This document shows, piece after piece, positions 1-64,000 of a DNA stretch of 64,000 nucleotides. The notes beneath the pieces were generated by a model that did no database searches, was not told the DNA's origin, and was given only the letters and a program-made list of their open reading frames with translations. Every line of letters begins with the position of its first letter. The stretch's first letter is position 1. A program made the position numbers and the translations under genes. Origin of the DNA: Dyella halodurans (GTDB lineage Bacteria; Pseudomonadota; Gammaproteobacteria; Xanthomonadales; Rhodanobacteraceae); the NCBI RefSeq assembly GCF_026283925.1, contig NZ_JAPDPF010000005.1:1-64000 (forward strand). Reading direction: 5' to 3'.

Positions 1-119
1 TTCCCTGGCGGCTATAGCGCTGTGGTCCCACCCGATCCCATCCCGAACTCGGAAGTGAAACGCAGCTGCGCCGATGGTAGTGTGGCATTGCCCATGCAAG
101 AGTAGGTCACCGCCAGGGG
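1..119 (+). rRNA. rrf: 5S ribosomal RNA
   Basis: The sequence has the classic bacterial 5S landmarks: the conserved block CCCATCCCGAACTCGGAAGT at about 38-57, GATGGTAGTGTGG at about 73-85 and the closing strand CGCCAGGG at 111-118, which pairs with CCCTGGCG at 3-10 to form helix I. The gene starts at or within a few bases of the window edge, so the exact 5' end is uncertain. It is the last gene of an rRNA operon whose 16S and 23S genes would lie left of the window. Confidence 0.95.
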
Positions 120-120
120 C

Positions 121-167
121 TTCATCCCAAACCCTCGTAGCTCACGCTACGGGGGTTTGTTCTTTTT
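121..167 (+). terminator. Terminator 1 behind the 5S gene
   Basis: A stem formed by AAACCCTCGTAG and CGCTACGGGGGTTT around a short loop is followed by TGTTCTTTTT. It sits directly behind the 5S 3' end, so it most likely ends the rRNA operon transcript. Two further copies of the same layout follow downstream. Confidence 0.85.
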
Positions 168-195
168 AGGCCCTGGCGCCGTTAGGCGCAGCCTG

Positions 196-260
196 CAACA
201 GGTCACCGCCAGGGGCTTCATCCTCAAACGCCTTCCCATCCGGGAAGGCGTTTGTCTTTG
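196..260 (+). repeat. Second copy of 5S 3' tail with terminator 2
   Basis: The last bases of the 5S gene plus its spacer (AGGTCACCGCCAGGGGCTTC) recur here and are followed by a new hairpin, AAACGCCTTCCC with GGGAAGGCGTTT, then GTCTTTGTG. The hairpin differs in sequence from terminators 1 and 3, although the 5S-tail part is identical. It looks like a leftover of 5S duplication or recombination, or a back-up terminator. Confidence 0.7.
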
Positions 261-296
261 TGTGTTTCGCGCTTTGCGCGCCGCAGGCGCCCCCCG

Positions 297-366
297 CAAC
301 AGGTCACCGCCAGGGGCTTCATCCCAAACCCTCGTAGCAACTGCTACGGGGGTTTGTTCTTTTTGG
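297..366 (+). repeat. Third copy of 5S 3' tail with terminator 3
   Basis: The 5S tail AGGTCACCGCCAGGGGCTTC recurs at about 300-319, followed by a hairpin almost identical to terminator 1 (AAACCCTCGTAG / CTACGGGGGTTT) and TGTTCTTTTTGG. Copies 1 and 3 differ only by a few loop bases, so the unit has been duplicated as tail plus terminator. Confidence 0.7.
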
Positions 367-423
367 CGTGTCGAAAACGCACGCTGTTGACGCCTCCGCT
401 CGATGCCAAAGGTTTCAAGCCAA

Positions 424-460
424 GCCCTCGTCGCCTATGCGTCGGGGGTTTTTGTTTTGG
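424..460 (+). terminator. Terminator 4 of the array
   Basis: The hairpin CCCTCGTCGC / GCGTCGGGGG has one internal mismatch and is followed by TTTTTGTTTT. It is preceded by a weak copy of the 5S tail (GGTTTCAAGCC). It completes a run of four terminators within about 340 bases. Confidence 0.6.
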
Positions 461-501
461 GCTTTCGACAACATCGGCGGCGGCCGAACGGCCCATCAAC
501 A

Positions 502-630
502 CCTCACCGTCATTCCCGCGAAAGCGGGGATCCAGTGACTGTGCACGGGTTGGACAGCGCAACAGTTGTCGCCTCATGCCGCTCACGCCTAAGGCGCTGG
601 ATCCCCGCTTTCGCGGGGATGACGGTGAGG
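502..630. repeat. MITE/REP-like inverted repeat
   Basis: Two 34-base arms (502-535 and 597-630) are inverted copies of each other with one mismatch, around a 61-base centre. The core CATTCCCGCGAAAGCGGGGA belongs to a repeat style very common between genes in Xanthomonadales and Burkholderiales. There is no transposase. The 12-base end GTCATTCCCGC reappears at 13677-13725. The short reading frames across this stretch look like chance frames. Confidence 0.8.
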
Positions 631-775
631 GGGCGAATGACGGTGAGGGAGAGCCGGCGGTGAGGGGGCGAATGACGGTGAGGGGGAGTCGACGATGAGG
701 GGGGAATGGTCGTGAGGAAGCGACGCCGGTGAGGGCGGAATGACGCTGAGGGAGGGCCGACGATGAGGAAGATCC
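618..775. repeat. Degenerate short tandem repeats between the rrn end and the rhomboid gene
   Basis: From the right arm of the inverted repeat onwards the sequence is an imperfect array of units like GAATGACGGTGAGGG, GATGAGGGG and GCCGGTGAGGGCG, about 13-20 bases each. The unit equals the outer end of the inverted repeat, which suggests growth by slippage from it. I see no gene in 461-860. Confidence 0.6.
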
Positions 776-863
776 AGGTTCGGCTCACCAGCTTCGCCGT
801 GCTGCGACTTATCGCCTATGATGCAGAGTGTCCTTAATCGGCGTCTCGCGGAGCGACCTTCAC

Positions 864-1547
864 GTGTTTGTCCATGTCGAAACCCGACGTCGTAAGCACG
901 TGCAATGGGCCTCCACGCTGTTGGTCGTCGTTTGCGTGATCAGTTTCGTCTGGCTGGCCCTGATGCCTGCGCCGCAGCGCGTTTCGATGTGGCTGGAATG
1001 GGGTACGGTGCCGGCGAACATCTTCGACGCGAAGATGCCGATACTGCCGCAATTGCACGACCCCGCCCTGCTGCGCCTCGCCACTGCCTTGTTCATCCAC
1101 CTGGCGTGGCTGCATTTGCTGGGCAACCTGTTGTTTCTGGTGATCTTCGGCATTCCGGCGGAACGCGCACTGGGGTCGCTGCGCTTCCTGCTGTTGTTCA
1201 TGCTGGGCGGTATCTTCGCCAATCTGGTTGGCGCCCTGTCCCTGGCCGGGGTGCGTTCACCCATCATCGGCTGCAGCGGAGCGGTGTCCGCGGTGCTCGG
1301 TGCCTATATCGCGCTCTTTCCGCGTGCCCGTCTTGGCCTGGTCCTGCCCCTGGGGCTGTATCTCGAGTTCGTGCGGGTGCCTGCCTTCCTGTTGATCGGC
1401 ATCTGGGTCTTGTTGCAGCTGCTTTTCACCTATGCAGGACCAAGCTATGGGGCCGTGGTCTGGTGGACGCATATTGCAGGGTTCTTGTTCGGCGTGGTGT
1501 TCGCCCTGCTTTCACGAGATTCGATTGCGCGTCGTCTGCGAGGATAA
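864..1547 (+). CDS. Rhomboid family intramembrane serine protease
   Basis: Polytopic inner-membrane protein of about 227 residues that would cleave transmembrane substrates within the bilayer. About six hydrophobic segments are visible. The rhomboid signatures are HLLGNLLFLVIFG in TM2, the catalytic serine in GCSGAVSAVLG (Ser138 from the chosen start; GCSG replaces the usual GASG) and the catalytic histidine in WTHIAGFLFG (about His203), giving the Ser-His dyad. The GTG at 864 is chosen because GGAG lies ten bases upstream; a GTG at 828 is also open but has no clear ribosome site. The next gene begins 9 bases after the stop, so the two are probably cotranscribed. Its substrate cannot be told from sequence. 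Confidence 0.9.
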   Translation: MFVHVETRRRKHVQWASTLLVVVCVISFVWLALMPAPQRVSMWLEWGTVPANIFDAKMPILPQLHDPALLRLATALFIHLAWLHLLGNLLFLVIFGIPAERALGSLRFLLLFMLGGIFANLVGALSLAGVRSPIIGCSGAVSAVLGAYIALFPRARLGLVLPLGLYLEFVRVPAFLLIGIWVLLQLLFTYAGPSYGAVVWWTHIAGFLFGVVFALLSRDSIARRLRG

Positions 1548-1556
1548 AATGCGCGT

Positions 1557-1880
1557 ATGCGTATCAAGAAACTCTATAAGGTGACCTTCCTGCATCTGGG
1601 CAAGTGCTACGAGCTTTATGCCCGGCACGTGGCCTCCAGCAGTCTCTGGGGTTTCACCGAGGTTGGCGAGCTGGTCTTCGAGTCGGCTGGCGAGGGCTTG
1701 TTGGTCGATCCCACGGAAGAGCGCCTGCGCGAGGAGTTCAAGGACACCCGCGTACTCCATCTGCCAATGCAGTCGGTGGTACGCATCGAAGAGGTCGAGA
1801 GCAAGGGCGCACTGGTCATTCGCGATGCCAGCGATGGGCAGAAGATCACGCCGTTTCCGATGCCGCCGCGGAGCCGCTAA
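1557..1880 (+). CDS. DUF1820 family protein
   Basis: Small soluble protein of 107 residues starting MRIKKLYKVTFLHLGKCYEL, with the pattern LYARHVASSSLWGFTEV and a C-terminal PMPPRSR that fits the DUF1820 family of gammaproteobacteria. No catalytic motif is visible and the family has no assigned role that I know of. It follows the rhomboid gene by 9 bases, so it is probably its operon partner. The stop lies 18 bases from the convergent gene's stop. Confidence 0.85.
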   Translation: MRIKKLYKVTFLHLGKCYELYARHVASSSLWGFTEVGELVFESAGEGLLVDPTEERLREEFKDTRVLHLPMQSVVRIEEVESKGALVIRDASDGQKITPFPMPPRSR

Positions 1881-1898
1881 GGTCAGGCCGGCGGGCGT

Positions 1899-3023
1899 TT
1901 AGACGTGCCGCATCACCGCGATGACGATCTCCACCACGATCAGCAGGATGATCGCCAACTCCAATAGCTCGCCGCGCTTGCTCGAGGCTTCTTCATAGAG
2001 CGCCGCGTAACTGTCGCGGATGATGGCCAGCTTGCGATCGACCGCTTTGCTCACGTGTGAGACGCGGAACAAATCCAGCGCCGATGCATAGACGCGGGCG
2101 AGATAGACGTCCTCGGTCACCTGCAGCGCGTTGTCCACTTTTTCGGTGATCTCGGTGACTTCAGCGACCAAGGTGTAGAGATGACGCGCCAGGTCGGCGT
2201 AGCGCCGCGCGGCGAATGGGCTGGCGACGTGGAGCGTGGCTTCGACGAGGTCATACATGCGCGGCAACTCGGCATCGAGCAGCTCGTCGTAATAGCGCAA
2301 CTCCAGCAGCTGCGCATTGGCCACCTCCAAGATATCCACCACATCGGAATCGTTGCGCGGCTCGATGATGAAGGCGCGATCCCAAGTCAGCACCACGAGG
2401 TCATCGGCATAGTAGGAAAAGCGCTGCCGCAACAGCTCATGGCGGGCTTGCTCGGACAGAGGGCGCGACTCGCCGGACAGCAGCGGCACGAGGTCGACCT
2501 CGTGATGCAAGGAAGCCGTGGTGCTCACGCCCTCCATCGAGTGTACGAGCCCCAGCAGATAGTCCTCCTGCAACGGTTCGACGCTGGGTCGCGAGAGCGC
2601 GGGACGCATGATCGTGGTGATCTGTTCCAACAGCCTAGGCCACACCGCTGCGTCTGAAGACAGCCCCAACGCGGCATCGACGGCGTTGACGCGCGAGGTG
2701 AAGTCCGCCCAGGAAAGATCATCGGCTGCTACGCGCAGGGAAAAGGCGACGGCGCCAAAATCATAAAGCCGCGCCATGACGGTGGCCTGCATCGGCCGCC
2801 CGCCGATGTCGATCTGTTGGGGATCAAGCGTAAGCTGAAGCGGCGGCACCCCGAACGCCACCGCCTTCGGTGGTGCGTTGAGCAGGCGACCGCGCGCGGC
2901 GGCCGTGCGTGCATGATGTACCCACAGCGATTCGGCGGTCGTCAGATCAATGGCGTCGGCGATATCGACCAGCCGCATCGCGATCACCGCGGCGCGATGT
3001 ACATGCGGCTGCTTCAATGCCAT
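1899..3023 (-). CDS. Membrane-anchored protein, RMD1/DUF155-like
   Basis: Protein of about 374 residues, mostly soluble, with one C-terminal hydrophobic anchor (ELLELAIILLIVVEIVIAVM) right at the end. The preceding helix (KAVDRKLAIIRDSYAALYEEASSKRGE) and the tail anchor resemble the RMD1/YagE (DUF155) family, whose members are tail-anchored with a cytosolic body. The start at 3023 is chosen because AAAGGA lies eight bases upstream on the minus strand; an in-frame ATG at 3053 exists but lacks a site. Family assignment is by overall pattern only. Function is unknown. Confidence 0.6.
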   Translation of the reverse strand: MALKQPHVHRAAVIAMRLVDIADAIDLTTAESLWVHHARTAAARGRLLNAPPKAVAFGVPPLQLTLDPQQIDIGGRPMQATVMARLYDFGAVAFSLRVAADDLSWADFTSRVNAVDAALGLSSDAAVWPRLLEQITTIMRPALSRPSVEPLQEDYLLGLVHSMEGVSTTASLHHEVDLVPLLSGESRPLSEQARHELLRQRFSYYADDLVVLTWDRAFIIEPRNDSDVVDILEVANAQLLELRYYDELLDAELPRMYDLVEATLHVASPFAARRYADLARHLYTLVAEVTEITEKVDNALQVTEDVYLARVYASALDLFRVSHVSKAVDRKLAIIRDSYAALYEEASSKRGELLELAIILLIVVEIVIAVMRHV

Positions 3024-3113
3024 CTCGCCCATCCTTTCGCGGAGAGCGCGCAATCCGCGGAAAGGCGCCCGGCACGGTCATTCTAGGCTGCCACTGTGAC
3101 TTGCCCGTGTAGG

Positions 3114-3836
3114 TCAGCCCTTGGCGAGCCCGTGGTGCCGCGAGAATTGCCGCATCAGCCGGCGTGCCAGCGGCGTCGCGGCCACCTGGCGGAATGTGTG
3201 CCGCGGATCGAAGCCTTCCTTGTCCATGGCATCGCGCTTGCGATGGATATACGCGCGCATGACGTCGGCATTGAATTCGGGGTGGAACTGCACGCTGACC
3301 GCGTTCGCGCCATAACGGAGCAAGTGGTGCGGGTCGCGCTCCGAACTGGCCAGCACGGTGGCGCCCTTGGGCACCTCCAGCACGCTTTGCTCGTGCGTGG
3401 TGTGGGCACGAAACTCGGACGGCAGGTCGGCGGCGAGCGGGTCCTGCTTGGCCGCTTCGAGCAGCTTGATCGGCAGCGTGCCGATCTCGCGTCCGCCCGG
3501 CAGGTAGTCGACGCGGCCGCCGAGTGCGTGCGCCATCAGCTGGTGGCCATAGCAGACGCCGAACATCGGCAGCTCGAGGTCCATCGCATCGCGGATCCAG
3601 CCCGCGGTGCGCTCGCTCCAGGGCGCGCGCTCGGTGACCATGGCGGCCGAGCCGGTGATCAGTGCACCCGCTACCTCGGAAGCGGCCGGAAGCGTCTCAC
3701 CGGCCTCCACATCGACGATGCGTACACGCTCCGGCGACAGATTGGCGCTGAGGCGGAACCAGTGTGGAAAATCGCCGTGGCGAGCGCGGATGGAATCAGG
3801 GGCGCGACCGGTGCGGATGATCAGGACGGGCTTCAT
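3114..3836 (-). CDS. Class I glutamine amidotransferase (GMP-synthase-like)
   Basis: 240-residue stand-alone class I glutamine amidotransferase. The nucleophile elbow GVCYGHQLMAHALGG carries the catalytic Cys, and VQFHPEFN carries the catalytic His followed by Glu, completing the triad. There is no synthase domain, as in the 'glutamine amidotransferase-related' group. These proteins release ammonia from glutamine or hydrolyse gamma-glutamyl compounds; the acceptor is unknown here. It starts 48 bases after the stop of the GspE-like ATPase on the same strand, so they may share a transcript. Confidence 0.85.
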   Translation of the reverse strand: MKPVLIIRTGRAPDSIRARHGDFPHWFRLSANLSPERVRIVDVEAGETLPAASEVAGALITGSAAMVTERAPWSERTAGWIRDAMDLELPMFGVCYGHQLMAHALGGRVDYLPGGREIGTLPIKLLEAAKQDPLAADLPSEFRAHTTHEQSVLEVPKGATVLASSERDPHHLLRYGANAVSVQFHPEFNADVMRAYIHRKRDAMDKEGFDPRHTFRQVAATPLARRLMRQFSRHHGLAKG

Positions 3837-3883
3837 GCGATGCGGCGACTTCCAGGACGAAGAGACGGTGTGATGATGCAGAT

Positions 3884-5695
3884 TCAAACTGAACTGTGCT
3901 CGATCGGCGGTATCACGTTGAGCACTTCCTGCACGGTGGTCACGCCGCGCGCGACCTGTGCGGCGGCGGAAATGCGCAATGGACTCATGCCTTCGGCCAG
4001 CGCGGCATGGCCGAAATGCCCGAGATCCAGCTGTGCAGAGATAAGGCCGCGCAGGCGCGAGGACAACTGCATCATCTCGTAGATGCCGGTGCGCCCCATG
4101 AAGCCGGTGTTGCGGCATTCCAGGCAACCCTGGGGCTTGTAGACCTTGTCCGGCAGCGGGATCGACCAGCCATGGGTCAGCGCCGTCCATTCGTGCGGAT
4201 CCTGCGCAGTTTCCTGCTTGCAGTGCGCACACAGCGTGCGCACCAGGCGCTGTGCCACCACGCCAGTCAGCGTGGACTGGATGAGATAGTGCGGCACGCC
4301 CAGATCCAGCAGGCGCGTGACCGCACTGGGCGCATCGTTGGTATGCAGCGTCGATAACACCAGGTGGCCGGTGAGCGAGGCCTGTACCGCCATCTGCGCC
4401 GTGGCCAGGTCGCGAATCTCGCCGACCATGATGATGTCCGGATCCTGGCGCAGCAGGGTGCGCACGCCCGCGGCAAAATCGAGATCGATCGCCGCCTGCA
4501 CCTGCATCTGGTTGAACTCGGGCGAGACCATTTCGATGGGGTCTTCCACCGTGCACACGTTGAGCTCGGGCGTGGCCAGGTGGCGCAGCGTCGAGTAGAG
4601 CGTGGTGGTCTTGCCGGAGCCGGTCGGGCCGGTGACCAGCACGATGCCATGCGGGCGCTCCACCATCGAGCGCCAGATCGCGCCCTCCTCGGCGGAAAAG
4701 CCCAGTTGGCCGAAATCCTTGGCCACCAGGTCCGGGTCGAAGATGCGCATCACCACCTTCTCGCCGAACGCCGTGGGCATGGTCGAAATGCGCAGCTCGA
4801 CCTCGCGCCCCGACGATGAACGCGTCTTGATGCGGCCATCCTGCGGGCGGCGCTTCTCGGCCACGTCCATGCGCGACAGGATCTTGATGCGCGCGGTGAC
4901 GGCGGTCATCACCGGTGGCGGCAGCTCGAATACCTTGTGCATCACACCGTCGATGCGGAAACGCATGCGGCCGGCGTCGCGGCGCGGCTCCAGGTGGATG
5001 TCCGAGGCGCGCTGCTCGAACGCGTATTGCAGCAGCCAGTCGACGATATGCACGACGTGGCGATCGTCCGCGCCGATTTCGCCACCCTTGCCCAACTCCA
5101 CCAGTTGCTCGAAGTTGAGGATGGCCGACGAGTCGTAGCCGGTGCCCTTGGCGTCCTGGGCAAGCTGGATCGAGCGCTGGACGCCGTAGAACTCCAGCAG
5201 GTAGCGGTTGATGTCCACCGGATTGGACACCACCCGACGCACGTCGCGGCGAATCATCTGGGCCAGATCCTTGGCCCAGCCGGCGTCGAACGGCTCGCAG
5301 GTGGCGAAGGTGACCTCGCCCGGCGCCACGCCCACGGGCAGGATGCGATGCCGCTGCGCATAGGCGTGGCTGACCACCTGGGTCACGGCCGCCGCGTTGA
5401 TCTTCATCGGATCGATCTTGAGATACGGCAGGCTGGCGTGGCCGGCCAGCCATTCGGTCAAGGCTTCGAGACCCAGGGGGCGCCCGGGCTCCCGTTGATT
5501 GGGCAGCTTCGCGTTGGCCACCAGCACCAGCGGATGCAGCTCCACCGTGCTGCGGCCGCTGCGTGCGCCCATGCGCACCAGCTTGGCGTCCTCGGCCAGC
5601 AGGTAGCCATCGACCACCAGCGTTGCCAGCAGCTCGTCCAGTTCCAGTCGGCCACGGCGGCCGAGCAGGGTCGCGGATTGCGGTGATGCGGCCAT
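3884..5695 (-). CDS. GspE/PilB-family type II secretion/pilus ATPase
   Basis: 603-residue cytoplasmic hexameric ATPase of the GspE/PilB type. An N-terminal MshEN/T2SSE_N-like region covers about 1-170. The ATPase core has Walker [16 protein letters not shown], the Asp-box VEDPIEM, Walker [17 protein letters not shown] and a His-box [19 protein letters not shown] zinc-type tetracysteine pair (CAHCKQ then CLECRNTG) separated by about 30 residues follows, as in GspE/PilB and unlike PilT. No pseudopilin, secretin or inner-membrane platform gene is nearby, so it is an orphan: it could power a T2SS or type IV pilus encoded elsewhere, or act in surface-adhesion signalling. Confidence 0.9.
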
Positions 5696-5754
5696 GCGGC
5701 AATCTCTCCGATGAGGGTTTTCGCCGAAAAGCCAGCGGCGAAAGCGGTCGCGGC

Positions 5755-5760
5755 TATACT
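5755..5760 (+). promoter_or_regulatory. Possible -10 element of glyQS
   Basis: TATACT, close to the consensus -10, lies 30 bases before the glyQ start in the 95-base divergent gap. No good -35 hexamer is present at 16-18 bases, so this is only a partial promoter match. Confidence 0.35.
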
Positions 5761-5790
5761 AACGCGCTTTATTCAAGCCCACGGAAAGCC

Positions 5791-6698
<908 letters not shown>

Positions 6699-6702
<4 letters not shown>

Positions 6703-8849
6703 GCGCCGCCAGCAAGCCATTGTTGATCGAACTGGGCACGGAAGAACTGCCGCCCAAGGCGCTGGACGAACTGGCCGCCGCCTTCCTGCGCGGCATCTGC
6801 GATGGCCTGGCCAAGCGTGGCGTCAGCGCCGCGCTGGACGTCGCCAGGTCCTATGCCTCTCCGCGTCGTTTGGCCGTCCATATCCCGGAGGTGGCGGTGC
6901 AGCAGCCGGCGCAGACCATTGAGCGTCGCGGGCCGGCGCTCAACGCCGCGCTCGATACCGATGGCCAGCCGGGCAAGGCCTTGCTGGGCTTTGCGCAGTC
7001 CTGCGGCGTCAGCGTGGAACAGCTGGAAAAGCTGGAAACCGACAAGGGTTCCTGGTTCGTTTTCCGCGCGACCAAGCCCGGTCAGCCGGTGGCGGCGTTG
7101 CTGCCAGAAATCGTTGAAGAGGCACTCAAGGGCCTGCCCATCCCCAAGCCGATGCGCTGGGGCGACCACGACTATAGCTTCGTGCGTCCGGTGCATTGGC
7201 TGGTGATGCTGCATGGCGCCGATATCATCGATGGCCACGTGCTTGGCCTCAGCAGTGGGCGCAAGTCGCGTGGTCATCGCTTCATGCATCCGCAGCCGTT
7301 GCACGTGGTCGATGCCGACAGCTGGCTGGACGGCATGCGTTCGGCCAAGGTGTTGGCCGATCCGCTCGAGCGGCGCCAGAAGATTCGCGATGAAGTGGCG
7401 CGCGTGGCGAAGGAAACCGATGGCGTGCCCCAGCTCGACGACGCGTTGCTCGACGAAATCGCCAACCTTACCGAATGGCCGGTGGCCATCGCCTGCACGT
7501 TCGAGCGCGAATTCCTGGCGGTACCGCCGGAAGCCTTGGTCACCACGATGGAGACCAACCAGAAGTTCGTGCCGGTGTTCGACGCTGAAGGCAGACTCAC
7601 CGAGCATTTCATCGGCGTCGCCAATATCGACAGCAAGCAGCCCGGCGAAATCCGCAAGGGTTACGAGCGCGTGATCCGTCCGCGTTTTGCCGATGCGAAG
7701 TTCTTCTGGGACGAGGACCTGAAGACGCCACTGGCGGGCTATCAGGACCAGCTGAAGAGCGTCACCTATCAACAGGCGCTGGGCAGCCTGTGGGACAAGA
7801 GCGTGCGCGTGGCCGAGCTGGCACGCATCATCGCTAATCGCGTCGATGTCGACGCCGGCGAAGCGACGCGCGCGGCCGCGCTCAGCAAGTGCGATCTGCT
7901 CACCCGCATGGTCGGCGAGTTCCCCGAGCTGCAAGGCGTGATGGGTCGCTACTACGCCGCCCATCATGGCGAAACGCCGGAAGTGGCCGCTGCGCTCGAC
8001 AGCTACTACCAGCCGCGCTTTGCCGGTGACGCCATCGCCGCGGGCAAGGTGGGGCGCGTACTCGCCGTCGCCGATCGCCTCGATACGCTTGCCGGCATCT
8101 TTGCCGTGGGCCTGAAGCCCAGTGGCAACAAGGATCCGTTCGCGCTGCGTCGCGCTGCGCTGGGTCTGGCGCGTACCCTGGTCGAAGGCGGTCTCGAACT
8201 CGACCTGCGCGGCACCTTTGTCGAAGCCCTGGAGTTGCTGCCGGAAGCCGCCCTGGCGGCCGGCCTCAAGCCTGGCAAGGACGGTAAGGCGCCTTCCCTG
8301 GATGCAGGCAAGCGCCGTGCGGCCCTGGTCGACGAGCTGTATGACTTCGTGCTCGAGCGTCTGCGCGGTTATTACGCCGAGCAGGGCTTCACCGGCGAGC
8401 AGTTCGAAGCGGTGTTGGCGGTGACGCCGGCCAGCCTGGTCGACTTCGACCGGCGACTGCGTGCCGTCGCCGAATTCGGCCGTCGCCCGGAAGCACTGAG
8501 CCTGGCGGCGGCGAACAAGCGCGTGGCGAACATCCTGCGCAAGCAGGCGGAAGAAGCGGGCGCGCCAGTCGTGGGCAGCACGGTCGATGCCGCTTATTTC
8601 GAAGCCGACGCCGAGCGTGCCCTGGCGGCGGCGCTCGATGGTGCGCGTGCGGATACCGCGGCCCCGTTGCAGGCAGGCGACTATGCAGCCGTACTGACGC
8701 GGCTGGCGCAGTTGCAGGCTCCGGTGGATGCGTTCTTCGACAGCGTGCTCGTCAACGCCGAAAACCCGGCCGTGCGGGCGAATCGCCTCGCCTTGCTGGG
8801 TCAGCTCAAGGCGCAGTTTGGCGCCATTGCCGATATCGCACGCCTTTGA
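6699..8849 (+). CDS. glyS: Glycyl-tRNA synthetase beta subunit
   Basis: 716-residue beta subunit that binds tRNA-Gly in the alpha2beta2 enzyme. Conserved blocks include [15 protein letters not shown] at the N terminus, [38 protein letters not shown] and, in the HD-like region, [18 protein letters not shown]. The C-terminal anticodon-binding-like domain covers about 590-716 ([35 protein letters not shown]). Length is within the usual 690-720. It is translationally coupled to glyQ and followed by a strong terminator. Confidence 0.98.
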
Positions 8850-8877
8850 CGTGCGATGACGCGGGGTGACGACCCCA

Positions 8878-8914
8878 CAAAAAAACGGCAGCCGATGGGC
8901 TGCCGTTTTTTTTC
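8878..8914. terminator. Bidirectional terminator between glyS and the XRE regulator
   Basis: An 8-base stem (ACGGCAGC.. / GCTGCCGT) with an A-run on the left and eight T's on the right works in both directions. It serves glyS and the convergent regulator gene. Confidence 0.9.
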
Positions 8915-8934
8915 GTGCGAAACGCGGCTTGCGC

Positions 8935-9501
8935 TTAGCCGATGATCGTGCGGCCACGCTTGACGCGTTCGGCCAGACGGTGGGTGAAGGCCACCATCGC
9001 CGTTGCGTCGACATCTGCGCCACCCGGGCCAAGGATGTCGTAAAGATCAGCCAGCATGTCGGCGTTGTCGGCCAGGGTCAGGTGACTTTCGGCCAGGTCC
9101 AGTTCCGACTGCAGGATGCGCAGCGCGGTATTCAGGCGTTGCGGATCCATGGCCATGCCGCTGGCGTGGAGGGTGTCGGCGGCGGTCCGCAGCTTGGTGC
9201 GGTGACGGTTGGCCGTGGACTCCGCATTCGGCTGGTCTTCCCCGGAGGTGATCGCGTCCGTCTGGATCGAACCCTCACCCGCTACCAGCCATACCAGCGA
9301 AATGCCCAGCGTCTTCGCGAGCGTCACGCAGCGGGCGCGCGACGGATCGGTGTTGCCGTCGCGCCAGCTGCGCACCACGCCCTCGGAAAAACCGCACATT
9401 CGGGCGATTTCAGTGACGCTGCCTACGCGCTGGATCAGCACTTTGATGCGATCGGCGAAGGTGCCTGCCGTTTCGGGTGGCGTAAATTTTTGCATGTTCA
9501 T
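8935..9501 (-). CDS. XRE-family helix-turn-helix transcriptional regulator
   Basis: 188-residue DNA-binding protein. The N-terminal HTH spans about residues 14-68 (RIKVLIQRVGSVTEIARMCG then FSEGVVRSWRDGNTDPS, then ARCVTLAKTLGISLVWLVAGEG), a Cro/CI-type fold typical of prophage-style repressors. The C-terminal half is helical, with no peptidase or ligand motif visible. AGGAA seven bases before the ATG at 9501 supports this start. The upstream region contains small inverted repeats such as ACAAGTTGT (9524-9532) that could be its own operator. It stands at the edge of a geneless 980-base stretch, hinting at a remnant of a mobile element; the target is unknown. Confidence 0.85.
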   Translation of the reverse strand: MNMQKFTPPETAGTFADRIKVLIQRVGSVTEIARMCGFSEGVVRSWRDGNTDPSRARCVTLAKTLGISLVWLVAGEGSIQTDAITSGEDQPNAESTANRHRTKLRTAADTLHASGMAMDPQRLNTALRILQSELDLAESHLTLADNADMLADLYDILGPGGADVDATAMVAFTHRLAERVKRGRTIIG

Positions 9502-10365
9502 CGCAGTTTCCTGGCGGATGGCGACAAGTTGTAGTGAGCGTGAACCCGAAAATGAATTGCCAGCGTCAAGCGACTGTTAGCAAGTCGTTGACGATCGTAA
9601 AAGCTTTCCGATGGTCCGTAGGTTCTTGGGGGATAGTCGCGATATCCAGCAACTTCGCCTAGATCAACAACGCAATTGTCCTTGATTGGTAACTACAAAC
9701 TCGCCGGCTTGTTCAGCTGACAGACAGGAAAGTACGGGCGCTCCAGGTCTAGTTCCTGCGACCCAGGGTGAGGAAAGCAAGTTCTCGATCCCTGGGTCAG
9801 CCCCCGGGGGAATCTTGGCTTGGGAGCGAGGTGGCTGTTTCGTAAAAAGATCAACAACAAACTTACGCTCGCCGCACGCCTTGCATCACCCGTAGGTACC
9901 TTCGCGGGCCCTGGCGCCTGTTTGCCAGGACAAGGCGACGAAGCTCGCGCTTACCCGCAGCCACGACTTCGGTACGGCGGGCAATGCCTGGATGGGCCGC
10001 TACGACAGCAACGATGACCCGAGGCAACTTGATGCCCTCGCACATGGCACATCCCATACGCGAACTGTCTCCCCATGAGGATCAAGTCAGAATGCCAACG
10101 CGGATGAGCAGGAGGTGTTGCAGACCCGTGGGTAGCGAACTTCGCTTCGGTGGGATCGGCCCACGCATGTATTCGAAGGCGAGCTGTTCCTGTGGCAGCA
10201 GCGGCGGCGTGGATCGTGCTCGCTTCTATTACCGCCAATATACCCAGCGTTGCAAAGACGGGTTAATACCGTATTAGCAGGTGTTCGCTAATCAGCCACG
10301 CTTTTTGTTTATGCGCCAATGGGCTGGCGATTAATTGCGGCATACGCTCGCGAATGGAGTAAGCT
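9502..10365. other. Geneless region with a possible gene remnant
   Basis: About 860 bases without a convincing gene. From 9896 to 10079 one forward frame is open without a start (reads ...TKLALTRSHDFGTAGNAWMG..., ends in a TGA near 10079), and its composition resembles a coding fragment, but it has no start, no ribosome site and no family that I recognise. The other open frames here are short and of odd composition. A decayed gene or element remnant next to the repressor-like gene is the simplest reading. Confidence 0.3.
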
Positions 10366-10394
10366 TTTACAAGGCATATCCTTTGGGCTATCCT
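10366..10394 (+). promoter_or_regulatory. Sigma-70 promoter of the YbaY-like lipoprotein gene
   Basis: TTTACA (10366-10371) and TATCCT (10389-10394) are 17 bases apart, giving a start near 10401 and a leader of about 80 bases to the ATG at 10480. Confidence 0.6.
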
Positions 10395-10479
10395 GAGAGC
10401 TTCCCCCGTGTAGAGTCGAGGCGTGTTGGCGCCTGTTGGTTCTCGCGCTTCGCTCTGACATTCGATAGAGGTTTTTCCC

Positions 10480-11361
10480 ATGCGCAGGTTGGTTTGGTCG
10501 CTGATGTCGGTCGCTGCTCTGGCTCTGGCTCTGGCTGGTTGCAGTAATTCTTCGGACTCATCGCAGACCGCGGCCCCTGGTGGCGCGACGGCTCCCGCTG
10601 GTACCACCGCTGGTGCCCCCGCCAATGCCAACGCCGTTACCGGTACGGTGACCTTGCGCGACGCCAGCCAGCTGAGCGCTTCGGCGAAGCTGGATATCAG
10701 CCTGGTGAACGTATCGGCACAGGACGCCGCACCGCTGGCGACGAAGACGATCAGCCCGGCAACGACATTCCCGCAGTCGTTTGAGCTGACCTTCAATCCT
10801 GCCGATATCGATCCGGCTGCCATCTACACGGTCAAGGCCGTGCTGACCGATGGCGATCGCAAGTACACCATGCCGATCCAGGCGCCGGTATTGACCAAGG
10901 GTTCGCCGAGCCAGGTGAGCATCCAGCTGGTGGCCGAGCAGACTCCGGGCGAGAAGGAATTCGCTGCCTTCACCGCGGTGCAGAAGCAGATCGGCGGCAT
11001 GAAGATCAGCAGCGGCACCAAGCTCGAAGCGAATGTCTCGCGCGGCTGGCAGGTGTTCCGCGAAGCGGGTGAAGTGAAGTTCATCCGCGAGCAGGTGGAT
11101 TTCGGCGACAAGGGCTTCACCAGCACCGACTTCGCCTTCAAGGATGGCAAGCCGTGGGTCGTGGTGCAGCAGCATAAGGCCAGCAAGGATGCCAAGCCGA
11201 CGTCGACCGACCGCGCTGCGTGGAGCCAGGACGGCACGCTGGTGCTGAAGACGTCCGAAGCGGGTGGCAAGACTTCGCCGTTGGGCGATGACGCCGCCGC
11301 CGACCTGCAGAAGCAGGCACTGGCCATCCTGAGTCTCGCCACCGGTGGCAAGGGCAAGTAA
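10480..11361 (+). CDS. YbaY/YscW-family lipoprotein
   Basis: 293-residue exported lipoprotein. The signal peptide MRRLVWSLMSVAALALALAG ends in a lipobox (LALAGC, Cys21), followed by a Ser/Ala/Pro/Thr-rich linker to about residue 50. Residues about 52-155 (VTGTVTLRDASQLSASAKLDIS ... FELTFNPADIDPAAIYTVKA) match the beta-sandwich of the YbaY/YscW lipoprotein family (PF09619), often described as pilotin-like or stress-related. The C-terminal half (FAAFTAVQKQIGGMKIS...) is a heat-shock-HslJ-like or uncharacterised extension that I cannot place firmly. It is monocistronic: own promoter upstream, terminator downstream. Confidence 0.8.
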   Translation: MRRLVWSLMSVAALALALAGCSNSSDSSQTAAPGGATAPAGTTAGAPANANAVTGTVTLRDASQLSASAKLDISLVNVSAQDAAPLATKTISPATTFPQSFELTFNPADIDPAAIYTVKAVLTDGDRKYTMPIQAPVLTKGSPSQVSIQLVAEQTPGEKEFAAFTAVQKQIGGMKISSGTKLEANVSRGWQVFREAGEVKFIREQVDFGDKGFTSTDFAFKDGKPWVVVQQHKASKDAKPTSTDRAAWSQDGTLVLKTSEAGGKTSPLGDDAAADLQKQALAILSLATGGKGK

Positions 11362-11381
11362 GCCCCTCCGACACGGAGCAT

Positions 11382-11417
11382 AAAAAAAGCCGTCCGCTCA
11401 CGCGGACGGCTTTTTTG
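11382..11417. terminator. Bidirectional terminator between lipoprotein and esterase genes
   Basis: A 9-base perfect stem GCCGTCCGC / GCGGACGGC with a 4-base loop is flanked by seven A's and seven T's, so it ends transcripts from both convergent genes. Confidence 0.95.
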
Positions 11418-11439
11418 TTGGGTGACGCTCGCCTTAGCC

Positions 11440-13464
11440 TTAGAAGTCGTACTTCATGCCGAGGTTGACGCTGCTGTAACGCTGGCTGCTGTCCTCGAAA
11501 CGACCGCTGTAGCCGAGCCAACCGCTGATGGCCTTGGTGAACTGCGCGCTGACGCCCAGGTCACCGGTACCCCAGGTCTTGTCCGGGGCGAAGCCAAGCA
11601 GGCTGAAGGAGCCCGGCATGTTGTTGAGGCCGGCCGTGACGTCGCGTGGATCCGCCTTGCTGTCGTGGTTCCAGGCCAGTTCGGCGTAGGGCTTGAGCAA
11701 CACGTTGCCTGCCTGCCACTGGCCTTCCAGGCGCCAACCGACGACCGAGAGCAGCGAGTCGCGCTGCTGGCGGCCAAACCACATGGCCGTGCTGTCGTTG
11801 CCGGCTTCGTTGAAGCCGTTGACCTTGACCGTCTGCCATTCGACCGTGGCGAACGGACCGCTGCGCAGGCTCGACATGTCGAACCAGTAGCCACCGGTCA
11901 CGCCACCACCGAGGTGGTTGCCGTCGGCCTTGGCGGTTTCGGTGCGCTGGGCGTTACCCAGCTGGATGCGACGCTCGATGTCGGAGAAGTTGTCCGAGCC
12001 GAAGTCGACATAGCCACCGACGTAGGCGCCCGCCTGGTGATAGGTGATGTAGCCGAGGCCGGAGACGTCCTGCAGCTTGTAACCGCCGCCGCCGGTGTAG
12101 CTGGCGTTGTGCTGGCCGATATTGAGCGCCACGCCGGCCGACAGGTTGTCGGTGGCGCGCACGTCGGCACCCAGGGTCAGGTTGACGTTGTTGCTGCTGG
12201 TGCGCGGCGAGGCGCTGCTGGCGTCGAAGGTCTGGTCGCCGTAGTCCACATTGGCGAAGACGCGCGTTTCGCCGCCTTGGCCGTCAGCCAGCATCTGCGT
12301 GCGGATGGCGCGGTTCTGCGCTGCAATCGAAGCCAGCGGCGCTTCGGCCAGGATCGATGCGTAACCCGGTGCGCTGAGCACCGAGACCACGTACTGACCC
12401 AGCATCACGTCGGCACCGGTGGTCGGGTGCACGCCATCGGCGAACAAATAGGTCATGTTGGTGCCGGCGGCCCAGGTGTACGGCAGGCCGGAACCTGCCG
12501 GGCCGCACATCACCGAGCTGGAACCGACGCCGCAGGCCGGCGTGGTCACGTTGGTAAAGCCGTAGGCGCCCGGGTTGGCGATCACTTCGTTGAGCAGGCT
12601 GTAGGTATCGAGCGGGACGATGCCCTTGCCGAGCGTAGCCAGGCCGGCGTTGAGCTGGCCGTTGAAGACCAGGCTGAGGCCGGTCAGCGAGGCGGAGGCT
12701 GCAGCGCCCTGCGCCGTGCCGTCCGGGGTCGCGCCGATATTGGGCAGGTTGAACACCAGGATGTTCTTCACGCCGGCGGCCTGCAGCTGGCCGATCAGCT
12801 TCACTTCCTGTTGTGCGGCGGCGGCAATGGACGCCTGCGCCTGGTCAGGCGTCTGCAGGGACGACACGCCGGCGGCGGCGAGCACTGCTTGGGTCACCTG
12901 AGCGGTCACCACCTGGGTGATCTGCGGGGTGGCTGCCTGAATCTGTGCAGGAGTTGCGCCCTGGCTTTGCAAATAGGCGATCTGGTTGGCCACGTTTTGG
13001 GCGATCAACTGCTGCGCCGTGGCGGCCGCGCCGACGGAGGTAGCGGCAGCGAAGATGTCGTTGGCACCGCCCCAGATCGAGTACAGCGTCTTGCTGTCGA
13101 CCTGGCCGCTGGCGAGATAGGCGTTCACCTGGGTGGTGATGGTCGGCACGGCCGACGGCGTGCCAGGCGAGTTGGTGAGCACACCCGCGCCGCCCCAGGC
13201 GTAATCACTGCCGCCAACGAGCGAGGGGGTGAGCGAGATGCCGTAATGGCCGGCCACGTTCTCCACCGTCACCGCGCCCGGATTGGTGGTGAACTTCAGC
13301 GGAGGCTGGATGGCGGGGTTGGTCGCCAGCGAGATATTGCCGGCGTCGCTCAAGCTGTCGCCGAACACGACGACGTTGTCGAACTGCGAATTGGCGGCGA
13401 ATACAGGGGTGCTGAAGATCAGTGCGGCGGTGATGGCGCCGGCAATGGTGCGAATGCGGGGCAT
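11440..13464 (-). CDS. GDSL esterase/lipase autotransporter (EstA/EstP-like)
   Basis: 674-residue type Va autotransporter. The signal peptide is residues 1-23 (MPRIRTIAGAITAALIFSTPVFA). The SGNH/GDSL hydrolase passenger covers about 27-370, with block I VVFGDSLSDAGN (catalytic Ser), the oxyanion block GGANDIF and block V ADGVHPTTGAD (Asp-His). The C-terminal beta-barrel covers about 400-674 and ends in YSSVNLGMKYDF, a typical outer-membrane terminal Phe. The passenger stays at the cell surface and hydrolyses acyl esters. In Pseudomonas, EstA affects rhamnolipid production and motility; that role is not shown here. AGGAG lies eight bases before the ATG. It is monocistronic. Confidence 0.93.
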   Translation of the reverse strand: MPRIRTIAGAITAALIFSTPVFAANSQFDNVVVFGDSLSDAGNISLATNPAIQPPLKFTTNPGAVTVENVAGHYGISLTPSLVGGSDYAWGGAGVLTNSPGTPSAVPTITTQVNAYLASGQVDSKTLYSIWGGANDIFAAATSVGAAATAQQLIAQNVANQIAYLQSQGATPAQIQAATPQITQVVTAQVTQAVLAAAGVSSLQTPDQAQASIAAAAQQEVKLIGQLQAAGVKNILVFNLPNIGATPDGTAQGAAASASLTGLSLVFNGQLNAGLATLGKGIVPLDTYSLLNEVIANPGAYGFTNVTTPACGVGSSSVMCGPAGSGLPYTWAAGTNMTYLFADGVHPTTGADVMLGQYVVSVLSAPGYASILAEAPLASIAAQNRAIRTQMLADGQGGETRVFANVDYGDQTFDASSASPRTSSNNVNLTLGADVRATDNLSAGVALNIGQHNASYTGGGGYKLQDVSGLGYITYHQAGAYVGGYVDFGSDNFSDIERRIQLGNAQRTETAKADGNHLGGGVTGGYWFDMSSLRSGPFATVEWQTVKVNGFNEAGNDSTAMWFGRQQRDSLLSVVGWRLEGQWQAGNVLLKPYAELAWNHDSKADPRDVTAGLNNMPGSFSLLGFAPDKTWGTGDLGVSAQFTKAISGWLGYSGRFEDSSQRYSSVNLGMKYDF

Positions 13465-13676
13465 GTCTTAACGCTCCTGGACCGGAATGGTCTTTTGTTA
13501 TTCCCGCGTTACGGTAATGCATGCCCATACGTAAGCGCATGCTGCGCCGCATCGCGAGTGATTTCCCCTGCTGGCAGACCACCGTCCGACCGCCGGAACC
13601 CCCTCTTTGGGCTCGGCGGGTGGTGCTGGCAACGGCCGCCCCAGGGGCCGGGTATTACACGTAACTTCAAAAACTC

Positions 13677-13725
13677 GTCATTCCCGCTTGACCAGCCTGC
13701 GGCTGTTGAGAGCCGCGGGAATGAC
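13677..13725 (-). terminator. Inverted repeat acting as terminator of tex
   Basis: GTCATTCCCGC (13677-13687) and GCGGGAATGAC (13715-13725) are perfect inverted copies around a GC-rich centre; on the minus strand the stem is followed by GAGTTTTT. It shares its outer end with the inverted repeat at 502-630, so the same repeat family has been used as the tex terminator. I see nothing else in 13465-13676 beyond the esterase leader. Confidence 0.6.
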
Positions 13726-13774
13726 GGTGAAAAAGCGTGGCTTTTTAAGGTTCTCTGCAGTGTCGCTGGTTGGC

Positions 13775-16105
13775 TCAGCGCTTCATAGCACGAGACAGGG
13801 CGTCGGCGAACGCGCTGTTCGACGGCGTCGGCGCCGGCTTGGGTGCCCCGCCAGCCGGACGCGGACCTCGGTTGTCGCGTTGGCCACCCCGTGTGTCGTT
13901 GTCGCCCGCCGGGCGGGCGCTGCGCGCCTGCTGGCCTGGCTCGTCATCCAGGCGCATGGACAGGCCGATGCGCTTGCGCGGCAGGTCGACCTCCATCACC
14001 TTCACCTTGACGATATCGCCGGCCTTGACGGCATCACGCGGGTCCTTCACGAAGGTGTGCGACAGCGCGGAGACGTGCACCAGGCCGTCCTGATGCACGC
14101 CGATATCCACGAAGGCGCCGAACGCGGCCACATTGGTCACGCGGCCTTCCAGCACCATGCCAGGGCGCAGATCCTTCAGGTCTTCCACGCCCTCGGCAAA
14201 ACTCGGGGCGACGAATTCAGGGCGCGGATCTCGGCCAGGCTTTTCCAGCTCCTTGAGGATGTCGCGCACCGTCGGCACGCCGAACTTCTCATCGGTGAAC
14301 TGCTCGGCCTTGAGGCTGCGCAGGAAGCTCGCGTCGCCAATGATGGCGCGCACTTCACGACCGCACTGGGCCATGATGCGCTCGACCACCGGATAGGCTT
14401 CCGGATGCACGGCGCTGGCGTCGAGCGGATTGTCGCCGCGGGGCACGCGCAGGAAGCCGGCGCACTGTTCGAACGCCTTGTCGCCCAGGCGTGGCACTTT
14501 CAGCAGCGCCTTGCGATTGGCGAACGGGCCGTTGGCATCGCGATGCTTCACCACGTTCTCGGCCACGCTGGCGCTGAGGCCGGCCACGCGCGAAAGCAGT
14601 GCAGCGGAGGCCGTGTTGACGTCGACGCCGACGGCATTCACGCAGTCTTCCACCTTGGCATCCAGTGCGCGCGCCAGCTTCACCTGGTTCACGTCGTGCT
14701 GGTACTGACCCACGCCAATCGCCTTCGGCTCGATCTTCACCAGCTCGGCCAGCGGATCCTGCAGGCGTCGCGCGATCGACACGGCGCCGCGCAGGCTCAC
14801 GTCGAGGTCCGGGAATTCCTTGGCGGCGGTTTCAGAGGCCGAGTAAACCGAGGCGCCCGCTTCGCTCACCACGATCTTGGAGAGCTTGAGGTCGGCGTGT
14901 TTCTTCATCAGTTCGGCGGCGAGCTTGTCGGTTTCACGCGACGCCGTGCCGTTGCCGATGGCGATCAAGTCCACGCCGTGTTGCTTGCTCAGCACGGCCA
15001 GGCGCGCGATGGATTGATCCCACTGATTGCGCGGCTCGTGCGGATAAATCGTGTCGGTAGCCAGCAGCTTGCCGGTGGCGTCGACCACGGCGACCTTCAC
15101 GCCGGTACGGATGCCCGGGTCCAGGCCCATCACGGTCTTGGCGCCGGCCGGTGCAGCAAGCATCAAATCCTTGAGGTTGTCGCCGAACACGCGAATGGCT
15201 TCGTCTTCGGCGCCTTCGCGCACGCGACCGAACAGGTCGAGGGTGAGATGCAGGTGCAGCTTCACGCGCCAGGTGAGGCGCACGGTTTCGCGCAGCCACG
15301 CATCGGCGGGGCGACCGCGGTCGAGGATGCCCGCATGCGCAGCCACGCGGCCCTCGCCTTCCAGATGGCCTTGTTCCATGTCGACCGTGGGCGCGAGTTC
15401 CAGCTCGATCACGCCCTCGTTGCGCGCGCGCATCAGCGCGAGCAGGCGATGCGAAGGGATCTTGCCGATCGGCTCGACATGATCGAAGTAGTCGCGGAAC
15501 TTCGCGCCTTCGTTCTCCTTGCCGGGCACCAGCTTGGCGCGGATCTGGCCCTTGTCCCACAGCCAGTCGCGCAGCTCGCCGAGCAGGCCGGCGTCTTCGG
15601 CAATACTTTCCATCAGGATCGCGCGCGCGCCATCCAGCGCGGCGCGTACGTCAGCCACGCCCTTGTCGACATCCACGTACGCGGCGGCCGCCGATTCCGG
15701 TGATTGGGTAGGATCTTCGCGCAGGCTGAGTGCCAGCGGCTCAAGGCCCGCTTCGCGCGCGATCTGCGCCTTGGTGCGGCGCTTGGGTTTGTACGGCAGG
15801 TACAAATCTTCCAGGCGCGCCTTGGTGTCGGCATAAAGAATGTCGCCCTTCAGCGCATCGGTGAGCTTGCCCTGTTCCTCGATGCTGGCCAGGATCGCGC
15901 TGCGCCGTTCTTCCAGCTCGCGCAGGTAACGCAGGCGTTCCTCCAGCAGGCGCAGCTGGGTGTCGTCGAGACCGCCGGTGGCTTCCTTGCGGTAGCGGGC
16001 GATAAACGGCACGGTGGCGCCGCCATCGAGCAGATCCACGGCGGCGTTGACCTGTTCAGGCTTGGCGGCAATGTCCTGGGCAATACGTTGTTCGATGCTG
16101 AGCAT
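13775..16105 (-). CDS. tex: Tex, RNA-binding transcription accessory protein
   Basis: 776-residue Tex protein, a cytoplasmic nucleic-acid-binding factor linked to transcription and toxin expression in other bacteria. The N-terminal helical region begins [21 protein letters not shown] YqgF/RNase H-like fold covers about 320-450 ([21 protein letters not shown]), a helix-hairpin-helix region about 490-560 ([19 protein letters not shown]) and an S1 RNA-binding domain about 650-720 ([20 protein letters not shown]). The last ~55 residues are low-complexity Arg/Gly/Pro ([18 protein letters not shown]). The start at 16105 begins the conserved N terminus; the frame is open further up to 16189 but that part is not conserved. 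Confidence 0.96.
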
Positions 16106-16195
16106 GAGGCTGAAACGATTCCTGTGCGTTCGACAAAGCGACACGCCACCTGCGTGGCATGCCGAGCTGCCGATCATAGCAAGTCGCACCCTCGC

Positions 16196-16966
16196 TCAAT
16201 CCTGCGCCGCGGGCGCCTGCTCCGGACGAAGCGTCAGATAGCCCGGGGCCAGCGCCTGCGACGGTTCATCGCCACGGGGCGACAGATAGCCGGTGGCGGT
16301 GCGGTGGTAGCGCGGCCAGTGCCGTGGATGCAGGAAGCGCGGATCGGAAGCGTGGGCGTACGGCATCACCACCAGGGCGGGACGTGGACCTGTACTCGGC
16401 AAGGACAAATGATCATGCGGTGGGAACCCCATGCTCATGGCTGCCAGCATGGCGGCGATGATGGCCAGCGTGATGGCCGCGGGCAGCCAGCGCGCGAGCA
16501 TGCGGGAGAACCTGGGCTTGCGCTTGAAGTTCGGCGCGGGCGTGGCAGGCACCTCGCGAATCTCGATGCCGGCTGGCGACTCGCCCACCGCGTGCCCGTT
16601 GGGCGCTTCGATCGGCGCGGCCGGTATGGGTATGCGTCGCACCTCGCCAATGAAGCGATATCCGAGACTGTGCACGGTGGCGATGTACTGGGGATCGGCC
16701 ACGCAATCACCCAGCGCACGCCGTAGCTGCGAAATGGCACGCGAGAGTACGCCGGGTGTGACATGCCGGTGGCCCCAGGCGGCATCGAGCAAATCGTCCT
16801 TGCTGACGACATGCCCCGCTTGCTGCAGCAGCGTCGTCAGTACCACGTAGGCCTTGGGTTCGACCGCGATGGGGGCGCCCGCGCGCTCGAGACGATGCGC
16901 GCGCGGTTCGACGACGATGTCGTCGCATTGGTAGATCCAGCCACTGTCTGCCTGGGACTGGGCCAT
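16196..16966 (-). CDS. CadC-like winged-helix transmembrane regulator
   Basis: About 256 residues. An OmpR/PhoB-type winged helix covers about 8-105 (ICQC... VEPKAYVVLTTLLQQAGHVVSKDDLL, then VLSRAISQLRRALGD and YIATVHSLGYRFIGEV). A Pro-rich linker follows, then one membrane segment (WLPAAITLAIIAAMLAAMSMGF) and a short periplasmic tail of about 70 residues. The layout is that of CadC/ToxR one-component regulators, in which DNA binding is controlled through the membrane. The tail is much shorter than a CadC sensor or the TPR domains of similar Xanthomonadales proteins. The start at 16966 is chosen over 17071 because the upstream part is not family-like. The ligand is unknown. Confidence 0.8.
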   Translation of the reverse strand: MAQSQADSGWIYQCDDIVVEPRAHRLERAGAPIAVEPKAYVVLTTLLQQAGHVVSKDDLLDAAWGHRHVTPGVLSRAISQLRRALGDCVADPQYIATVHSLGYRFIGEVRRIPIPAAPIEAPNGHAVGESPAGIEIREVPATPAPNFKRKPRFSRMLARWLPAAITLAIIAAMLAAMSMGFPPHDHLSLPSTGPRPALVVMPYAHASDPRFLHPRHWPRYHRTATGYLSPRGDEPSQALAPGYLTLRPEQAPAAQD

Positions 16967-17178
16967 GACCTTGCCTGATGGGCGGCCCCCCGCACCCGGA
17001 AGCATGCGCCCAGTGGATCGGGCACGCATCCGCCATTGGTCATAATCAACGCATTTCGTGCAAGGTGGCATGCATGGTGCACATGCCGCGGCCTGGATGA
17101 CGCTTAGGTGTCAGCAGCCTTGCGGATGTATTGCGGGAAGCCCACGGCTCGCAAGGTCGCTGTCGCCATGAGCTTGCT

Positions 17179-17943
17179 TCAGGCGTTGAACGAACCTGCG
17201 TTGGCACCGGTTTTTTTTCCGGCGTCCTTGAGTTCGCCGGCGCGACCGTTGAGCACCAGCGTATTGGCGATCAAGTCGTGCAGTCCCTGCTTGCGTTGCG
17301 TCCAGCCAACCATCAGGAAGCCGATGCCAAGGATGAGTGCGCTGAGGTATTTGGCCGGATAGCGGCCGAACGCGCGCAGGAAGCTGATACGTTCACCTTG
17401 CATATCGGTGACACGGATACGCAGCACGAGCTTGCCGAGCGTCGCCTGCCAGGCCGAGCTTTCGCAAATCGCGAAATACAGCCAGATCATCGCAGTGATG
17501 ATGAGAAACGCAGGCGTCATGGTCGTGTAGTACTGGCTGAGCGCGGCCAGCAGGGCCTGCGCATCGTCCGAAGCGGCGGCTTGCGCCTGTTCCAGCGTGG
17601 CCTGGGCTGCGTCACCGCCCATCATCTTTTCGATCAGCGCGCCAGGGATGGAGAGGATGATGCTATCGATGAAGTAGGCGGCGACACGCTTCCAGAACCC
17701 TGCGTTATCGTCCAACGCGGCGGTCGTTGTTGGCGCCGACTGCACCGGGGGCATGCGTGGGGGATAGGCCGGGGACGGGGACAGCTCTTCAGGAAACAGC
17801 GCGGACAGCGGCTGCCAGTCGGCCAGGCCTTCGTGCCAGCCCAGGTCGCTCGCGCTGACCTGGCCGCTGCGCAGCCACTGGCGCACTTCCACTTCCGTGT
17901 ACGGGCCATGCCGTTCGCCGTCCCGTCCGATCCAGACTTCCAT
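17179..17943 (-). CDS. RDD family membrane protein with N-terminal GYF_2 domain
   Basis: 254 residues. The GYF_2 domain (about 1-55) shows the pattern WIGRDGERHGPYTEVEVRQW, then LGWHEGLADWQPLSALF. A Pro-rich linker follows. The RDD membrane domain (about 85-240) has three hydrophobic segments and the hallmark Arg and Asp residues (FWKRVAAYFIDSIIL; LGKLVLRIRVTDMQGERISFLRAFGRY; KQGLHDLIANTLVL). RDD proteins are thought to be transporters or stress-linked membrane proteins; the substrate is unknown. The ATG at 17943 has CGGAG nine bases upstream and removes an 11-residue unconserved extension from 17976. Confidence 0.85.
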   Translation of the reverse strand: MEVWIGRDGERHGPYTEVEVRQWLRSGQVSASDLGWHEGLADWQPLSALFPEELSPSPAYPPRMPPVQSAPTTTAALDDNAGFWKRVAAYFIDSIILSIPGALIEKMMGGDAAQATLEQAQAAASDDAQALLAALSQYYTTMTPAFLIITAMIWLYFAICESSAWQATLGKLVLRIRVTDMQGERISFLRAFGRYPAKYLSALILGIGFLMVGWTQRKQGLHDLIANTLVLNGRAGELKDAGKKTGANAGSFNA

Positions 17944-18044
17944 AAACGCATGCTCCGCATAGTCGATGGCATCCATGATGCCATGCGCGGCGCAAAAGCG
18001 GCTTTCACGCCATCCCGATCAGGCCATCGGTCGCTCCGCCGGGA

Positions 18045-19919
<1,875 letters not shown>

Positions 19920-19956
19920 GAAACTGCCCCGAAAGCGCAGGAATGGACCAAATGCG

Positions 19957-19981
19957 GCGCCTATGGTAACTCCATAAGCGC
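19957..19981. promoter_or_regulatory. 25-bp palindrome upstream of sigma-54 promoter 1
   Basis: Half-sites GCGC-n-TATGG and CCATA-n-GCGC are exact inverted copies around five bases (TAACT). The centre lies about 50 bases before the predicted start of the sRNA and about 50 bases before the divergent mnmG start. It could be an enhancer-protein site for the sigma-54 promoter or an mnmG operator. Confidence 0.5.
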
Positions 19982-19992
19982 TATCTGACCTT

Positions 19993-20008
19993 TGGCACGC
20001 TTCCTGCT
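19993..20008 (+). promoter_or_regulatory. Sigma-54 promoter 1
   Basis: TGGCACG, four bases, CTGCTT: the invariant GG (19994-19995) and GC (20006-20007) are separated by exactly ten bases as required for RpoN. It has one departure from the TTGC consensus (C for the first T). The predicted start is near 20019. Confidence 0.65.
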
Positions 20009-20018
20009 TGGCCCAGTC

Positions 20019-20135
20019 AGCACTTTCACGGGCAGAAGCTGCGCGGCAACGCGCGCCGAGATCGAACGACAGGGGTTCGATTGCGTGCCGGGAGAGGAAG
20101 CAAGACGGCGCCCCTAGGGGCGCCGTCGCCTTTTT
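20019..20135 (+). ncRNA. Candidate sigma-54-dependent small RNA
   Basis: A stretch of about 115 bases between a sigma-54 promoter and a terminator has no open frame. It can fold into a 5-bp stem closed by a GCAA (GNRA) tetraloop at 20041-20054, a 7-bp stem ATCGAAC/GTTCGAT with a 7-base loop GACAGGG at 20061-20081, then an unpaired purine-rich stretch (GGGAGAGGAAG) and a terminator hairpin. The layout of two hairpins, a single-stranded linker and an intrinsic terminator is typical of trans-acting sRNAs. I do not recognise a known family: there are no CrcZ-type CA repeats. The purine stretch resembles a Shine-Dalgarno mimic or a CsrA/RsmA site, which is speculation. Confidence 0.55.
20104..20135 (+). 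terminator. Terminator of the candidate sRNA
   Basis: The perfect palindrome GACGGCGCCCC / GGGGCGCCGTC (20104-20127) is followed by GCC and five T's. The loop is very tight (CTAG). Confidence 0.75.
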
Positions 20136-20332
20136 CAGGTCTTGAATAAGATCTGGCGCCCGGCGGTCTCAGGAACAGGGGGAATCCAGGATGACCGTGT
20201 TGCCGGGCGCCAGAAACCGTGAAAACGGATGACTGGCAACAGCTACCTGCTGCGCTACGGGTTGGATATTTACGCCTCGCGCGTGAACGTAAAGTGACTA
20301 AAACGCTCGTTTGTGCCAAGTCTCGGCACCTC

Positions 20333-20349
20333 ATGACGTACAGCGTCAT
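20333..20349. promoter_or_regulatory. Palindrome, possible enhancer-protein site
   Basis: ATGACG and CGTCAT are inverted copies around TACAG. The centre is about 80 bases before the predicted start of sigma-54 promoter 2, a usual distance for an activator site of the NtrC class. Confidence 0.45.
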
Positions 20350-20373
20350 TTCGTGATCCGGGCCCTGTTTGAA

Positions 20374-20389
20374 TGTGATCTGCGTCACA
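20374..20389. promoter_or_regulatory. CRP/Clp-type binding site
   Basis: TGTGA, six bases (TCTGCG), TCACA: a perfect CRP consensus. Xanthomonadales use the CRP homologue Clp, which responds to cyclic di-GMP in Xanthomonas. The box ends four bases before the -24 element of sigma-54 promoter 2, so bound protein would probably hinder rather than help RpoN holoenzyme. Confidence 0.7.
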
Positions 20390-20393
20390 TGGA

Positions 20394-20410
20394 TGGCACG
20401 GGCATTGCTT
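20394..20410 (+). promoter_or_regulatory. Sigma-54 promoter 2
   Basis: TGGCACG, four bases, TTGCTT: a full match to the RpoN consensus, with GG at 20395-20396 and GC at 20407-20408 ten bases apart. The predicted start near 20420 leaves a leader of about 37 bases to the small gene at 20457. Confidence 0.8.
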
Positions 20411-20456
20411 CAGCAGGCAAGCCAGCCAAGGCAACTGTACTGGGGGAACTCGTGTC

Positions 20457-20642
20457 ATGGATTTCAACTTCGATCTTCAGCCGGTTTACCAGCATCACGA
20501 CCTGCTCATCGAGCTGGGTCGCGTCGAAATGGCCATGGAGCACCTGGATGCACGCGGCGAGAACGAGCGCCAGACGTTGCGTCCACGCCTGCTGACCCGG
20601 CTGAGCCGACTTCGCGACGCGTTGGAACGCCTGCCCGCCTGA
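20457..20642 (+). CDS. Sigma-54-controlled 61-residue protein of unknown function
   Basis: Small, charged, probably all-helical protein (starts MDFNFDLQPVYQHHDLL, then ...VEMAMEHLDARGENERQ... and an Arg/Leu-rich C-terminal helix LLTRLSRLRDALERLPA). There is no signal peptide, membrane segment or recognised domain. A GGGGGAA ribosome site lies nine bases before the ATG, and the gene has its own consensus sigma-54 promoter with a CRP/Clp box and a palindrome upstream, all of which support a real gene. An unusual, structured 3' region with a terminator follows. I do not recognise the family; a regulator or adaptor of nitrogen, motility or surface genes is possible from the promoter type. Confidence 0.7.
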   Translation: MDFNFDLQPVYQHHDLLIELGRVEMAMEHLDARGENERQTLRPRLLTRLSRLRDALERLPA

Positions 20643-20769
20643 CGGATGCGCAGGCTTTGGCCGGATGGACGGCTAAACGCGCATTGACTGGCAAGCGATA
20701 AACGTCCCGGGCGCATGCTCCTCACTGGGGCCCTCCGCGACCGGGTGGTGTACTCCCGGCAATAACATT

Positions 20770-20818
20770 ACGCCCGGGTGCCCCGTCCTAGGCGGGCAGC
20801 ACTCGGGCGTTTTCTTTT
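20770..20818 (+). terminator. Terminator behind the 61-residue gene
   Basis: ACGCCCG (20770-20776) pairs with CGGGCGT (20804-20810), with further pairing GTGCCC/GGGCAGCAC inside, followed by TTTCTTTT. A second hairpin (CCGGG..CCCGG) lies just upstream, making the 3' region of about 170 bases strongly structured. Confidence 0.8.
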
Positions 20819-20862
20819 GGCATGCGACGAAGGCCGCTGCCATGCAGCGACCTTTGTCAGGT

Positions 20863-23517
20863 TCAGTCGTGCAGCATGCTCTGCACGATCTCGGTGAGGT
20901 TGCGCGACAGCCCGGGTCGTCCCGCGAGGGCGTCGATCGCGGCCCTGGCCACGGCGTGTCGCGTGGGTTCCAGGCGTTGCCAGCCGTTGAAAGCCGTGGC
21001 CAGCCGCGCCGCGACCTGCGGATTGAGCGCATCGAGCTCGGCCAGTCGTTCGGCGAGCAGCCGATAGCCGCTGCCATCGGGGCGATGAAAGCCATCGGGG
21101 TTGTTGCGCGCCCACGCGCCAAACAAGGCGTTGACGCGATTCGGGTTCTTGAGCGTGAAAGCCGAGTCCGCTTCCAGCTCGCGCACGCGAGCCAGCACGA
21201 TATCGCCGGGCAACTGCGTCTGCACCGAGAACCACTTGTCCATCGCCAGCGGGCTGTCTGCATAGCGCTGGCGGAAATGGACCAGGGCTGCGCCGGCCTG
21301 CGGGGCATTGCCGCGCGCCAGCACGGCCAGCGCGGCCAGGCGGTCCGTCATGCTTGGCGCGTTGTCGTATTGGAGCGTGGCAAGTTTCTGCGCGCGATCG
21401 GCATCGACCAGCGCGAGCAAGTCGAGCACGCGGCGCTTGAGCCGGCGCCGGGCCTGGCTGAGCGCGTCCAGGTCCCGATTCGTGTGGCTGGCAAGCGCCT
21501 CGTATCGTTGCAGCAGGGTGTCGCCGCCGATGCGCCGGGCCAGACGTTCCTGCAATTGCAGGCGCAATGCGTGCACGCGCGAGGGATCGACCAGGCGCTC
21601 GCGCTCGGACAGCTCGATTTCGCCGGGTGGCGTCAACAGATCGGCGAGCAGCGCCGGATCGAGCGTCGTCTCGCCAAACAGGGCCGCCAGCGCGTCGCAC
21701 CAGGCGTCCAGGGCGGATGTGCCGGCGCCATCACGCAGGTTGTCGAAGGCGCGGGCGGCGAGCTGCTGGCCGGCTTCCCAGCGATTGAAGCCGTCCACGT
21801 CATGGCGCAGCAGCAAGGCCAGTTCGCCTGGTGCGTAGTCGCATTCAAGGATGACCGGTGCAGAGAATCCACGCAGCAACGATGGCACGGGCGCCGCGTC
21901 CACCTGGTGGAACACGAAGGCCTGTTCGGCGCGATCCAACACCACCACACGCTCCGTCGTAGCGGCAGGCGTTGAGGTGGCGTCACCCGCAAGATGCAGT
22001 GGCAGCATGCGGCCCGCACGATCGAACAGCGCCAGCTTCACCGGGATCGGCAGCGGCTGCTTTTGCGGCTGGGCCGCGGTGGGTGGCGTGTGCTGCGACA
22101 GGGTCAGCGTGTAGGTACGCTGCGCGGCATCGTAGTGGCCGCGCGCCGTCAGGCGAGGCGTGCCGGATTGGCTATACCACGCAAGATAAGGCATCAGGTC
22201 GATGGCGTTGGCGTCGCCCAGCGCGCGCAGGAAGTCCTCCAGCGTGGCGGCGTGGCCGTCGTGGCGCGAGAAGTACAGGTCCATGCCACGGCGAAAGCCT
22301 GCGCGACCCAGGTGGCCGGCCACCATGCGCACCAGTTCCGAGCCTTTCTCGTAGACGGTGGCGGTGTAAAAATTGTTGATCTCGCTGTATTGCGCGGGAC
22401 GCACCGGATGCGCCAGCGGACCGGCGTCTTCCGGGAACTGGGCGCGACGCAGCAGCGCCACATCCTCGATGCGCTTGAGCGAGGGCGAGTTCATGTCGGC
22501 GGAGAACTGCTGTTCGCGGAAAACCGTGAGGCCTTCCTTCAGCGACAGCTGGAACCAGTCGCGGCAAGTGACCCGATTGCCGCTCCAGTTGTGGAAGTAC
22601 TCGTGTGCCACCACGGCTTCCACGGCGCGATACTCGTCGTCGGTGCTCGAGTCGGGGTCGGCCAGCAGGTACTTCGCGTTGAAGATATTGAGGCCTTTGT
22701 TCTCCATCGCGCCCATGTTGAAGTCGTGCGTGGCGACGACGTGGAACACGTCCAGATCGTACTCGCGGCCATAAGCCTGCTCGTCCCAGCGCATCGAGCG
22801 CTCCAGCGCGTCCATGGCGTAATGGCAGTGGCCGATGGCATCGGGCTCGGCCCAGATCACCAGCTTCACCGCGCGGCCGCTGGAGGTCACGTAGTCCTGC
22901 TCGATCTTCTGCAGCCGGCCGGCGACCAAGGCGAACAGATAGCTCGGCCTGGGGTGCGGATCGACGAAGCGCGCCCAATGACGGCCGTTCTCCAGGTCGC
23001 CATGGCCATCCGGGTTGCCACCGGCCAGCAGGACGGGGAAGCGGTCGCGATCGGCGCGCAAGGTGACGGTATAGCTGGCCAGCACGTCCGGCCGGTCGGG
23101 GAAGAAGGTGATGTGGCGGAAGCCTTGCGCCTCGCACTGGGTCAGCAGAAAGCCACTCTCGCGCTTGCCGGACAGATACAGGCCTTCCAGCGCCGTGTTG
23201 GCCGCAGGCTGCACGCGCACCCGCGTCTCCAGCACGCTGCCGTCGTTGGCGCCATCGACTTCCAGCACATGGTCCGCGTAGCGCCAGGCCGATTCAGGCA
23301 GCGCCTCGCCGTCCAGGGTGATCGAGAGCAGCTCCAATCCCTCGCCATCCAGGCGCAACGGCTCGTGCTGGTCGGGGTCGCGCAGCAGACGCAGGCGCGA
23401 GGTCACTTCGGTGGTGTCGATACCGAGGTCGAAGGCCAGTTCCACCTGCGCCACGCGCCACGCGGGAGCGCGATAATCGTTGAGCCGGATAAGCGTTGGT
23501 GAGGCGTCGCTACGCAT
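20863..23517 (-). CDS. pepN: Aminopeptidase N
   Basis: 884 residues from the ATG at 23517 (an ATG two codons earlier, at 23523, is equally possible). M1 zinc metallopeptidase that removes N-terminal residues from peptides in the cytoplasm. The substrate motif GAMENKGLNIFN and the zinc motif HEYFHNWSGNR (HExxH) followed by the Glu ligand in LKEGLTVFREQQF are present. The Ig-like DUF3458 domain and the C-terminal helical domain, which ends LSRNLTEIVQSMLHD, complete the E. coli PepN architecture. Length matches the family (about 870-890). It is convergent with the small sigma-54 gene and divergent from the aldose epimerase gene. Confidence 0.97.
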   Translation of the reverse strand: MRSDASPTLIRLNDYRAPAWRVAQVELAFDLGIDTTEVTSRLRLLRDPDQHEPLRLDGEGLELLSITLDGEALPESAWRYADHVLEVDGANDGSVLETRVRVQPAANTALEGLYLSGKRESGFLLTQCEAQGFRHITFFPDRPDVLASYTVTLRADRDRFPVLLAGGNPDGHGDLENGRHWARFVDPHPRPSYLFALVAGRLQKIEQDYVTSSGRAVKLVIWAEPDAIGHCHYAMDALERSMRWDEQAYGREYDLDVFHVVATHDFNMGAMENKGLNIFNAKYLLADPDSSTDDEYRAVEAVVAHEYFHNWSGNRVTCRDWFQLSLKEGLTVFREQQFSADMNSPSLKRIEDVALLRRAQFPEDAGPLAHPVRPAQYSEINNFYTATVYEKGSELVRMVAGHLGRAGFRRGMDLYFSRHDGHAATLEDFLRALGDANAIDLMPYLAWYSQSGTPRLTARGHYDAAQRTYTLTLSQHTPPTAAQPQKQPLPIPVKLALFDRAGRMLPLHLAGDATSTPAATTERVVVLDRAEQAFVFHQVDAAPVPSLLRGFSAPVILECDYAPGELALLLRHDVDGFNRWEAGQQLAARAFDNLRDGAGTSALDAWCDALAALFGETTLDPALLADLLTPPGEIELSERERLVDPSRVHALRLQLQERLARRIGGDTLLQRYEALASHTNRDLDALSQARRRLKRRVLDLLALVDADRAQKLATLQYDNAPSMTDRLAALAVLARGNAPQAGAALVHFRQRYADSPLAMDKWFSVQTQLPGDIVLARVRELEADSAFTLKNPNRVNALFGAWARNNPDGFHRPDGSGYRLLAERLAELDALNPQVAARLATAFNGWQRLEPTRHAVARAAIDALAGRPGLSRNLTEIVQSMLHD

Positions 23518-23589
23518 AATCATCGAGACAGCTGGGGCTAGTGAGACCGATCAGGCTAACATGCGGCCCTTTCCAGGCAGGACAAGGCG

Positions 23590-24594
23590 ATGTCGGACTA
23601 TCTTGCGGAACGCGACCATTGGGGCACCCATGAGCTCGCCGTACTGGGCGATCAGGCGCGCGGCCGCCGGCTGCGTATCGCACGGCGCGGGGCCACCCTG
23701 GTCAATTTCGAAGTGCCGAGCCGTGCTGGCACGCACGATCTTGCTGATGGCTACCGCGATGCCGGCGAGCTGGACACCCGGCCCAGTTCGCGTTTCGCGA
23801 TCATGGTGCCGTTTGCCAACCGCATTGCCGATGCGCGCTACAGCTTCGACGGCGAGGCGCATGACTTGCAGCCTGGCGTCGAGGGCGCCCAGCGCGCGGC
23901 TCGCCACGGTTTCGTGCGTGGCGTGGATTTCGACATCACCGAACTGTCGGCTGATGCACAGGCGGCGCGCGTCACGTTCGCTACGCAGGCGATCCGCCCC
24001 GGTCTGCATCCGGGCTACCCATTCGCCATCGACCTGGCGGTGACCTACACACTCGATGCCGCCGGCCTAACGCTGCAAGCGAGCATGCGCAATGTCGGCG
24101 ACCGGGCGGCACCCTGCTTCTTCGGCTGGCATCCGTATTTCCGTCTTGGCGACAGCCCGGTCGACAGCTGGATATTGCAGGTTCCTGCGGCCGCCGTGGT
24201 GCGCACGGATAGCGACTACATTCCCTTGCCGGGCGACGCCGCGCGCGTGGCGTTGGAACATGCGCCCGAACTCGACTTCCGCCAGGCCCAGGCCATCGGC
24301 ACGCGCGAGCTCAATCATGCCTTTGCGGACCTGCGTTACGACGCCGACGGTCGCGCACGCACGCGCCTGCGCGATCCATCGAGTGGACTGGCGATCGCCA
24401 TGTGGCAGACGACCGGCGTGATGCTGGCCTTCACCGCCGACACGGTGACGCGCGATATACGCCGCTCGGTCGCGCTGGAGCCGATGGAAAGCTGGTCGGA
24501 TGCGTTCAACCGGCCCGACTGCGCTGCCAGCATTCGTCTCGAACCCGGCGCCGAACGGCGCTTCCTCTGCGGCGTGGAGATCGCATCAGCATGA
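23590..24594 (+). CDS. Aldose 1-epimerase
   Basis: 334-residue galactose-mutarotase-fold enzyme that interconverts alpha and beta anomers of aldoses. Family marks are RFAIMVPFANRIADARYSFDG (substrate Arg and Asn region), AARHGFVRG (His), CFFGWHPYFRL (catalytic His in HPYF) and the C-terminal ALEPMESWSDAFN, which holds the catalytic Glu region. No signal peptide, so cytoplasmic. Its stop overlaps the start of the PLP-lyase gene by four bases (ATGA), so the two are translated together. Whether galactose is the natural sugar cannot be told; there are no gal genes nearby. Confidence 0.88.
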   Translation: MSDYLAERDHWGTHELAVLGDQARGRRLRIARRGATLVNFEVPSRAGTHDLADGYRDAGELDTRPSSRFAIMVPFANRIADARYSFDGEAHDLQPGVEGAQRAARHGFVRGVDFDITELSADAQAARVTFATQAIRPGLHPGYPFAIDLAVTYTLDAAGLTLQASMRNVGDRAAPCFFGWHPYFRLGDSPVDSWILQVPAAAVVRTDSDYIPLPGDAARVALEHAPELDFRQAQAIGTRELNHAFADLRYDADGRARTRLRDPSSGLAIAMWQTTGVMLAFTADTVTRDIRRSVALEPMESWSDAFNRPDCAASIRLEPGAERRFLCGVEIASA

Positions 24595-25553
24595 GCCCCA
24601 ACAACCCGGCCGCACTACCCAGCTACGATCAGATCCAGCAGGCGGCAGCGCGCATCGCGCCTTATGCCGTGCTTACGCCGGTGCTTCGCAGTGCCACGTT
24701 GAATGCGCTGACTGGCGCGGACCTGTATTTCAAGTGCGAAAACCTGCAGCGTGGCGGTGCGTTCAAGTTTCGCGGCGCCTGCAATGCGGTGTGGTCGCTG
24801 GACGATGAGCGGGCGGCGCGCGGCGTGGTCACCCATTCGTCCGGCAACCATGGCAACGCGCTGGCGCTGGCCGCAGCCACGCGCGGCATCGCCGCGCATG
24901 TGATCGTGCCGGATGGCGCCGTGCGCACCAAGCTGGAAGCCATCGAACGCGCTGGCGCGATCCTCCATCGTTGCGAGGCGACCCAGGCCGCGCGCGAGGC
25001 GAAGGCCGAGGAAGTGCGCCTGGCCACCGGGGCCGAACTGGTGCATCCCTATGCGGATACGCGCGTGATGGCCGGGCAGGGCACCGCAGCGCTGGAATTG
25101 CTGCAGCAAAGCGGTGGACTGGATGCGCTGATCACGCCGATTGGTGGCGGCGGCCTGGCGGCCGGCACGGCGATTGCCGCGCACGGGCTGGCGCCGCAAC
25201 TCGCGCTGCATGGTGCCGAGCCGGAAGGCGCCGACGATGCGGCCCGTTCGCTGGCACAGGGTCACCGGGTCGGTCCGTTTACGGCGCATACGATTTGCGA
25301 TGGCCTGCGTACCTTGATCGGCGAAAGCAACTTCGATGCACTGCGCATGCACCGCGTGCAGGTGGCGACGGTGAGCGACGAAGAAGTCGTCGTCGCGATG
25401 AAGCTGCTGTGGAACGAGCTGAAGCTGGTGGTCGAACCTTCCAGCGCCACGGTGCTGGCGGCGGTGCTCAAGTATCCGGAACGTTTTGCGGGTCGGCGCC
25501 TGGGGCTCGTGCTTAGTGGCGGCAATGTCGATCTTGAGGCGTTGCCGTGGTGA
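24591..25553 (+). CDS. PLP-dependent threonine/serine dehydratase or racemase
   Basis: 320-residue fold-type II PLP enzyme. The PLP lysine lies in GGAFKFRGACNAV, the substrate loop is SSGNHGNALALAA, the phosphate-binding glycine loop is PIGGGGLAAG, and the C-terminal SGGNVDLE is the typical ending that orients the pyridine ring. There is no ACT regulatory domain, so it resembles catabolic threonine dehydratase or serine racemase rather than biosynthetic IlvA. It converts L-Thr/L-Ser to 2-oxo acids plus ammonia, or racemises serine. The ATG at 24591 overlaps the epimerase stop; the frame is open far upstream inside that gene but has no supporting site. Confidence 0.9.
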   Translation: MSPNNPAALPSYDQIQQAAARIAPYAVLTPVLRSATLNALTGADLYFKCENLQRGGAFKFRGACNAVWSLDDERAARGVVTHSSGNHGNALALAAATRGIAAHVIVPDGAVRTKLEAIERAGAILHRCEATQAAREAKAEEVRLATGAELVHPYADTRVMAGQGTAALELLQQSGGLDALITPIGGGGLAAGTAIAAHGLAPQLALHGAEPEGADDAARSLAQGHRVGPFTAHTICDGLRTLIGESNFDALRMHRVQVATVSDEEVVVAMKLLWNELKLVVEPSSATVLAAVLKYPERFAGRRLGLVLSGGNVDLEALPW

Positions 25554-25556
25554 CTA

Positions 25557-25718
25557 AGCTTCCTCTCCCCTTCGGGCGGCCCGAAGGTAGTCCCCGTGGG
25601 AGAGAGGATCGAGGTGAGGGGTGGGTGCTCGCGGGAACGCTAAAAAGTGCCCGCTTCAATCAATCGCTATCGCAAGATTGACCCCTCACCCTACCCTCTC
25701 CCCTTCGGGGAGAGGGAT
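25557..25718. repeat. Dispersed intergenic repeat, copy 1
   Basis: About 160 bases with inverted ends rich in CTCTCCCCTTCGGGGAGAGG, containing TGAGGGGTGGGTGCTCGCGGG, the central CGCTATCGCAAGATTG and CCCCTCACCC. The same blocks in the same order occur at 29681-29823. In translation such repeats give the familiar [13 protein letters not shown]-type string. It is non-coding here and probably forms a long hairpin between the convergent lyase and PhnA-like genes. Confidence 0.8.
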
Positions 25719-25729
25719 AAGCGCAGCGC

Positions 25730-25942
25730 TCAGACCTTCTTGATAAAACAGGTCTTCAACACCAGCGTAGAGCGCCCGTCGCGGCATTCGACTTCTTCGG
25801 GGTTGTCCTCGTCCACGCGGATGGACTTGAACACCGTGCCGCGCTTGAGCGTCTGCGACGAGCCTTTTACCTTGAGGTCCTTGATGACCTGCACCGAGTC
25901 GCCGTCGAGCAACACGGCGCCATTGCTGTCTTTCACGTTCAA
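25730..25942 (-). CDS. PhnA/YjdM-like small protein
   Basis: 70-residue protein matching the C-terminal PhnA domain: VKDSNGAVLLDGDSVQVIKDLKVKGSS, then LKRGTVFKSIRV and a closing VLKTCFIKKV. The zinc-ribbon N terminus of full-length PhnA (about 110 residues) is absent, as in many short homologues, so this is not necessarily a truncation. Despite the name 'alkylphosphonate utilisation' the family role is uncertain and no phn genes are near. Confidence 0.85.
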   Translation of the reverse strand: MNVKDSNGAVLLDGDSVQVIKDLKVKGSSQTLKRGTVFKSIRVDEDNPEEVECRDGRSTLVLKTCFIKKV

Positions 25943-25999
25943 GTCGATCTTCCTGCGCGAAACAAGGCGCTTATTGTAGCGCCGTGCGGGCGAGGCGAC

Positions 26000-26881
26000 T
26001 CAGCCGCGGCGCAGTCGCACCCCGCTCACCGCGGCCAGTCCGAGCAGGACAAACACGATGCCCACCACTTCCATCGCGCTGGGGTGCTCGTGCAGGATCG
26101 CCCACGCCAGCAGGACGCTGACGATAGGCACGCCGAGGCTGGCCAGGCTGGCCACGGCGGTCGGAAGGCGCTGCAGCACCACCAGCCACAGGCCCCAGGC
26201 CAGGCTGGAGGCCATCACCACGCTATAGGCCAGTCCGCCGACGAAGCCCCAGCTCCAGTCGATCGGGCGCTGCGGTACGCATAGCGTGATGAGGGACAGG
26301 GCGATTGCCCCGAACAACATCTGCCATGCGGTGAGATTGAGTGGCGTCGGCGCGTGATGCAGGAATACCCGCTTGCTCAATACCGTGCCCGTCGCCCAGG
26401 CCATGCCGGCACCGATCGCCAGCAAGGTGCTGCCGGTATTGCCCAGGCCGTGCCACGGCTCGATGATGCAAACCAGTCCGATCGCGGCGAGCCCGAGGCC
26501 TAGCCAGCGACGCGGCGTCAGCCGCTCGTGCAGCATCACCCATGCCAGCAGCACGGCCCAGAACGGCATGGTGTAAGCCAGCAGGGCGACGCGGCCGGCG
26601 CCGCCATTCACCAGCGCCCATTGCCCCAGGCCCTGGAAGGCAGCGGTCTGGGCGAGGCCGATCATGAGGGTAGGCAACAACGGCGGCGGCCGCAGCGACT
26701 GTCGCGTCGCCAGCAAGGCGCCAAACAAAAGCAGCGCCCCAAGCACGTAGCGCAGCGCGGCGAAATCGAAGGGGCCGGCGTGTTGCAGCACCTGCTTCAT
26801 TACGACCCAGCTATAGGCCCAGATCAGGATGGTGGCGAGCAGCGCCAACACGGCGCCGCGCGGAGGCGGTGATGCGGTCAT
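26000..26881 (-). CDS. EamA/DMT-family transporter
   Basis: 293-residue inner-membrane protein with about ten hydrophobic segments arranged as two EamA repeats, e.g. FAALRYVLGALLLFGALLA in the first and LTAWQMLFGAIALSLITL in the second. It ends in the usual short basic tail (SGVRLRRG). DMT carriers mostly export amino acids or metabolites by exchange; the substrate is not predictable. The start at 26881 gives a natural cytoplasmic N terminus (MTASPPPRGAVLALLATILIWAYSW). Confidence 0.9.
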   Translation of the reverse strand: MTASPPPRGAVLALLATILIWAYSWVVMKQVLQHAGPFDFAALRYVLGALLLFGALLATRQSLRPPPLLPTLMIGLAQTAAFQGLGQWALVNGGAGRVALLAYTMPFWAVLLAWVMLHERLTPRRWLGLGLAAIGLVCIIEPWHGLGNTGSTLLAIGAGMAWATGTVLSKRVFLHHAPTPLNLTAWQMLFGAIALSLITLCVPQRPIDWSWGFVGGLAYSVVMASSLAWGLWLVVLQRLPTAVASLASLGVPIVSVLLAWAILHEHPSAMEVVGIVFVLLGLAAVSGVRLRRG

Positions 26882-26991
26882 GGCGTCAGACCAGGTCGAT
26901 GGAGCGCGGCGTATGACGGGCGTTGCCCTTGTGACGCGCCAGTGGGTGGGATAGCGTCGTGGCTTGCCCGGAAACTAGCAAGGGGAGGGTC

Positions 26992-27351
26992 ATGGCCGCA
27001 ACGAGTTCGTGGAACGCACCCGTGGCCTGCGCCGGATTGGCGGCGTACGTCGGCATGCTGTTCCGCTTTCCACTGCTGGTGCAGATGGTGCAGGCTGGCG
27101 AGATCGCCTTGCTCAGTGCCGTGCCGACCGTGCTCGGTGCCTTGCTGCTGCTGGTGGCGTGCTTTGGCCTGCTGCTGCGCAGGCCGATCCGCGGATGGCT
27201 GTTTGCCATCGCTGCGGTCGCCTTGCTCGTTGGCTTGATCTGGCTGCCTAGCCTGGTGTTTTCGTTCTGGCTTTGGCTGGCCGTCGTCGTGGCGGTGGCG
27301 GGGACCGTGATTGGCTTTCGCTCCCGGCGCCGCGCAGGTGCGGAAGACTGA
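26992..27351 (+). CDS. Small membrane protein of unknown function
   Basis: 119 residues with three or four hydrophobic segments (ACAGLAAYVGMLF; LLSAVPTVLGALLLLVACFGLLL; WLFAIAAVALLVGLIWLPSLVFSFWLWLAVVVAVAG) and a basic C-terminal tail RSRRRAGAED. The ATG at 26992 has a strong AGGGGAGGG ribosome site five bases upstream; a longer frame from 26959 lacks one. I do not recognise a family. The tag gene begins 48 bases downstream. Confidence 0.75.
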   Translation: MAATSSWNAPVACAGLAAYVGMLFRFPLLVQMVQAGEIALLSAVPTVLGALLLLVACFGLLLRRPIRGWLFAIAAVALLVGLIWLPSLVFSFWLWLAVVVAVAGTVIGFRSRRRAGAED

Positions 27352-27399
27352 TCCAGGCCAGGGCAAAGGGCTCGCACGTCATTACACGGAGTTCAGCAC

Positions 27400-27954
27400 A
27401 TGAAGCGTTGCCACTGGGGCGATAGCCCGGACATGCACGACTATCACGATACGGAGTGGGGCGTGCCTCTGCACGACGATCGCGCGCTGTTCGAATTCCT
27501 CTGCCTGGAAGGCGCGCAGGCCGGACTGTCGTGGCGCACCGTCTTGCTCAAGCGCGACAACTATCGTCGCGCCTTCCATGACTTCGATATCGCCAAAGTG
27601 GCGGCGCTCAAGGATCGCGAGCTGGAAAAGCTGCTGTTGGATCCGGGCATCATCCGGAACCGCCTCAAGGTAACGGCCGCGCGTGACAACGCCATCACGG
27701 CACTCGACGTCATCCGCGAACACGGCAGCCTGGACCAGTTCCTGTGGTCATTCGTCGACGGCAAGCCCATTCGCAATCGCTGGCGTGAGCAGGGCGAGGT
27801 GCCGGCGAGCACGCCGCTGTCGGACCGCATGAGCAAGGAGCTGAAGAAGCGCGGCTTCCGTTTTGTCGGCACCACCATCTGCTACGCCTTCATGCAGGCG
27901 ACGGGCATGGTCAACGACCATGTGGTGGGGTGCTTTCGCTACAAGGAAGTGTGA
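27400..27954 (+). CDS. tag: DNA-3-methyladenine glycosylase I
   Basis: 184-residue base-excision repair enzyme that removes 3-methyladenine from DNA. The N terminus RCHWGDSPDMHDYHDTEWGVPLHDD includes the zinc ligands Cys4 and His17. FEFLCLEGAQAGLSWRTVLLKR holds the catalytic Glu, and the C-terminal GTTICYAFMQATGMVNDHVVGCF supplies the remaining His and Cys ligands. Length is typical (about 187). It is convergent with bioC. Confidence 0.97.
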   Translation: MKRCHWGDSPDMHDYHDTEWGVPLHDDRALFEFLCLEGAQAGLSWRTVLLKRDNYRRAFHDFDIAKVAALKDRELEKLLLDPGIIRNRLKVTAARDNAITALDVIREHGSLDQFLWSFVDGKPIRNRWREQGEVPASTPLSDRMSKELKKRGFRFVGTTICYAFMQATGMVNDHVVGCFRYKEV

Positions 27955-27976
27955 TGCCCATGACAGCAGCACGATC

Positions 27977-28018
27977 CTTCCCGCGCCATCTCGTCTCAAG
28001 TCGGGACGACGCGGGAAG
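27977..28018. terminator. Hairpin between tag and bioC
   Basis: CTTCCCGCG (27977-27985) and CGCGGGAAG (28010-28018) are perfect inverted copies, with an inner GTC/GAC pair. There is no T-run, so it may be a transcript stabiliser or a rho-assisted end for two convergent genes. Confidence 0.45.
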
Positions 28019-28027
28019 TGCGAATGT

Positions 28028-28909
28028 CTAGCGCCGCCGCGAACCGCGCAGGCTGTCGACGGAGAAACTGGCCATCTCGCCACCGCCAGGCGTGCGGCGC
28101 GATTGTCCGTGGGGCGGGCCCCAGGCGTGCGCGGTGACGACTTCCCATGTCGCGGGAATACGCCCGTCGACGCGCATGGCTTCATAAGCCGCAAGCATGC
28201 GCTGGTAGTGGCGCTTGCCGAGCAGATGGCGTTCGCGTTCGCGATCGGCATTGGTGGCGCCCAGGCCCTGCAATTCCTTCAGCAACAGGCGCGGCTCGCT
28301 ATAGGTGAGCGTATAGCGATCCACATCGAGCACCGGGTCGCGTAGACCGGCGTTGATCATCGCGTCGCCCAGATCATGCATATCGAGAAAGCGGCTCACG
28401 TGCGGCTGCTGGTCGGCCTCGGCCCAAGCGGCGCGCAGTTCCTTCAGCGTGTCGGGGCCGAAGGTGGAGAACACCAGCAAGCCACCGGGCTTGAGCACGC
28501 GCACGCATTCGCCGAACAGCGCCGGCAGATCGTCGATCCACTGGAAGCACAGGTTGGAATGCAGCACATCCACGCTGTGATCGGGCAGCGGTAGCGAGGT
28601 GGCGTCGGCACAGACGCGCTGGAACGGCTTCAGCCAGCTGATGTGCTTCTTCGCCGCGCGCAGCATGGGCAGCGCAAGGTCGGCGGCGATCACCTGCGCC
28701 TTGGGATAGCGCTTGCGCAGCAGCGCGGTGCCGCGCCCGGTGCCTGCGCCCACGTCGAGCACGCGTGCAGGCGCTTCGAGATAGAAGCCAAGGCGATCCA
28801 GTAGCAGTCCCTGCACTTCCTGTTGCAAGGCGTCGTGCTGTTCATAGGTGATGGCGGCGCGGCCGAAGTTCCGGCGCACCTGGCGCTTGTCGAAATGCGA
28901 TTCGCTCAT
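28028..28909 (-). CDS. bioC: Malonyl-ACP O-methyltransferase BioC
   Basis: 293-residue SAM-dependent methyltransferase that caps malonyl-ACP to start pimelate synthesis for biotin. The N-terminal FDKRQVRRNFGRAAITYEQHDALQQEV is the BioC signature, SAM motif I is VLDVGAGTGRGTALL, and the motif LHSNLCFQWIDDLPALFGECVRVLKPGGLLVFSTFGPDTLKEL is nearly diagnostic. The last ~25 residues are a basic tail. It starts 4 bases inside bioH (ATGA overlap) and closes the bio operon. Confidence 0.95.
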   Translation of the reverse strand: MSESHFDKRQVRRNFGRAAITYEQHDALQQEVQGLLLDRLGFYLEAPARVLDVGAGTGRGTALLRKRYPKAQVIAADLALPMLRAAKKHISWLKPFQRVCADATSLPLPDHSVDVLHSNLCFQWIDDLPALFGECVRVLKPGGLLVFSTFGPDTLKELRAAWAEADQQPHVSRFLDMHDLGDAMINAGLRDPVLDVDRYTLTYSEPRLLLKELQGLGATNADRERERHLLGKRHYQRMLAAYEAMRVDGRIPATWEVVTAHAWGPPHGQSRRTPGGGEMASFSVDSLRGSRRR

Positions 28910-29676
28910 CGCAGCGTATCCAGTAACGGCGTCAGCACATTCGCAACGTCATCGGCGTAACCGAAGAACGGCGCGTGGCCGGCGTGGGCGATCTCGTGAT
29001 ACGTGCCGCGAGCCTGTTCGGCGGACCAGGCCATCGCGGGCGGTGGCACCAGACGGTCACGGTGTCCGGCAATCCAGGTGTTCGGCACCGCGAGCGAGGC
29101 AAGGTCGGCGCGGCGGTCGGTGGTTTCCAGAATGCGGATACCTTCCTGCAGCACGCGCATATTCGGTTCGCCGCGGGTGAACATCAGGCTGCGTAGGTGG
29201 CGTAGCTCGGCGCGCGGATCGGGACTGCCCATCGCTTCGAGCGCGATGAAGCGTTCGAGCGTGGCGTGGTAGTCGGTTTCCAGATCGTCGGCGAGCTGGC
29301 GCACGAGCTTGGGGTCGCTGCCGTAGGGCCAGTCTTCGTCACGCGAGAACTTGGGTGTGCCGCAAATGACGCCGAGGCCGCGTGCGTGCTGCGGGTGTTC
29401 CAGGGCTGCCGTCAGCGCCACCAGGCCGCCCAGCGACCAGCCGATCCACAGCGCGGGCGGGGTGCGTTCGGCAATCGCCTGGGCACAGGCCGAAGGTTCC
29501 AGTGGCAGCGTGCTGTCGCGCGAATAGCCATGGCCGGGAAGGTCGACCACATGCATCGAGCAGCGATCCGCCAGCGCGTCCACCAGCGGCTCCATCATGC
29601 CGCCGTGCATCGCCCAGCCATGCAGGATCACCACGGGGATCGGGCCGCGGCCGTGGGTTTCGATGTGGAGACTCAC
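28906..29676 (-). CDS. bioH: Pimeloyl-ACP methyl ester esterase BioH
   Basis: 256-residue alpha/beta hydrolase that removes the methyl cap from pimeloyl-ACP methyl ester. The oxyanion strand [11 protein letters not shown], nucleophile elbow [11 protein letters not shown] (Ser81), Asp207 in AGHRDRLVP and His234 in HAGHAPFF fit the E. coli catalytic triad (82/207/235). It starts with GTG at 29676, overlapping the trhO stop by four bases (GTGA), so its translation now depends on ribosomes that read through the repeat-derived tail of trhO. Confidence 0.95.
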
Positions 29677-30557
29677 TGATCCTTCTCCCCGCCGGGGAGA
29701 AGGTGCCCCGAAGGGGCGGATGAGGGGTGAGTGCTCGCGGGCATGCTCAACGAAGCTCGCTCTGCTGATGCGCTATCGCTAGATTGGCCCCTCACCCCAG
29801 CCCTCTCCCCGAGGGGGAGAGGGAGCAAGGGCGCGGGCGCCAGGCGCTTGTCTACGGCGCCGCGCTCGTCGAACACGAAACAATCGCCGCGCCAATGCGT
29901 GCCGTCGGTTTCCTCGAAGTACTTCAGGATGCCGCCTTCCAACTGGTAGACGTTGTCGATGCCGATGTCCTGCAGATGCAGGGCGGCCTTTTCGCAGCGG
30001 ATGCCGCCGGTGCAGTACGACACCACGGTCTTGTTCTCGTAGCGGGCGCGGTCGGCGGCAATCGCTTCGGGAAAGTCGGTGAAGCTGCTCAGGCGATAGT
30101 CCACGGCATTCTCGAACAGGCCGACGTCGGTCTCGTAATCGTTGCGCGTGTCGAGCAGCACGACCTCGCGACCCTCGTCGTCACGACCTTGCGCCAGCCA
30201 ACGCTGCAGGGTGCGCGGCGCCACGGCCGGCGCTCGCGTGGCTTCCGGACGAATCGCCGGCATGCGCATGGTGATGATTTCCTTCTTCAGGCGCACGCGC
30301 ATGCGGCCGAACGGGATCTCGTCGGAGATCGACTCCTTCGGTTCCAGCCCGGCGAAGCGCGGGTCGCTGCGCAGCCAGTCCATGAAGGCATCGATGGGTT
30401 CGCGCGGGCCGGCCAGGAACAGGTTGATGCCTTCGGGTGCCAGCAGGATGGTGCCCTTCAGCGCGAGCGCTTCGCAGCGTTCGAGCACGCGCTCGCGCAG
30501 CGCCGGAAGGTCGTCCAGGCTGACGAAGCGGTAAGCGGAGAGATTGATGATGGACAT
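29673..30557 (-). CDS. trhO: tRNA uridine(34) hydroxylase TrhO (rhodanese-like)
   Basis: 294-residue YceA/TrhO protein that forms 5-hydroxyuridine at tRNA position 34. The N-terminal acylphosphatase-like domain covers about 1-95 ([37 protein letters not shown]). The rhodanese domain, about 110-225, has the active site [14 protein letters not shown] with Cys182. The conserved protein ends near residue 240 ([15 protein letters not shown]). The last 50 residues (from about 245) are encoded by a dispersed repeat and read [13 protein letters not shown]..., so the natural stop has been lost. It sits inside the biotin operon between bioF and bioH. Confidence 0.93.
29681..29823. repeat. Dispersed intergenic repeat, copy 2, inside trhO
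   Basis: Shares with copy 1 (25557-25718) the blocks GAGGGGTGAGTGCTCGCGGGC, GCGCTATCGCTAGATTGGCC, CCCCTCACCC and CCTCTCCCCGAGGGGGAGAG. Its ends are inverted (CTTCTCCCCGCCGGGGAGAAG at 29682-29702). It lies wholly within the trhO frame and stops just before the bioH start. Confidence 0.85.
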
Positions 30558-30584
30558 GGGCAGAGGGGTACGGCGAGGCCGCCA

Positions 30585-31778
30585 TTATACGGGGCGTGCC
30601 AAAGGCGCCCCCGTGGGCAGGCGTGACAGGGCATCCAGCAGCCGGTCCACGTCGGTCTCCGTGTGCATGGCAGACAGCGTGATGCGCAGGCGCGCCTTGC
30701 CTTGCGGCACCGTGGGCGGGCGGATCGCGGTGACCAGCAAACCCTGCTGTTCCAAGGCTTCCGCCGCGTCCAGCGCGGCCTGGGCATCACCCAGCAGCAG
30801 CGGCTGGATGGCGGTGGGCGAGGGCATCAGGGGCAGGCCGAGCTGCGCCGCGCCCTGGCGGAAGCGGGCGATCCGCTGGTTCAGCTGGTCGCGCCGCCAG
30901 TCTTCCGTCTGAGCCAGCCGCACGGCGGCCAGCGTGGCAGCGGCGAGGGCCGGCGGCATCGCAGTCGTATAGATATAGGTACGGGCGGACTGCACCAGGC
31001 CGTCGATCAGCGCGGTTGAGCCGGCCACGAAGGCGCCGCTGCAGCCGAGCGCCTTGCCCAGCGTGGCCATCAACACCGGCACTTCGTCCTGGCTGAGCCC
31101 GCTGTCGACCACGCTGCCTGCGCCTTGCGCGCCAAGCACGCCCAAGCCATGGGCATCATCGACCATGAAGGTGGCGCCTTCGCGCTGGCAAAGCTGGGCC
31201 AGTGCGGCCAGCGGCGCGATATCGCCGTCCATGCTGAAGACGCCATCGGTGGCGAGCAGGGCGGCCGCATCGCTGCGGCTGTCGAGCTGGCGCGCCGCGC
31301 CGTCCACGTCGGCATGCGGAAAACGCTTGAGTTCGGCACCAGCGAGCTGGGCGCCATCGAGCAGGCAGGCGTGGTTGAGCTTGTCCTGCACGCACAGGTC
31401 ATCGCGTTGCAGCAGTGCCTGCATCACACCCAGGTTCGCCATATAGCCGGTGGAAAACAGCAGCGCGCGCTCGCGCCCGGTCCACTCGGCCAGCGCTTCT
31501 TCCAGCGCGGCATGGGCGCTGCGATGACCGCAGATCAGATGGGCCGAGCCGCTGCCGACGCCGTCGCCATCGGCGGCCTGCTTGAGCGCGGCGATCAACT
31601 GCGGATGTTGCGCCAGGCCGAGGTAATCATTGCTGCAGAACGCGAGCAGGCGCCGCCCGTCGCGTTCCACCCAGGCGCCATCCACGCGATCCACCGTGCG
31701 CAGGCGCCGCCGCAAGCCCGCCTGCGCGCGTTCGGCGCTGTGGCGGGCGAGACGCTCGGTGAGCGAGGGACGGGTCAT
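30585..31778 (-). CDS. bioF: 8-amino-7-oxononanoate synthase BioF
   Basis: 397-residue PLP enzyme (alpha-oxoamine synthase) that condenses pimeloyl-ACP with alanine. The motifs LLAFCSNDYLGLAQHPQLI, GVGSGSAHLICGHRSAHAALEEALAEWTG, ATDGVFSMDGDIAPLAALAQL, VDDAHGLGVLG (Asp that holds the pyridine N) and VLMATLGKALGCSGAFVAG (PLP Lys) are all present. The start at 31778 begins MTRPSLTERL and leaves 19 bases after bioB; an open frame further up to 31865 overlaps bioB and is not conserved. Confidence 0.96.
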   Translation of the reverse strand: MTRPSLTERLARHSAERAQAGLRRRLRTVDRVDGAWVERDGRRLLAFCSNDYLGLAQHPQLIAALKQAADGDGVGSGSAHLICGHRSAHAALEEALAEWTGRERALLFSTGYMANLGVMQALLQRDDLCVQDKLNHACLLDGAQLAGAELKRFPHADVDGAARQLDSRSDAAALLATDGVFSMDGDIAPLAALAQLCQREGATFMVDDAHGLGVLGAQGAGSVVDSGLSQDEVPVLMATLGKALGCSGAFVAGSTALIDGLVQSARTYIYTTAMPPALAAATLAAVRLAQTEDWRRDQLNQRIARFRQGAAQLGLPLMPSPTAIQPLLLGDAQAALDAAEALEQQGLLVTAIRPPTVPQGKARLRITLSAMHTETDVDRLLDALSRLPTGAPLARPV

Positions 31779-31797
31779 GCGGCCAACGGGATGGCGG

Positions 31798-32838
31798 TCA
31801 GGCGGCCGCGCTGCAACCGCAACCGTTGCCGCAGCCGGCCGCCTCGGTTTCGAGGATGTCGGCATGCACCGTGTCGGTTTCTTCCGCGACTTCCAGCGGA
31901 TGCAGGTCGAGGCGGGCGAACAGCTGGCGGTCGTGCTCCACGTCGGGGTTGCCGGTGGTCAGCAGCTTTTCGCCGTAGAAGATGGAGTTCGCGCCGGCAA
32001 AGAAGCACAGCGCCTGCACCGCGTCGTCCATCTGCTGGCGGCCGGCCGAGAGGCGCACCATCGAGGCGGGCATCAGGATGCGCGCCACCGCGATCGTGCG
32101 CACGAAATCGAACGGGTCCAGCGCCTGCGTGCCGTTCAGCGGCGTGCCTTCCACCTGCACCAGCTGGTTGATCGGCACCGACTGCGGGTGCTCGGGCAGG
32201 CTGGCCAGGGTCTGCAGCAGGCCGGCGCGCTGGTCGCGCGTTTCGCCCATGCCGACGATGCCGCCGCAGCAGGTCTTCAGGCCCGCTTCGCGCACATGGT
32301 CCAGCGTGTCCAGGCGATCTTGGTACTGGCGCGTGTGGATGATCTCGCCGTAGAACTCCGGCGCGGTGTCCAGGTTGTGGTTGTAGTAGTCCAGGCCCGC
32401 CTGCTTCAGCGTCTGCGCCTGTTCGCCGCTGAGCATGCCCAAGGTGGCGCAGGTTTCCAGGCCCAGGCCCTTCACCGCGCGCACGATCTCGGCGACCTTC
32501 TCCACGTCGCGATCCTTCGGGCTGCGCCAGGCCGCGCCCATGCAGAAGCGGCTGGCGCCGGCGCTCTTGGCGGCCTGCGCCCGTGCCACCACGGCATCCA
32601 CGCTCATCAGCTTCTGCGCCTGCACGCCGGTGTCGTAACGCGCCGCCTGCGGGCAGTAGGCGCAATCCTCGGGACAGCCGCCGGTCTTGATCGACAGCAG
32701 GGTCGATACCTGCACGGCATTCGGGTCGTGGTGCTCGCGGTGCACGCTATGGGCGCGATGCAGCAGCTCGTTGAACGGCAGGGCGAACAGCGCGGCCACT
32801 TCGGCGCGGGTCCAGTCGTGGCGGATCGGTTGGGCCAT
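31798..32838 (-). CDS. bioB: Biotin synthase BioB
   Basis: 346-residue radical-SAM enzyme that inserts sulfur into dethiobiotin. The 4Fe-4S cluster motif is [12 protein letters not shown] (Cys55, Cys59, Cys62). [22 protein letters not shown] and the [2Fe-2S] ligands in [11 protein letters not shown] and [12 protein letters not shown] are conserved. The C-terminal Cys-rich tail ([12 protein letters not shown]) is common in proteobacterial BioB. The start at 32838 is favoured over 32847 because GGAA is nine bases upstream. It is the first gene of the operon bioB-bioF-trhO-bioH-bioC, preceded by a BirA-like operator. Confidence 0.97.
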
Positions 32839-32890
32839 GGCGGGCATTCCGGGGTGGGGAAGCGCGACAGTTTGGCAGGGCCGCTCCGGC

Positions 32891-32922
32891 TGTCAACTTT
32901 CCATGGACATCATTGGTTGACG
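32891..32922 (-). promoter_or_regulatory. BirA-like biotin operator with -35 element
   Basis: GTCAAC (32892-32897) and GTTGAC (32916-32921) are inverted copies with an 18-base spacer, the same half-site type and spacing as the E. coli bioO site bound by BirA. On the minus strand the second half-site forms TTGACA, a perfect -35; a weak -10 (AAACTG) lies 17 bases further on. The site is 54 bases before bioB, so repression by biotinyl-AMP-loaded BirA is likely. Confidence 0.7.
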
Positions 32923-32981
32923 ATGCGCAAACGTATGGCTGCCGCTACCATCGGGAGCAGTCACCCCATGGAGTCACAGGC

Positions 32982-33188
32982 ATGAGTGCAGGACAGGGCA
33001 GTGCCGGCAACGTGCTCGCGGCGATTTGCAGCTTTTTCATCCCCGGCCTGGGCCAGCTGGTGCAGGGGCGCGTGTGGATCGCCCTGGTGATGTTCGTGCT
33101 CGCCGGGATCCTGTGGATCGTCTGGCTGGGCTGGATCATCCACCTGTGGTCGATCCTCGACGCGGCGCTGTTCAAACCCAAGAGCTGA
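32982..33188 (+). CDS. Small two-helix membrane protein (TM2-like)
   Basis: 68 residues. A Gly/Ser-rich N terminus is followed by two hydrophobic segments with an intervening loop (LAAICSFFIPGLGQLVQGRVW; IALVMFVLAGILWIVWLGWIIHLWSILDAALF) and KPKS. The FIPGLGQLVQGR pattern resembles TM2-domain proteins. The ATG at 32982 has GGAG 11 bases and AGG four bases upstream. It is divergent from bioB and 16 bases before comF, so probably cotranscribed with comF. Function unknown. Confidence 0.75.
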   Translation: MSAGQGSAGNVLAAICSFFIPGLGQLVQGRVWIALVMFVLAGILWIVWLGWIIHLWSILDAALFKPKS

Positions 33189-33204
33189 GGCAGGGGCGTC
33201 GCGC

Positions 33205-33927
33205 ATGGAGGCGCTTTCCTGGTGGCGACGGGCGGCGGACGCGTTGCAGCGCTTCGCCTTGCCCCGGCATTGCCTGTTATGCGGCGGGCCCGGCGACGAC
33301 GGGCTCGATCTCTGTCGCGACTGCGCCGCCGAGCTGCCACGCAATCGCAGCTGCTGCGCTCGCTGTGCCCTGCCGCTGGCGCTGCCGGCGGCCTTGTGCG
33401 GGCAATGCCAGCGGCGCCCGCCGCCGTGGGACGCGGCGTGGGTGCCGTTCCGCTACGCGTGGCCATTGGACCGGCTGGAATCGCGCTTCAAGTTCGGCGC
33501 GGACCTTGCGGCGGGTCGCGTGCTGTCGACCCTGTGGCTGCGCGAGATGCCAGCCGTGGAACCGCCCCAGTTGATCATCCCGGTGCCGCTGCATCGTTCG
33601 CGTTTGCGCCAGCGCGGCTACAACCAGGCCCTGGAGCTGGCTCGGCCGCTGGCACGCGAGCTGCGCCTACCCACGCGGCACGACCTGCTGCAACGCCCGC
33701 GCGCGACCACGGCACAGACCGAACTGGGCGCCGTCTCGCGTCGCCGCAATGTGCACGGTGCCTTCGCGGCGAAGGCCGGCGCGGTCTGGCCCACCCATGT
33801 CGCCCTGCTCGATGATGTGATGACCACCGGCGCCACCGTGCACGAGTGTGCTCGCGTGCTCAAACGTGCGGGGGTAACACGCGTCGATGTCTGGGCGCTG
33901 GCGCGTGCGCCCGCGTCGCGCAGTTAG
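33205..33927 (+). CDS. comF: ComF family protein (phosphoribosyltransferase fold)
   Basis: 240 residues. The N-terminal zinc-finger-like region has paired cysteines (CLLCGGPG...LCRDCAAEL, SCCARCALPL, LCGQCQ). The phosphoribosyltransferase fold has the RF-FKFGAD region, IIPVPLHRSRLRQRGYNQALELAR and the PRPP loop VALLDDVMTTGATVHEC. ComF is needed for natural DNA uptake in several bacteria, probably in ssDNA transport across the inner membrane. It is beside the bio operon as in Xanthomonas. Confidence 0.93.
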   Translation: MEALSWWRRAADALQRFALPRHCLLCGGPGDDGLDLCRDCAAELPRNRSCCARCALPLALPAALCGQCQRRPPPWDAAWVPFRYAWPLDRLESRFKFGADLAAGRVLSTLWLREMPAVEPPQLIIPVPLHRSRLRQRGYNQALELARPLARELRLPTRHDLLQRPRATTAQTELGAVSRRRNVHGAFAAKAGAVWPTHVALLDDVMTTGATVHECARVLKRAGVTRVDVWALARAPASRS

Positions 33928-34003
33928 TCCCTGCGCTCCCACGGCATCGACCGCTGCCGAGCTTCGGCTAGGATGCAACGCGACCCCTACTGGAGAGTGC
34001 ACC

Positions 34004-35434
34004 GTGGCGCAGCGTCGTTCTGTTCTGGCCGTCCTTTTGCTGGCATGCCTTCCGGCGGCGGTATCGTTCGCGGCAGACTCCAAGCCTGCGACCGATAAAG
34101 ACTTCGTTGCCTACGCGCAACCCGTGATTGCATTCACCCATGCGGACATCGTCGATGGCACCGGCCACAAGGCCGCCCATGACCAGACCCTGGTCATCGA
34201 TAAGGGCCGCATCGCGGCGCTGGGGAAATCCAGCCGGGTGAAGGTGCCCGATGGCGCCACCGTCATCGATGCGCACGGCAAGACCTTGCTGCCGGGCTTC
34301 GTGCTGATGCACGAGCACATGTTCTATCCCGCCGGCGAAGCCGCTTATAACGAGATGACCTTCAGCTTCCCGCGGCTGTATCTCGCCGGTGGCGTCACCA
34401 CCATGCGCACGGCCGGCACGATGATGCCGTACGCCGACATCAACGTGCGCGATGCCATTGCGCGGGGCGAGCTGGTCGGTCCGGACATGGACGTGACCGG
34501 TCCCTATCTCAACGGCCCTGGTCTACCGATTCCTGGCGTGCACGTGCTCAGCGGCGTCGACGATGCCGAGCGCACGGTCAATTACTGGGCCGACGAAGGC
34601 GTCACGTCGTACAAGGCCTATATGCAGATCAGTCGCGCCGAACTGCAGCGCGCGATCGAAGTGGCGCACCAGCGCGGCCACAAGATCACTGCGCACCTGT
34701 GCTCGGTGACCTATCGCGAAGCGGTGGAGCTGGGCATCGACAATCTGGAACACGGCTTCTTCGTGGCCAGCGATTTCGTACCGGACAAGCAGCACGACAC
34801 TTGTCCTTCCGGCGCAGCCGTGCAGAAGTCCCTGGTGGATATGGACCCAGCGTCACCTGAAGCGAAGGCGCTGATCAAACTCCTGGTCGACCACCATGTG
34901 GCGCTTACCTCCACACTCACCGTCTTCGAAACCTTTGTGCCCGGTCGACCGAAGGCGCCGCAAGGCGTGCTCGACCTGATGATTCCCGAAGTGCGCGCGC
35001 AGTACGAGGCGCAGTGGAACAAGGTCCAGGGCAGCAAGACCGCCTGGTCAACGCTGTATCCGAAACTCGCCAGGCTGGAAAAGCAGTTCGTCGATGCTGG
35101 CGGCACGCTGATGGCTGGCACGGACCCGACCGGCTACGGCGGCGTGGTGCCCGGCTATTCCGCCCAGCGCGAAATTGAATTGCTGGTGGAAGCGGGTTTC
35201 AGCTTCGAGCAGGCCATCCACATCGCCACCTTCAACGGCGCGCACTATATGGGCCGCGACGCCGATATCGGCACCCTGGCGGTGGGCAAGCGCGCCGATA
35301 TCGTGGTCATCGACGGCAACCCGCTCAAGGACGTCGCCGCGATTGAACACATGCCGTTCGTATTCAAGAACGGCGTGGGCTACGACCGGCAGGCGATCCT
35401 TGGCACGATGAGTCATACGGTGGGCTTGCACTGA
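34004..35434 (+). CDS. Exported amidohydrolase
   Basis: 476 residues with a signal peptide (VAQRRSVLAVLLLACLPAAVSFA, cleavage near residue 23), so periplasmic. Metal-dependent amidohydrolase of the imidazolonepropionase/prolidase type: the early GFVLMHEHMFYP has an HxH-like metal site in the form HEH; ITAHLCS, a downstream His region, and AGTDPTGYGG (metal Asp) follow. The C-terminal TLAVGKRADIVVIDGNPL is the classic second-lobe ending. The GTG at 34004 is chosen for the GGAG nine bases upstream and because it exposes the signal peptide. It probably cleaves an amide or cyclic dipeptide-like bond; the substrate is unknown. Confidence 0.88.
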   Translation: MAQRRSVLAVLLLACLPAAVSFAADSKPATDKDFVAYAQPVIAFTHADIVDGTGHKAAHDQTLVIDKGRIAALGKSSRVKVPDGATVIDAHGKTLLPGFVLMHEHMFYPAGEAAYNEMTFSFPRLYLAGGVTTMRTAGTMMPYADINVRDAIARGELVGPDMDVTGPYLNGPGLPIPGVHVLSGVDDAERTVNYWADEGVTSYKAYMQISRAELQRAIEVAHQRGHKITAHLCSVTYREAVELGIDNLEHGFFVASDFVPDKQHDTCPSGAAVQKSLVDMDPASPEAKALIKLLVDHHVALTSTLTVFETFVPGRPKAPQGVLDLMIPEVRAQYEAQWNKVQGSKTAWSTLYPKLARLEKQFVDAGGTLMAGTDPTGYGGVVPGYSAQREIELLVEAGFSFEQAIHIATFNGAHYMGRDADIGTLAVGKRADIVVIDGNPLKDVAAIEHMPFVFKNGVGYDRQAILGTMSHTVGLH

Positions 35435-35465
35435 GCGGCATGCCGCTTCGATGCAGGTTCGGTCG

Positions 35466-35491
35466 ACGACAACGATGGGCTGCGTTGTCGT
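35466..35491. terminator. Hairpin behind the amidohydrolase gene
   Basis: ACGACAACG and CGTTGTCGT form a perfect nine-base stem with an eight-base loop, 32 bases after the stop. No T-run follows, so termination is uncertain. Confidence 0.4.
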
Positions 35492-35539
35492 GCCTCAACA
35501 CCGGCCAGGCGCAGCCATAGCCAGGGAGTACCAGAACGA

Positions 35540-35971
35540 ATGGCCATCCAACTGTTTCACGCCGACACCGATGAACAGATCGCGGCGACCTTCGCGGTGA
35601 TGCAGCAACTGCGGCCTCACCTGCAGCGCTCCGAGTACGGTGCGCAGATCCGCAGCCTGATGGCCAGCGACGGCTTGCGCTTGCTGGCGCTGGCGGACGG
35701 CGAGGTGGTCAGGGCCGTGGCCGCCTACCGCGTCATGAACATGCTGTATTGCGGCCGCGCGCTGTTTATCGATGACCTGGTCTCGGATGAACACGCCCGC
35801 TCGCTTGGCTATGGCGCGCAATTGATCGCGCGGCTGAGGGACGAAGCGCAGACGCTTGGCTGCAGCGAGGTCCAGCTGATCTCCCGCGTCACCCGCGAGC
35901 AGGCGCATCGCTTCTATTTCCGTGAGGGCTTCGGCATCGAATGCTTTCACTTTCGCAGCAAGCTGGCCTGA
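35540..35971 (+). CDS. GNAT family N-acetyltransferase
   Basis: 143 residues. The GNAT acetyl-CoA loop is ARSLGYGAQLIARL (the Q/RxxGxG/A pattern), preceded by the beta-strand LFIDDLVSDEHAR and followed by CSEVQLISRVTREQAHRFYFREGF, the usual end of the fold. It transfers acetyl from acetyl-CoA to an amine or peptide terminus; the substrate is unknown. CAGGGAG lies before the ATG. No operon partner is evident. Confidence 0.88.
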   Translation: MAIQLFHADTDEQIAATFAVMQQLRPHLQRSEYGAQIRSLMASDGLRLLALADGEVVRAVAAYRVMNMLYCGRALFIDDLVSDEHARSLGYGAQLIARLRDEAQTLGCSEVQLISRVTREQAHRFYFREGFGIECFHFRSKLA

Positions 35972-36012
35972 GCATGGCCTGGCCCGCCGGGCCTTTGCAG
36001 CGCTGACACGAA

Positions 36013-36039
36013 GAGGCCCGGGACGAGTCCCGGGCCTCA
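36013..36039. terminator. Hairpin between GNAT and sedolisin genes
   Basis: GAGGCCCGGGAC and GTCCCGGGCCTC form a 12-base perfect stem with a three-base loop between two convergent genes. It lacks T-runs but is very stable. Confidence 0.6.
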
Positions 36040-36079
36040 GGTGCGCCGGCGTTTGCAAGCGGCAGCGGTGTTGCTGTCG

Positions 36080-37795
36080 TTATTGCGCCAGGGTGTTGAT
36101 CAAGGCCGCCTGCGGGCTACCCCAGCCTGTCACCAGGTCATAGCCGGTCACGGCTGTATAGCTGCCGGACTTGCCACTGGTGATGTCATGGAAGTTGGTG
36201 CCATAGCTGCTGGTGATGTTCAGCGGATAGATGGTGGCGTTGAAGTTGCCTACGCGCGTGCCGCCGTTGGCAATCGCCTGCTGGTTGACCAGGGCGATGA
36301 AGGCTGCCCACATCGGTGCGGCGAAGCTGGTGCCGCCGTACGCGTTGGCCTGGCAGGTGGTCTGGTCGGCGCAGGTGTAGAAGGTGAAGTTGGCATTGGC
36401 CGAGACATCCGGGCCGTTGCGCAAGGTGGTCGAACCCTTGTTGCTGGTATTGATCACACCCGCAAGCTTCTGCCAGGAAGGAATGGCGATCTTGTCGGGC
36501 GAGATGCCGCCGCCGCTGTCGACCCAGGCGGTCTCCGACTTCCACGCGCCGCCCGCGCTGGCGGTGACCAGGTCGGTGCCGCCGACGGAGATCACATAGG
36601 CGTCGTCGGCCGGCCACGCTTCATTGCGCCGCGACCAGGTCGAACTATCGCCGGAGGCGGCGAAGAAGGTCTGGCCCTGGGCGGCCATCTTCTCGAAGTA
36701 CGGATCAAGCGTCGACGGATCCGCGGGCGTCCAACCCCACGAGCAGCCAATCGTGGTGGGTAGCGGGCTGTGCGTCGTCATCGAGCTGATGATGGCGGTA
36801 TCGGTGGAACCGATATACATCACCAGGCTGCTGAGCCCGGGCGCCATGCCCAGTGCCTGGGTCATGTCCAGCGTCTGCTCGGTGTCGTCGCAGCCGCTCT
36901 TGTACAGGCAGGCCGTGCTGGTGCCGTCGGTCGAGAGCAGGGTGACAGGGACGTTGTTGGTCTGCCCCACGTTCTTGTAGTACGTGGTGAGATCAGCCAG
37001 GTCGGTACCTTCATACTCGAACAAGCCGAGGTTCTGGCCTGCGCCGGTGAGTGCCGTGCCGCCGTAGTAGGCCGCGCGCATGTCACTGCCGAGGAAGGAG
37101 GCCGACGGGCCCGAACCGGTGGTGGCGTGCGAGACGACAGCTTCAGGGCTGATGCCATTGGCCTTGGCGAAATCGCTCTTCTTGACGTAGAGCGGATGCG
37201 GCAGCGAGTAGTTGTCGAGTCCGGAGACATGCCAGAGCGCGATGCCCAGCGCCGTCGTGGGCTCCCGATCGGGGCTGAAGAATACGCGGTTCTCGGTGGG
37301 ATGCTGATAGGTACGCATCTTGACGTTGAAAGCAGCTTCGACGGCAGCAACCGGGCCCCTGACCTGCACGTCCATGCCATCGCGGCTGCCGCCGGTGATG
37401 GTCAGGCCGTTCCTGCCCAGATAACGCACGACATTGTCGTAGTCGCTCTGTGTCGGACCAAACCTCGCCGTGAATTGCGCCGGCGTAAGGAACTGATGAT
37501 AGGAAGCGCTGGCAGGATTGTTGACGTTCGCCACGAACGCGTCGAGACCCGCCTGGTCGCGCACCGGCAACACCACATCCAGGCTCATCACCTGGTTGGC
37601 CGCGAGGCTCCCCACCTGCGCCGCTGTCTTGCCGCTCACCGCGTCGCGCACATGATGCGTCAACACCTCCGCAGCCTGCGCGGCGGCGGTGGCACCGAAC
37701 GCCAACGCGATGGCGACGGACAGAGCACAGGTCTTGCGAACCAGGCCTGATACACCGTTCCCAAGATCCGTTCCAGTCGAAGCTGTTCTATTCAT
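36080..37795 (-). CDS. Secreted S53 (sedolisin) peptidase
   Basis: 571 residues. The signal peptide spans about 1-42 (core KTCALSVAIALAFGATAAAQAAE). The pro-kumamolisin activation domain is about 50-190 (SLDVVLPVRDQAGLDAFVANVNNP; YHQFLTPAQFTARFGPTQSDY). The sedolisin catalytic domain holds Glu and Asp in DDTEQTLDM, Ser in YGGTSFAAPMW and the oxyanion Asp region FFAASGDSS. The calcium site is near the C terminus (YDLVTGWGSPQ). Acid-active serine-carboxyl protease with a self-cleaving prodomain, exported and probably released. It is monocistronic, with a 590-base upstream region. Confidence 0.93.
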   Translation of the reverse strand: MNRTASTGTDLGNGVSGLVRKTCALSVAIALAFGATAAAQAAEVLTHHVRDAVSGKTAAQVGSLAANQVMSLDVVLPVRDQAGLDAFVANVNNPASASYHQFLTPAQFTARFGPTQSDYDNVVRYLGRNGLTITGGSRDGMDVQVRGPVAAVEAAFNVKMRTYQHPTENRVFFSPDREPTTALGIALWHVSGLDNYSLPHPLYVKKSDFAKANGISPEAVVSHATTGSGPSASFLGSDMRAAYYGGTALTGAGQNLGLFEYEGTDLADLTTYYKNVGQTNNVPVTLLSTDGTSTACLYKSGCDDTEQTLDMTQALGMAPGLSSLVMYIGSTDTAIISSMTTHSPLPTTIGCSWGWTPADPSTLDPYFEKMAAQGQTFFAASGDSSTWSRRNEAWPADDAYVISVGGTDLVTASAGGAWKSETAWVDSGGGISPDKIAIPSWQKLAGVINTSNKGSTTLRNGPDVSANANFTFYTCADQTTCQANAYGGTSFAAPMWAAFIALVNQQAIANGGTRVGNFNATIYPLNITSSYGTNFHDITSGKSGSYTAVTGYDLVTGWGSPQAALINTLAQ

Positions 37796-38390
37796 TGGAA
37801 GCTACTCCCCATATAGACAGTGACAGTGAAAATCGGAATGCCTGACGGCATGCTCCCCCGGTGTGCCGAATGGCCGCGGGAGCGTAGGCTCGCGTTTGTT
37901 GCCGTCGGGTGAAGTGACTGCCGATCAGGCAAGGAAAGTTTTTGCGATCGGCGCAGGATCTCCCCTCGCGCCTGGAGCAGAGCACCTCGAGCTCCCGCGA
38001 ATTTTCAAAACACGCTCAAAAACAGGGCTTTTACCTCGCCGAGCTGGAGGCACGCTTGCCTGGCCCGGCGCCGAAACTTTCGCTTTAAGCTCTATGGGAA
38101 TTATTCCTAGAAGGGCGGGCCACGGCCGCTCGGCATGCGCGTTCGCCCCTCCTAAAGCAGTGGAACCCCGGCGCTGGCTGGCGGTACACAGGTGGCGCCA
38201 ATGCCTCGGCACGCGAACAGGTATGGCTTTGCACTCCTGCTGCCATACACCGACGCGATGGTGTATTGGCGAAGTGTCGTCACGCGGTGGAACTCGCCAC
38301 GTGTGCATCGCTGCACCGTTTTGAGCGGCAATTACTTGCAGTCACCGGGAACGGCGGGCAAGCTAGATCGTTTGAGCAAACGGAGGTTCC
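37796..38390. other. Geneless region between the sedolisin and acidic-protein genes
   Basis: I see no convincing gene, RNA or terminator in about 590 bases. A small inverted repeat GGAATTATTCC lies at about 38099-38109, in locally AT-richer sequence, and could be a regulator site of the divergent sedolisin gene. The short open frames here have no ribosome sites. Confidence 0.4.
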
Positions 38391-38666
38391 ATGTCTAGCG
38401 AAGAAACCATCATCCAGATCATGCCGGCTACCGGCTGGGTTGCCGTGTACGAGATCGACGGCGAGGAAAGCGCCGAGACCATCGTCTGCTTTGCGCTGGT
38501 CGAGTCGGTCGAGGATGGCGTCAAGCGCCGCGACGTCCGCCCGATGTGCGCGGAAGGCAAGCTCATCGAGTTCGCCGACGAAGCCGAGAATTTTGTTCGG
38601 GTCGAGGAACTGGCCGAATTCGAGGAAGAGGAAGACGAAGACGAGGATGAAGAGGTCGAGGAGTAA
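38391..38666 (+). CDS. Small acidic protein of unknown function
   Basis: 91 residues. The N-terminal half (IQIMPATGWVAVYEIDGEE) may form a small beta-rich domain with IVCFALVESVEDG and VRPMCAEGKLIEF. The last ~20 residues are almost all Glu/Asp (EFEEEEDEDEDEEVEE). ACGGAGG six bases before the ATG is an excellent ribosome site. Hypothetical proteins of this form are found in Xanthomonadales; I know of no assigned role. The acidic tail could be a nucleic-acid mimic or a metal- or ribosome-binding tail, which is speculation. Confidence 0.8.
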   Translation: MSSEETIIQIMPATGWVAVYEIDGEESAETIVCFALVESVEDGVKRRDVRPMCAEGKLIEFADEAENFVRVEELAEFEEEEDEDEDEEVEE

Positions 38667-38692
38667 TCCGGGCTTCGCATCAGCCTGACCTT

Positions 38693-38716
38693 GCCCGCCT
38701 TCTAGCCAAGGCGGGC
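38693..38716. terminator. Hairpin between acidic-protein and DUF2058 genes
   Basis: GCCCGCCTT and AAGGCGGGC form a nine-base stem with a six-base loop between convergent genes. No long T-run. Confidence 0.5.
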
Positions 38717-38736
38717 ATCTCCAGGACGCGTGCCAT

Positions 38737-39276
38737 CTACCAGGTCAGGTCGTCCGGCACTTGGAACTGCTTGTAATACTCGTCGTCTACGTCGCTCGTG
38801 CTGCTGGCCGTGTTCAGGCCGTGATCGAGCACGATGGCGCTCGCGTCGCGTGCGTAGATCTTTTCGGCGGCAGCGCGGGGCAGTAGCTCGAAGCCCTGCT
38901 CATGGCGGGCGATGACCAGGGCGCCCTTGGCCAGCTGCGCACGTTGCACCTCGCTGACCAGCACGCTCTGGATCTTGTCTTCGACCGTGAAGCGATAGGT
39001 GAGCTCGCCGTCGCGCTTGATCTTGTGCGCCTCGACGATCTGGCGAATCTGCGCGCGCAGCTCGTTGGCGCGCAGCTGGGCGTTGTGTTCCGCGGCCAGG
39101 GCGCGATCGCGTTCGGCACGTTCCGCCAGCAAGCGCTGCGCATCCACCTGTTCCGTGCTGGCGGGCGCCGGTGCCTTGCCCTGGCGTTGCTTGGTCTGTT
39201 CGCGCACGACCTGGGCCACCTTGCCCTTTTTTACCAGGCCGGCCTTGAGCAGCTGTTCTTGCAGGGGATTGCGCAT
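38737..39276 (-). CDS. DUF2058 family protein
   Basis: 179 residues matching the YaiL/DUF2058 family: N-terminal RNPLQEQLLKAGLVKKGKVAQVVREQ, a charged coiled-coil-like central stretch (AERAERDRALAAEHNAQLRANEL) and a C-terminal Tyr-rich domain (TYRFTVEDKIQSVLVSEVQRAQL ... ARDASAIVLDH). E. coli YaiL is nucleoprotein-associated; the precise role is unknown. The ATG begins the conserved start. Confidence 0.88.
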   Translation of the reverse strand: MRNPLQEQLLKAGLVKKGKVAQVVREQTKQRQGKAPAPASTEQVDAQRLLAERAERDRALAAEHNAQLRANELRAQIRQIVEAHKIKRDGELTYRFTVEDKIQSVLVSEVQRAQLAKGALVIARHEQGFELLPRAAAEKIYARDASAIVLDHGLNTASSTSDVDDEYYKQFQVPDDLTW

Positions 39277-39365
39277 GGGAAACGGGAGTGTGGGTGCGAG
39301 ATCGCGGACGCTTATTGTAACGCGCCTGCCCGAACGCGCAGGCGGCAGCGCCAGCGATGGCTGGA

Positions 39366-39839
39366 TCAGCCGTTGCCGCGTACGCGCAAGGTCAGGCCCT
39401 TCAGGAAATTGCGCAGGGCCTGGTCGCCGCAGAGCCGGAAATTCTTGTGCTCGGGCTGGCGGAACAAGGCGGTCAATTCCGGCTTGGAAATCGGGAAGCC
39501 GGCATCCTCGAACGCCTGGTGCATGTCCACGTCCTTGAGCTGGAACGCGACGCGCAGCTTTTTCAGCACCACATTGTTGGTGACGCGCTTTTCAATCGGT
39601 CGCTGCGGCTGGCTCTCGTCCTTGCCCCGGTAGTGGAATACCAGCCCGTCGAGGAAATGCGCGAGCACGCGGTTGCTGCACTCGACGTAGCCTTCCTCAT
39701 CGTCCTTCTTGAGAAAGGCCTGCACATCCGTCTTCTCGATCGGGAAATCGGCATCGGCGAGCTTGGTGATCTCGACCACCTTGATGTCGCTGAGATCGAG
39801 CATGTAGCGGATGCTGCGTAGTACGTCGTTGTTGATCAT
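39366..39839 (-). CDS. DUF1456 family protein (YehS-like)
   Basis: 157 residues with two copies of the ~65-residue DUF1456 domain: MINNDVLRSIRYMLDLSDIKV with FLKKDDEEGYVECSNRVLAHFLDGLV, then NNVVLKKLRVAFQLKDVDM with LTALFRQPEHKNFRLCGDQALRNFLKGL. The start at 39839 gives the canonical MINND terminus; an open frame six codons longer lacks conservation. Function unknown. Confidence 0.9.
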   Translation of the reverse strand: MINNDVLRSIRYMLDLSDIKVVEITKLADADFPIEKTDVQAFLKKDDEEGYVECSNRVLAHFLDGLVFHYRGKDESQPQRPIEKRVTNNVVLKKLRVAFQLKDVDMHQAFEDAGFPISKPELTALFRQPEHKNFRLCGDQALRNFLKGLTLRVRGNG

Positions 39840-39939
39840 GACTATTCCGTGGTGCAACGCCTGCTGGCGCTTGGGGCAAGGCGGATTCTAGTGGCTTATG
39901 GCCTCGGCGGGGCTTGCCTGGCGCGCGCGCCACGTCGCC

Positions 39940-40281
39940 TCAGTAGCCGATCAGCACAGCCGGCGTGGGAAACGCTTTGACGCCAAACCAGCGCTCGCGC
40001 TCGTCGCGGCAACCCGGGCTGCCCATGGTGTATTTGCGGCAGATGGCGGGACGCTGTGCATAGATCGTGCAGCGCGAAGTGTTGGGATCCACCGCCGCAC
40101 ACCAGCCGTCCTCGCCCTTGGCCAGCGTTTCCATGCCGTGGGCGTCGCGATCGATCAGCCACTCCGGCACATGATCATCGGGCATCAACAGCACGGTGAG
40201 GCGGCAGCAAACCGCCTCGCAGTCGTTACAGCTGACGGACGGGTTGACGCTCTCGGCGTACGGATCGAGGGGGATGCTCAC
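39940..40281 (-). CDS. YkgJ-family cysteine cluster protein
   Basis: 113 residues with the Fe-S/zinc-type cysteine pattern: SCNDCEAVCCRL near the N terminus, then WCAAVDPNTSRCTIYAQRPAICRKY and PGCRDERERW. The family is often annotated as an Fe-S-cluster oxidoreductase, but there is no demonstrated substrate. There is no partner gene: the next gene on this strand starts 72 bases upstream. Confidence 0.88.
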   Translation of the reverse strand: MSIPLDPYAESVNPSVSCNDCEAVCCRLTVLLMPDDHVPEWLIDRDAHGMETLAKGEDGWCAAVDPNTSRCTIYAQRPAICRKYTMGSPGCRDERERWFGVKAFPTPAVLIGY

Positions 40282-40352
40282 GCGTCAGTATGACGGCTTT
40301 CCCATGCGGGTATATGAACCCCACGCCGGCGCGGCCCGGGGCGGCGGCAGTC

Positions 40353-41063
40353 TCAATCCGGATAGTCGAGCCTCGGGTACCAGTGACTGTCGCGGCCTTC
40401 GGGAGTCATGTCCAGCACCGTCCAGAGCGGCATGAGATCGGGTGCGCCACGCGGATCCTGGCCGGGATCCGCGCTTTCAAAGCCCATTTCACCACCCCAG
40501 GAGTGGCGAATGACGCCGTTGCGGCGAGTGAACACGTTGATGGCCGCATCGTCGCCACCGTCCTTGCCGATGCCGTGGTAGTCGCGGCTGAAGCCACCGT
40601 TGATATCCGCATACAGCTTCAGGTGGCGCCAGCCACGCTCGTTCTTGAAGGCCACGAGACGCTCGATCGGCGACCGGGCCACCACCGCAAGCGCAATACG
40701 TTGCTCCATGTCGCGGGCCTCGCCGTCCCATGCACTGAGCAGCGATGTGCACATGGGACAGGGGCGCTTACGCTGCGGACCGAACATATAGCTGTAGATC
40801 ACCAAGGTCTGCTTGTCGCCAAACAGACCCTCGAAGTCCACCGGCCCGCGTTCGCCGTGGAAACGGTAATCACCGGTCACCTCACCACCCGGAGGCAAGG
40901 CGCGGCGTTGCTCCGCCACGCGTTCGATATGCCGGCGCAGTTCAATTTCCTCGGCCAGCAGGGCCTGGCGCGCGCGACGGTAGTCGGCGCTTTCGTTCGG
41001 AAACCTCGTCTCGTTGCGTTTTGCGAGTTCGGCCGCGGGAACGAGGGTGGGGCTCTGTGCCAT
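40353..41063 (-). CDS. DUF899 family thioredoxin-like protein
   Basis: 236 residues. YRFHGERGPVDFEGLFGDKQTLVIYSYMFGP is followed by a CPMC motif (RPCPMCTSLLSAWDGEARDM), then the thioredoxin-like core RLVAFKNERGWRHLKLYADINGGFSRDY and a C-terminal PLWTVLDMTPEGRDSHWYPRLDYPD, all DUF899 hallmarks. The family is predicted to be thiol-dependent; no substrate is known. It starts 24 bases after the GST gene stops, so the two probably form an operon. Confidence 0.9.
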   Translation of the reverse strand: MAQSPTLVPAAELAKRNETRFPNESADYRRARQALLAEEIELRRHIERVAEQRRALPPGGEVTGDYRFHGERGPVDFEGLFGDKQTLVIYSYMFGPQRKRPCPMCTSLLSAWDGEARDMEQRIALAVVARSPIERLVAFKNERGWRHLKLYADINGGFSRDYHGIGKDGGDDAAINVFTRRNGVIRHSWGGEMGFESADPGQDPRGAPDLMPLWTVLDMTPEGRDSHWYPRLDYPD

Positions 41064-41087
41064 GGTCGTCTCCAGACTGAGGCCCGA

Positions 41088-41747
41088 TCAATCGCGATCG
41101 GGTGCGCCAAGGGGGAACAGCGGACGGTATACGCGCGCCTCGTCGACGGCGCGTGCAAACGATGGCCGCGCCAGCAGCCGGCGTCGGTAAGCGAGCACAT
41201 GCGTGAACGCGGCATCGATGCGATGCGTCCAGTCGGCATAGAACAAGAACGGTGCGGCGCCGCAATCGGCCAGGCTGAAGTGATCTCCGGCGGCCCATTC
41301 GCGATGGGCCATGACCTGGTCCAGCCAGGCGTAGGCGGTGTCGAGCATCTCGCGCGCCTCCCTGACGCCGCGCGCATCGCGTTCGGCCTCGGGTCGCAGG
41401 CGGTCCGCCACCACCCGCTGCGCCGGCGTCGACATGTAGTTGTCGAAAAAGCGGTCCATGGCGCGGACCTCCAGCGCCGCGACCGGGTCCCGCGGCAGCA
41501 AGCTGATCGGGCCCGGATAGTGCAAACCCAGGTACTCGATGATGATGCTTGCCTCGGGAATGCTGTGCCCGCCGTCCACCAGCACGGGGAAGCGCTTCAG
41601 CGGCCATAGCGCGGCGAACTCCCCCAACAGTTGCGCATTCTCATGTTGCAGCAGGCGCCACTCGAATGGCGTGTCGTTTTCATACAGCGCGACCAGCACC
41701 TTCTGGGAGTAGGAGGAAAATGGGTGGGCATAGAGCTTCAACGTCAT
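41088..41747 (-). CDS. Glutathione S-transferase family protein
   Basis: 219 residues. The thioredoxin-fold N domain covers about 1-80 (LKLYAHPFSSYSQKVLVALYEN; the GSH-binding PEASIIIEYL). The helical C domain covers about 95-215 (AYAWLDQVMAHREWAAGDHFSLADCGAAPFLFY). The Ser residues in HPFSSYSQK are in the usual catalytic position. It conjugates glutathione to an electrophile or acts as a peroxidase; the substrate is unknown. It is followed by the DUF899 gene on the same strand. Confidence 0.9.
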   Translation of the reverse strand: MTLKLYAHPFSSYSQKVLVALYENDTPFEWRLLQHENAQLLGEFAALWPLKRFPVLVDGGHSIPEASIIIEYLGLHYPGPISLLPRDPVAALEVRAMDRFFDNYMSTPAQRVVADRLRPEAERDARGVREAREMLDTAYAWLDQVMAHREWAAGDHFSLADCGAAPFLFYADWTHRIDAAFTHVLAYRRRLLARPSFARAVDEARVYRPLFPLGAPDRD

Positions 41748-41928
41748 CGCGGTTCACCGTGTGGAAGAGGGGGCTCTACTCAATGACGAACGGGATCGGT
41801 GGAAATCGACAGGCCGTGGAGTGCCGCCATGGCTGGACGATCCAGCCGATTCTGCAAGCACGCATCAGCGGCGGCCAGTGCGCCTTGCCTGAATGCCGTT
41901 CACGCCAGGATCACGACGGGGCGTCGTC

Positions 41929-42672
41929 CTAGGGATCGCGGGTCAGGCGCAGGTCGTTGAACTTGCGACGTTCGATCAGCGCGTCGACCTTGCCGTGTTC
42001 ATCGCGGCGGAAGATCAGCAGGTTTCGTTCGTCGTCGCTGCCCATGAACACGTCCCTCGCGATGGGCTCGAGCACATTGGCCGGCCCGCCGGGCTTGCTG
42101 ACGTAACTGAGTACACCGTGGGCGTTGCTGACGGTCCAGGCCCGGTCGGGTGCATAGCGGTAGGTGCCGCTGTAGTCGTCCAGAACCAAATTGGCGACAG
42201 CCAGCCTGGGCGGTGGCGTGGGCAAGGTCACATCCTCGTAGCCGGCAAGCTTCCAGGCGCCCGCCTCCTTCACGAAGGTCAGCAGCGACTGGTAGCGCAC
42301 GACAAAGTTCTGCCCGAAGACGCTTTCACGCTCGTACTCCTCCGTTTGCAGGATCGCCGTGTCGCCATATTGCTGAACGTGGGCATCGCGTAGTTCGATG
42401 CTGCCAGACAGGCCGGGTGGAAACGGATGCAGCGATGCCACCGTATCGGCCTTGTGCGCCACACGGCCAAACTCGTCGACGATAACGGCATCGTCGGCAA
42501 GCGCCTGCTCCCAAACCGCCTTGTCGCCGGTTGGAATCGCGTCGACCAGCGCTTGCGTCGTGTGCAGGAGTTCATCGCGCAAGGGCTTCGGCGCTTCGGC
42601 GGCCTGCGCAGAAAACGCCGGGCTCAACGCAACCACGGCGGCAAACAGCAACCCGAGCGATCGCATAGGCAT
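41929..42672 (-). CDS. Exported SnoaL/DUF4440-like protein
   Basis: 247 residues with a signal peptide (MPMRSLGLLFAAVVALSPAFSAQA). A SnoaL-like/DUF4440 fold at about 35-150 shows the pattern LLHTTQALVDAIPTGDKAVWEQALADDAVIVDEFGRV ... YGDTAILQTEEYERESVFGQNFVVRYQSLLTFVKEAGAWKL. The C-terminal ~90 residues resemble the beta-rich repeats found behind hydrolase or peptidase domains (DYSGTYRYAPDRAWTVSNAHG). The start at 42672 has GAGGAG five bases upstream. It is probably a periplasmic binding or isomerase-type protein; function is unknown. Confidence 0.75.
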   Translation of the reverse strand: MPMRSLGLLFAAVVALSPAFSAQAAEAPKPLRDELLHTTQALVDAIPTGDKAVWEQALADDAVIVDEFGRVAHKADTVASLHPFPPGLSGSIELRDAHVQQYGDTAILQTEEYERESVFGQNFVVRYQSLLTFVKEAGAWKLAGYEDVTLPTPPPRLAVANLVLDDYSGTYRYAPDRAWTVSNAHGVLSYVSKPGGPANVLEPIARDVFMGSDDERNLLIFRRDEHGKVDALIERRKFNDLRLTRDP

Positions 42673-42879
42673 GACGACTCCTCTCAAGGATGTCGCGAAG
42701 CATACGCCGACCGCCAAACCCGTTACGCGTGCGTGAAGTCACTCCACGCATGCGCGGGAGTTCGGGCAATGACGCCCAGGCTCAATGGCGGCCACCGGCG
42801 TCACCTGGACCCTTTGTTGAAGATCCATTGGATGGATCGAACCCTTCTCGCGTGGCTATCAGGACCCGCTTCGGCCGAC

Positions 42880-44532
42880 TCAATCTTGCGGTGATGTGTG
42901 CGCCGTAGAGGGAGCGTAGTGGCAGTGAAACTGCTCCCTCAATTGGTTCTTCAGCACTTTTCCCGTCGCGCCAAGAGGAAAGCCATCGACAAAGACGACG
43001 TCGTCAGGCTTCCACCATTTCGCCAGCTTGCCATCGAAGAATGCGAGGATGTCCTCTTTGGCCAGGCTGCTACCCGGTTTCCTGACGATCAACAGGAGTG
43101 GACGCTCGTCCCACTTGGGGTGCTGCGTTCCAATGCATACCGCGCTCGCCACTTCAGCATGCAGGCAGGCGACGTTCTCGATGTCGATCGAGCTGATCCA
43201 CTCGCCGCCGGATTTGATCACGTCCTTGCTCCGATCGGTGATCTGCATGAATCCATCGCGGTCGATCCTGGCCACGTCACCGGTGGCAAACCAGCCATCC
43301 TCCAGTGCTGCCGTGGTTTCGTCCCGATAGTAGCTGCGTGACACCCAGGGGCCACGCACGAGGAGGTTGCCTACCGCGGCGCCATCCCAGGGGAGTTCCG
43401 CGCCTTCGGCGTCGACGATCTTCATGTCAATGCCGAAGACGACCCTGCCTTGCTTGGCCTGGATGGCATGGCGCGCATCCGCCGACATGGAAAGCTGATG
43501 GTGTTTGAGACTGCACACGGTGCCGACGGGACTCAGCTCCGTCATGCCCCAGGCATGCAGCACCTCGACCTGGTGGCGATCCTGGAACTGCACCGTCATT
43601 GCGGTAGGGCAGGGAGCGCCGCCAATCACCGTTCGCCGCATCGACGAGAACGTCCTGCCAAGTTCGGCAGCGTGCGACAGCAGGCCTTGCCACACGGTGG
43701 GCACGCCCGCCGACATCGTGACCTGTTCCGACTCGATGAGCTCGTAAAGCGATTTGCCGTCGAGCGCGGGTCCCGGGAAGACCAGCTTGGCGCCCACCAT
43801 GCAGGCGATATATGGCAGTCCCCATGCATTGACATGAAACATCGGCACGACGGGAAGAATGGTGTCGCGCGCCGAGCAGTTCAGCGCGTCCGGCAGCGCT
43901 GCCGCGTAGGTGTGCAGCACGGTCGAGCGATGGCTGTACAGCACACCCTTGGGGTTGCCCGTGGTGCCGGAGGTGTAGCAGAGGGACGATGCGGTGTTCT
44001 CATCCAGTGGCGGCCAGACGTAGTCATCGACGTGGGCCTCGATAAGGTCCTCATAGCAGAGCATCGAGACCTTCGAATCAACCGACGCCGGCATATGGCT
44101 CGGATCGCACATTGCCACGAAGAGCCTCGGCTTGGTCATCCGAGCCGCCAAGGCCTCGATGATCGGAAGGAAGCCGAGGTCGAAGAAGACGACCTGGTCG
44201 TCGGCATGCTCGACGATATAGGCGAGCTGATCGATGTGCAGGCGAGGGTTGATGGTATGCAGCACGGCACCGGATCCCGACGCCGCGAAATACAGCTCCA
44301 TGTGGCGATAGCCATTCCAGGCCAGCGTGCCCACGCGGTCGCCCGGCCGGATGCCCAGGCCCTCGAGGGCATTGGCCATGCGGCGTGCCCGCTTGGCGAG
44401 GTCGGCGAACCGATAGCGATGAAGATCGCCCTCGACCCGTCGAGACACCACTTCCTGATCAGCATGATGCCGTTCGGCGTGCATCAGAAGAGAGGCAACC
44501 AGGAGAGGTTGCTCCATCATCAAGCCTTTCAT
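42880..44532 (-). CDS. Long/medium-chain acyl-CoA synthetase (AMP-binding)
   Basis: 550-residue ANL-superfamily ligase that makes acyl-AMP and then acyl-CoA from a carboxylic acid. The P-loop is SSLCYTSGTTGNPKGVLYSH. HAWGMTELSPVG (A5), DGWFATGDVARID (A7 with the adenine Asp) and ITDRSKDVIKSGGEWIS (A8 hinge) are followed by a C-terminal Lys in FPLGATGKVLKNQLR (A10). Its substrate pocket resembles medium- or long-chain acid ligases such as those in alkane or terpenoid catabolism. The GGAG before the ATG at 44532 supports the start. It is downstream of and co-directional with the DUF1302 gene (137 bases apart). Confidence 0.93.
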   Translation of the reverse strand: MKGLMMEQPLLVASLLMHAERHHADQEVVSRRVEGDLHRYRFADLAKRARRMANALEGLGIRPGDRVGTLAWNGYRHMELYFAASGSGAVLHTINPRLHIDQLAYIVEHADDQVVFFDLGFLPIIEALAARMTKPRLFVAMCDPSHMPASVDSKVSMLCYEDLIEAHVDDYVWPPLDENTASSLCYTSGTTGNPKGVLYSHRSTVLHTYAAALPDALNCSARDTILPVVPMFHVNAWGLPYIACMVGAKLVFPGPALDGKSLYELIESEQVTMSAGVPTVWQGLLSHAAELGRTFSSMRRTVIGGAPCPTAMTVQFQDRHQVEVLHAWGMTELSPVGTVCSLKHHQLSMSADARHAIQAKQGRVVFGIDMKIVDAEGAELPWDGAAVGNLLVRGPWVSRSYYRDETTAALEDGWFATGDVARIDRDGFMQITDRSKDVIKSGGEWISSIDIENVACLHAEVASAVCIGTQHPKWDERPLLLIVRKPGSSLAKEDILAFFDGKLAKWWKPDDVVFVDGFPLGATGKVLKNQLREQFHCHYAPSTAHTSPQD

Positions 44533-44669
44533 TGTCAGCCGCTCCGGCTTTAGTCATCAATCACTGCGGGTGCCAAGGTCGCGGCCTCGCACCGATGCTT
44601 GCAAGTCGCCCTGCATCTGCCCAGGGAAAGCGCAGATGCAGGGCGTGCTTTGATCAGAGCAAGCTCCGA

Positions 44670-46478
44670 TCAGAACGTGGTCTGGAAGGTGAAGTCGACG
44701 TAGTTGCGATCACGCAGCAGCGAAGCGAGACCGGCACTCGAGGTCACCTGGCCAGCTGCGTTGGTGGCGACGCGGCCTTCGAAGCCGATGTACTTCAGGT
44801 CGAAGCGGTATTTGGAGCGTACGTCCGCACCCACGCCGATGGAGAAATTGCCGTTGCCCTTGTTGCCGCCGAAGGTCACCGCGGAATTGCCCACCAGGCC
44901 CATCGAATAGGTCAGCGGCAACAACAGGTCGACGCCCGGATAGACCTGGAACCAGGTCGGGGTGAAGTTCACCTGGGTGCCAATGAAATCCTTGGTCGGC
45001 TTGTCGATGCCGGTATAGGTGGGAGCGCCCAGGAACGCTGCGGCGTTCTGCGTCACCTTGTCCCAGCGGTTGTAGGTGAACTCGACCACGTAGTTGGCGG
45101 TGTCAAACAGCGGGGTCTTCGGCACGATGCCGGCAAAGTCGGTGACGGCGTGCCAGGTATCGCCACGGGCGCCGGCGGTCTGCCCCTGTTCGGGCAGGGT
45201 GCTGATGGCCCCAGGAACCTTGCTTGCCAGTGCAGCCGGCAGTAGCTGAATCGGCACGCTGACCAGCGGCATGTTGTGGCGGTAGTTCACTTCCGCACTC
45301 ACGCTGACACCGAGGATCTGCTTGGCGAAGCTGGCTCCGTAGATATCGATGTCGCTGGCATAGCTGGCCATGTACTGGCCGATATTGCCTTGGAGGATCT
45401 GGGAGACACTGGCCATGGACGGGTCGATATAGCAAACCGTTGGCGTGATCGACTTGTAGCCGAGCTTCTTGCAGACCGCGGCGGGCACGTTGGGCGCCAC
45501 GGCAGGCGCCACGATCACCTGCGGCTGGATATCCGAGGTCTTGCGGTAGTACAGGCCGATGGTGGAATCGATCAGCTCCGGTGTCCAGCGCATCGCCAGG
45601 CCCCAGTCGCCATGGTCACTCGGCGTGATGTCGTTGCCGCGCAGCACGCGCTGGGCCGCATTGATGTACAGCGACTGGCCACCCTGCAACACCGCGTCAT
45701 TGGGGGCCATGTAGGAACCCGACTCGGGGTAGAACACCTGCTCCCAGCCCAGGTAGTACTGGCCTTCGATCGAAAGCGTGGGCGTTGCCTGCACCTGCGT
45801 CGACACCTGCGGGCGCGGGCGGAACAATTCCTTCGCCGTCACGCCTGGCACGGTGAGCAGCTTGCCGATGTCGAGCGAAGCCTGGCCGTAGCTGAGCGAG
45901 TTGATCGGATTCAGCAGGGCTTCGCCCCAGAACACGGTGTAGCGACCGGCCTTGGTATTGACGTTGACGTCGTCCACGTCGAAGTTGCCGAACGCGAACG
46001 CATCGAGGATCTGCCCGGAAGGTCCGTGGAAATAGCGGTTCGTGTAGTTGGGCAGGCCGAGCGCGGGCGCACCGTTGACGATGTGGTTGGACGACGCGAC
46101 GTGCGTGTTGTCCAGCGACTCATAGGCCTGGTCGTACCAGCCGTCCGCGCTGAGGCGAAAGCCGTAGTTCTTCTTGTAGACGAAGTCGAACTCGCTCAGC
46201 ACGTCAAGTCGATTGGTGACGATTGAGTTGTTGCCGAAATTGCGATCACCGTCGTCGTAGTTGGGGCTGGCGAGAATCGACCCGTCCTGTTGGTGAGCGC
46301 GATGGCCAAGGTTGTAACGAACGGTATTGTCCCAACGAATCGAAATGTCCGGGTTGCCGGTGTCGATCTCGACAGCCTGGGCGATTCCCGTGAACCCAAG
46401 CGCAGCCGCCACGGCAAGCGCCATCAGACGGATGGCCGTCCCACTCCGGCGCCTGTTCGCCCCATAAACGTTCTTCAT
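44670..46478 (-). CDS. DUF1302 outer-membrane protein
   Basis: 602 residues with a signal peptide (MKNVYGANRRRSGTAIRLMALAVAAALGFTGIAQA, cleavage near 35). A beta-rich body begins VEIDTGNPDISIRWDNTVRYNLGHRAHQQDGS, the DUF1302 signature, and ends with Phe (NYVDFTFQTTF), as outer-membrane barrels do. DUF1302 proteins are typically encoded with DUF1329 and MMPL genes in clusters for uptake or breakdown of hydrophobic compounds such as alkanes or steroids and are suspected porin-like channels. It is preceded at 46832-46857 by the shared operator-like motif. Confidence 0.9.
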   Translation of the reverse strand: MKNVYGANRRRSGTAIRLMALAVAAALGFTGIAQAVEIDTGNPDISIRWDNTVRYNLGHRAHQQDGSILASPNYDDGDRNFGNNSIVTNRLDVLSEFDFVYKKNYGFRLSADGWYDQAYESLDNTHVASSNHIVNGAPALGLPNYTNRYFHGPSGQILDAFAFGNFDVDDVNVNTKAGRYTVFWGEALLNPINSLSYGQASLDIGKLLTVPGVTAKELFRPRPQVSTQVQATPTLSIEGQYYLGWEQVFYPESGSYMAPNDAVLQGGQSLYINAAQRVLRGNDITPSDHGDWGLAMRWTPELIDSTIGLYYRKTSDIQPQVIVAPAVAPNVPAAVCKKLGYKSITPTVCYIDPSMASVSQILQGNIGQYMASYASDIDIYGASFAKQILGVSVSAEVNYRHNMPLVSVPIQLLPAALASKVPGAISTLPEQGQTAGARGDTWHAVTDFAGIVPKTPLFDTANYVVEFTYNRWDKVTQNAAAFLGAPTYTGIDKPTKDFIGTQVNFTPTWFQVYPGVDLLLPLTYSMGLVGNSAVTFGGNKGNGNFSIGVGADVRSKYRFDLKYIGFEGRVATNAAGQVTSSAGLASLLRDRNYVDFTFQTTF

Positions 46479-46654
46479 GCAGCACTCCTCCCCCTAAAGC
46501 CAATCTGCAATCCCGTCGGGGGTCCAACACACCTGCATCCGCACCATGTACCTGGTACGGGACGCGTCGCGCCGCACGTGGGCCGTAGCCATGGTGCGGC
46601 CTGGTTGTCGGTACTCCACACGCGGGTACGTGTCGCCAAGCAGCCTCAGAAACT

Positions 46655-46664
46655 CCCCCCCCCC
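46655..46664. repeat. Ten-base C homopolymer
   Basis: Ten consecutive C followed by GGG, in the upstream region of the DUF1302 gene. Runs of this length can change by slippage and vary expression, or reflect a sequencing length error. Confidence 0.6.
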
Positions 46665-46831
46665 GGGCCACGCGACGAATCTCATACCGGTGCCAACGCT
46701 TCGGACCGGTCAGCCCACGACCGAACCGTTCGGCGCGATATGAGCGATGCCAGGACCGTCACGACCGGTGTTGAGCCAGCCGGCCGTGTTTGTTCCGGTC
46801 TATTGAGAGTCATGCGGCCGCCTTCGAAAGG

Positions 46832-46857
46832 CCCCCCCCACTCCGATGGGGGAGGGG
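46832..46857 (-). promoter_or_regulatory. Operator-like motif A (DUF1302 operon)
   Basis: On the minus strand it reads C4-T-C5, eight variable bases (ATCGGAGT), then G8, 353 bases before the DUF1302 start. It has the same architecture, length and orientation as the motifs at 54048-54073 and 57017-57042. It has a MalT-box-like GGGGGAGGGG half. Confidence 0.6.
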
Positions 46858-47058
46858 CGTCTCATGCAGAACAAGCGCGAGAGGCCTCGACAATGCATGA
46901 GGCAAGCTGGGCGCGATGGCGTGCTTGGGTGCTGCGACGATGACCATCGAGGCGCGTCGTCTTGGCGCCGACGCGTGCATTCGACCAGCCATCCTGGACC
47001 CTACGTGCGCATCGTCGTGCGTGGGACTCGCCATGGCCCAGTATGGGCCGCGCGCGTT

Positions 47059-47748
47059 TCAGGCCAGCGATTTCAGCATGGCCATCGCGAGCTCCTCCGG
47101 CGGCTGCGCACCCATGCGGGGCACGCGATCTTTCAGCACGAAGCCCGGCACGCCCGCGATGCCCTGGTGCCGGGCGTCATCGAGCCATCGCGGCAACGGT
47201 GTCCCGTGCATGGGCGCGACCAGCAGAGCGAGCGTGCGAGCGCGCTCAAGACCAAACGCTTCACCGATACCTGCAAGCACCTGCAGGTCGCCGATATCCT
47301 CATTGCGACAGAAGAATGCGTCGAACAGACGATCGATGAGCTGGGCCTGGAGCGCATGACCACCCGACTGCCCGGCGTGTTCTATCAGCCGATGCGCGGC
47401 AATCGTATTGGGCATGAGCTCGATGTGCTCAAAATCGAACTCCACCCCAGTGGCCAGCCCGACCTCGCGAACCTGGCGACGACGTGCCTCGACGGCGCTC
47501 GCCGAGCCCAGGCGCTTCAGGTAGAAGGCCTGGAACGGGACGCCTGAAAGTGGCAGATCCGGCAGTAGCGGCAGCGACTTCCACTGCACGACGACTTCCA
47601 CATCCGGGTAGCCAAGCCTGAGCAAGTCGATCGCCTGCTCGAGCTGCCGCTTTCCGATCAGGCACCAGGGGCAGACGAGATCGAAATAGAACTCGACGGC
47701 GATGCGCCGCTGCAGCGTTTTTGCATCGACTTCCGCTGGGCAGCTCAT
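47059..47748 (-). CDS. DsbA/FrnE-like thiol oxidoreductase
   Basis: 229 residues of the DsbA-like 2-hydroxychromene-isomerase/FrnE superfamily. The N-terminal VEFYFDLVCPWCLIGKRQLEQAID has a CPWC motif, and the C-terminal GVPGFVLKDRVPRMGAQPPEELAMAM is the cis-Pro strand region. There is no signal peptide, so it is cytoplasmic. It overlaps the preceding hydrolase stop by four bases (ATGA), so the pair is translationally coupled and is the last part of the minus-strand catabolic operon. Confidence 0.85.
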   Translation of the reverse strand: MSCPAEVDAKTLQRRIAVEFYFDLVCPWCLIGKRQLEQAIDLLRLGYPDVEVVVQWKSLPLLPDLPLSGVPFQAFYLKRLGSASAVEARRRQVREVGLATGVEFDFEHIELMPNTIAAHRLIEHAGQSGGHALQAQLIDRLFDAFFCRNEDIGDLQVLAGIGEAFGLERARTLALLVAPMHGTPLPRWLDDARHQGIAGVPGFVLKDRVPRMGAQPPEELAMAMLKSLA

Positions 47749-48305
47749 CGCAGCGAATCGATGAGTGTCTCCGCCAACGGCCACGGCCCGTAACCCGCGG
47801 CAGGGTTGAGGTGGCCGACATCGCCGAGCTCGACGAGGCGGCTGCCCCAGGCATCGGCCAGTCCGGCAGCGCGCTGGGCGCTGCACAGCGGATCGGTGCT
47901 GCTGGAGGCGAGCGTACTGGGAAATGGCAGGCGTCCGCGCGGAACCGGCAGCCAGCCGTTGTCGCTGAGTGCTTCCATGGTCGGATAACCGGCCGGCATC
48001 GGCGATTCCAGGTCGGCCGGCGCGGCGAGCAGCGCGCTATGGATGGGACGATGCTGCCGCTGTGCCCAGTGCACCGTGATCAGCACGCCGGCACTGTGCG
48101 CGACCAGAATCACCGGGCCGTCGATGTCGGCGAGCGTCTCGTCGAGTGCCGCCACGCGCGCTGCAAGGCTGAGCTTGTCATGTTGCAGTGGCGGCACCGA
48201 GCGGGAGCCGGGAAGCTTCGCTTCGAGCAGGGTCTGCCAGTGCTCGGCGACGTGGTCGCGCAGCCCGGGCACGAACAGGATCGTCGGGTTCGAGAGGTTT
48301 TGCAT
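47745..48305 (-). CDS. RBBP9/YdeN-type alpha/beta hydrolase
   Basis: 186 residues of the small serine-hydrolase RBBP9/YdeN family. ILFVPGLRDHVAEHWQTLLEA is the typical start, PVILVAHSAGVLITVHWAQ has the nucleophile Ser, and VELGDVGHLNPAAGYGPWP has the His, with an Asp (STDPLCS) between them. It probably hydrolyses a carboxylic ester or lactone. It is translationally coupled to the DsbA-like gene and starts 26 bases behind the MFS gene, in the same operon. Confidence 0.88.
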   Translation of the reverse strand: MQNLSNPTILFVPGLRDHVAEHWQTLLEAKLPGSRSVPPLQHDKLSLAARVAALDETLADIDGPVILVAHSAGVLITVHWAQRQHRPIHSALLAAPADLESPMPAGYPTMEALSDNGWLPVPRGRLPFPSTLASSSTDPLCSAQRAAGLADAWGSRLVELGDVGHLNPAAGYGPWPLAETLIDSLR

Positions 48306-48330
48306 CGATGGCGAATCCGTGGATGAAATA

Positions 48331-49677
48331 TCAGTGCGCCGGCGTGGATGCCGAGGCCTGGATGCGTGCGAGATCGTTGGCGTAATGGCGGCGACCCATC
48401 CAGAACGCGGTCGCCGCGAACACCGCCATCAGCGGAATCCACTTGAAGGCGCCGAGCAGGCCGATGTGGTCGGCCAACAGGCCGGTAAGCACGGGGCCGG
48501 GCGCGAGCCCCAGCAGATTGTTTGCGAGGGTGAGCGTGGCGAACGCGGAGGCGTGGATCGGCGTCGGCGTGAGATTCGCGACCATCGCACCGGCCGGACC
48601 GGCCGTGCCGGCGGCGAGGAACATGCCCAGACCGATCATGCTCAGCTGGCCGGGTCCCGGCGGCAACTGGAACGCAATGCCGAGCATGATCGCCGTGATC
48701 AGGCAGAACGCGATGGCCATGGCCATCTTGCGCGATGGCAGGCGACGGCATAGGCGATCGGTGATGGCACCGCACATCACCATGCCCAGGGCGGCGATCA
48801 GCACAAAGGCGGCTGCGCTGACGCCGGCCTTGTCGGGCGTCATGCCGTAGTAGCGGTTGAGGAAACTGGGCAACCAGGCCATCACCGCAGCCATGATGAA
48901 CAGCTGCAAGCCACTGCCGATGTAGGCGCAAATCACCGATGCGCTGGAAAACAGGCCGCTGAACAGGCTGCGCAGCGACAGGCGAAAGCCTGGCTCGGAG
49001 GCACCCGGGCGCAGGCCTTCGCCGCCACGCTCGCGAAGCCTGCGCTCGCTCACCGTCACCGCATAGAGCAGCACCAGTGCGCCGCCGAAGGCCGCCATGG
49101 CGGCGAACGCCCAGCGCCAGCCGAGATGCGTGGCGAGAATGCCGCCCAACGCCATGCCGGCGACCGAACCAAAGGCGCCACCCGCCATGAAGGCGCCGGT
49201 GAGGGTAGAGCGCAAGTGCGCAGGGAACACGCTGATGATCAGCGCAACGCCGACGCTGCCATAGGCGGCCTCACCCAGGCCGACAAAAAAACGTGCGGCG
49301 AACATCTGTCCGAAGCTCGTTGCCAGGCTGCAGGCAAGCGTGGCGAGGCTCCACAGCGTGGCCATCAGGATGATGCTGCGTACGCGTCCCCAGCGGTCGG
49401 CGAGCACCGAGAGCGGGAAGGTGAGCAGGCCTACCAGCAGCGCGACGATGCCGGAGAGCGAGCCCAGCTGCGTATCGGACAAGCCCCATTCGGCCTTGAG
49501 CAGCGGAAAGACCGCATTGAGCACCTGGCGCGACATGTAGTCCGACAGCAGCAGCCCGAACGTGAGGGCGAACACGAGCCACGCGTAAAAGCGCGGCGTA
49601 GCGGTGGACGTGGCAAACGTCTGCGGTGAAGCTTCGGCGTAGTGCATTCCCAAAACGGTATCCTCGCCAGCATCCAT
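48331..49677 (-). CDS. MFS transporter (aromatic acid/organic anion type)
   Basis: About 448 residues with 12 hydrophobic segments. N-terminal FYAWLVFALTFGLLLSDYMSRQVL is followed by the MFS signature between TM2 and TM3 (FPLSVLADRWGRVRSII), and the second half shows the equivalent GAITDRLCRRLPSRKMA. It resembles the anion:cation symporter group (hexuronate, phthalate and other aromatic acid carriers). It most likely imports or exports the organic acid handled by the cluster. The start at 49677 is the best in-frame ATG but has no strong ribosome site; 49647 is an alternative. Confidence 0.88.
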   Translation of the reverse strand: MDAGEDTVLGMHYAEASPQTFATSTATPRFYAWLVFALTFGLLLSDYMSRQVLNAVFPLLKAEWGLSDTQLGSLSGIVALLVGLLTFPLSVLADRWGRVRSIILMATLWSLATLACSLATSFGQMFAARFFVGLGEAAYGSVGVALIISVFPAHLRSTLTGAFMAGGAFGSVAGMALGGILATHLGWRWAFAAMAAFGGALVLLYAVTVSERRLRERGGEGLRPGASEPGFRLSLRSLFSGLFSSASVICAYIGSGLQLFIMAAVMAWLPSFLNRYYGMTPDKAGVSAAAFVLIAALGMVMCGAITDRLCRRLPSRKMAMAIAFCLITAIMLGIAFQLPPGPGQLSMIGLGMFLAAGTAGPAGAMVANLTPTPIHASAFATLTLANNLLGLAPGPVLTGLLADHIGLLGAFKWIPLMAVFAATAFWMGRRHYANDLARIQASASTPAH

Positions 49678-49764
49678 GCCGTGATTGATGGCGCGATTGC
49701 GCGTCTCACGCGGTGGGTCGCCGGGTGGAGCGCCCACGGCGCTCCGCCCGGCGACGGTGACGGC

Positions 49765-50823
49765 TCAGGCAGCGAGCTCGGTCAGACTACGCTTGGCTGG
49801 CTTGCGATTCGGCGAAAAGCCGTTGGCGGCCAGGGTCTCCTCGATGGTGTCGTAGAACACGCCGATCTTCAGGATCTCGCGCGCCTCCTTGCCATTGGCG
49901 ACCTCGCGACCGAATTCGCGCGACATGCGCACCAGCTGTTCGATCTGTTGCACCGTCGTCATCTTGCCGGTGCGCGACTGGTTCCACAGGTTGTCCTCGA
50001 TGCCGCAGCGCACGTGCAGGCCCATGGCGATGCCCATCATGTTGATCGGCAGCACGTTGCGCATGCTGCTTTCGACCGTCAGCATGGTGCCGTCAGGGAT
50101 GGCGCGCACGAAGTTGGCCAGGCTGTAGATGGTGGGCTGGTCCATGCCGCCGCCGATCGCCACCCAGTTGCACACCAGCGGGCCCTTGTAGACGCCGCGG
50201 CGGATCAGGCGCTCCACCGTCTCGTAGCTGTTGATGTTGTAGAACTGGAACGCGCTCTGGATGCCGGCGGCGGTGAGGCGCTTGACGTGCTCCTCAATGA
50301 AGCCTGGGCCGGAGGGCACGATCATCTCGCGATAGGCCTGGTAGTTGTGCGGCTCGGCCAGGGAGGTGCCGGCGAGATCCGCCATTTCCATCTGCTCGAC
50401 CACGTTCATCTGGGTCGTGTTGACGGTGACCGTCACCTGGTCCGGCTTGGGGTCGAGTTCGGCCAGCATGTGGCGGGTGTCGTCCTGCAGCCACTGGGCG
50501 GCGGCGCCGTCGGACTCGGGCGCGAAGGAGATCGAGCCGCCGACCTGGATGACCATGTCCGGCACCGCCTTGCGTACGCCGGCAATCAGTTCATTGAACA
50601 TGGACAGCCGCTTGGAGCCCTTGCCGTCCAGCTCGCGCACGTGCAGGTGCAAGACCGAGGCGCCAGCGTTGTAGCAGTCGACCGCCTTCTGCACCTGCTC
50701 GGCCATGGTGACGGGAATGTCTTCCGGAAAGTCCGAAGGAATCCACTCGGGACCATAAGGCGCTGCAGTGATGACCAGCTTGTCCTGGTTTTCGGGAAAC
50801 AGCGAACCGTCGAGGAAATTCAT
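49765..50823 (-). CDS. BKACE (DUF849) beta-keto acid cleavage enzyme
   Basis: 352 residues of the BKACE family, zinc enzymes that split a beta-keto acid with acetyl-CoA into acetoacetate and a new acyl-CoA. Family motifs are LVITAAPYGPEW, NAGASVLHLHVRELDGKGS (the HxH metal ligands), QVGGSISF, HNYQAYREMIV, and RCGIEDNLWNQS (the C-terminal metal Glu). The native beta-keto substrate is unknown; known members act on 3-keto-5-aminohexanoate, dehydrocarnitine and other beta-keto acids. It is second behind TauD/TfdA (35-base gap). Confidence 0.92.
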   Translation of the reverse strand: MNFLDGSLFPENQDKLVITAAPYGPEWIPSDFPEDIPVTMAEQVQKAVDCYNAGASVLHLHVRELDGKGSKRLSMFNELIAGVRKAVPDMVIQVGGSISFAPESDGAAAQWLQDDTRHMLAELDPKPDQVTVTVNTTQMNVVEQMEMADLAGTSLAEPHNYQAYREMIVPSGPGFIEEHVKRLTAAGIQSAFQFYNINSYETVERLIRRGVYKGPLVCNWVAIGGGMDQPTIYSLANFVRAIPDGTMLTVESSMRNVLPINMMGIAMGLHVRCGIEDNLWNQSRTGKMTTVQQIEQLVRMSREFGREVANGKEAREILKIGVFYDTIEETLAANGFSPNRKPAKRSLTELAA

Positions 50824-50858
50824 GGCTTGTCCTGTTGATATGGAGTGGTAGGGGCAAT

Positions 50859-51707
50859 TCAGAACGTGGCGCTGCCGATGATGCCGGCGCGTTCCATCTT
50901 TCGATGGCAGGGCGGGTAATCCATGACGGCATAGTGTTGGGTGGAACGGTTGTCCCAGATGGCGACGCTGTTCTTCTGCCAGCGCCAGCGCACCTGGTAC
51001 TCGGGGATATAGGCCTGGCTGATCAGGTAGCTGAGCAGTTGGCCTGCACCCGGGTTGGCGTCCTGGCCGAAGCGCACGTTCTCCCTGGTGTGGAAGTTGC
51101 TGAAGTGCGTGGTGAAGGCGTTGACGAACAGCACCTTCTCGCCGGTCTCCGGATGCGTGCGCACCACCGGGTGCTCGGCATCGGGATATTGGGCCTTGAG
51201 CGCGAGGCGCCTTTCGATCGGCATCGCCGCGCCGAACGAGGCCTCGATGCTGTGGCGTGCCCGCAGGTTGGCGATCTGCGCCTTCACGTGCTCGGGCAAC
51301 ATCTCGTAGGCAAGCGCCATGTTCGCCCACATGGTATCGCCGCCCACGGGCGGGCATTCCACGCAGCGCAGCACGCAGCCCATCGGCGGCGCCTCGCGCC
51401 AGGTGGCATCGGTATGCCAGGCGTTTTCGTAGCGGTCGATCGGCGTGTCGGGCGTCTTGTAGATCTGCACCAGGCCCGGCGCATCGGGATGGCTGGGCGC
51501 CACCGGATGGTCCTCCAGCTCGCCGAAGCGGCGCGCGAAGGCCACGTGGTCCTGGCGGCTGATGTCCTGGTCGCGCAGGAACAACACGCGATGTTTGAGC
51601 AGGGCCGCCTTGATCTCGGCGAACAGGGCCTCATCGTGGGCGGCGTCGGCGAGGCTCACGCCGAACAGTTCAGCGCCGATATGACAGGTCAGTGGCTCGA
51701 TGCGCAT
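50859..51707 (-). CDS. TauD/TfdA-family Fe(II)/2-oxoglutarate dioxygenase
   Basis: 282-residue non-haem iron dioxygenase. The iron facial triad is His-Asp in ENAWHTDATWREAPP (HxD) and the distal His in WDNRSTQHYAVMDYP, with Arg downstream for 2-oxoglutarate (CHRKME region). HSPLTCHIGAE-like N terminus (IEPLTCHIGAELFGV) is classic for TfdA/TauD proteins. It probably hydroxylates an alkanoate, sulfonate or aryloxyalkanoate, which would supply the oxygen step of the pathway. It ends 35 bases before BKACE and starts 9 bases behind the oxidoreductase stop. Confidence 0.92.
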   Translation of the reverse strand: MRIEPLTCHIGAELFGVSLADAAHDEALFAEIKAALLKHRVLFLRDQDISRQDHVAFARRFGELEDHPVAPSHPDAPGLVQIYKTPDTPIDRYENAWHTDATWREAPPMGCVLRCVECPPVGGDTMWANMALAYEMLPEHVKAQIANLRARHSIEASFGAAMPIERRLALKAQYPDAEHPVVRTHPETGEKVLFVNAFTTHFSNFHTRENVRFGQDANPGAGQLLSYLISQAYIPEYQVRWRWQKNSVAIWDNRSTQHYAVMDYPPCHRKMERAGIIGSATF

Positions 51708-51716
51708 GGCAGTTCC

Positions 51717-52697
51717 TCAGAGGACAAAGATCGACGAGCCGGTGGTCTTGCGCGATTCCAGGTCGCGGTGGGCCTGCACCGCATCCTCGAGCGCATAGCG
51801 CTGGTTGATCTCGATCTTGATGCGGCCGGACGCGACCTGGCTGAACAGCTCATTGGCGAGCTCGGCCTTTTCGGCGGGATCCGCGATGTAGTCGGCCAGC
51901 GCAGGGCGGGTGAGGTATAGCGAGCCCTTCATGGCGAGGATCTGCGGGTCGAACGGCGGGATCGTGCCGGAGGCGGTGCCCACGCAGACCATGAGGCCAC
52001 GACGACGCAGCGAATCGAGCGACGCCATGAACGTGTTCCTGCCAACCGAATCGAACACGACCGACACACCCTTGCCGTCGGTCAGCTCGCGCACGCGCGC
52101 GGCGACGTCTTCGTGGCTGTAGTTGATGGTTTCGGCACAGCCATGGGCGCGCGCAACCGCGGCCTTCTCGTCGGTCGAGACCGTGCCGATCACGCGCAGG
52201 CCGAGCAGCCTGGCCCATTGGGACACGATCAAGCCGACGCCACCGGCGGCGGCGTGCAGGAGAATCGTCTCGCCCGCCACGAACGGGTAGATACGGCGCA
52301 TCAGGTAGGCCGCGGTCAGTCCGCGCATGGTCATTGCGGCAGCGGTTTCGCTGTCAATGGCGCTTGGCAGGCGGACCAGCGGAGCGGCCGGCACCAGGCG
52401 GGCCGTGCTGTACGCGCCGAGCGTGTTGAGAAATCCCGTGTAGGTGACGCGGTCGCCCACGGCGACGTTGGTCACGCCCACACCGACTTCCTCGACAATG
52501 CCTGCCGCCTCCACGCCAATGCCGTTGGGCAGCGGAATCGGGTAGGTGCCGTTGCGGAAATAGGTGTCGGCGAAATTCAGGCCCACCGCCTGGTGGCGCA
52601 GCCGCACTTGGCCTGGGCCGGGCGCACCGACCTCGACTTTCTCATAGCGCAGCACGTCAGGGCTGCCGGCCTCGTAAAAGCGGATTGCATGTTCCAC
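51717..52697 (-). CDS. NADPH:quinone oxidoreductase-like MDR dehydrogenase
   Basis: 326 residues, zinc-less medium-chain reductase of the quinone oxidoreductase (Qor) group: N-terminal GroES-like domain (GPGQVRLRHQAVGLNFADTYFRNGTYP), Rossmann motif ETILLHAAAGGVGLIVSQWARLLG, and TDGKGVSVVFDSVGRNTF. There are no structural zinc cysteines. Such enzymes reduce enones or quinones with NADPH, which fits reduction of an alpha,beta-unsaturated intermediate. It precedes TauD in the same operon and follows the Usp-hemerythrin gene by 59 bases. Confidence 0.93.
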   Translation of the reverse strand: MEHAIRFYEAGSPDVLRYEKVEVGAPGPGQVRLRHQAVGLNFADTYFRNGTYPIPLPNGIGVEAAGIVEEVGVGVTNVAVGDRVTYTGFLNTLGAYSTARLVPAAPLVRLPSAIDSETAAAMTMRGLTAAYLMRRIYPFVAGETILLHAAAGGVGLIVSQWARLLGLRVIGTVSTDEKAAVARAHGCAETINYSHEDVAARVRELTDGKGVSVVFDSVGRNTFMASLDSLRRRGLMVCVGTASGTIPPFDPQILAMKGSLYLTRPALADYIADPAEKAELANELFSQVASGRIKIEINQRYALEDAVQAHRDLESRKTTGSSIFVL

Positions 52698-52756
52698 GCG
52701 ATACTCCTTGACTCAAAATTCGGGCGGGGTGCGCCTGAGGTGTGGCGGGTGACGCG

Positions 52757-53782
52757 CTACGGGTCGGCTGCATCTGGCGCGAAATTGACGATGCGCGAGA
52801 ACAACCGCCGATGCTCGGCCTCGTTCTCTTCATCCCTGCCGCCGTCGCGGCTGTCGACGAAGGCAGCGTGAACCGCGCGCCAGTCCGCTTCGGTGAGATA
52901 GCGCTCGGCGGCCGGGATGATCACGCCTTCCTCGCGCCCCATGTGTTCCCACATGAAATGTGCGTACTGTTCGACGGCGTCACGCAGCTCGCCGAGGGTG
53001 GCGGCGCTGCGGTCGTAGCGCTCGAGCAGGGCGGCGTGTGCCTCGACCAGGGAACGACCGCGCTCGTGCTGGCGTTCCAGCTCGTCCAGCTCGGCATGGA
53101 ACACCGCGGTCCGTTCGCGCAAGCGCTTGTACAGCTGGTCGTGTCCTTTCACGCGGCGCGCGGCGGCCGGGAATTCCATGATGTAACGGACCATGGCCCG
53201 CATCAGCGGCACATCGGCGCTACCACCTTGTTGTGAATAGGTGTTCACCAGACGCAGCCAGGCATGCAGGACCGCGGCTACCGAGCGGTGTTCTTCACGG
53301 ATCCTGGCAATCACCGGATTGGCGTTGCCCAACTCACGCATCGAAGACACCAGCACGGGCAGTTCGCCGTGCGTCAGCACGTTCAGCGTCTGCGAGCCGA
53401 GCGTCGTGCCGGTGCGCGCCTTCTGACCGTGCGAGGCCATGAAGACCAGGTCGCAGCCGGCGTCGCGCGCCACCTCGAGGATGGCCTCGTACGGCGTACC
53501 GCCGCCGCGCACTTGCGAAGCGCACGGCACCCCGAGCGCACGGGCAGCCGATTCCGCCATGGTGAGCAGCGCGCGCGCGCGGTCCTGGTAGGTATCGCGG
53601 TACTCGGCCGGCGAAGCCGGGCGCACTACGTCGGCGTCGCCAGCCGCCCGTGAAGCATGCTCCGCCTGGACATGCAGAAAAGTCACACGCGCGCCCAACG
53701 TATGCGCGAACTTGACGGCCCGACTGACCGTCTCGATCGATAGTTCGGTGTCATCGAGTGGAACAAGCAGATGACGGTACAT
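52757..53782 (-). CDS. Usp - hemerythrin (HHE) fusion protein
   Basis: 341 residues. The universal-stress-protein domain (about 1-155) begins MYRHLLVPLDDTELSIETV and ends in the ATP-binding loop GTTLGSQTLNVLTHGELPVLV. The hemerythrin-like HHE domain (about 170-330) has REEHRSVAAVLHAWL, HAELDELERQHERGRSLVEAH and HFMWEHMGREEGVII, the repeated His/Glu iron ligands. AGGAG five bases before the ATG at 53782 supports this start. It is probably an oxygen/NO or stress sensor leading the operon. It is the first gene behind motif B. Confidence 0.88.
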   Translation of the reverse strand: MYRHLLVPLDDTELSIETVSRAVKFAHTLGARVTFLHVQAEHASRAAGDADVVRPASPAEYRDTYQDRARALLTMAESAARALGVPCASQVRGGGTPYEAILEVARDAGCDLVFMASHGQKARTGTTLGSQTLNVLTHGELPVLVSSMRELGNANPVIARIREEHRSVAAVLHAWLRLVNTYSQQGGSADVPLMRAMVRYIMEFPAAARRVKGHDQLYKRLRERTAVFHAELDELERQHERGRSLVEAHAALLERYDRSAATLGELRDAVEQYAHFMWEHMGREEGVIIPAAERYLTEADWRAVHAAFVDSRDGGRDEENEAEHRRLFSRIVNFAPDAADP

Positions 53783-54235
53783 ACTGACTCCTGACAGGTG
53801 TGCTACCCGTGAACCTGGACGGGGCCGGCCCACCAGCGCCGGACGCCGATGAAACCCACCGCTGCTGCCGTGAAGGGGAGTCTCCGCCGCCCGCGCCCGA
53901 TGCCGCCGATCGCAGGCCTGGATTTTCGAGAGCCGGGCCCGGTCGCAAGACGCTCCACTTCAAGTCGTTCACGCCGGCGTCGCAGCCGGGAGTCCCCCAA
54001 CCCTAAAACGTTGCGAGGCCAAGCCTAGGTCTGGTCACCCATGTGCTCCCCCCCCGGCTAGGAGGGGGGCGGGTGGCTCGATAGCGAGTGGTCACGAGCG
54101 GCGCGGCGTGCCTACAATGTCTTGCGATCGTGCACCGCACACGCTCGCGGACTTCATCGGTCGGCGCGCCTCCGTGCCAGCGATCGCGTCACCCGTTCGG
54201 AGACCTTGCTCCAGCGCACCACGGGAACCTGTCTG
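53783..54235. other. Divergent control region of the usp and luxR genes
   Basis: About 450 bases without a gene, between divergent operons. It contains motif B (54048-54073). The rest is GC-rich with several small inverted repeats but no clear promoter hexamers. Confidence 0.6.
54048..54073 (-). promoter_or_regulatory. Operator-like motif B (usp-qor-tauD operon / luxR)
   Basis: On the minus strand it reads C3-G-C6, eight variable bases (TCCTAGCC), then G8, 265 bases before the Usp-hemerythrin start. Relative to motif A and C the T is replaced by G and the C-run is one longer. It could act on both divergent genes; luxR starts 163 bases away. Confidence 0.6.
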
Positions 54236-56926
54236 ATGGCCACCACCTCCAGCGAGGCCGTACCCGCCATCGCCGAGCTTGTTCTGAAGACCATGCCTCC
54301 GCGGACGCCTCGTCATCGGCTGGTCCGTCCGCGGCTCGGTCTGGACGACGAGCAGTTTCGCGATTGCCCGCTGATTCTCGTGCAGGCACCGCCCGGCTTC
54401 GGCAAGACCTCGCTGCTGGCTCAGTGGCGACACGAATTCCTGGCGCGCGGTTCGGCCGTGGCCTGGATCTCCGCCGATGGCAGCCCCGACCCGCAGCGCG
54501 TGCTGCACAGCCTGGTGCTGGCGGTGCGAATGGGCTGCGGCCGCCCGAATTTCGGTGCCACGCTGCTGGAAGGCGGCGCGTCGACCATGGGCGATCTGGA
54601 GAGCATCACGGCCTGGTTGAGCGAGGTGGCCCAGGCTTCGCTGTCGCTGGTATTGATGATCGACGAGGCCGAGCGGATGTCCGCCAACAGCCTCGCAGCG
54701 CTCGACTACCTGCTGCACAACGCGCCGCCGAACCTGCGCGTGGTGGTGGCTGGACGTGGCGCGCTGGACGGCATGGTGGCCGATCTGCGCACCTACGGCC
54801 AATGCACGTCGGTCGGCATCGAGAGCCTGCGTTTCACCCTCGAGGAAACCATCGCCCTGGTGCGCAATCGCGTTGGCAGCAAGGCCGATGCCGACACCTG
54901 CGCACGCCTGCATGACATGACCGAGGGTTGGCCGCTCGGGCTGCAACTCGTGCTGGCGGCGATGGAGCGCGGTAGCGACCCACGCAGCATTTTCGGCACC
55001 CATTTGTCCGGTTCCCGCAACCAGCTGGTCGAGGCACTCACGGCCGAGCTGGCACCCGAAGACGTGGCCTTTCTCACGCGGATCGCCGTGGTCGAGCAGT
55101 TGCATCCGGACCTGTGCATGGCCTTGACCGGCGATGCCGAGGCGCCGCAACGCCTGGCACGGCTGGCTCGTGACACGCCCATCTTCGTGGTGGGCGAGGA
55201 TTCGGAGTGGTACCGCCTGCACGCGCTGGCCTGCGATGCACTGCGCGGCCACCTGGCGGAACTGCCGGCGCAGGAGCGCGCCGAGTTGCACGGCAGGGCG
55301 CAGGCCTGGCTGGCAGCGCACGGCATGTTCACCCAGGCCGCACGGCACGCACGCGAAGCGGGGCGGGAGGGTGTGGCCTTCGAGCTGGCCCAGCAAGGCC
55401 TCTACGAAGCCGTCACGCAAGGACACATCGGAACCGTGCGCGACTGGCTCGAACTGCTGCCCGAAGTGGTGCTGGACCAGCATCCGCGGCTACGCCTGGC
55501 GGCGGCCTGGGCCTTGGCGGTGAGCGAGCGTCATGAGGAAGCCGAGCGCATGGTCGGCTTGATCCTCTCGCGTCCGGACGTCGATGTCGCCTTGCGTTAC
55601 GAATGCGTGCTGATTGCCAGCGGCGCGGCCTATTTCGCCGACGATCCCGATCGCTGCGTGGCCATGTTTGCGCCATGGAGCGAGGCGCCGCCCGGGATCG
55701 AGCCTCGCATGCGCTGGATGCATGTCAACCGCCAGGCCATGCTTGCATTGCTGCAGGGCGATCCGGTGCAGGCGCGCCGCCTGCTGCAAAGCGCTGCGCG
55801 CCCGGATCTGCCACAAGGGACCGATTATGTGGCGCGCTGGGGCGAGTTCATCATCGGACTCAGCTATCTGTGGGAAGGGCAAGTGCGGCTCGGCGAGGAG
55901 GGGTTGCGGCTCGCCCTCGGTTCCATCGACGCCAAGCTCGGTCGACGGCACCCGCTTTCCTGCATGATCGCGGCGCTGCTGGCGGCGGCGGTGTATGAGG
56001 AAGGGCGACTGGACGAGGCGGTGGCGCTGCTCGCCAACCGGCTCGATGTGCTCGAACGCGTGGCGGCGCCGGAGGCCATCCTGGTGGGCTATCGCACGGC
56101 CACGCGGATAGCCGCTGCGCAAGGCGAGGAGCACCGCGCGCTCGACATCCTGGAGGCCTTGTTCTCGATTGGCGAGACGCGCCGCCTGCCGCGCCTGTGC
56201 ATTGCCAGTCTCAGCGAACAGATCCGCGTGCACGCCGGACGCTTTCGTCGCGAGACCTGCGCCGCCCTGATCGCGCGGATCGATCAGCTGGTGGCCTCCG
56301 AAAGTCCCCGGCGCGGGCCGCTCTGGCGGCGCAACGTGGAGTTGCTTAGCGCCATGGCGCATACCTATGCCGCGATGGCGGCACAGGATTGGCCCCGCGT
56401 GCTCGAGGCCATCGCACATGCGGTGCCGCTGGCCGAGCAGGCGCGGCTTGGCCGCTCTCGCATCGAATGCATGACCCTGCGCGCCTATGCGCTCGATCGT
56501 AACGGTGAAGATGGCCGCGCCCTGCTGCACGAGGCAATGAGCCTTGCCCGCACCTACGGCCTGACGCGCATTTTCGCCGACACCCACCCCGTGGCGGCGG
56601 ACTGGGCCTATCGCATGGCGGACGAGGGGAGTGGTGCGGCGGGGAACCCATCGACGCCGCAGGCACGGGTGGTCAACCCGCCGCCCGAGCAGCATCAGGG
56701 CGGGCCGCGCGTGGTGCCAAGCATGGTGCTGACGCCGAAGGAGCGTGAAGTGCTGGAGCTGCTCGCCCGCAATCTGTCGAACAAGGAAATCGCCCAGGCC
56801 ATGGCGGTCGGCGAGGCCACCATCAAATGGCATCTCAAGAACCTGTTCAGCAAGCTGGGCGTGGGTACGCGCCGGCACGTGGTGCACCGGGCCCAGATGC
56901 TTGGACTGATCCAGGGGCTGGAATAG
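54236..56926 (+). CDS. MalT-like large LuxR-family transcriptional activator
   Basis: 896-residue LAL/MalT-type STAND regulator. A P-loop NTPase domain covers about 45-340 (Walker A APPGFGKTSLLAQW; Walker B-type LSLVLMIDEAERM; sensor GRGALDGMV). A TPR-like helical repeat region covers about 350-820. The C-terminal LuxR/GerE HTH covers about 830-892 (LTPKEREVLELLARNLSNKE, EIAQAMAVGEATIKWHLKNLF, GVGTRRHVVH). ATP/inducer-driven oligomerisation would allow activation at GGGGA-rich boxes. The ATG at 54236 has GGGAA eight bases upstream; a longer frame from 54122 has no site. It most likely controls the surrounding operons. Confidence 0.92.
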   Translation: MATTSSEAVPAIAELVLKTMPPRTPRHRLVRPRLGLDDEQFRDCPLILVQAPPGFGKTSLLAQWRHEFLARGSAVAWISADGSPDPQRVLHSLVLAVRMGCGRPNFGATLLEGGASTMGDLESITAWLSEVAQASLSLVLMIDEAERMSANSLAALDYLLHNAPPNLRVVVAGRGALDGMVADLRTYGQCTSVGIESLRFTLEETIALVRNRVGSKADADTCARLHDMTEGWPLGLQLVLAAMERGSDPRSIFGTHLSGSRNQLVEALTAELAPEDVAFLTRIAVVEQLHPDLCMALTGDAEAPQRLARLARDTPIFVVGEDSEWYRLHALACDALRGHLAELPAQERAELHGRAQAWLAAHGMFTQAARHAREAGREGVAFELAQQGLYEAVTQGHIGTVRDWLELLPEVVLDQHPRLRLAAAWALAVSERHEEAERMVGLILSRPDVDVALRYECVLIASGAAYFADDPDRCVAMFAPWSEAPPGIEPRMRWMHVNRQAMLALLQGDPVQARRLLQSAARPDLPQGTDYVARWGEFIIGLSYLWEGQVRLGEEGLRLALGSIDAKLGRRHPLSCMIAALLAAAVYEEGRLDEAVALLANRLDVLERVAAPEAILVGYRTATRIAAAQGEEHRALDILEALFSIGETRRLPRLCIASLSEQIRVHAGRFRRETCAALIARIDQLVASESPRRGPLWRRNVELLSAMAHTYAAMAAQDWPRVLEAIAHAVPLAEQARLGRSRIECMTLRAYALDRNGEDGRALLHEAMSLARTYGLTRIFADTHPVAADWAYRMADEGSGAAGNPSTPQARVVNPPPEQHQGGPRVVPSMVLTPKEREVLELLARNLSNKEIAQAMAVGEATIKWHLKNLFSKLGVGTRRHVVHRAQMLGLIQGLE

Positions 56927-57319
56927 CGCGATGCGGCGCCATCGGCGGCCGCGTGCTTGCGATGAAACCTGACGGCCTGGTTGGCCGGCCAGCCTCCCTG
57001 CTTGGCGAGTGACGAACCCCTCCCCCGACGTTTTGGGGGGGGTGTACTTCGCTGCGCGACCAACAATGGTACCGACCGCCTTCGTGCGGCTGCGTTCCTC
57101 TGAGGGCGGAGTCGGCGACTGCGGACGAGAAGAGCTAGGGCGACGTAGCAAGCATCAGCGATGTGCAGTTGCACATCGGGAGCCGACCAGACCAAACCGG
57201 TCGGTGGATGCGACGCAGCCTGTGCTTATGCAGCGGGGGGAGGTGATGCGAAGCGTGCTAGCGCAAGCATTGCGCCGCTGGAACCCGACAATCGAAACAC
57301 CATTGTGAGGAGCATGCGC
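56927..57319. other. Upstream region of the DUF1329 operon
   Basis: About 390 bases without a gene. It contains motif C and several small inverted repeats (e.g. GATGTGCAGTTGCACATC at about 57160-57177, ACCGGT at about 57196-57201). No T-run terminator follows luxR. Confidence 0.6.
57017..57042 (+). promoter_or_regulatory. Operator-like motif C (DUF1329 operon)
   Basis: C4-T-C5, eight variable bases (GACGTTTT), then G8, 277 bases before the DUF1329 start and in the same orientation to its gene as motifs A and B. Confidence 0.6.
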
Positions 57320-58669
57320 ATGCAATTCCGCAAAGCCCTGATGGCTGGGGCCGCCGCCGTCCTATGCTGCGGCGTAGGGCACGCCAGCGTGTCGTCCGAG
57401 GACGCGCACAAACTCGGTACCACGCTTACCGGCGTAGGCGCCGAAATGGACGGCAGCAGCGACGGTGCCATTCCCGCCTATACCGGCGGACTCACCACGG
57501 TACCTGCTTCGTTCAAGGCCGGCAGCGGCATTCGTCCCAACCCCTTCGCCAACGAGAAGCCCTTGTTCTCGATCGACGCGAAGAACATGGACAAGTACGC
57601 GGGCAACCTGACCGAAGGCACCCGGGCCTTGATGAAGAAATACCCGGGTTATCACATCGACATTTATCCGACGCATCGCACCGCGGCCTTTCCGAAGTTC
57701 GTGGTGGAGAACACGGCCAAGTGCGCGATCGAGGCCAAGACGGCTGCGAACGGTCGCTCGATGAGCGGTTGCCACGCGGGTTTCCCGTTCCCGCTGCCGC
57801 AATCGGGCTTCGAGGCGATGTGGAACCACCTGGTGCGCTTCAACGGCGTCGCCTATGCCGCCCGCTATCGCAACTACAACGTCGATGCGTCGGGCGGCGT
57901 GGCGCTCACCACGGAAGGCGACGCCTCCGAGGAATACCCGTACTGGGATGTGAGCAGGCCCGATGCCGACGTCTATTGGCAACAGCGCCTACTCTATACC
58001 GGCCCGGCACGTCGCGCTGGCGAGGCGTTGCTGATCGTCGACCCGCTCAACTACGAAGACAAGGGTCGTCACGCCTGGCAATACCTGCCGGGGCAGCGGC
58101 GCGTGAAGGTGGCGCCTGACCTGGCGTTCGATACGCCAAACCCGGGCTCGGGCGGCGCCTCGACGTTCGATGACGTGTTCCTGTTCAATGGCTCGATGGA
58201 TCGCTACGACTTCAAGCTGGTGGGCAAGAAGGAGATCTTCATCCCCTACAACGCCTACAAGATGGCGTACGACACCAAGGCGCAGGACCTGCTCAAGCCG
58301 AACTTCATCAATCCGGACGACGTGCGCTGGGAACGGCATCGCGTGTGGGTGGTCGAGGCCACGCTGGTGCCGGGCAAGCGCCATATCTATAGCAAGCGCA
58401 CGTTCTATCTCGACGAGGACAGCTGGGCAGCGGTCGCCTCCGACGCCTATGACGCGCGCGGCCAGTTGTTCCGCACCGGCTTCGCGTATGTCACGCCGAG
58501 TTACGAGGTACCCGCGCCGATTGCCGACCTGCACGGCATCTATGACCTGATCGCGGGCTCCTACTCGTTGACCGGCTTTACCGGTGAAACCGGTGGCTAC
58601 CGCTACACCAAGCCGATGACGGAGCGCGACTGGGCCCCGTCATCGCTGGCCGGCTCGGGCATTCGCTGA
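57320..58669 (+). CDS. DUF1329 outer-membrane-linked protein
   Basis: 449 residues with a signal peptide (MQFRKALMAGAAAVLCCGVGHA). The DUF1329 body begins SSEDAHKLGTTLTGVGAEMDG, with GLTTVPASFKAGSGIRPNPFANEKPLFSIDAKNMDKYAGNLTEG and WQYLPGQRRVKVAPDLAFDTPNPGSGG as typical blocks, and ends ERDWAPSSLAGSGIR. Always found beside DUF1302/MMPL genes in hydrophobic-substrate clusters; the LolA/LolB-like fold suggests lipid transfer across the periplasm. The ATG at 57320 is chosen over 57314 because GAGGAG is seven bases upstream. Confidence 0.9.
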   Translation: MQFRKALMAGAAAVLCCGVGHASVSSEDAHKLGTTLTGVGAEMDGSSDGAIPAYTGGLTTVPASFKAGSGIRPNPFANEKPLFSIDAKNMDKYAGNLTEGTRALMKKYPGYHIDIYPTHRTAAFPKFVVENTAKCAIEAKTAANGRSMSGCHAGFPFPLPQSGFEAMWNHLVRFNGVAYAARYRNYNVDASGGVALTTEGDASEEYPYWDVSRPDADVYWQQRLLYTGPARRAGEALLIVDPLNYEDKGRHAWQYLPGQRRVKVAPDLAFDTPNPGSGGASTFDDVFLFNGSMDRYDFKLVGKKEIFIPYNAYKMAYDTKAQDLLKPNFINPDDVRWERHRVWVVEATLVPGKRHIYSKRTFYLDEDSWAAVASDAYDARGQLFRTGFAYVTPSYEVPAPIADLHGIYDLIAGSYSLTGFTGETGGYRYTKPMTERDWAPSSLAGSGIR

Positions 58670-58690
58670 TCGCGCTGGACGGCGCCGTCG

Positions 58691-58727
58691 TGGCGGGTGG
58701 GACAGCTTCCTGCTGTCCCACCCGCCA
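58691..58727 (+). terminator. Long hairpin between DUF1329 and YCF48-like genes
   Basis: TGGCGGGTGGGACAGC and GCTGTCCCACCCGCCA form a perfect 16-base stem with a five-base loop. There is no T-run, so it may damp or stabilise the transcript within the operon instead of ending it. Confidence 0.55.
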
Positions 58728-58922
58728 TCGCTAGAACAACCGTGGAGATGGCATGCAGATCCGCTGCCGCTCCCATGGCGGCGAAACACGCTCCGATGCG
58801 TGCCGTGTCTCCACCCCACCTGCACGCGTCGCCTTGGATGACGCTTGTTGCCCGGCATGGGCAGGCGCCGCGCCCGGCGCTCGGGGATCCAACAGTAGGC
58901 CTTACGTCTTCCGGGACTTCCG

Positions 58923-59990
58923 ATGTTTTTGCATAGAGTTCGACGCGCGCTGGTTGCGCTTGCCTTCATGTCGCCAGCGCTTGCGTTCGCCGGCTTCACC
59001 GACGTCCTGGATACGCCAGCGAGCGCGAGCCCACTCGCGTCCAAGGGTTTGCTCAATGGACTGGCGTTGGCCGGCAAGCGCATCGTCGCCGTCGGTCAGC
59101 GCGGCCAGATCGTCTATTCGGACGACGCCGGCGCCAGCTGGCGACAGGCCTCGGTACCGGTCGCATCCGATCTCGTCGCAGTGAGCTTTCCGACGCCGCA
59201 GCAGGGTTGGGCCGTGGGCCATGACGGGGTCGTGCTTCACAGCAGCGATGGCGGCGCCACCTGGGCCAGGCAACTGGATGGGCGACGCGTTGGCCCGTTG
59301 ATGATGGAACAGCTGCGCGCGCGGGCCGCCCGCGGCGAACTGGGCAGCAGCGCGGACGCCGCTGCCTTGATCGAAGAAGCAGCCCGCATCGCGGCACAGG
59401 GCGCCGAGAACCCGTTCCTCGACGTCTGGTTTGCCGACGAGCACAACGGCTTCATCGTCGGCGCCTTCAACTTGATCTTCCGCACCACGGATGGCGGCAA
59501 GACCTGGGTCTCGTGGTTCGATCGCACCGAAAACCCCGATCGCCTGCACCTGTATGCGGTGCGTGGCGTGGGTACGGACGTCTATATCGCGGGCGAACAG
59601 GGCCTGCTGCTCAAGCTCGACCGCGAGGCCGACCGCTTCCATGTGCTCGCCACACCTTACAAGGGCACCTATTTTGGCGTCATCGGCAGCGGCGACGCGG
59701 TCGTCGTCTACGGCCTGCGTGGCAACGCCTATCGAAGTACCGATGGCGGCACGCATTGGCAAGCGATCGACACCGGCATCCAGGAAGGGCTGACCGGCAG
59801 CACCGCATTCGGTGCGCAGGGTCTGGCCCTGGTCAGCCAGGCAGGCAACCTGCTGGTGAGCCGCGATGACGGTGCGCACTTCACGCTGTATCGCCAGCCC
59901 AAGCCTGTACCCGCTTCCGCCGTTGCCGTTGTGGGCGATGCCACTGTGATCGCCGGCGCGCTTGGGGTGAAAACCCAGGCGTCGCACTGA
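58923..59990 (+). CDS. YCF48/BNR-repeat exported protein
   Basis: 355 residues with a signal peptide (MFLHRVRRALVALAFMSPALAFAG). A beta-propeller is made of BNR-type repeats (GAVGRGQIVYSDDAGASWRQ-like; HSSDGGATWARQ, FRTTDGGKTWVSWF, YRSTDGGTHWQAID, VSRDDGAHFTLY), as in YCF48/HCF136 proteins. In MMPL/RND clusters this protein is thought to aid assembly or to act as a periplasmic adaptor. It ends 21 bases before the MMPL gene, so they are cotranscribed. There is no strong ribosome site at 58923. Confidence 0.85.
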   Translation: MFLHRVRRALVALAFMSPALAFAGFTDVLDTPASASPLASKGLLNGLALAGKRIVAVGQRGQIVYSDDAGASWRQASVPVASDLVAVSFPTPQQGWAVGHDGVVLHSSDGGATWARQLDGRRVGPLMMEQLRARAARGELGSSADAAALIEEAARIAAQGAENPFLDVWFADEHNGFIVGAFNLIFRTTDGGKTWVSWFDRTENPDRLHLYAVRGVGTDVYIAGEQGLLLKLDREADRFHVLATPYKGTYFGVIGSGDAVVVYGLRGNAYRSTDGGTHWQAIDTGIQEGLTGSTAFGAQGLALVSQAGNLLVSRDDGAHFTLYRQPKPVPASAVAVVGDATVIAGALGVKTQASH

Positions 59991-60011
59991 GAAGCTTGGG
60001 AGACAAGCACG

Positions 60012-62417
60012 ATGAACGTTGAAACCATGTCGCTCGACCGCATGCCGGTTGTTGGCGCGCTTCACGAATTCGATACCAACTCCGGCAACGTGCTGGAGCG
60101 CCTGGTGTTCAACCACCGCTTCGCCATGATGCTGGTATGCGCACTGGCGACGGTGCTGCTGGGCTGGGTGGCGGTGACGAGGCTGAGCTTCAACGCCAGC
60201 TTCGAGAAGATGATCCCGAGCAACCACCCCTATATCCGCCATTACCTGGAAAACGCGAACGAACTGCGCGGCCTGGGCAATTCCTTGCGCGTGGTGGTCT
60301 CCGTCGACGATGGCAGCATCTTCGATCCGAAGTACCAGGAAGCACTGAAGAAGATCAACGACGAGCTGTTCCTCACCCGCGGCGTCGATCGCGCGGGGCT
60401 GAAGTCGCTGTGGACACCCGCCGTGCGCTGGACCGAAGTCACCGAAGAGGGCTTTCGCGGCGGCCCGGTGATGCCCGACAACTACGACGGTTCGCCGCAG
60501 CACACCGCCCAGCTCAAGCTCAATATTGCGCGTGCGGGCATCGTCGGGCGCTTCGTTGGCAACGACTTCAAGTCCAGCATGATCTTCGTGCCCTTGCTGT
60601 CCAAGGACCCGGAGACCGGCGCGGCCATCGACTACCGCGCGCTGTCGCACACCCTGGATGACCTCCGAAGCCGCTACGAGGCCACGCCGGGCGTGAAGAT
60701 CCACCTGCACGTGATCGGCTTCGCCAAGCTCGTCGGCGACCTGATCGACGGACTGGTCAAGGTGATGGGATTCTTCGCCATCGCCGCGCTGATCGCCATG
60801 CTGGTGATCTACGGCTATACGCGCTGCGTGCGCAGCACCGCCCTGGTCATCCTGTGTTCGGTGGTGGCCGTGGTGTGGCAGCTTGGCCTGGTGGCCTTGC
60901 TAGGTTTTGCGCTGGACCCGTTCTCGGTGCTGGTGCCGTTCCTGATCTTTGCGATCGGCGTCTCGCACGGCGCACAGAAGATGAATGGCATCATGCAGGA
61001 CATCGGCCGCGGCACGCACCGGCTTGTGGCCGCGCGTTATACCTTCCGGCGCCTGTTCCTCGCCGGAGTCACCGCATTGTTGGCGGACGCGGTGGGTTTC
61101 GGCGTGCTGATGCTGATCGACATCCCGGTGATCAAGGACCTCGCGCTCACCGCCAGCATCGGCGTGGCCGTGCTGATCTTCACCAACCTGTTGTTGCTGC
61201 CGGTGCTGCTGTCCTTCAGCGGCGTCGATCCCGTCGCTGCCCAGCGCAGCCTCCGTTCCGAGCGTGAGCGCGCCGAGGGGCGGGGAACCGGCGTGGTCTG
61301 GCAGGTACTCGAACGCTTTACCACGCGCCGCTGGGCCGTGGCTGCGCTGGGCGTTGCCGCGGTGCTTGCGGGTGCCGGCCTGATGGTCAGCAAACACCTG
61401 AAGATCGGCGACCTCGAGCGCGGCGCCCCCGAGTTGCGGGCCGATTCACGTTACAACCGCGACAACGCCTACATCACCGGCAACTACTCGCTCTCCAGCG
61501 ACATGTTCGCGGTGATCGTGAAGACGCCCGCCGAAGGCTGCCTCAAGTACGTCACCCTGGTCGAGGCGGATCGCCTGGCCTGGGCGTTGCGCCAGGTGCC
61601 CGGCGTGCAGACCACGATCTTCCTCGGCGACGCGGTGCGCCAGATCACGGCGGGCTCGTACGAGGGAAGCCCCAAGTGGCTGACCATTTCGCGCAACCAG
61701 GACGTGCTCAACTACGGTGCGCAGCAGGCCTCGGTCAACAATCCGGACTTGTTCAACAACGCCTGTTCGGTGATGCCGGTGATCGCCTATCTCAGTGACC
61801 ATCGCGCCGAGACGCTGGATCGCGTGGTGGCCGCCGCCGAGGCCTTTGCTGGCAGCCATGCTGGGACCGGTCGCGAATACTTGTTGGCCGCTGGTACCGC
61901 GGGTATCGAGGCGGCGACCAATATCGTGGTGCGCCAGGCCGACCGCACGATGTTGTTCTATGTCTACGGCGCGGTGATCGTGCTGTGCTTCATCACGTTC
62001 CGCTCCTGGCGCGCCGTGGTGGTCGCGGTGGTGCCGCTGATGCTCACGTCGATCCTCTGCGAAGCACTGATGGTTGCGCTGGGCATTGGAGTGAAAGTCG
62101 CTACGCTGCCAGTGATCGCGCTCGGTGTAGGCATTGGCGTCGACTACGCGCTGTACCTGCTGTCGATCCAGCTCGCCCAGCAGCGCGCCGGCGTGCCGTT
62201 GGAGGATGCCTACCGCCATGCCGTGCAGTTCACCGGCAAGGTCGTGGCCCTGGTCGGCGTCACGTTGGCGGCGGGCGTGGTGACGTGGGCCTTCTCGCCA
62301 ATCAAGTTCCAGGGCGACATGGGCATCCTGTTGACCTTCATGTTCCTGTGGAACATGGTCGGCGCCCTCGTCCTGATCCCGGCGCTGTCCCATTTCCTGC
62401 TGCGCAAGGCGACTTGA
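60012..62417 (+). CDS. MMPL/RND family transporter
   Basis: 801-residue inner-membrane RND/MMPL transporter with 12 predicted TM segments in two halves (first: NHRFAMMLVCALATVLLGW; AALIAMLVIYGY; second: WAVAALGVAAVLAGAGLMV; ITFRSWRAVVVAVVPLMLTSILCEALMV; GVGIGVDYALYLLSIQLAQQ). Each half carries a large periplasmic loop. The GVGIGVDYALYL motif of TM10 with an Asp proton relay is typical. It probably exports or moves a lipid-like or hydrophobic molecule across the envelope together with DUF1302/DUF1329. GGGAG is about ten bases before the ATG. Confidence 0.92.
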   Translation: MNVETMSLDRMPVVGALHEFDTNSGNVLERLVFNHRFAMMLVCALATVLLGWVAVTRLSFNASFEKMIPSNHPYIRHYLENANELRGLGNSLRVVVSVDDGSIFDPKYQEALKKINDELFLTRGVDRAGLKSLWTPAVRWTEVTEEGFRGGPVMPDNYDGSPQHTAQLKLNIARAGIVGRFVGNDFKSSMIFVPLLSKDPETGAAIDYRALSHTLDDLRSRYEATPGVKIHLHVIGFAKLVGDLIDGLVKVMGFFAIAALIAMLVIYGYTRCVRSTALVILCSVVAVVWQLGLVALLGFALDPFSVLVPFLIFAIGVSHGAQKMNGIMQDIGRGTHRLVAARYTFRRLFLAGVTALLADAVGFGVLMLIDIPVIKDLALTASIGVAVLIFTNLLLLPVLLSFSGVDPVAAQRSLRSERERAEGRGTGVVWQVLERFTTRRWAVAALGVAAVLAGAGLMVSKHLKIGDLERGAPELRADSRYNRDNAYITGNYSLSSDMFAVIVKTPAEGCLKYVTLVEADRLAWALRQVPGVQTTIFLGDAVRQITAGSYEGSPKWLTISRNQDVLNYGAQQASVNNPDLFNNACSVMPVIAYLSDHRAETLDRVVAAAEAFAGSHAGTGREYLLAAGTAGIEAATNIVVRQADRTMLFYVYGAVIVLCFITFRSWRAVVVAVVPLMLTSILCEALMVALGIGVKVATLPVIALGVGIGVDYALYLLSIQLAQQRAGVPLEDAYRHAVQFTGKVVALVGVTLAAGVVTWAFSPIKFQGDMGILLTFMFLWNMVGALVLIPALSHFLLRKAT

Positions 62418-62685
62418 GGCGCGCCGGCTGGACCGAAGGGCTGCGTCGGCGCAGTGGGCGGGCAGTGCCTTCGGGACTTCATCAGGTGTTTGCGGCACAT
62501 GCTTCCGATAGCCGATAACGCCACCCGAAGCTGCTGGAATGGAGGCGCTCGCTTCGCAGCGTGGCGAACGCCTCCTCGCCGGCAAACCATCTCCGCCCGA
62601 GCGAAGACTCGCCCACCCCACTAGCCCCAGCCGCCATCGGTGGTGTTAAGTTGCGCGACCATTCACTTGCTCGTCGGAGCCCTCC

Positions 62686-64000
62686 ATGTCCCGTGTTCGT
62701 CCTGCCGGTTCGCCGGTTGCTGCGTGTCGTAAGTTTTCGTGCCTGGCCTTGGCCGTAGCGGCGGCGCTCGCGGCCGGTGCCGTGACGGCGCAGCAGGCGC
62801 GCACCGACGATGTGCCGCCGCCGCAGGACACGCCGTACGTCGGCACGGTGGGCCTCCACGTCGATGCCAGCGACACGGCCCAGGGCATCTTCCGCGTGCA
62901 TGAAACGATTCCGGTGAAGCCGGGTGCCTTGACCCTGCTGTACCCGCAGTGGATTCCCGGCGACCATTCGCCCACCGGTCCCGTCGCCATGCTCGCTGGC
63001 CTCTCGCTCAGCGCCAACGGCAAGCCGATCGCGTGGAAGCGCGACAAATACAACGTGTACGCGTTCCATCTCGACGTGCCCGCCGGTGTCTCCTCGATCG
63101 ATGCGGCGTTCCAGTACCTGTCGGGCCGCACCGACAGCGAGGGCTTCGACATCACCGATCGCATGATGGACATGGAATGGAGCAAGGTGGCGCTGTATCC
63201 CGCCGGCTACTACACGCGTGGCATCACCTTCGCGCCCAGCATGAAGCTGCCGCACGGCTGGCAGCTGGGCACGGCGCTTGAGACGGCCTCGAAATCGGGC
63301 GACACCGTCACCTTCAAGCCGGTGACGTTCAACAACCTGGTCGATTCGCCGGTCTATGCGGGCCAGTACTTCAAGCGCGTCGAGCTCAACCCGGGCGGCG
63401 ACGCGCCGGTGTATCTGGACCTCGTCGCCGATGCGCCGAAGTACCTGGAGATGACGCCCGAGCAGCTGAAGGTGCACCGCGCCCTGGTGACGCAGGCGGT
63501 GAGCCTGTTCGGCTCCCACCACTACGACCACTACGATTTCCTGTTCTCGCTGTCGGATCAGCTGGGCGGCAACGGCACCGAGCATCACCAGTCCAGCGAG
63601 GATGGCCTGGGCAGCGACTACTTCGCCGGCTGGAACGACGCGGCGCCCGAGCGCGACTTGTTGGCGCACGAGTACGCGCATTCCTGGAACGGCAAGTTCC
63701 GCCGCCCAGCCGACCTGTGGACGCCGAACTTCAACGTGCCGATGGGCGACTCGCTGCTATGGGTGTACGAGGGGCAGACGCAGTACTGGGGTTTCGTGCT
63801 CACCGCGCGTGCCGGCATGTGGTCGCCGCAGCAGTTCCGTGACGCCCTGGCCATGGTGGCGGCCAACTACGAGCGCAACCGCGAAGGCTTCCAGTGGCGC
63901 ACGCTGGAGGACACCACCAACGACCCCACCATCGCCCGTCGTTCCAGCCTGCCGTACCGCAGCTGGCAGATGAGCGAGGACTACTACAGCGGCGGCCAGA
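62686..64000 (+). CDS. M61 glycyl aminopeptidase, cut by the window edge
   Basis: At least 438 residues; the stop lies beyond 64000. Signal peptide MSRVRPAGSPVAACRKFSCLALAVAAALAAGAVTA. The M61 N-terminal domain includes GLHVDASDTAQGIFRVHETIPVKPGALTLLYPQWIPGDHSPTGP; the catalytic zinc motif is HEYAHSWN (His328-Glu329-His332) and continues with WVYEGQTQYWG (Glu ligand). It removes N-terminal Gly/Ala from peptides in the periplasm or outside. The C-terminal PDZ-like domain usual in the family would be outside the window. No link to the catabolic cluster is evident. Confidence 0.9.
   Translation, partial: MSRVRPAGSPVAACRKFSCLALAVAAALAAGAVTAQQARTDDVPPPQDTPYVGTVGLHVDASDTAQGIFRVHETIPVKPGALTLLYPQWIPGDHSPTGPVAMLAGLSLSANGKPIAWKRDKYNVYAFHLDVPAGVSSIDAAFQYLSGRTDSEGFDITDRMMDMEWSKVALYPAGYYTRGITFAPSMKLPHGWQLGTALETASKSGDTVTFKPVTFNNLVDSPVYAGQYFKRVELNPGGDAPVYLDLVADAPKYLEMTPEQLKVHRALVTQAVSLFGSHHYDHYDFLFSLSDQLGGNGTEHHQSSEDGLGSDYFAGWNDAAPERDLLAHEYAHSWNGKFRRPADLWTPNFNVPMGDSLLWVYEGQTQYWGFVLTARAGMWSPQQFRDALAMVAANYERNREGFQWRTLEDTTNDPTIARRSSLPYRSWQMSEDYYSGGQ

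Follow-up and report, generated by a model that had tools for sequence, protein, structure and literature searches.

C-run/G-run elements in a Dyella island as putative operators of a MalT-like LuxR-type regulator

Introduction

Three 26-bp elements, each with a C-rich run, eight further bases and a run of eight Gs (G8), stand upstream of operons in one gene island of Dyella halodurans. What kind of site are they, and which protein, if any, would bind them? The island is part of a stretch of 64,000 nucleotides, analysed at its full length (the window). An earlier note on this DNA regarded the elements as protein sites, bound by a MalT-like regulator of the same island. According to the sequence comparisons described here, they are very probably operators of that regulator, a MalT-like LuxR-family activator encoded at 54236-56926. 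Many soil bacteria have a site of this type alongside the regulator.

Results

Occurrence of the elements

All three elements are found where the earlier note had placed them, Table 1. The pattern C5-N8-G8 has exactly three matches in the window, compared with 0.01 expected, and none of 100 shuffles reaches three. The elements also hold three of the only four C or G runs of at least eight bases in the window, and C5-N8-9-G8 has three matches in the whole 4.69-Mb genome, all inside the island. A distance of 265-355 bases and a shared orientation to the operon had been noted before; we measure 353 (A, DUF1302), 265 (B, USP) and 271 (C, DUF1329) from the site to the ATG of the gene faced by G8, and all three are oriented alike relative to that gene. 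For B, the coordinates and G8 had been read correctly, but the C-rich part is C3-G-C6 and not C4-G-C5. Each element does face a gene, as proposed. However, B has the USP operon (-) on one side and the divergent regulator gene (+) on the other, and so is not upstream of a single operon only.

Table 1. Elements, genes and predicted promoter parts of the island, in positions of the window.
Feature	Position	Strand	Description
Element A, putative operator	46832-46857	-	C4-T-C5, 8 nt, G8; 21-bp core 46832-46852; faces DUF1302
Element B, putative operator	54048-54073	-	C3-G-C6, TCCTAGCC, G8; 21-bp core 54048-54068; faces USP operon
Element C, putative operator	57017-57042	+	C4-T-C5, GACGTTTT, G8; 21-bp core 57022-57042; faces DUF1329-BNR-MMPL
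Acyl-CoA ligase, downstream of DUF1302	42880-44532	-	NCBIfam 3-(methylthio)propionyl-CoA ligase, above cut-off
DUF1302 protein gene, predicted target of A	44670-46478	-	Pfam PF06980; outer-membrane by analogy
Remainder of presumed USP operon	47059-52697	-	NADPH:quinone reductase-like ADH, BKACE, MFS, DsbA-like
USP + hemerythrin protein	52757-53782	-	First gene of presumed operon USP-ADH-BKACE-MFS-DsbA; ATG at 53782
MalT-like (LAL) LuxR-type regulator, proposed binder	54236-56926	+	STAND NTPase, helical repeats, C-terminal GerE HTH
DUF1329-BNR-MMPL set	57314-62417	+	DUF1329 57314-58669; YCF48/BNR 58923-59990; MMPL RND transporter 60012-62417
Putative -10-like hexamer GACTCT for A	46806-46811	-	20 nt from A; [GAC]A[CA]TCT in 9/9 genomes
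-10-like hexamer TAGGCT for B	54022-54027	-	20 nt from B; TAG[GTC]CT in 9/9 genomes
Putative -10-like hexamer AACAAT for C	57062-57067	+	19 nt from C; identical in 9/9 genomes
Sigma-70-like promoter of regulator gene	54089-54118	+	TGGTCA-N18-TACAAT; TACAAT in 9/9 genomes

Conservation in Dyella

In the nine island-bearing genomes of the genus (9/9) all three sites are kept with exactly eight Gs, 27 sites out of 27, while the flanks have diverged. Element A is present in 9/9 orthologous islands, and two of its versions (G009 and G013) have C4 and a longer spacer. One further strict site was found outside the island in a regulator-carrying genome (G011:C5, L089), without a -10 at 20 nt. The central eight bases had been described as variable between kept flanks. 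The G8 flank is indeed constant and the centre of A varies more than the others, but the centres of B and C are nearly constant: GGCTAGGA with one- or two-base variants for B, and GACGTTTT or GGCGTTTT for C. Moreover, in the 21-bp repeat of relatives the first three of the eight bases are part of the left half-site.

The operator family in relatives

The inverted repeat that accompanies relatives of the regulator in beta- and alphaproteobacteria is 21 bp long and reads CCCCYYYC-N5-GRRRGGGG. In 76 of 80 loci a site scoring at least 8 with the matrix (PWM) is found at most 450 bp from the regulator gene, although the neighbour operons change; this count is partly circular, as 75 of these loci trained the matrix. 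That circularity does not touch the ranking within the window, the co-occurrence of site and regulator among genomes or the -10 spacing. The regulator loci contain 118 sites scoring at least 10, compared with a mean of 8.0 in Markov-simulated loci. A separate count, 100 against 15, includes both strands of a palindrome. For two loci, L133 and L190, the PWM found no site.

Using the Dyella-free PWM (75 training loci), B obtains the highest score in the window (17.8) and A the second highest (14.1), and only 3 of 60 simulated windows have any place scoring 14 or more. Element C scores 5.9 and ranks fifth, below two other places (29800 and 25696).

Many copies unrelated to the island would, according to the earlier note, speak against its reading. 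The strict copies are all inside the island (3/3), but looser palindrome matches occur elsewhere in the genome. The palindrome without mismatch is found at four places, of which only B is inside the island, and allowing one mismatch gives 40 matches forward and 18 reversed. Among the three outside palindromes, L220 (C11:374492) has a PWM score of 18.0, above B, has no -10 at 20 nt and is followed by a T-run, terminator-like by eye; L221 scores below 8; and L222 scores 15.0, lies within a called ORF and has AAAGAT at 20 nt. It is our judgement not to count these three as sites.

A looser pattern, CCCNCCCC-N8-10-G6, has two other matches in the same genome, L079 (PWM 8.2, no -10 at 20 nt) and L080 (PWM 0.4). 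Of 61 relatives, 25 have it, including many that lack a regulator ortholog, and the matches often take the form of TGC...GCA stems or pure C/G runs. Being unspecific, it was dropped as a site definition in favour of strict patterns or the matrix.

Co-occurrence of site and regulator

In a genus of 58 genomes, sites are present in all 22 genomes with the regulator and in none of the 36 without it (22/22 and 0/36), 84 sites in total, using a pattern that was shaped on Caballeronia sites. These genomes are related and hence not independent, and 13 of the 36 regulator-minus genomes are smaller than 6 Mb. In some other comparisons across genomes, the DUF1329 query started at 57316, two bases out of frame (the gene begins at 57314); its anchors there are shifted by about 2 nt, and the identities obtained with it do not describe the actual protein.

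Spacing to a -10-like hexamer

Nonredundant flanks from relatives were scored with a manually written -10 matrix; the best -10-like hexamer has an offset of exactly 20 nt from the site in 23 of 26 and in 29 of 39 of them. No preferred -10 offset was found on the regulator-gene side of the relatives' sites. By hand count there are 58 distinct sites, 22 of them beside the regulator, and the remaining 36 were all scored for spacing: 19 have the -10 at 20 nt, compared with 1.6 expected, and 17 do not. For L234 and L244 the spacing is lost in the register preferred by the PWM, and excluding both gives 17/36. A smaller chosen set (20 of the 36 and one further PWM peak) gives 14/21; we prefer the count on 36 sites. 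By this 20-nt spacing, the putative operator of the relatives lies at the predicted -35 region, as in the LAL class.

Within the window, only the hexamer of B is the top-scoring one of its flank. The hexamers of A (a weak sigma-70 match) and C (weak, at an offset of 19 and not 20) are outscored by others in their own flanks. Shuffles yield a mean of 1.2 sigma-70-like matches such as that before the regulator gene, so one match is at chance level and the support for this promoter is its conservation, Table 1.

The regulator protein

The regulator has the domains of a LAL (MalT/AlkS-type) protein: a STAND NTPase, a helical-repeat domain and a GerE HTH. In profile comparison the N-terminal STAND NTPase matches E. 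coli MalT (8bob_C) with an E-value of 2.7e-22 over residues 26-422, and the predicted structure matches the same chain in Foldseek (8.3e-12). The top Foldseek match is a STAND-TPR protein (6mfv, E-value 6.5e-12), with low TM-scores. The structure was predicted using 33 diverse sequences (pLDDT 80.6); nine close sequences gave a poor model (58.2). Helix pairs extend from about residue 365 to 798, mostly with pLDDT 80-96, and in the 934-aa frame PF00196 covers 868-924 with 57.5 bits. G54, G56, K57, T58 and S59 are invariant among 33 relatives, and so are the HTH residues E860, T862, K864, W865, H866, N869 and K873. The NCBIfam MalT equivalog (NF003420) scores 235.5 bits, below its cut-off of 537. 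No confirmed relatives of the regulator were found in viral contigs.

Discussion

A protein site for the local MalT-like regulator, as the earlier note proposed, is supported by the co-occurrence of site and regulator in two genera, the 76/80 loci, the fixed -10 spacing and the resemblance of the regulator to MalT in sequence and fold, including a GerE HTH. The 21-bp core would be an inverted repeat: two G-rich half-sites face outward on either side of a 5-bp centre, and C-terminal GerE HTH domains would bind them as a pair. In the target promoters, which are predicted to lack any recognised -35 box, a -10 hexamer would follow the inner edge of the site after about 20 nt. Such a spacing puts the site at about -53 to -33, relative to start sites that are themselves predicted in this genome, and the best reading is that the operator stands in for the -35 box. 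The regulator would be switched on by ATP and an effector, and once bound it may contact RNA polymerase and so recruit it (class II activation); we infer activation rather than repression. Predicted targets are DUF1302-ligase, USP-ADH-BKACE-MFS-DsbA and DUF1329-BNR-MMPL. As the sigma-70-like promoter of the regulator gene adjoins B, B may also tune the expression of the regulator.

Could the sites belong to a different binder, either another DNA-binding protein or a paralogous MalT-like regulator that travels with the island by chance? The genomes contain many LuxR-type HTH matches, and at least some sites are on contigs other than that of the regulator gene. Such a binder is nevertheless unlikely, as the set of genomes with sites is exactly the set with the regulator across the 58 genomes, and the regulator is the gene common to loci that otherwise differ in genes and order (the loci were collected by the regulator). 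It also fits that, when five more distant relatives were examined with flanks of at most 1.5 kb, sites scoring at least 10 were absent from L023-L026 and L022 had one of 10.4; in L081 a site of 13.7 lies within the coding sequence.

A role in RNA, as a transcription terminator or a hairpin within the transcript, is very improbable. The near-palindrome could form a GC stem, elements C and A come after the ends of upstream genes, and the similar palindrome L220 is followed by a T-run; yet none of the three elements is among the five terminator-like matches (a GC stem, then a T-run) in 46400-57400, and there are no Rfam matches in 42000-64000. Moreover, B sits between divergent genes and, as the -10 is downstream, each site would be outside the transcript it faces. 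We give just as little credence to a G-quadruplex or other DNA structure formed by the G8 run itself. Long G-runs are able to adopt unusual structures, and exactly eight Gs are kept in 27/27 Dyella sites. However, sites of relatives, such as CCCCTCTCGCGACGGGAGGGG, are without long G-runs; by eye they show two G-runs of at least three on one strand, compared with the four of a G-quadruplex.

With operators of the MalT-like activator as the preferred reading, an observation on raw sequence becomes a testable regulon, with a regulator, a 21-bp operator, predicted promoters and targets in several proteobacterial classes. The poorly understood DUF1302/DUF1329/RND system gains a predicted regulator, whose inducer would point to the compound that is transported and degraded. 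The rigid spacing from operator to -10 in tens of natural promoters would make a good case for MalT-like class II activation. More tentatively, and rather less likely than not, one uncharacterised MalT-like activator might command a gamma-, beta- and alphaproteobacterial regulon that joins the transport of an apolar compound (DUF1302/DUF1329/RND) with BKACE/acyl-CoA catabolism, and with PhaC-type genes in some betaproteobacteria, through -35-less promoters with a rigid 20-nt spacing. The Dyella operator would then have drifted to near-pure C/G runs, and the shape of the G8 tract may aid recognition.

Comparison with known systems

The operons of A and C encode the same parts as two described systems: AmeABCD of Castellaniella defragrans, with DUF1302 and DUF1329 proteins and the RND transporter AmeD for apolar monoterpenes (PMC6394551), and PP_0765/PP_0766 of P. 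putida, DUF1302 and DUF1329 proteins (PMC10866462). As far as the cited parts of these descriptions go, they differ in giving no regulator or operator (PMC6394551, PMC10866462).

AlkS of Pseudomonas putida GPo1 is a LuxR/MalT-type activator of a hydrocarbon pathway, with a 20-bp inverted repeat upstream of the target promoter and of its own gene (PMC8784404). The general arrangement is similar here, and the target genes differ from those described in the cited part (PMC8784404). E. coli MalT is likewise a STAND ATPase activator with a GerE HTH and a G-rich box at -35, similar in sequence and fold. However, our regulator is below the MalT cut-off (235.5 vs 537 bits), no maltose genes were seen among the targets, and the title of the Vidal-Ingigliardi paper names a direct repeat, in contrast to the inverted repeat here. 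GGGGGAGGGG and GGAGGGGG resemble, by eye only, the MalT box GGGGA(T/G)GAGG, as quoted in part of PMC7567727.

In Actinoplanes sp. SE50/110 the MalT motif, TCATCC-N5-GGATGA, overlaps the -35 and has its 3' end at a distance of 34.4 +/- 1.0 nt to the start site (PMC7567727). As described in the cited part, this system shares with ours a MalT-like LuxR regulator, an inverted repeat with a 5-nt centre, the promoter position predicted here and a site that recurs over a large co-regulated region around the regulator, whereas the half-site (GGATGA vs GRRRGGGG here, GGAGGGGG in Variovorax) and the target genes differ (PMC7567727). The proposed pair of regulator and operator is new, and its kind (MalT/AlkS-type) is already known.

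Elements A, B and C in the window and among relatives of the regulator

An earlier note had placed three C-run/G-run elements upstream of three operons, with the local MalT-like regulator as proposed binder, and all three were found again in the window at the same coordinates, see the table below. There are three C5-N8-G8 matches in the window compared with 0.01 expected, a number reached in none of 100 shuffles. In the whole 4.69-Mb genome the strict form, C5-N8-9-G8, has three matches, all in the island that holds the regulator gene and the elements, and its reversed control has none.

The elements and neighbouring features in the window (gene names from Pfam and NCBIfam; -10-like hexamers as kept in 9/9 Dyella genomes)
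Feature	Position	Strand	G8 side toward	Distance (nt)	-10-like hexamer	Offset (nt)	Predicted leader
Element A	46832-46857	-	DUF1302	353	[GAC]A[CA]TCT	20	46478-46806
Element B	54048-54073	-	USP	265	TAG[GTC]CT	20	53782-54022
Element C	57017-57042	+	DUF1329	271	AACAAT	19	57067-57314
Regulator gene	54236-56926	+
Regulator gene promoter (sigma-70-like)	54089-54118
BKACE protein	49765-51357
C10 run	46655-46664

Scanning the named genome collection gave 226 matching stretches, 163 of them encoding relatives of the regulator. The best 80 of these 163 loci (48-81% identity to the regulator) were kept, from Dyella, Burkholderia, Caballeronia, Paraburkholderia, Variovorax, Aromatoleum, Microvirga, Rhodoblastus and others; they contain 100 C-run/G-run matches vs 15 in the reversed sequences. 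A 21-bp palindromic matrix, built from 75 loci with L124-L128 excluded, converged on 62 unique sites with the consensus CCCCYYYC-N5-GRRRGGGG. In the window it ranks B first, A second and C fifth among separate peaks. In 76 of the 80 loci a site scoring at least 8 lies no more than 450 bp from the regulator gene, and loci L133 and L190 have no site at this score. At L142 the site is just within the regulator start as called by tblastn, and at L194 it is ahead of BKACE. The operon adjoining the regulator varies (DUF1302-DUF1329, BKACE-ADH-MFS-ligase, or ligase alone) and the site persists. Half-site symmetry was tested at six position pairs and exceeds 500 shuffles at two of them, 5-17 and 6-16.

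Conservation and matching presence

Among 61 genomes (our own and 60 relatives) the regulator is present in nine, our own and eight congeners with 77-97% identity, and all nine carry A, B and C. In the alignments listed for the nine islands, the site cores are kept and the intergenic flanks have diverged. The G-run is exactly eight long in 27/27 sites and C5 is retained in 25/27; in G009 and G013, element A carries C4 with a longer spacer. In a 20-genome comparison of the genus, the nine regulator-plus genomes have two or three strict sites apiece inside the island, with one further site outside it in G011. Seven of the eleven congeners without a close ortholog have no strict site, and a single place occurs in each of G010, G016, G017 and G018, in G016 as a pure C/G run. 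The G011 site outside the island, L089:1501-1521, is flanked by called ORFs 397-1164 (-) and 1706-2503 (-) and lacks a -10-like hexamer 20 nt from its edge.

The looser palindrome has four zero-mismatch places in our genome, only B of these inside the island, and locus L220 scores above B with the matrix (18.0) and lacks a -10 at 20. Specificity in Dyella therefore rests on the strict form. The L220 site, which gives the top matrix score noted in our genome outside the window, is at L220:1500-1520 (G000:C11:374491-374511); it is intergenic between two called ORFs, followed by a T-run on the minus strand, and terminator-like by eye. One-mismatch matches include a repeated near-palindrome of type CTCCTTCTCCCCGGAGGGG, at places such as C11:219558 and C21:98356, which is perhaps an interspersed repeat.

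In 58 Caballeronia genomes (the genus of L138) there are 84 occurrences of CCCTCYC-N5-GRGAGGG, spread over 22 genomes, and exactly those 22 encode the regulator (E up to 1e-100). The other 36 have neither, and the reversed control gives three matches in the 58. Many of the sites listed are on contigs other than that of the regulator gene, so the match is not only linkage; as 13 of the 36 lacking both are below 6 Mb and the genomes share ancestry, these 58 do not count as independent.

Promoter geometry

On the USP side, 23/26 nonredundant flanks have their top -10-like hexamer at an offset of exactly 20, as do 29/39 downstream of the regulator; flanks facing the regulator gene show no preference. 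A set of 36 sites not adjoining the regulator, from 14 genomes and absent from matrix training, has a -10 at 20 in 19 compared with 1.6 expected (17/36 when read in the register of the matrix itself). Some of the 36 sites are directed toward DsbA-like, DUF1302, PhaC-type, porin, MFS or acyl-CoA dehydrogenase genes. Within the window only B's hexamer is the highest-scoring in its flank, so the assignments for A and C rest on conservation and analogy. The single sigma-70-like promoter in 46400-57400 is the regulator gene's own; shuffles give 1.2, and its support is thus the TACAAT kept in 9/9 genomes.

The predicted leaders are about 240-330 nt in our genome; at the Variovorax (L202) and Ramlibacter (L173) loci, inspection by eye suggests a start codon within a few tens of nt past the -10. 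The C10 run inside the predicted DUF1302 leader measures 6 in G014 and is shorter among the remaining relatives listed, and is possibly a slippage or phase-variable tract. Paired putative operators 41-51 bp apart, in the vicinity of porin/MFS and PhaC-type genes, occur at L230:3465-3536 and L231:3437-3498, each with an outer-side -10-like hexamer at 20 nt, although that of L230:3465 is not the best-scoring.

The regulator and comparison with known systems

E. coli MalT is the first match of the regulator in a profile search, and the best fold matches of its structure model are a STAND-TPR protein and MalT. GerE is at its C-terminal end, and the protein scores under the NCBIfam cut-off for MalT proper. 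Across 33 diverse relatives, the HTH residues E860, T862, K864, W865, H866, N869 and K873 do not vary. The Pfam match leaves about 190 N-terminal residues of the BKACE protein uncovered.

Conservation, the matrix, the -10 spacing and the matching presence support the earlier reading and sharpen it to a 21-bp site: the elements are very probably an activator operator of a known general kind. No earlier description of the site or of the regulator was found among the papers listed, in a collection with few subscription papers, which is weak evidence of novelty. The Actinoplanes MalT motif shares the inverted layout, the 5-nt centre and the place at -35 (PMC7567727). A 20-bp inverted repeat is described for AlkS, an activator of the MalT type (PMC8784404). 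Among known gene sets, AmeABCD (PMC6394551) and PP_0765/0766 (PMC10866462) resemble the predicted target operons.
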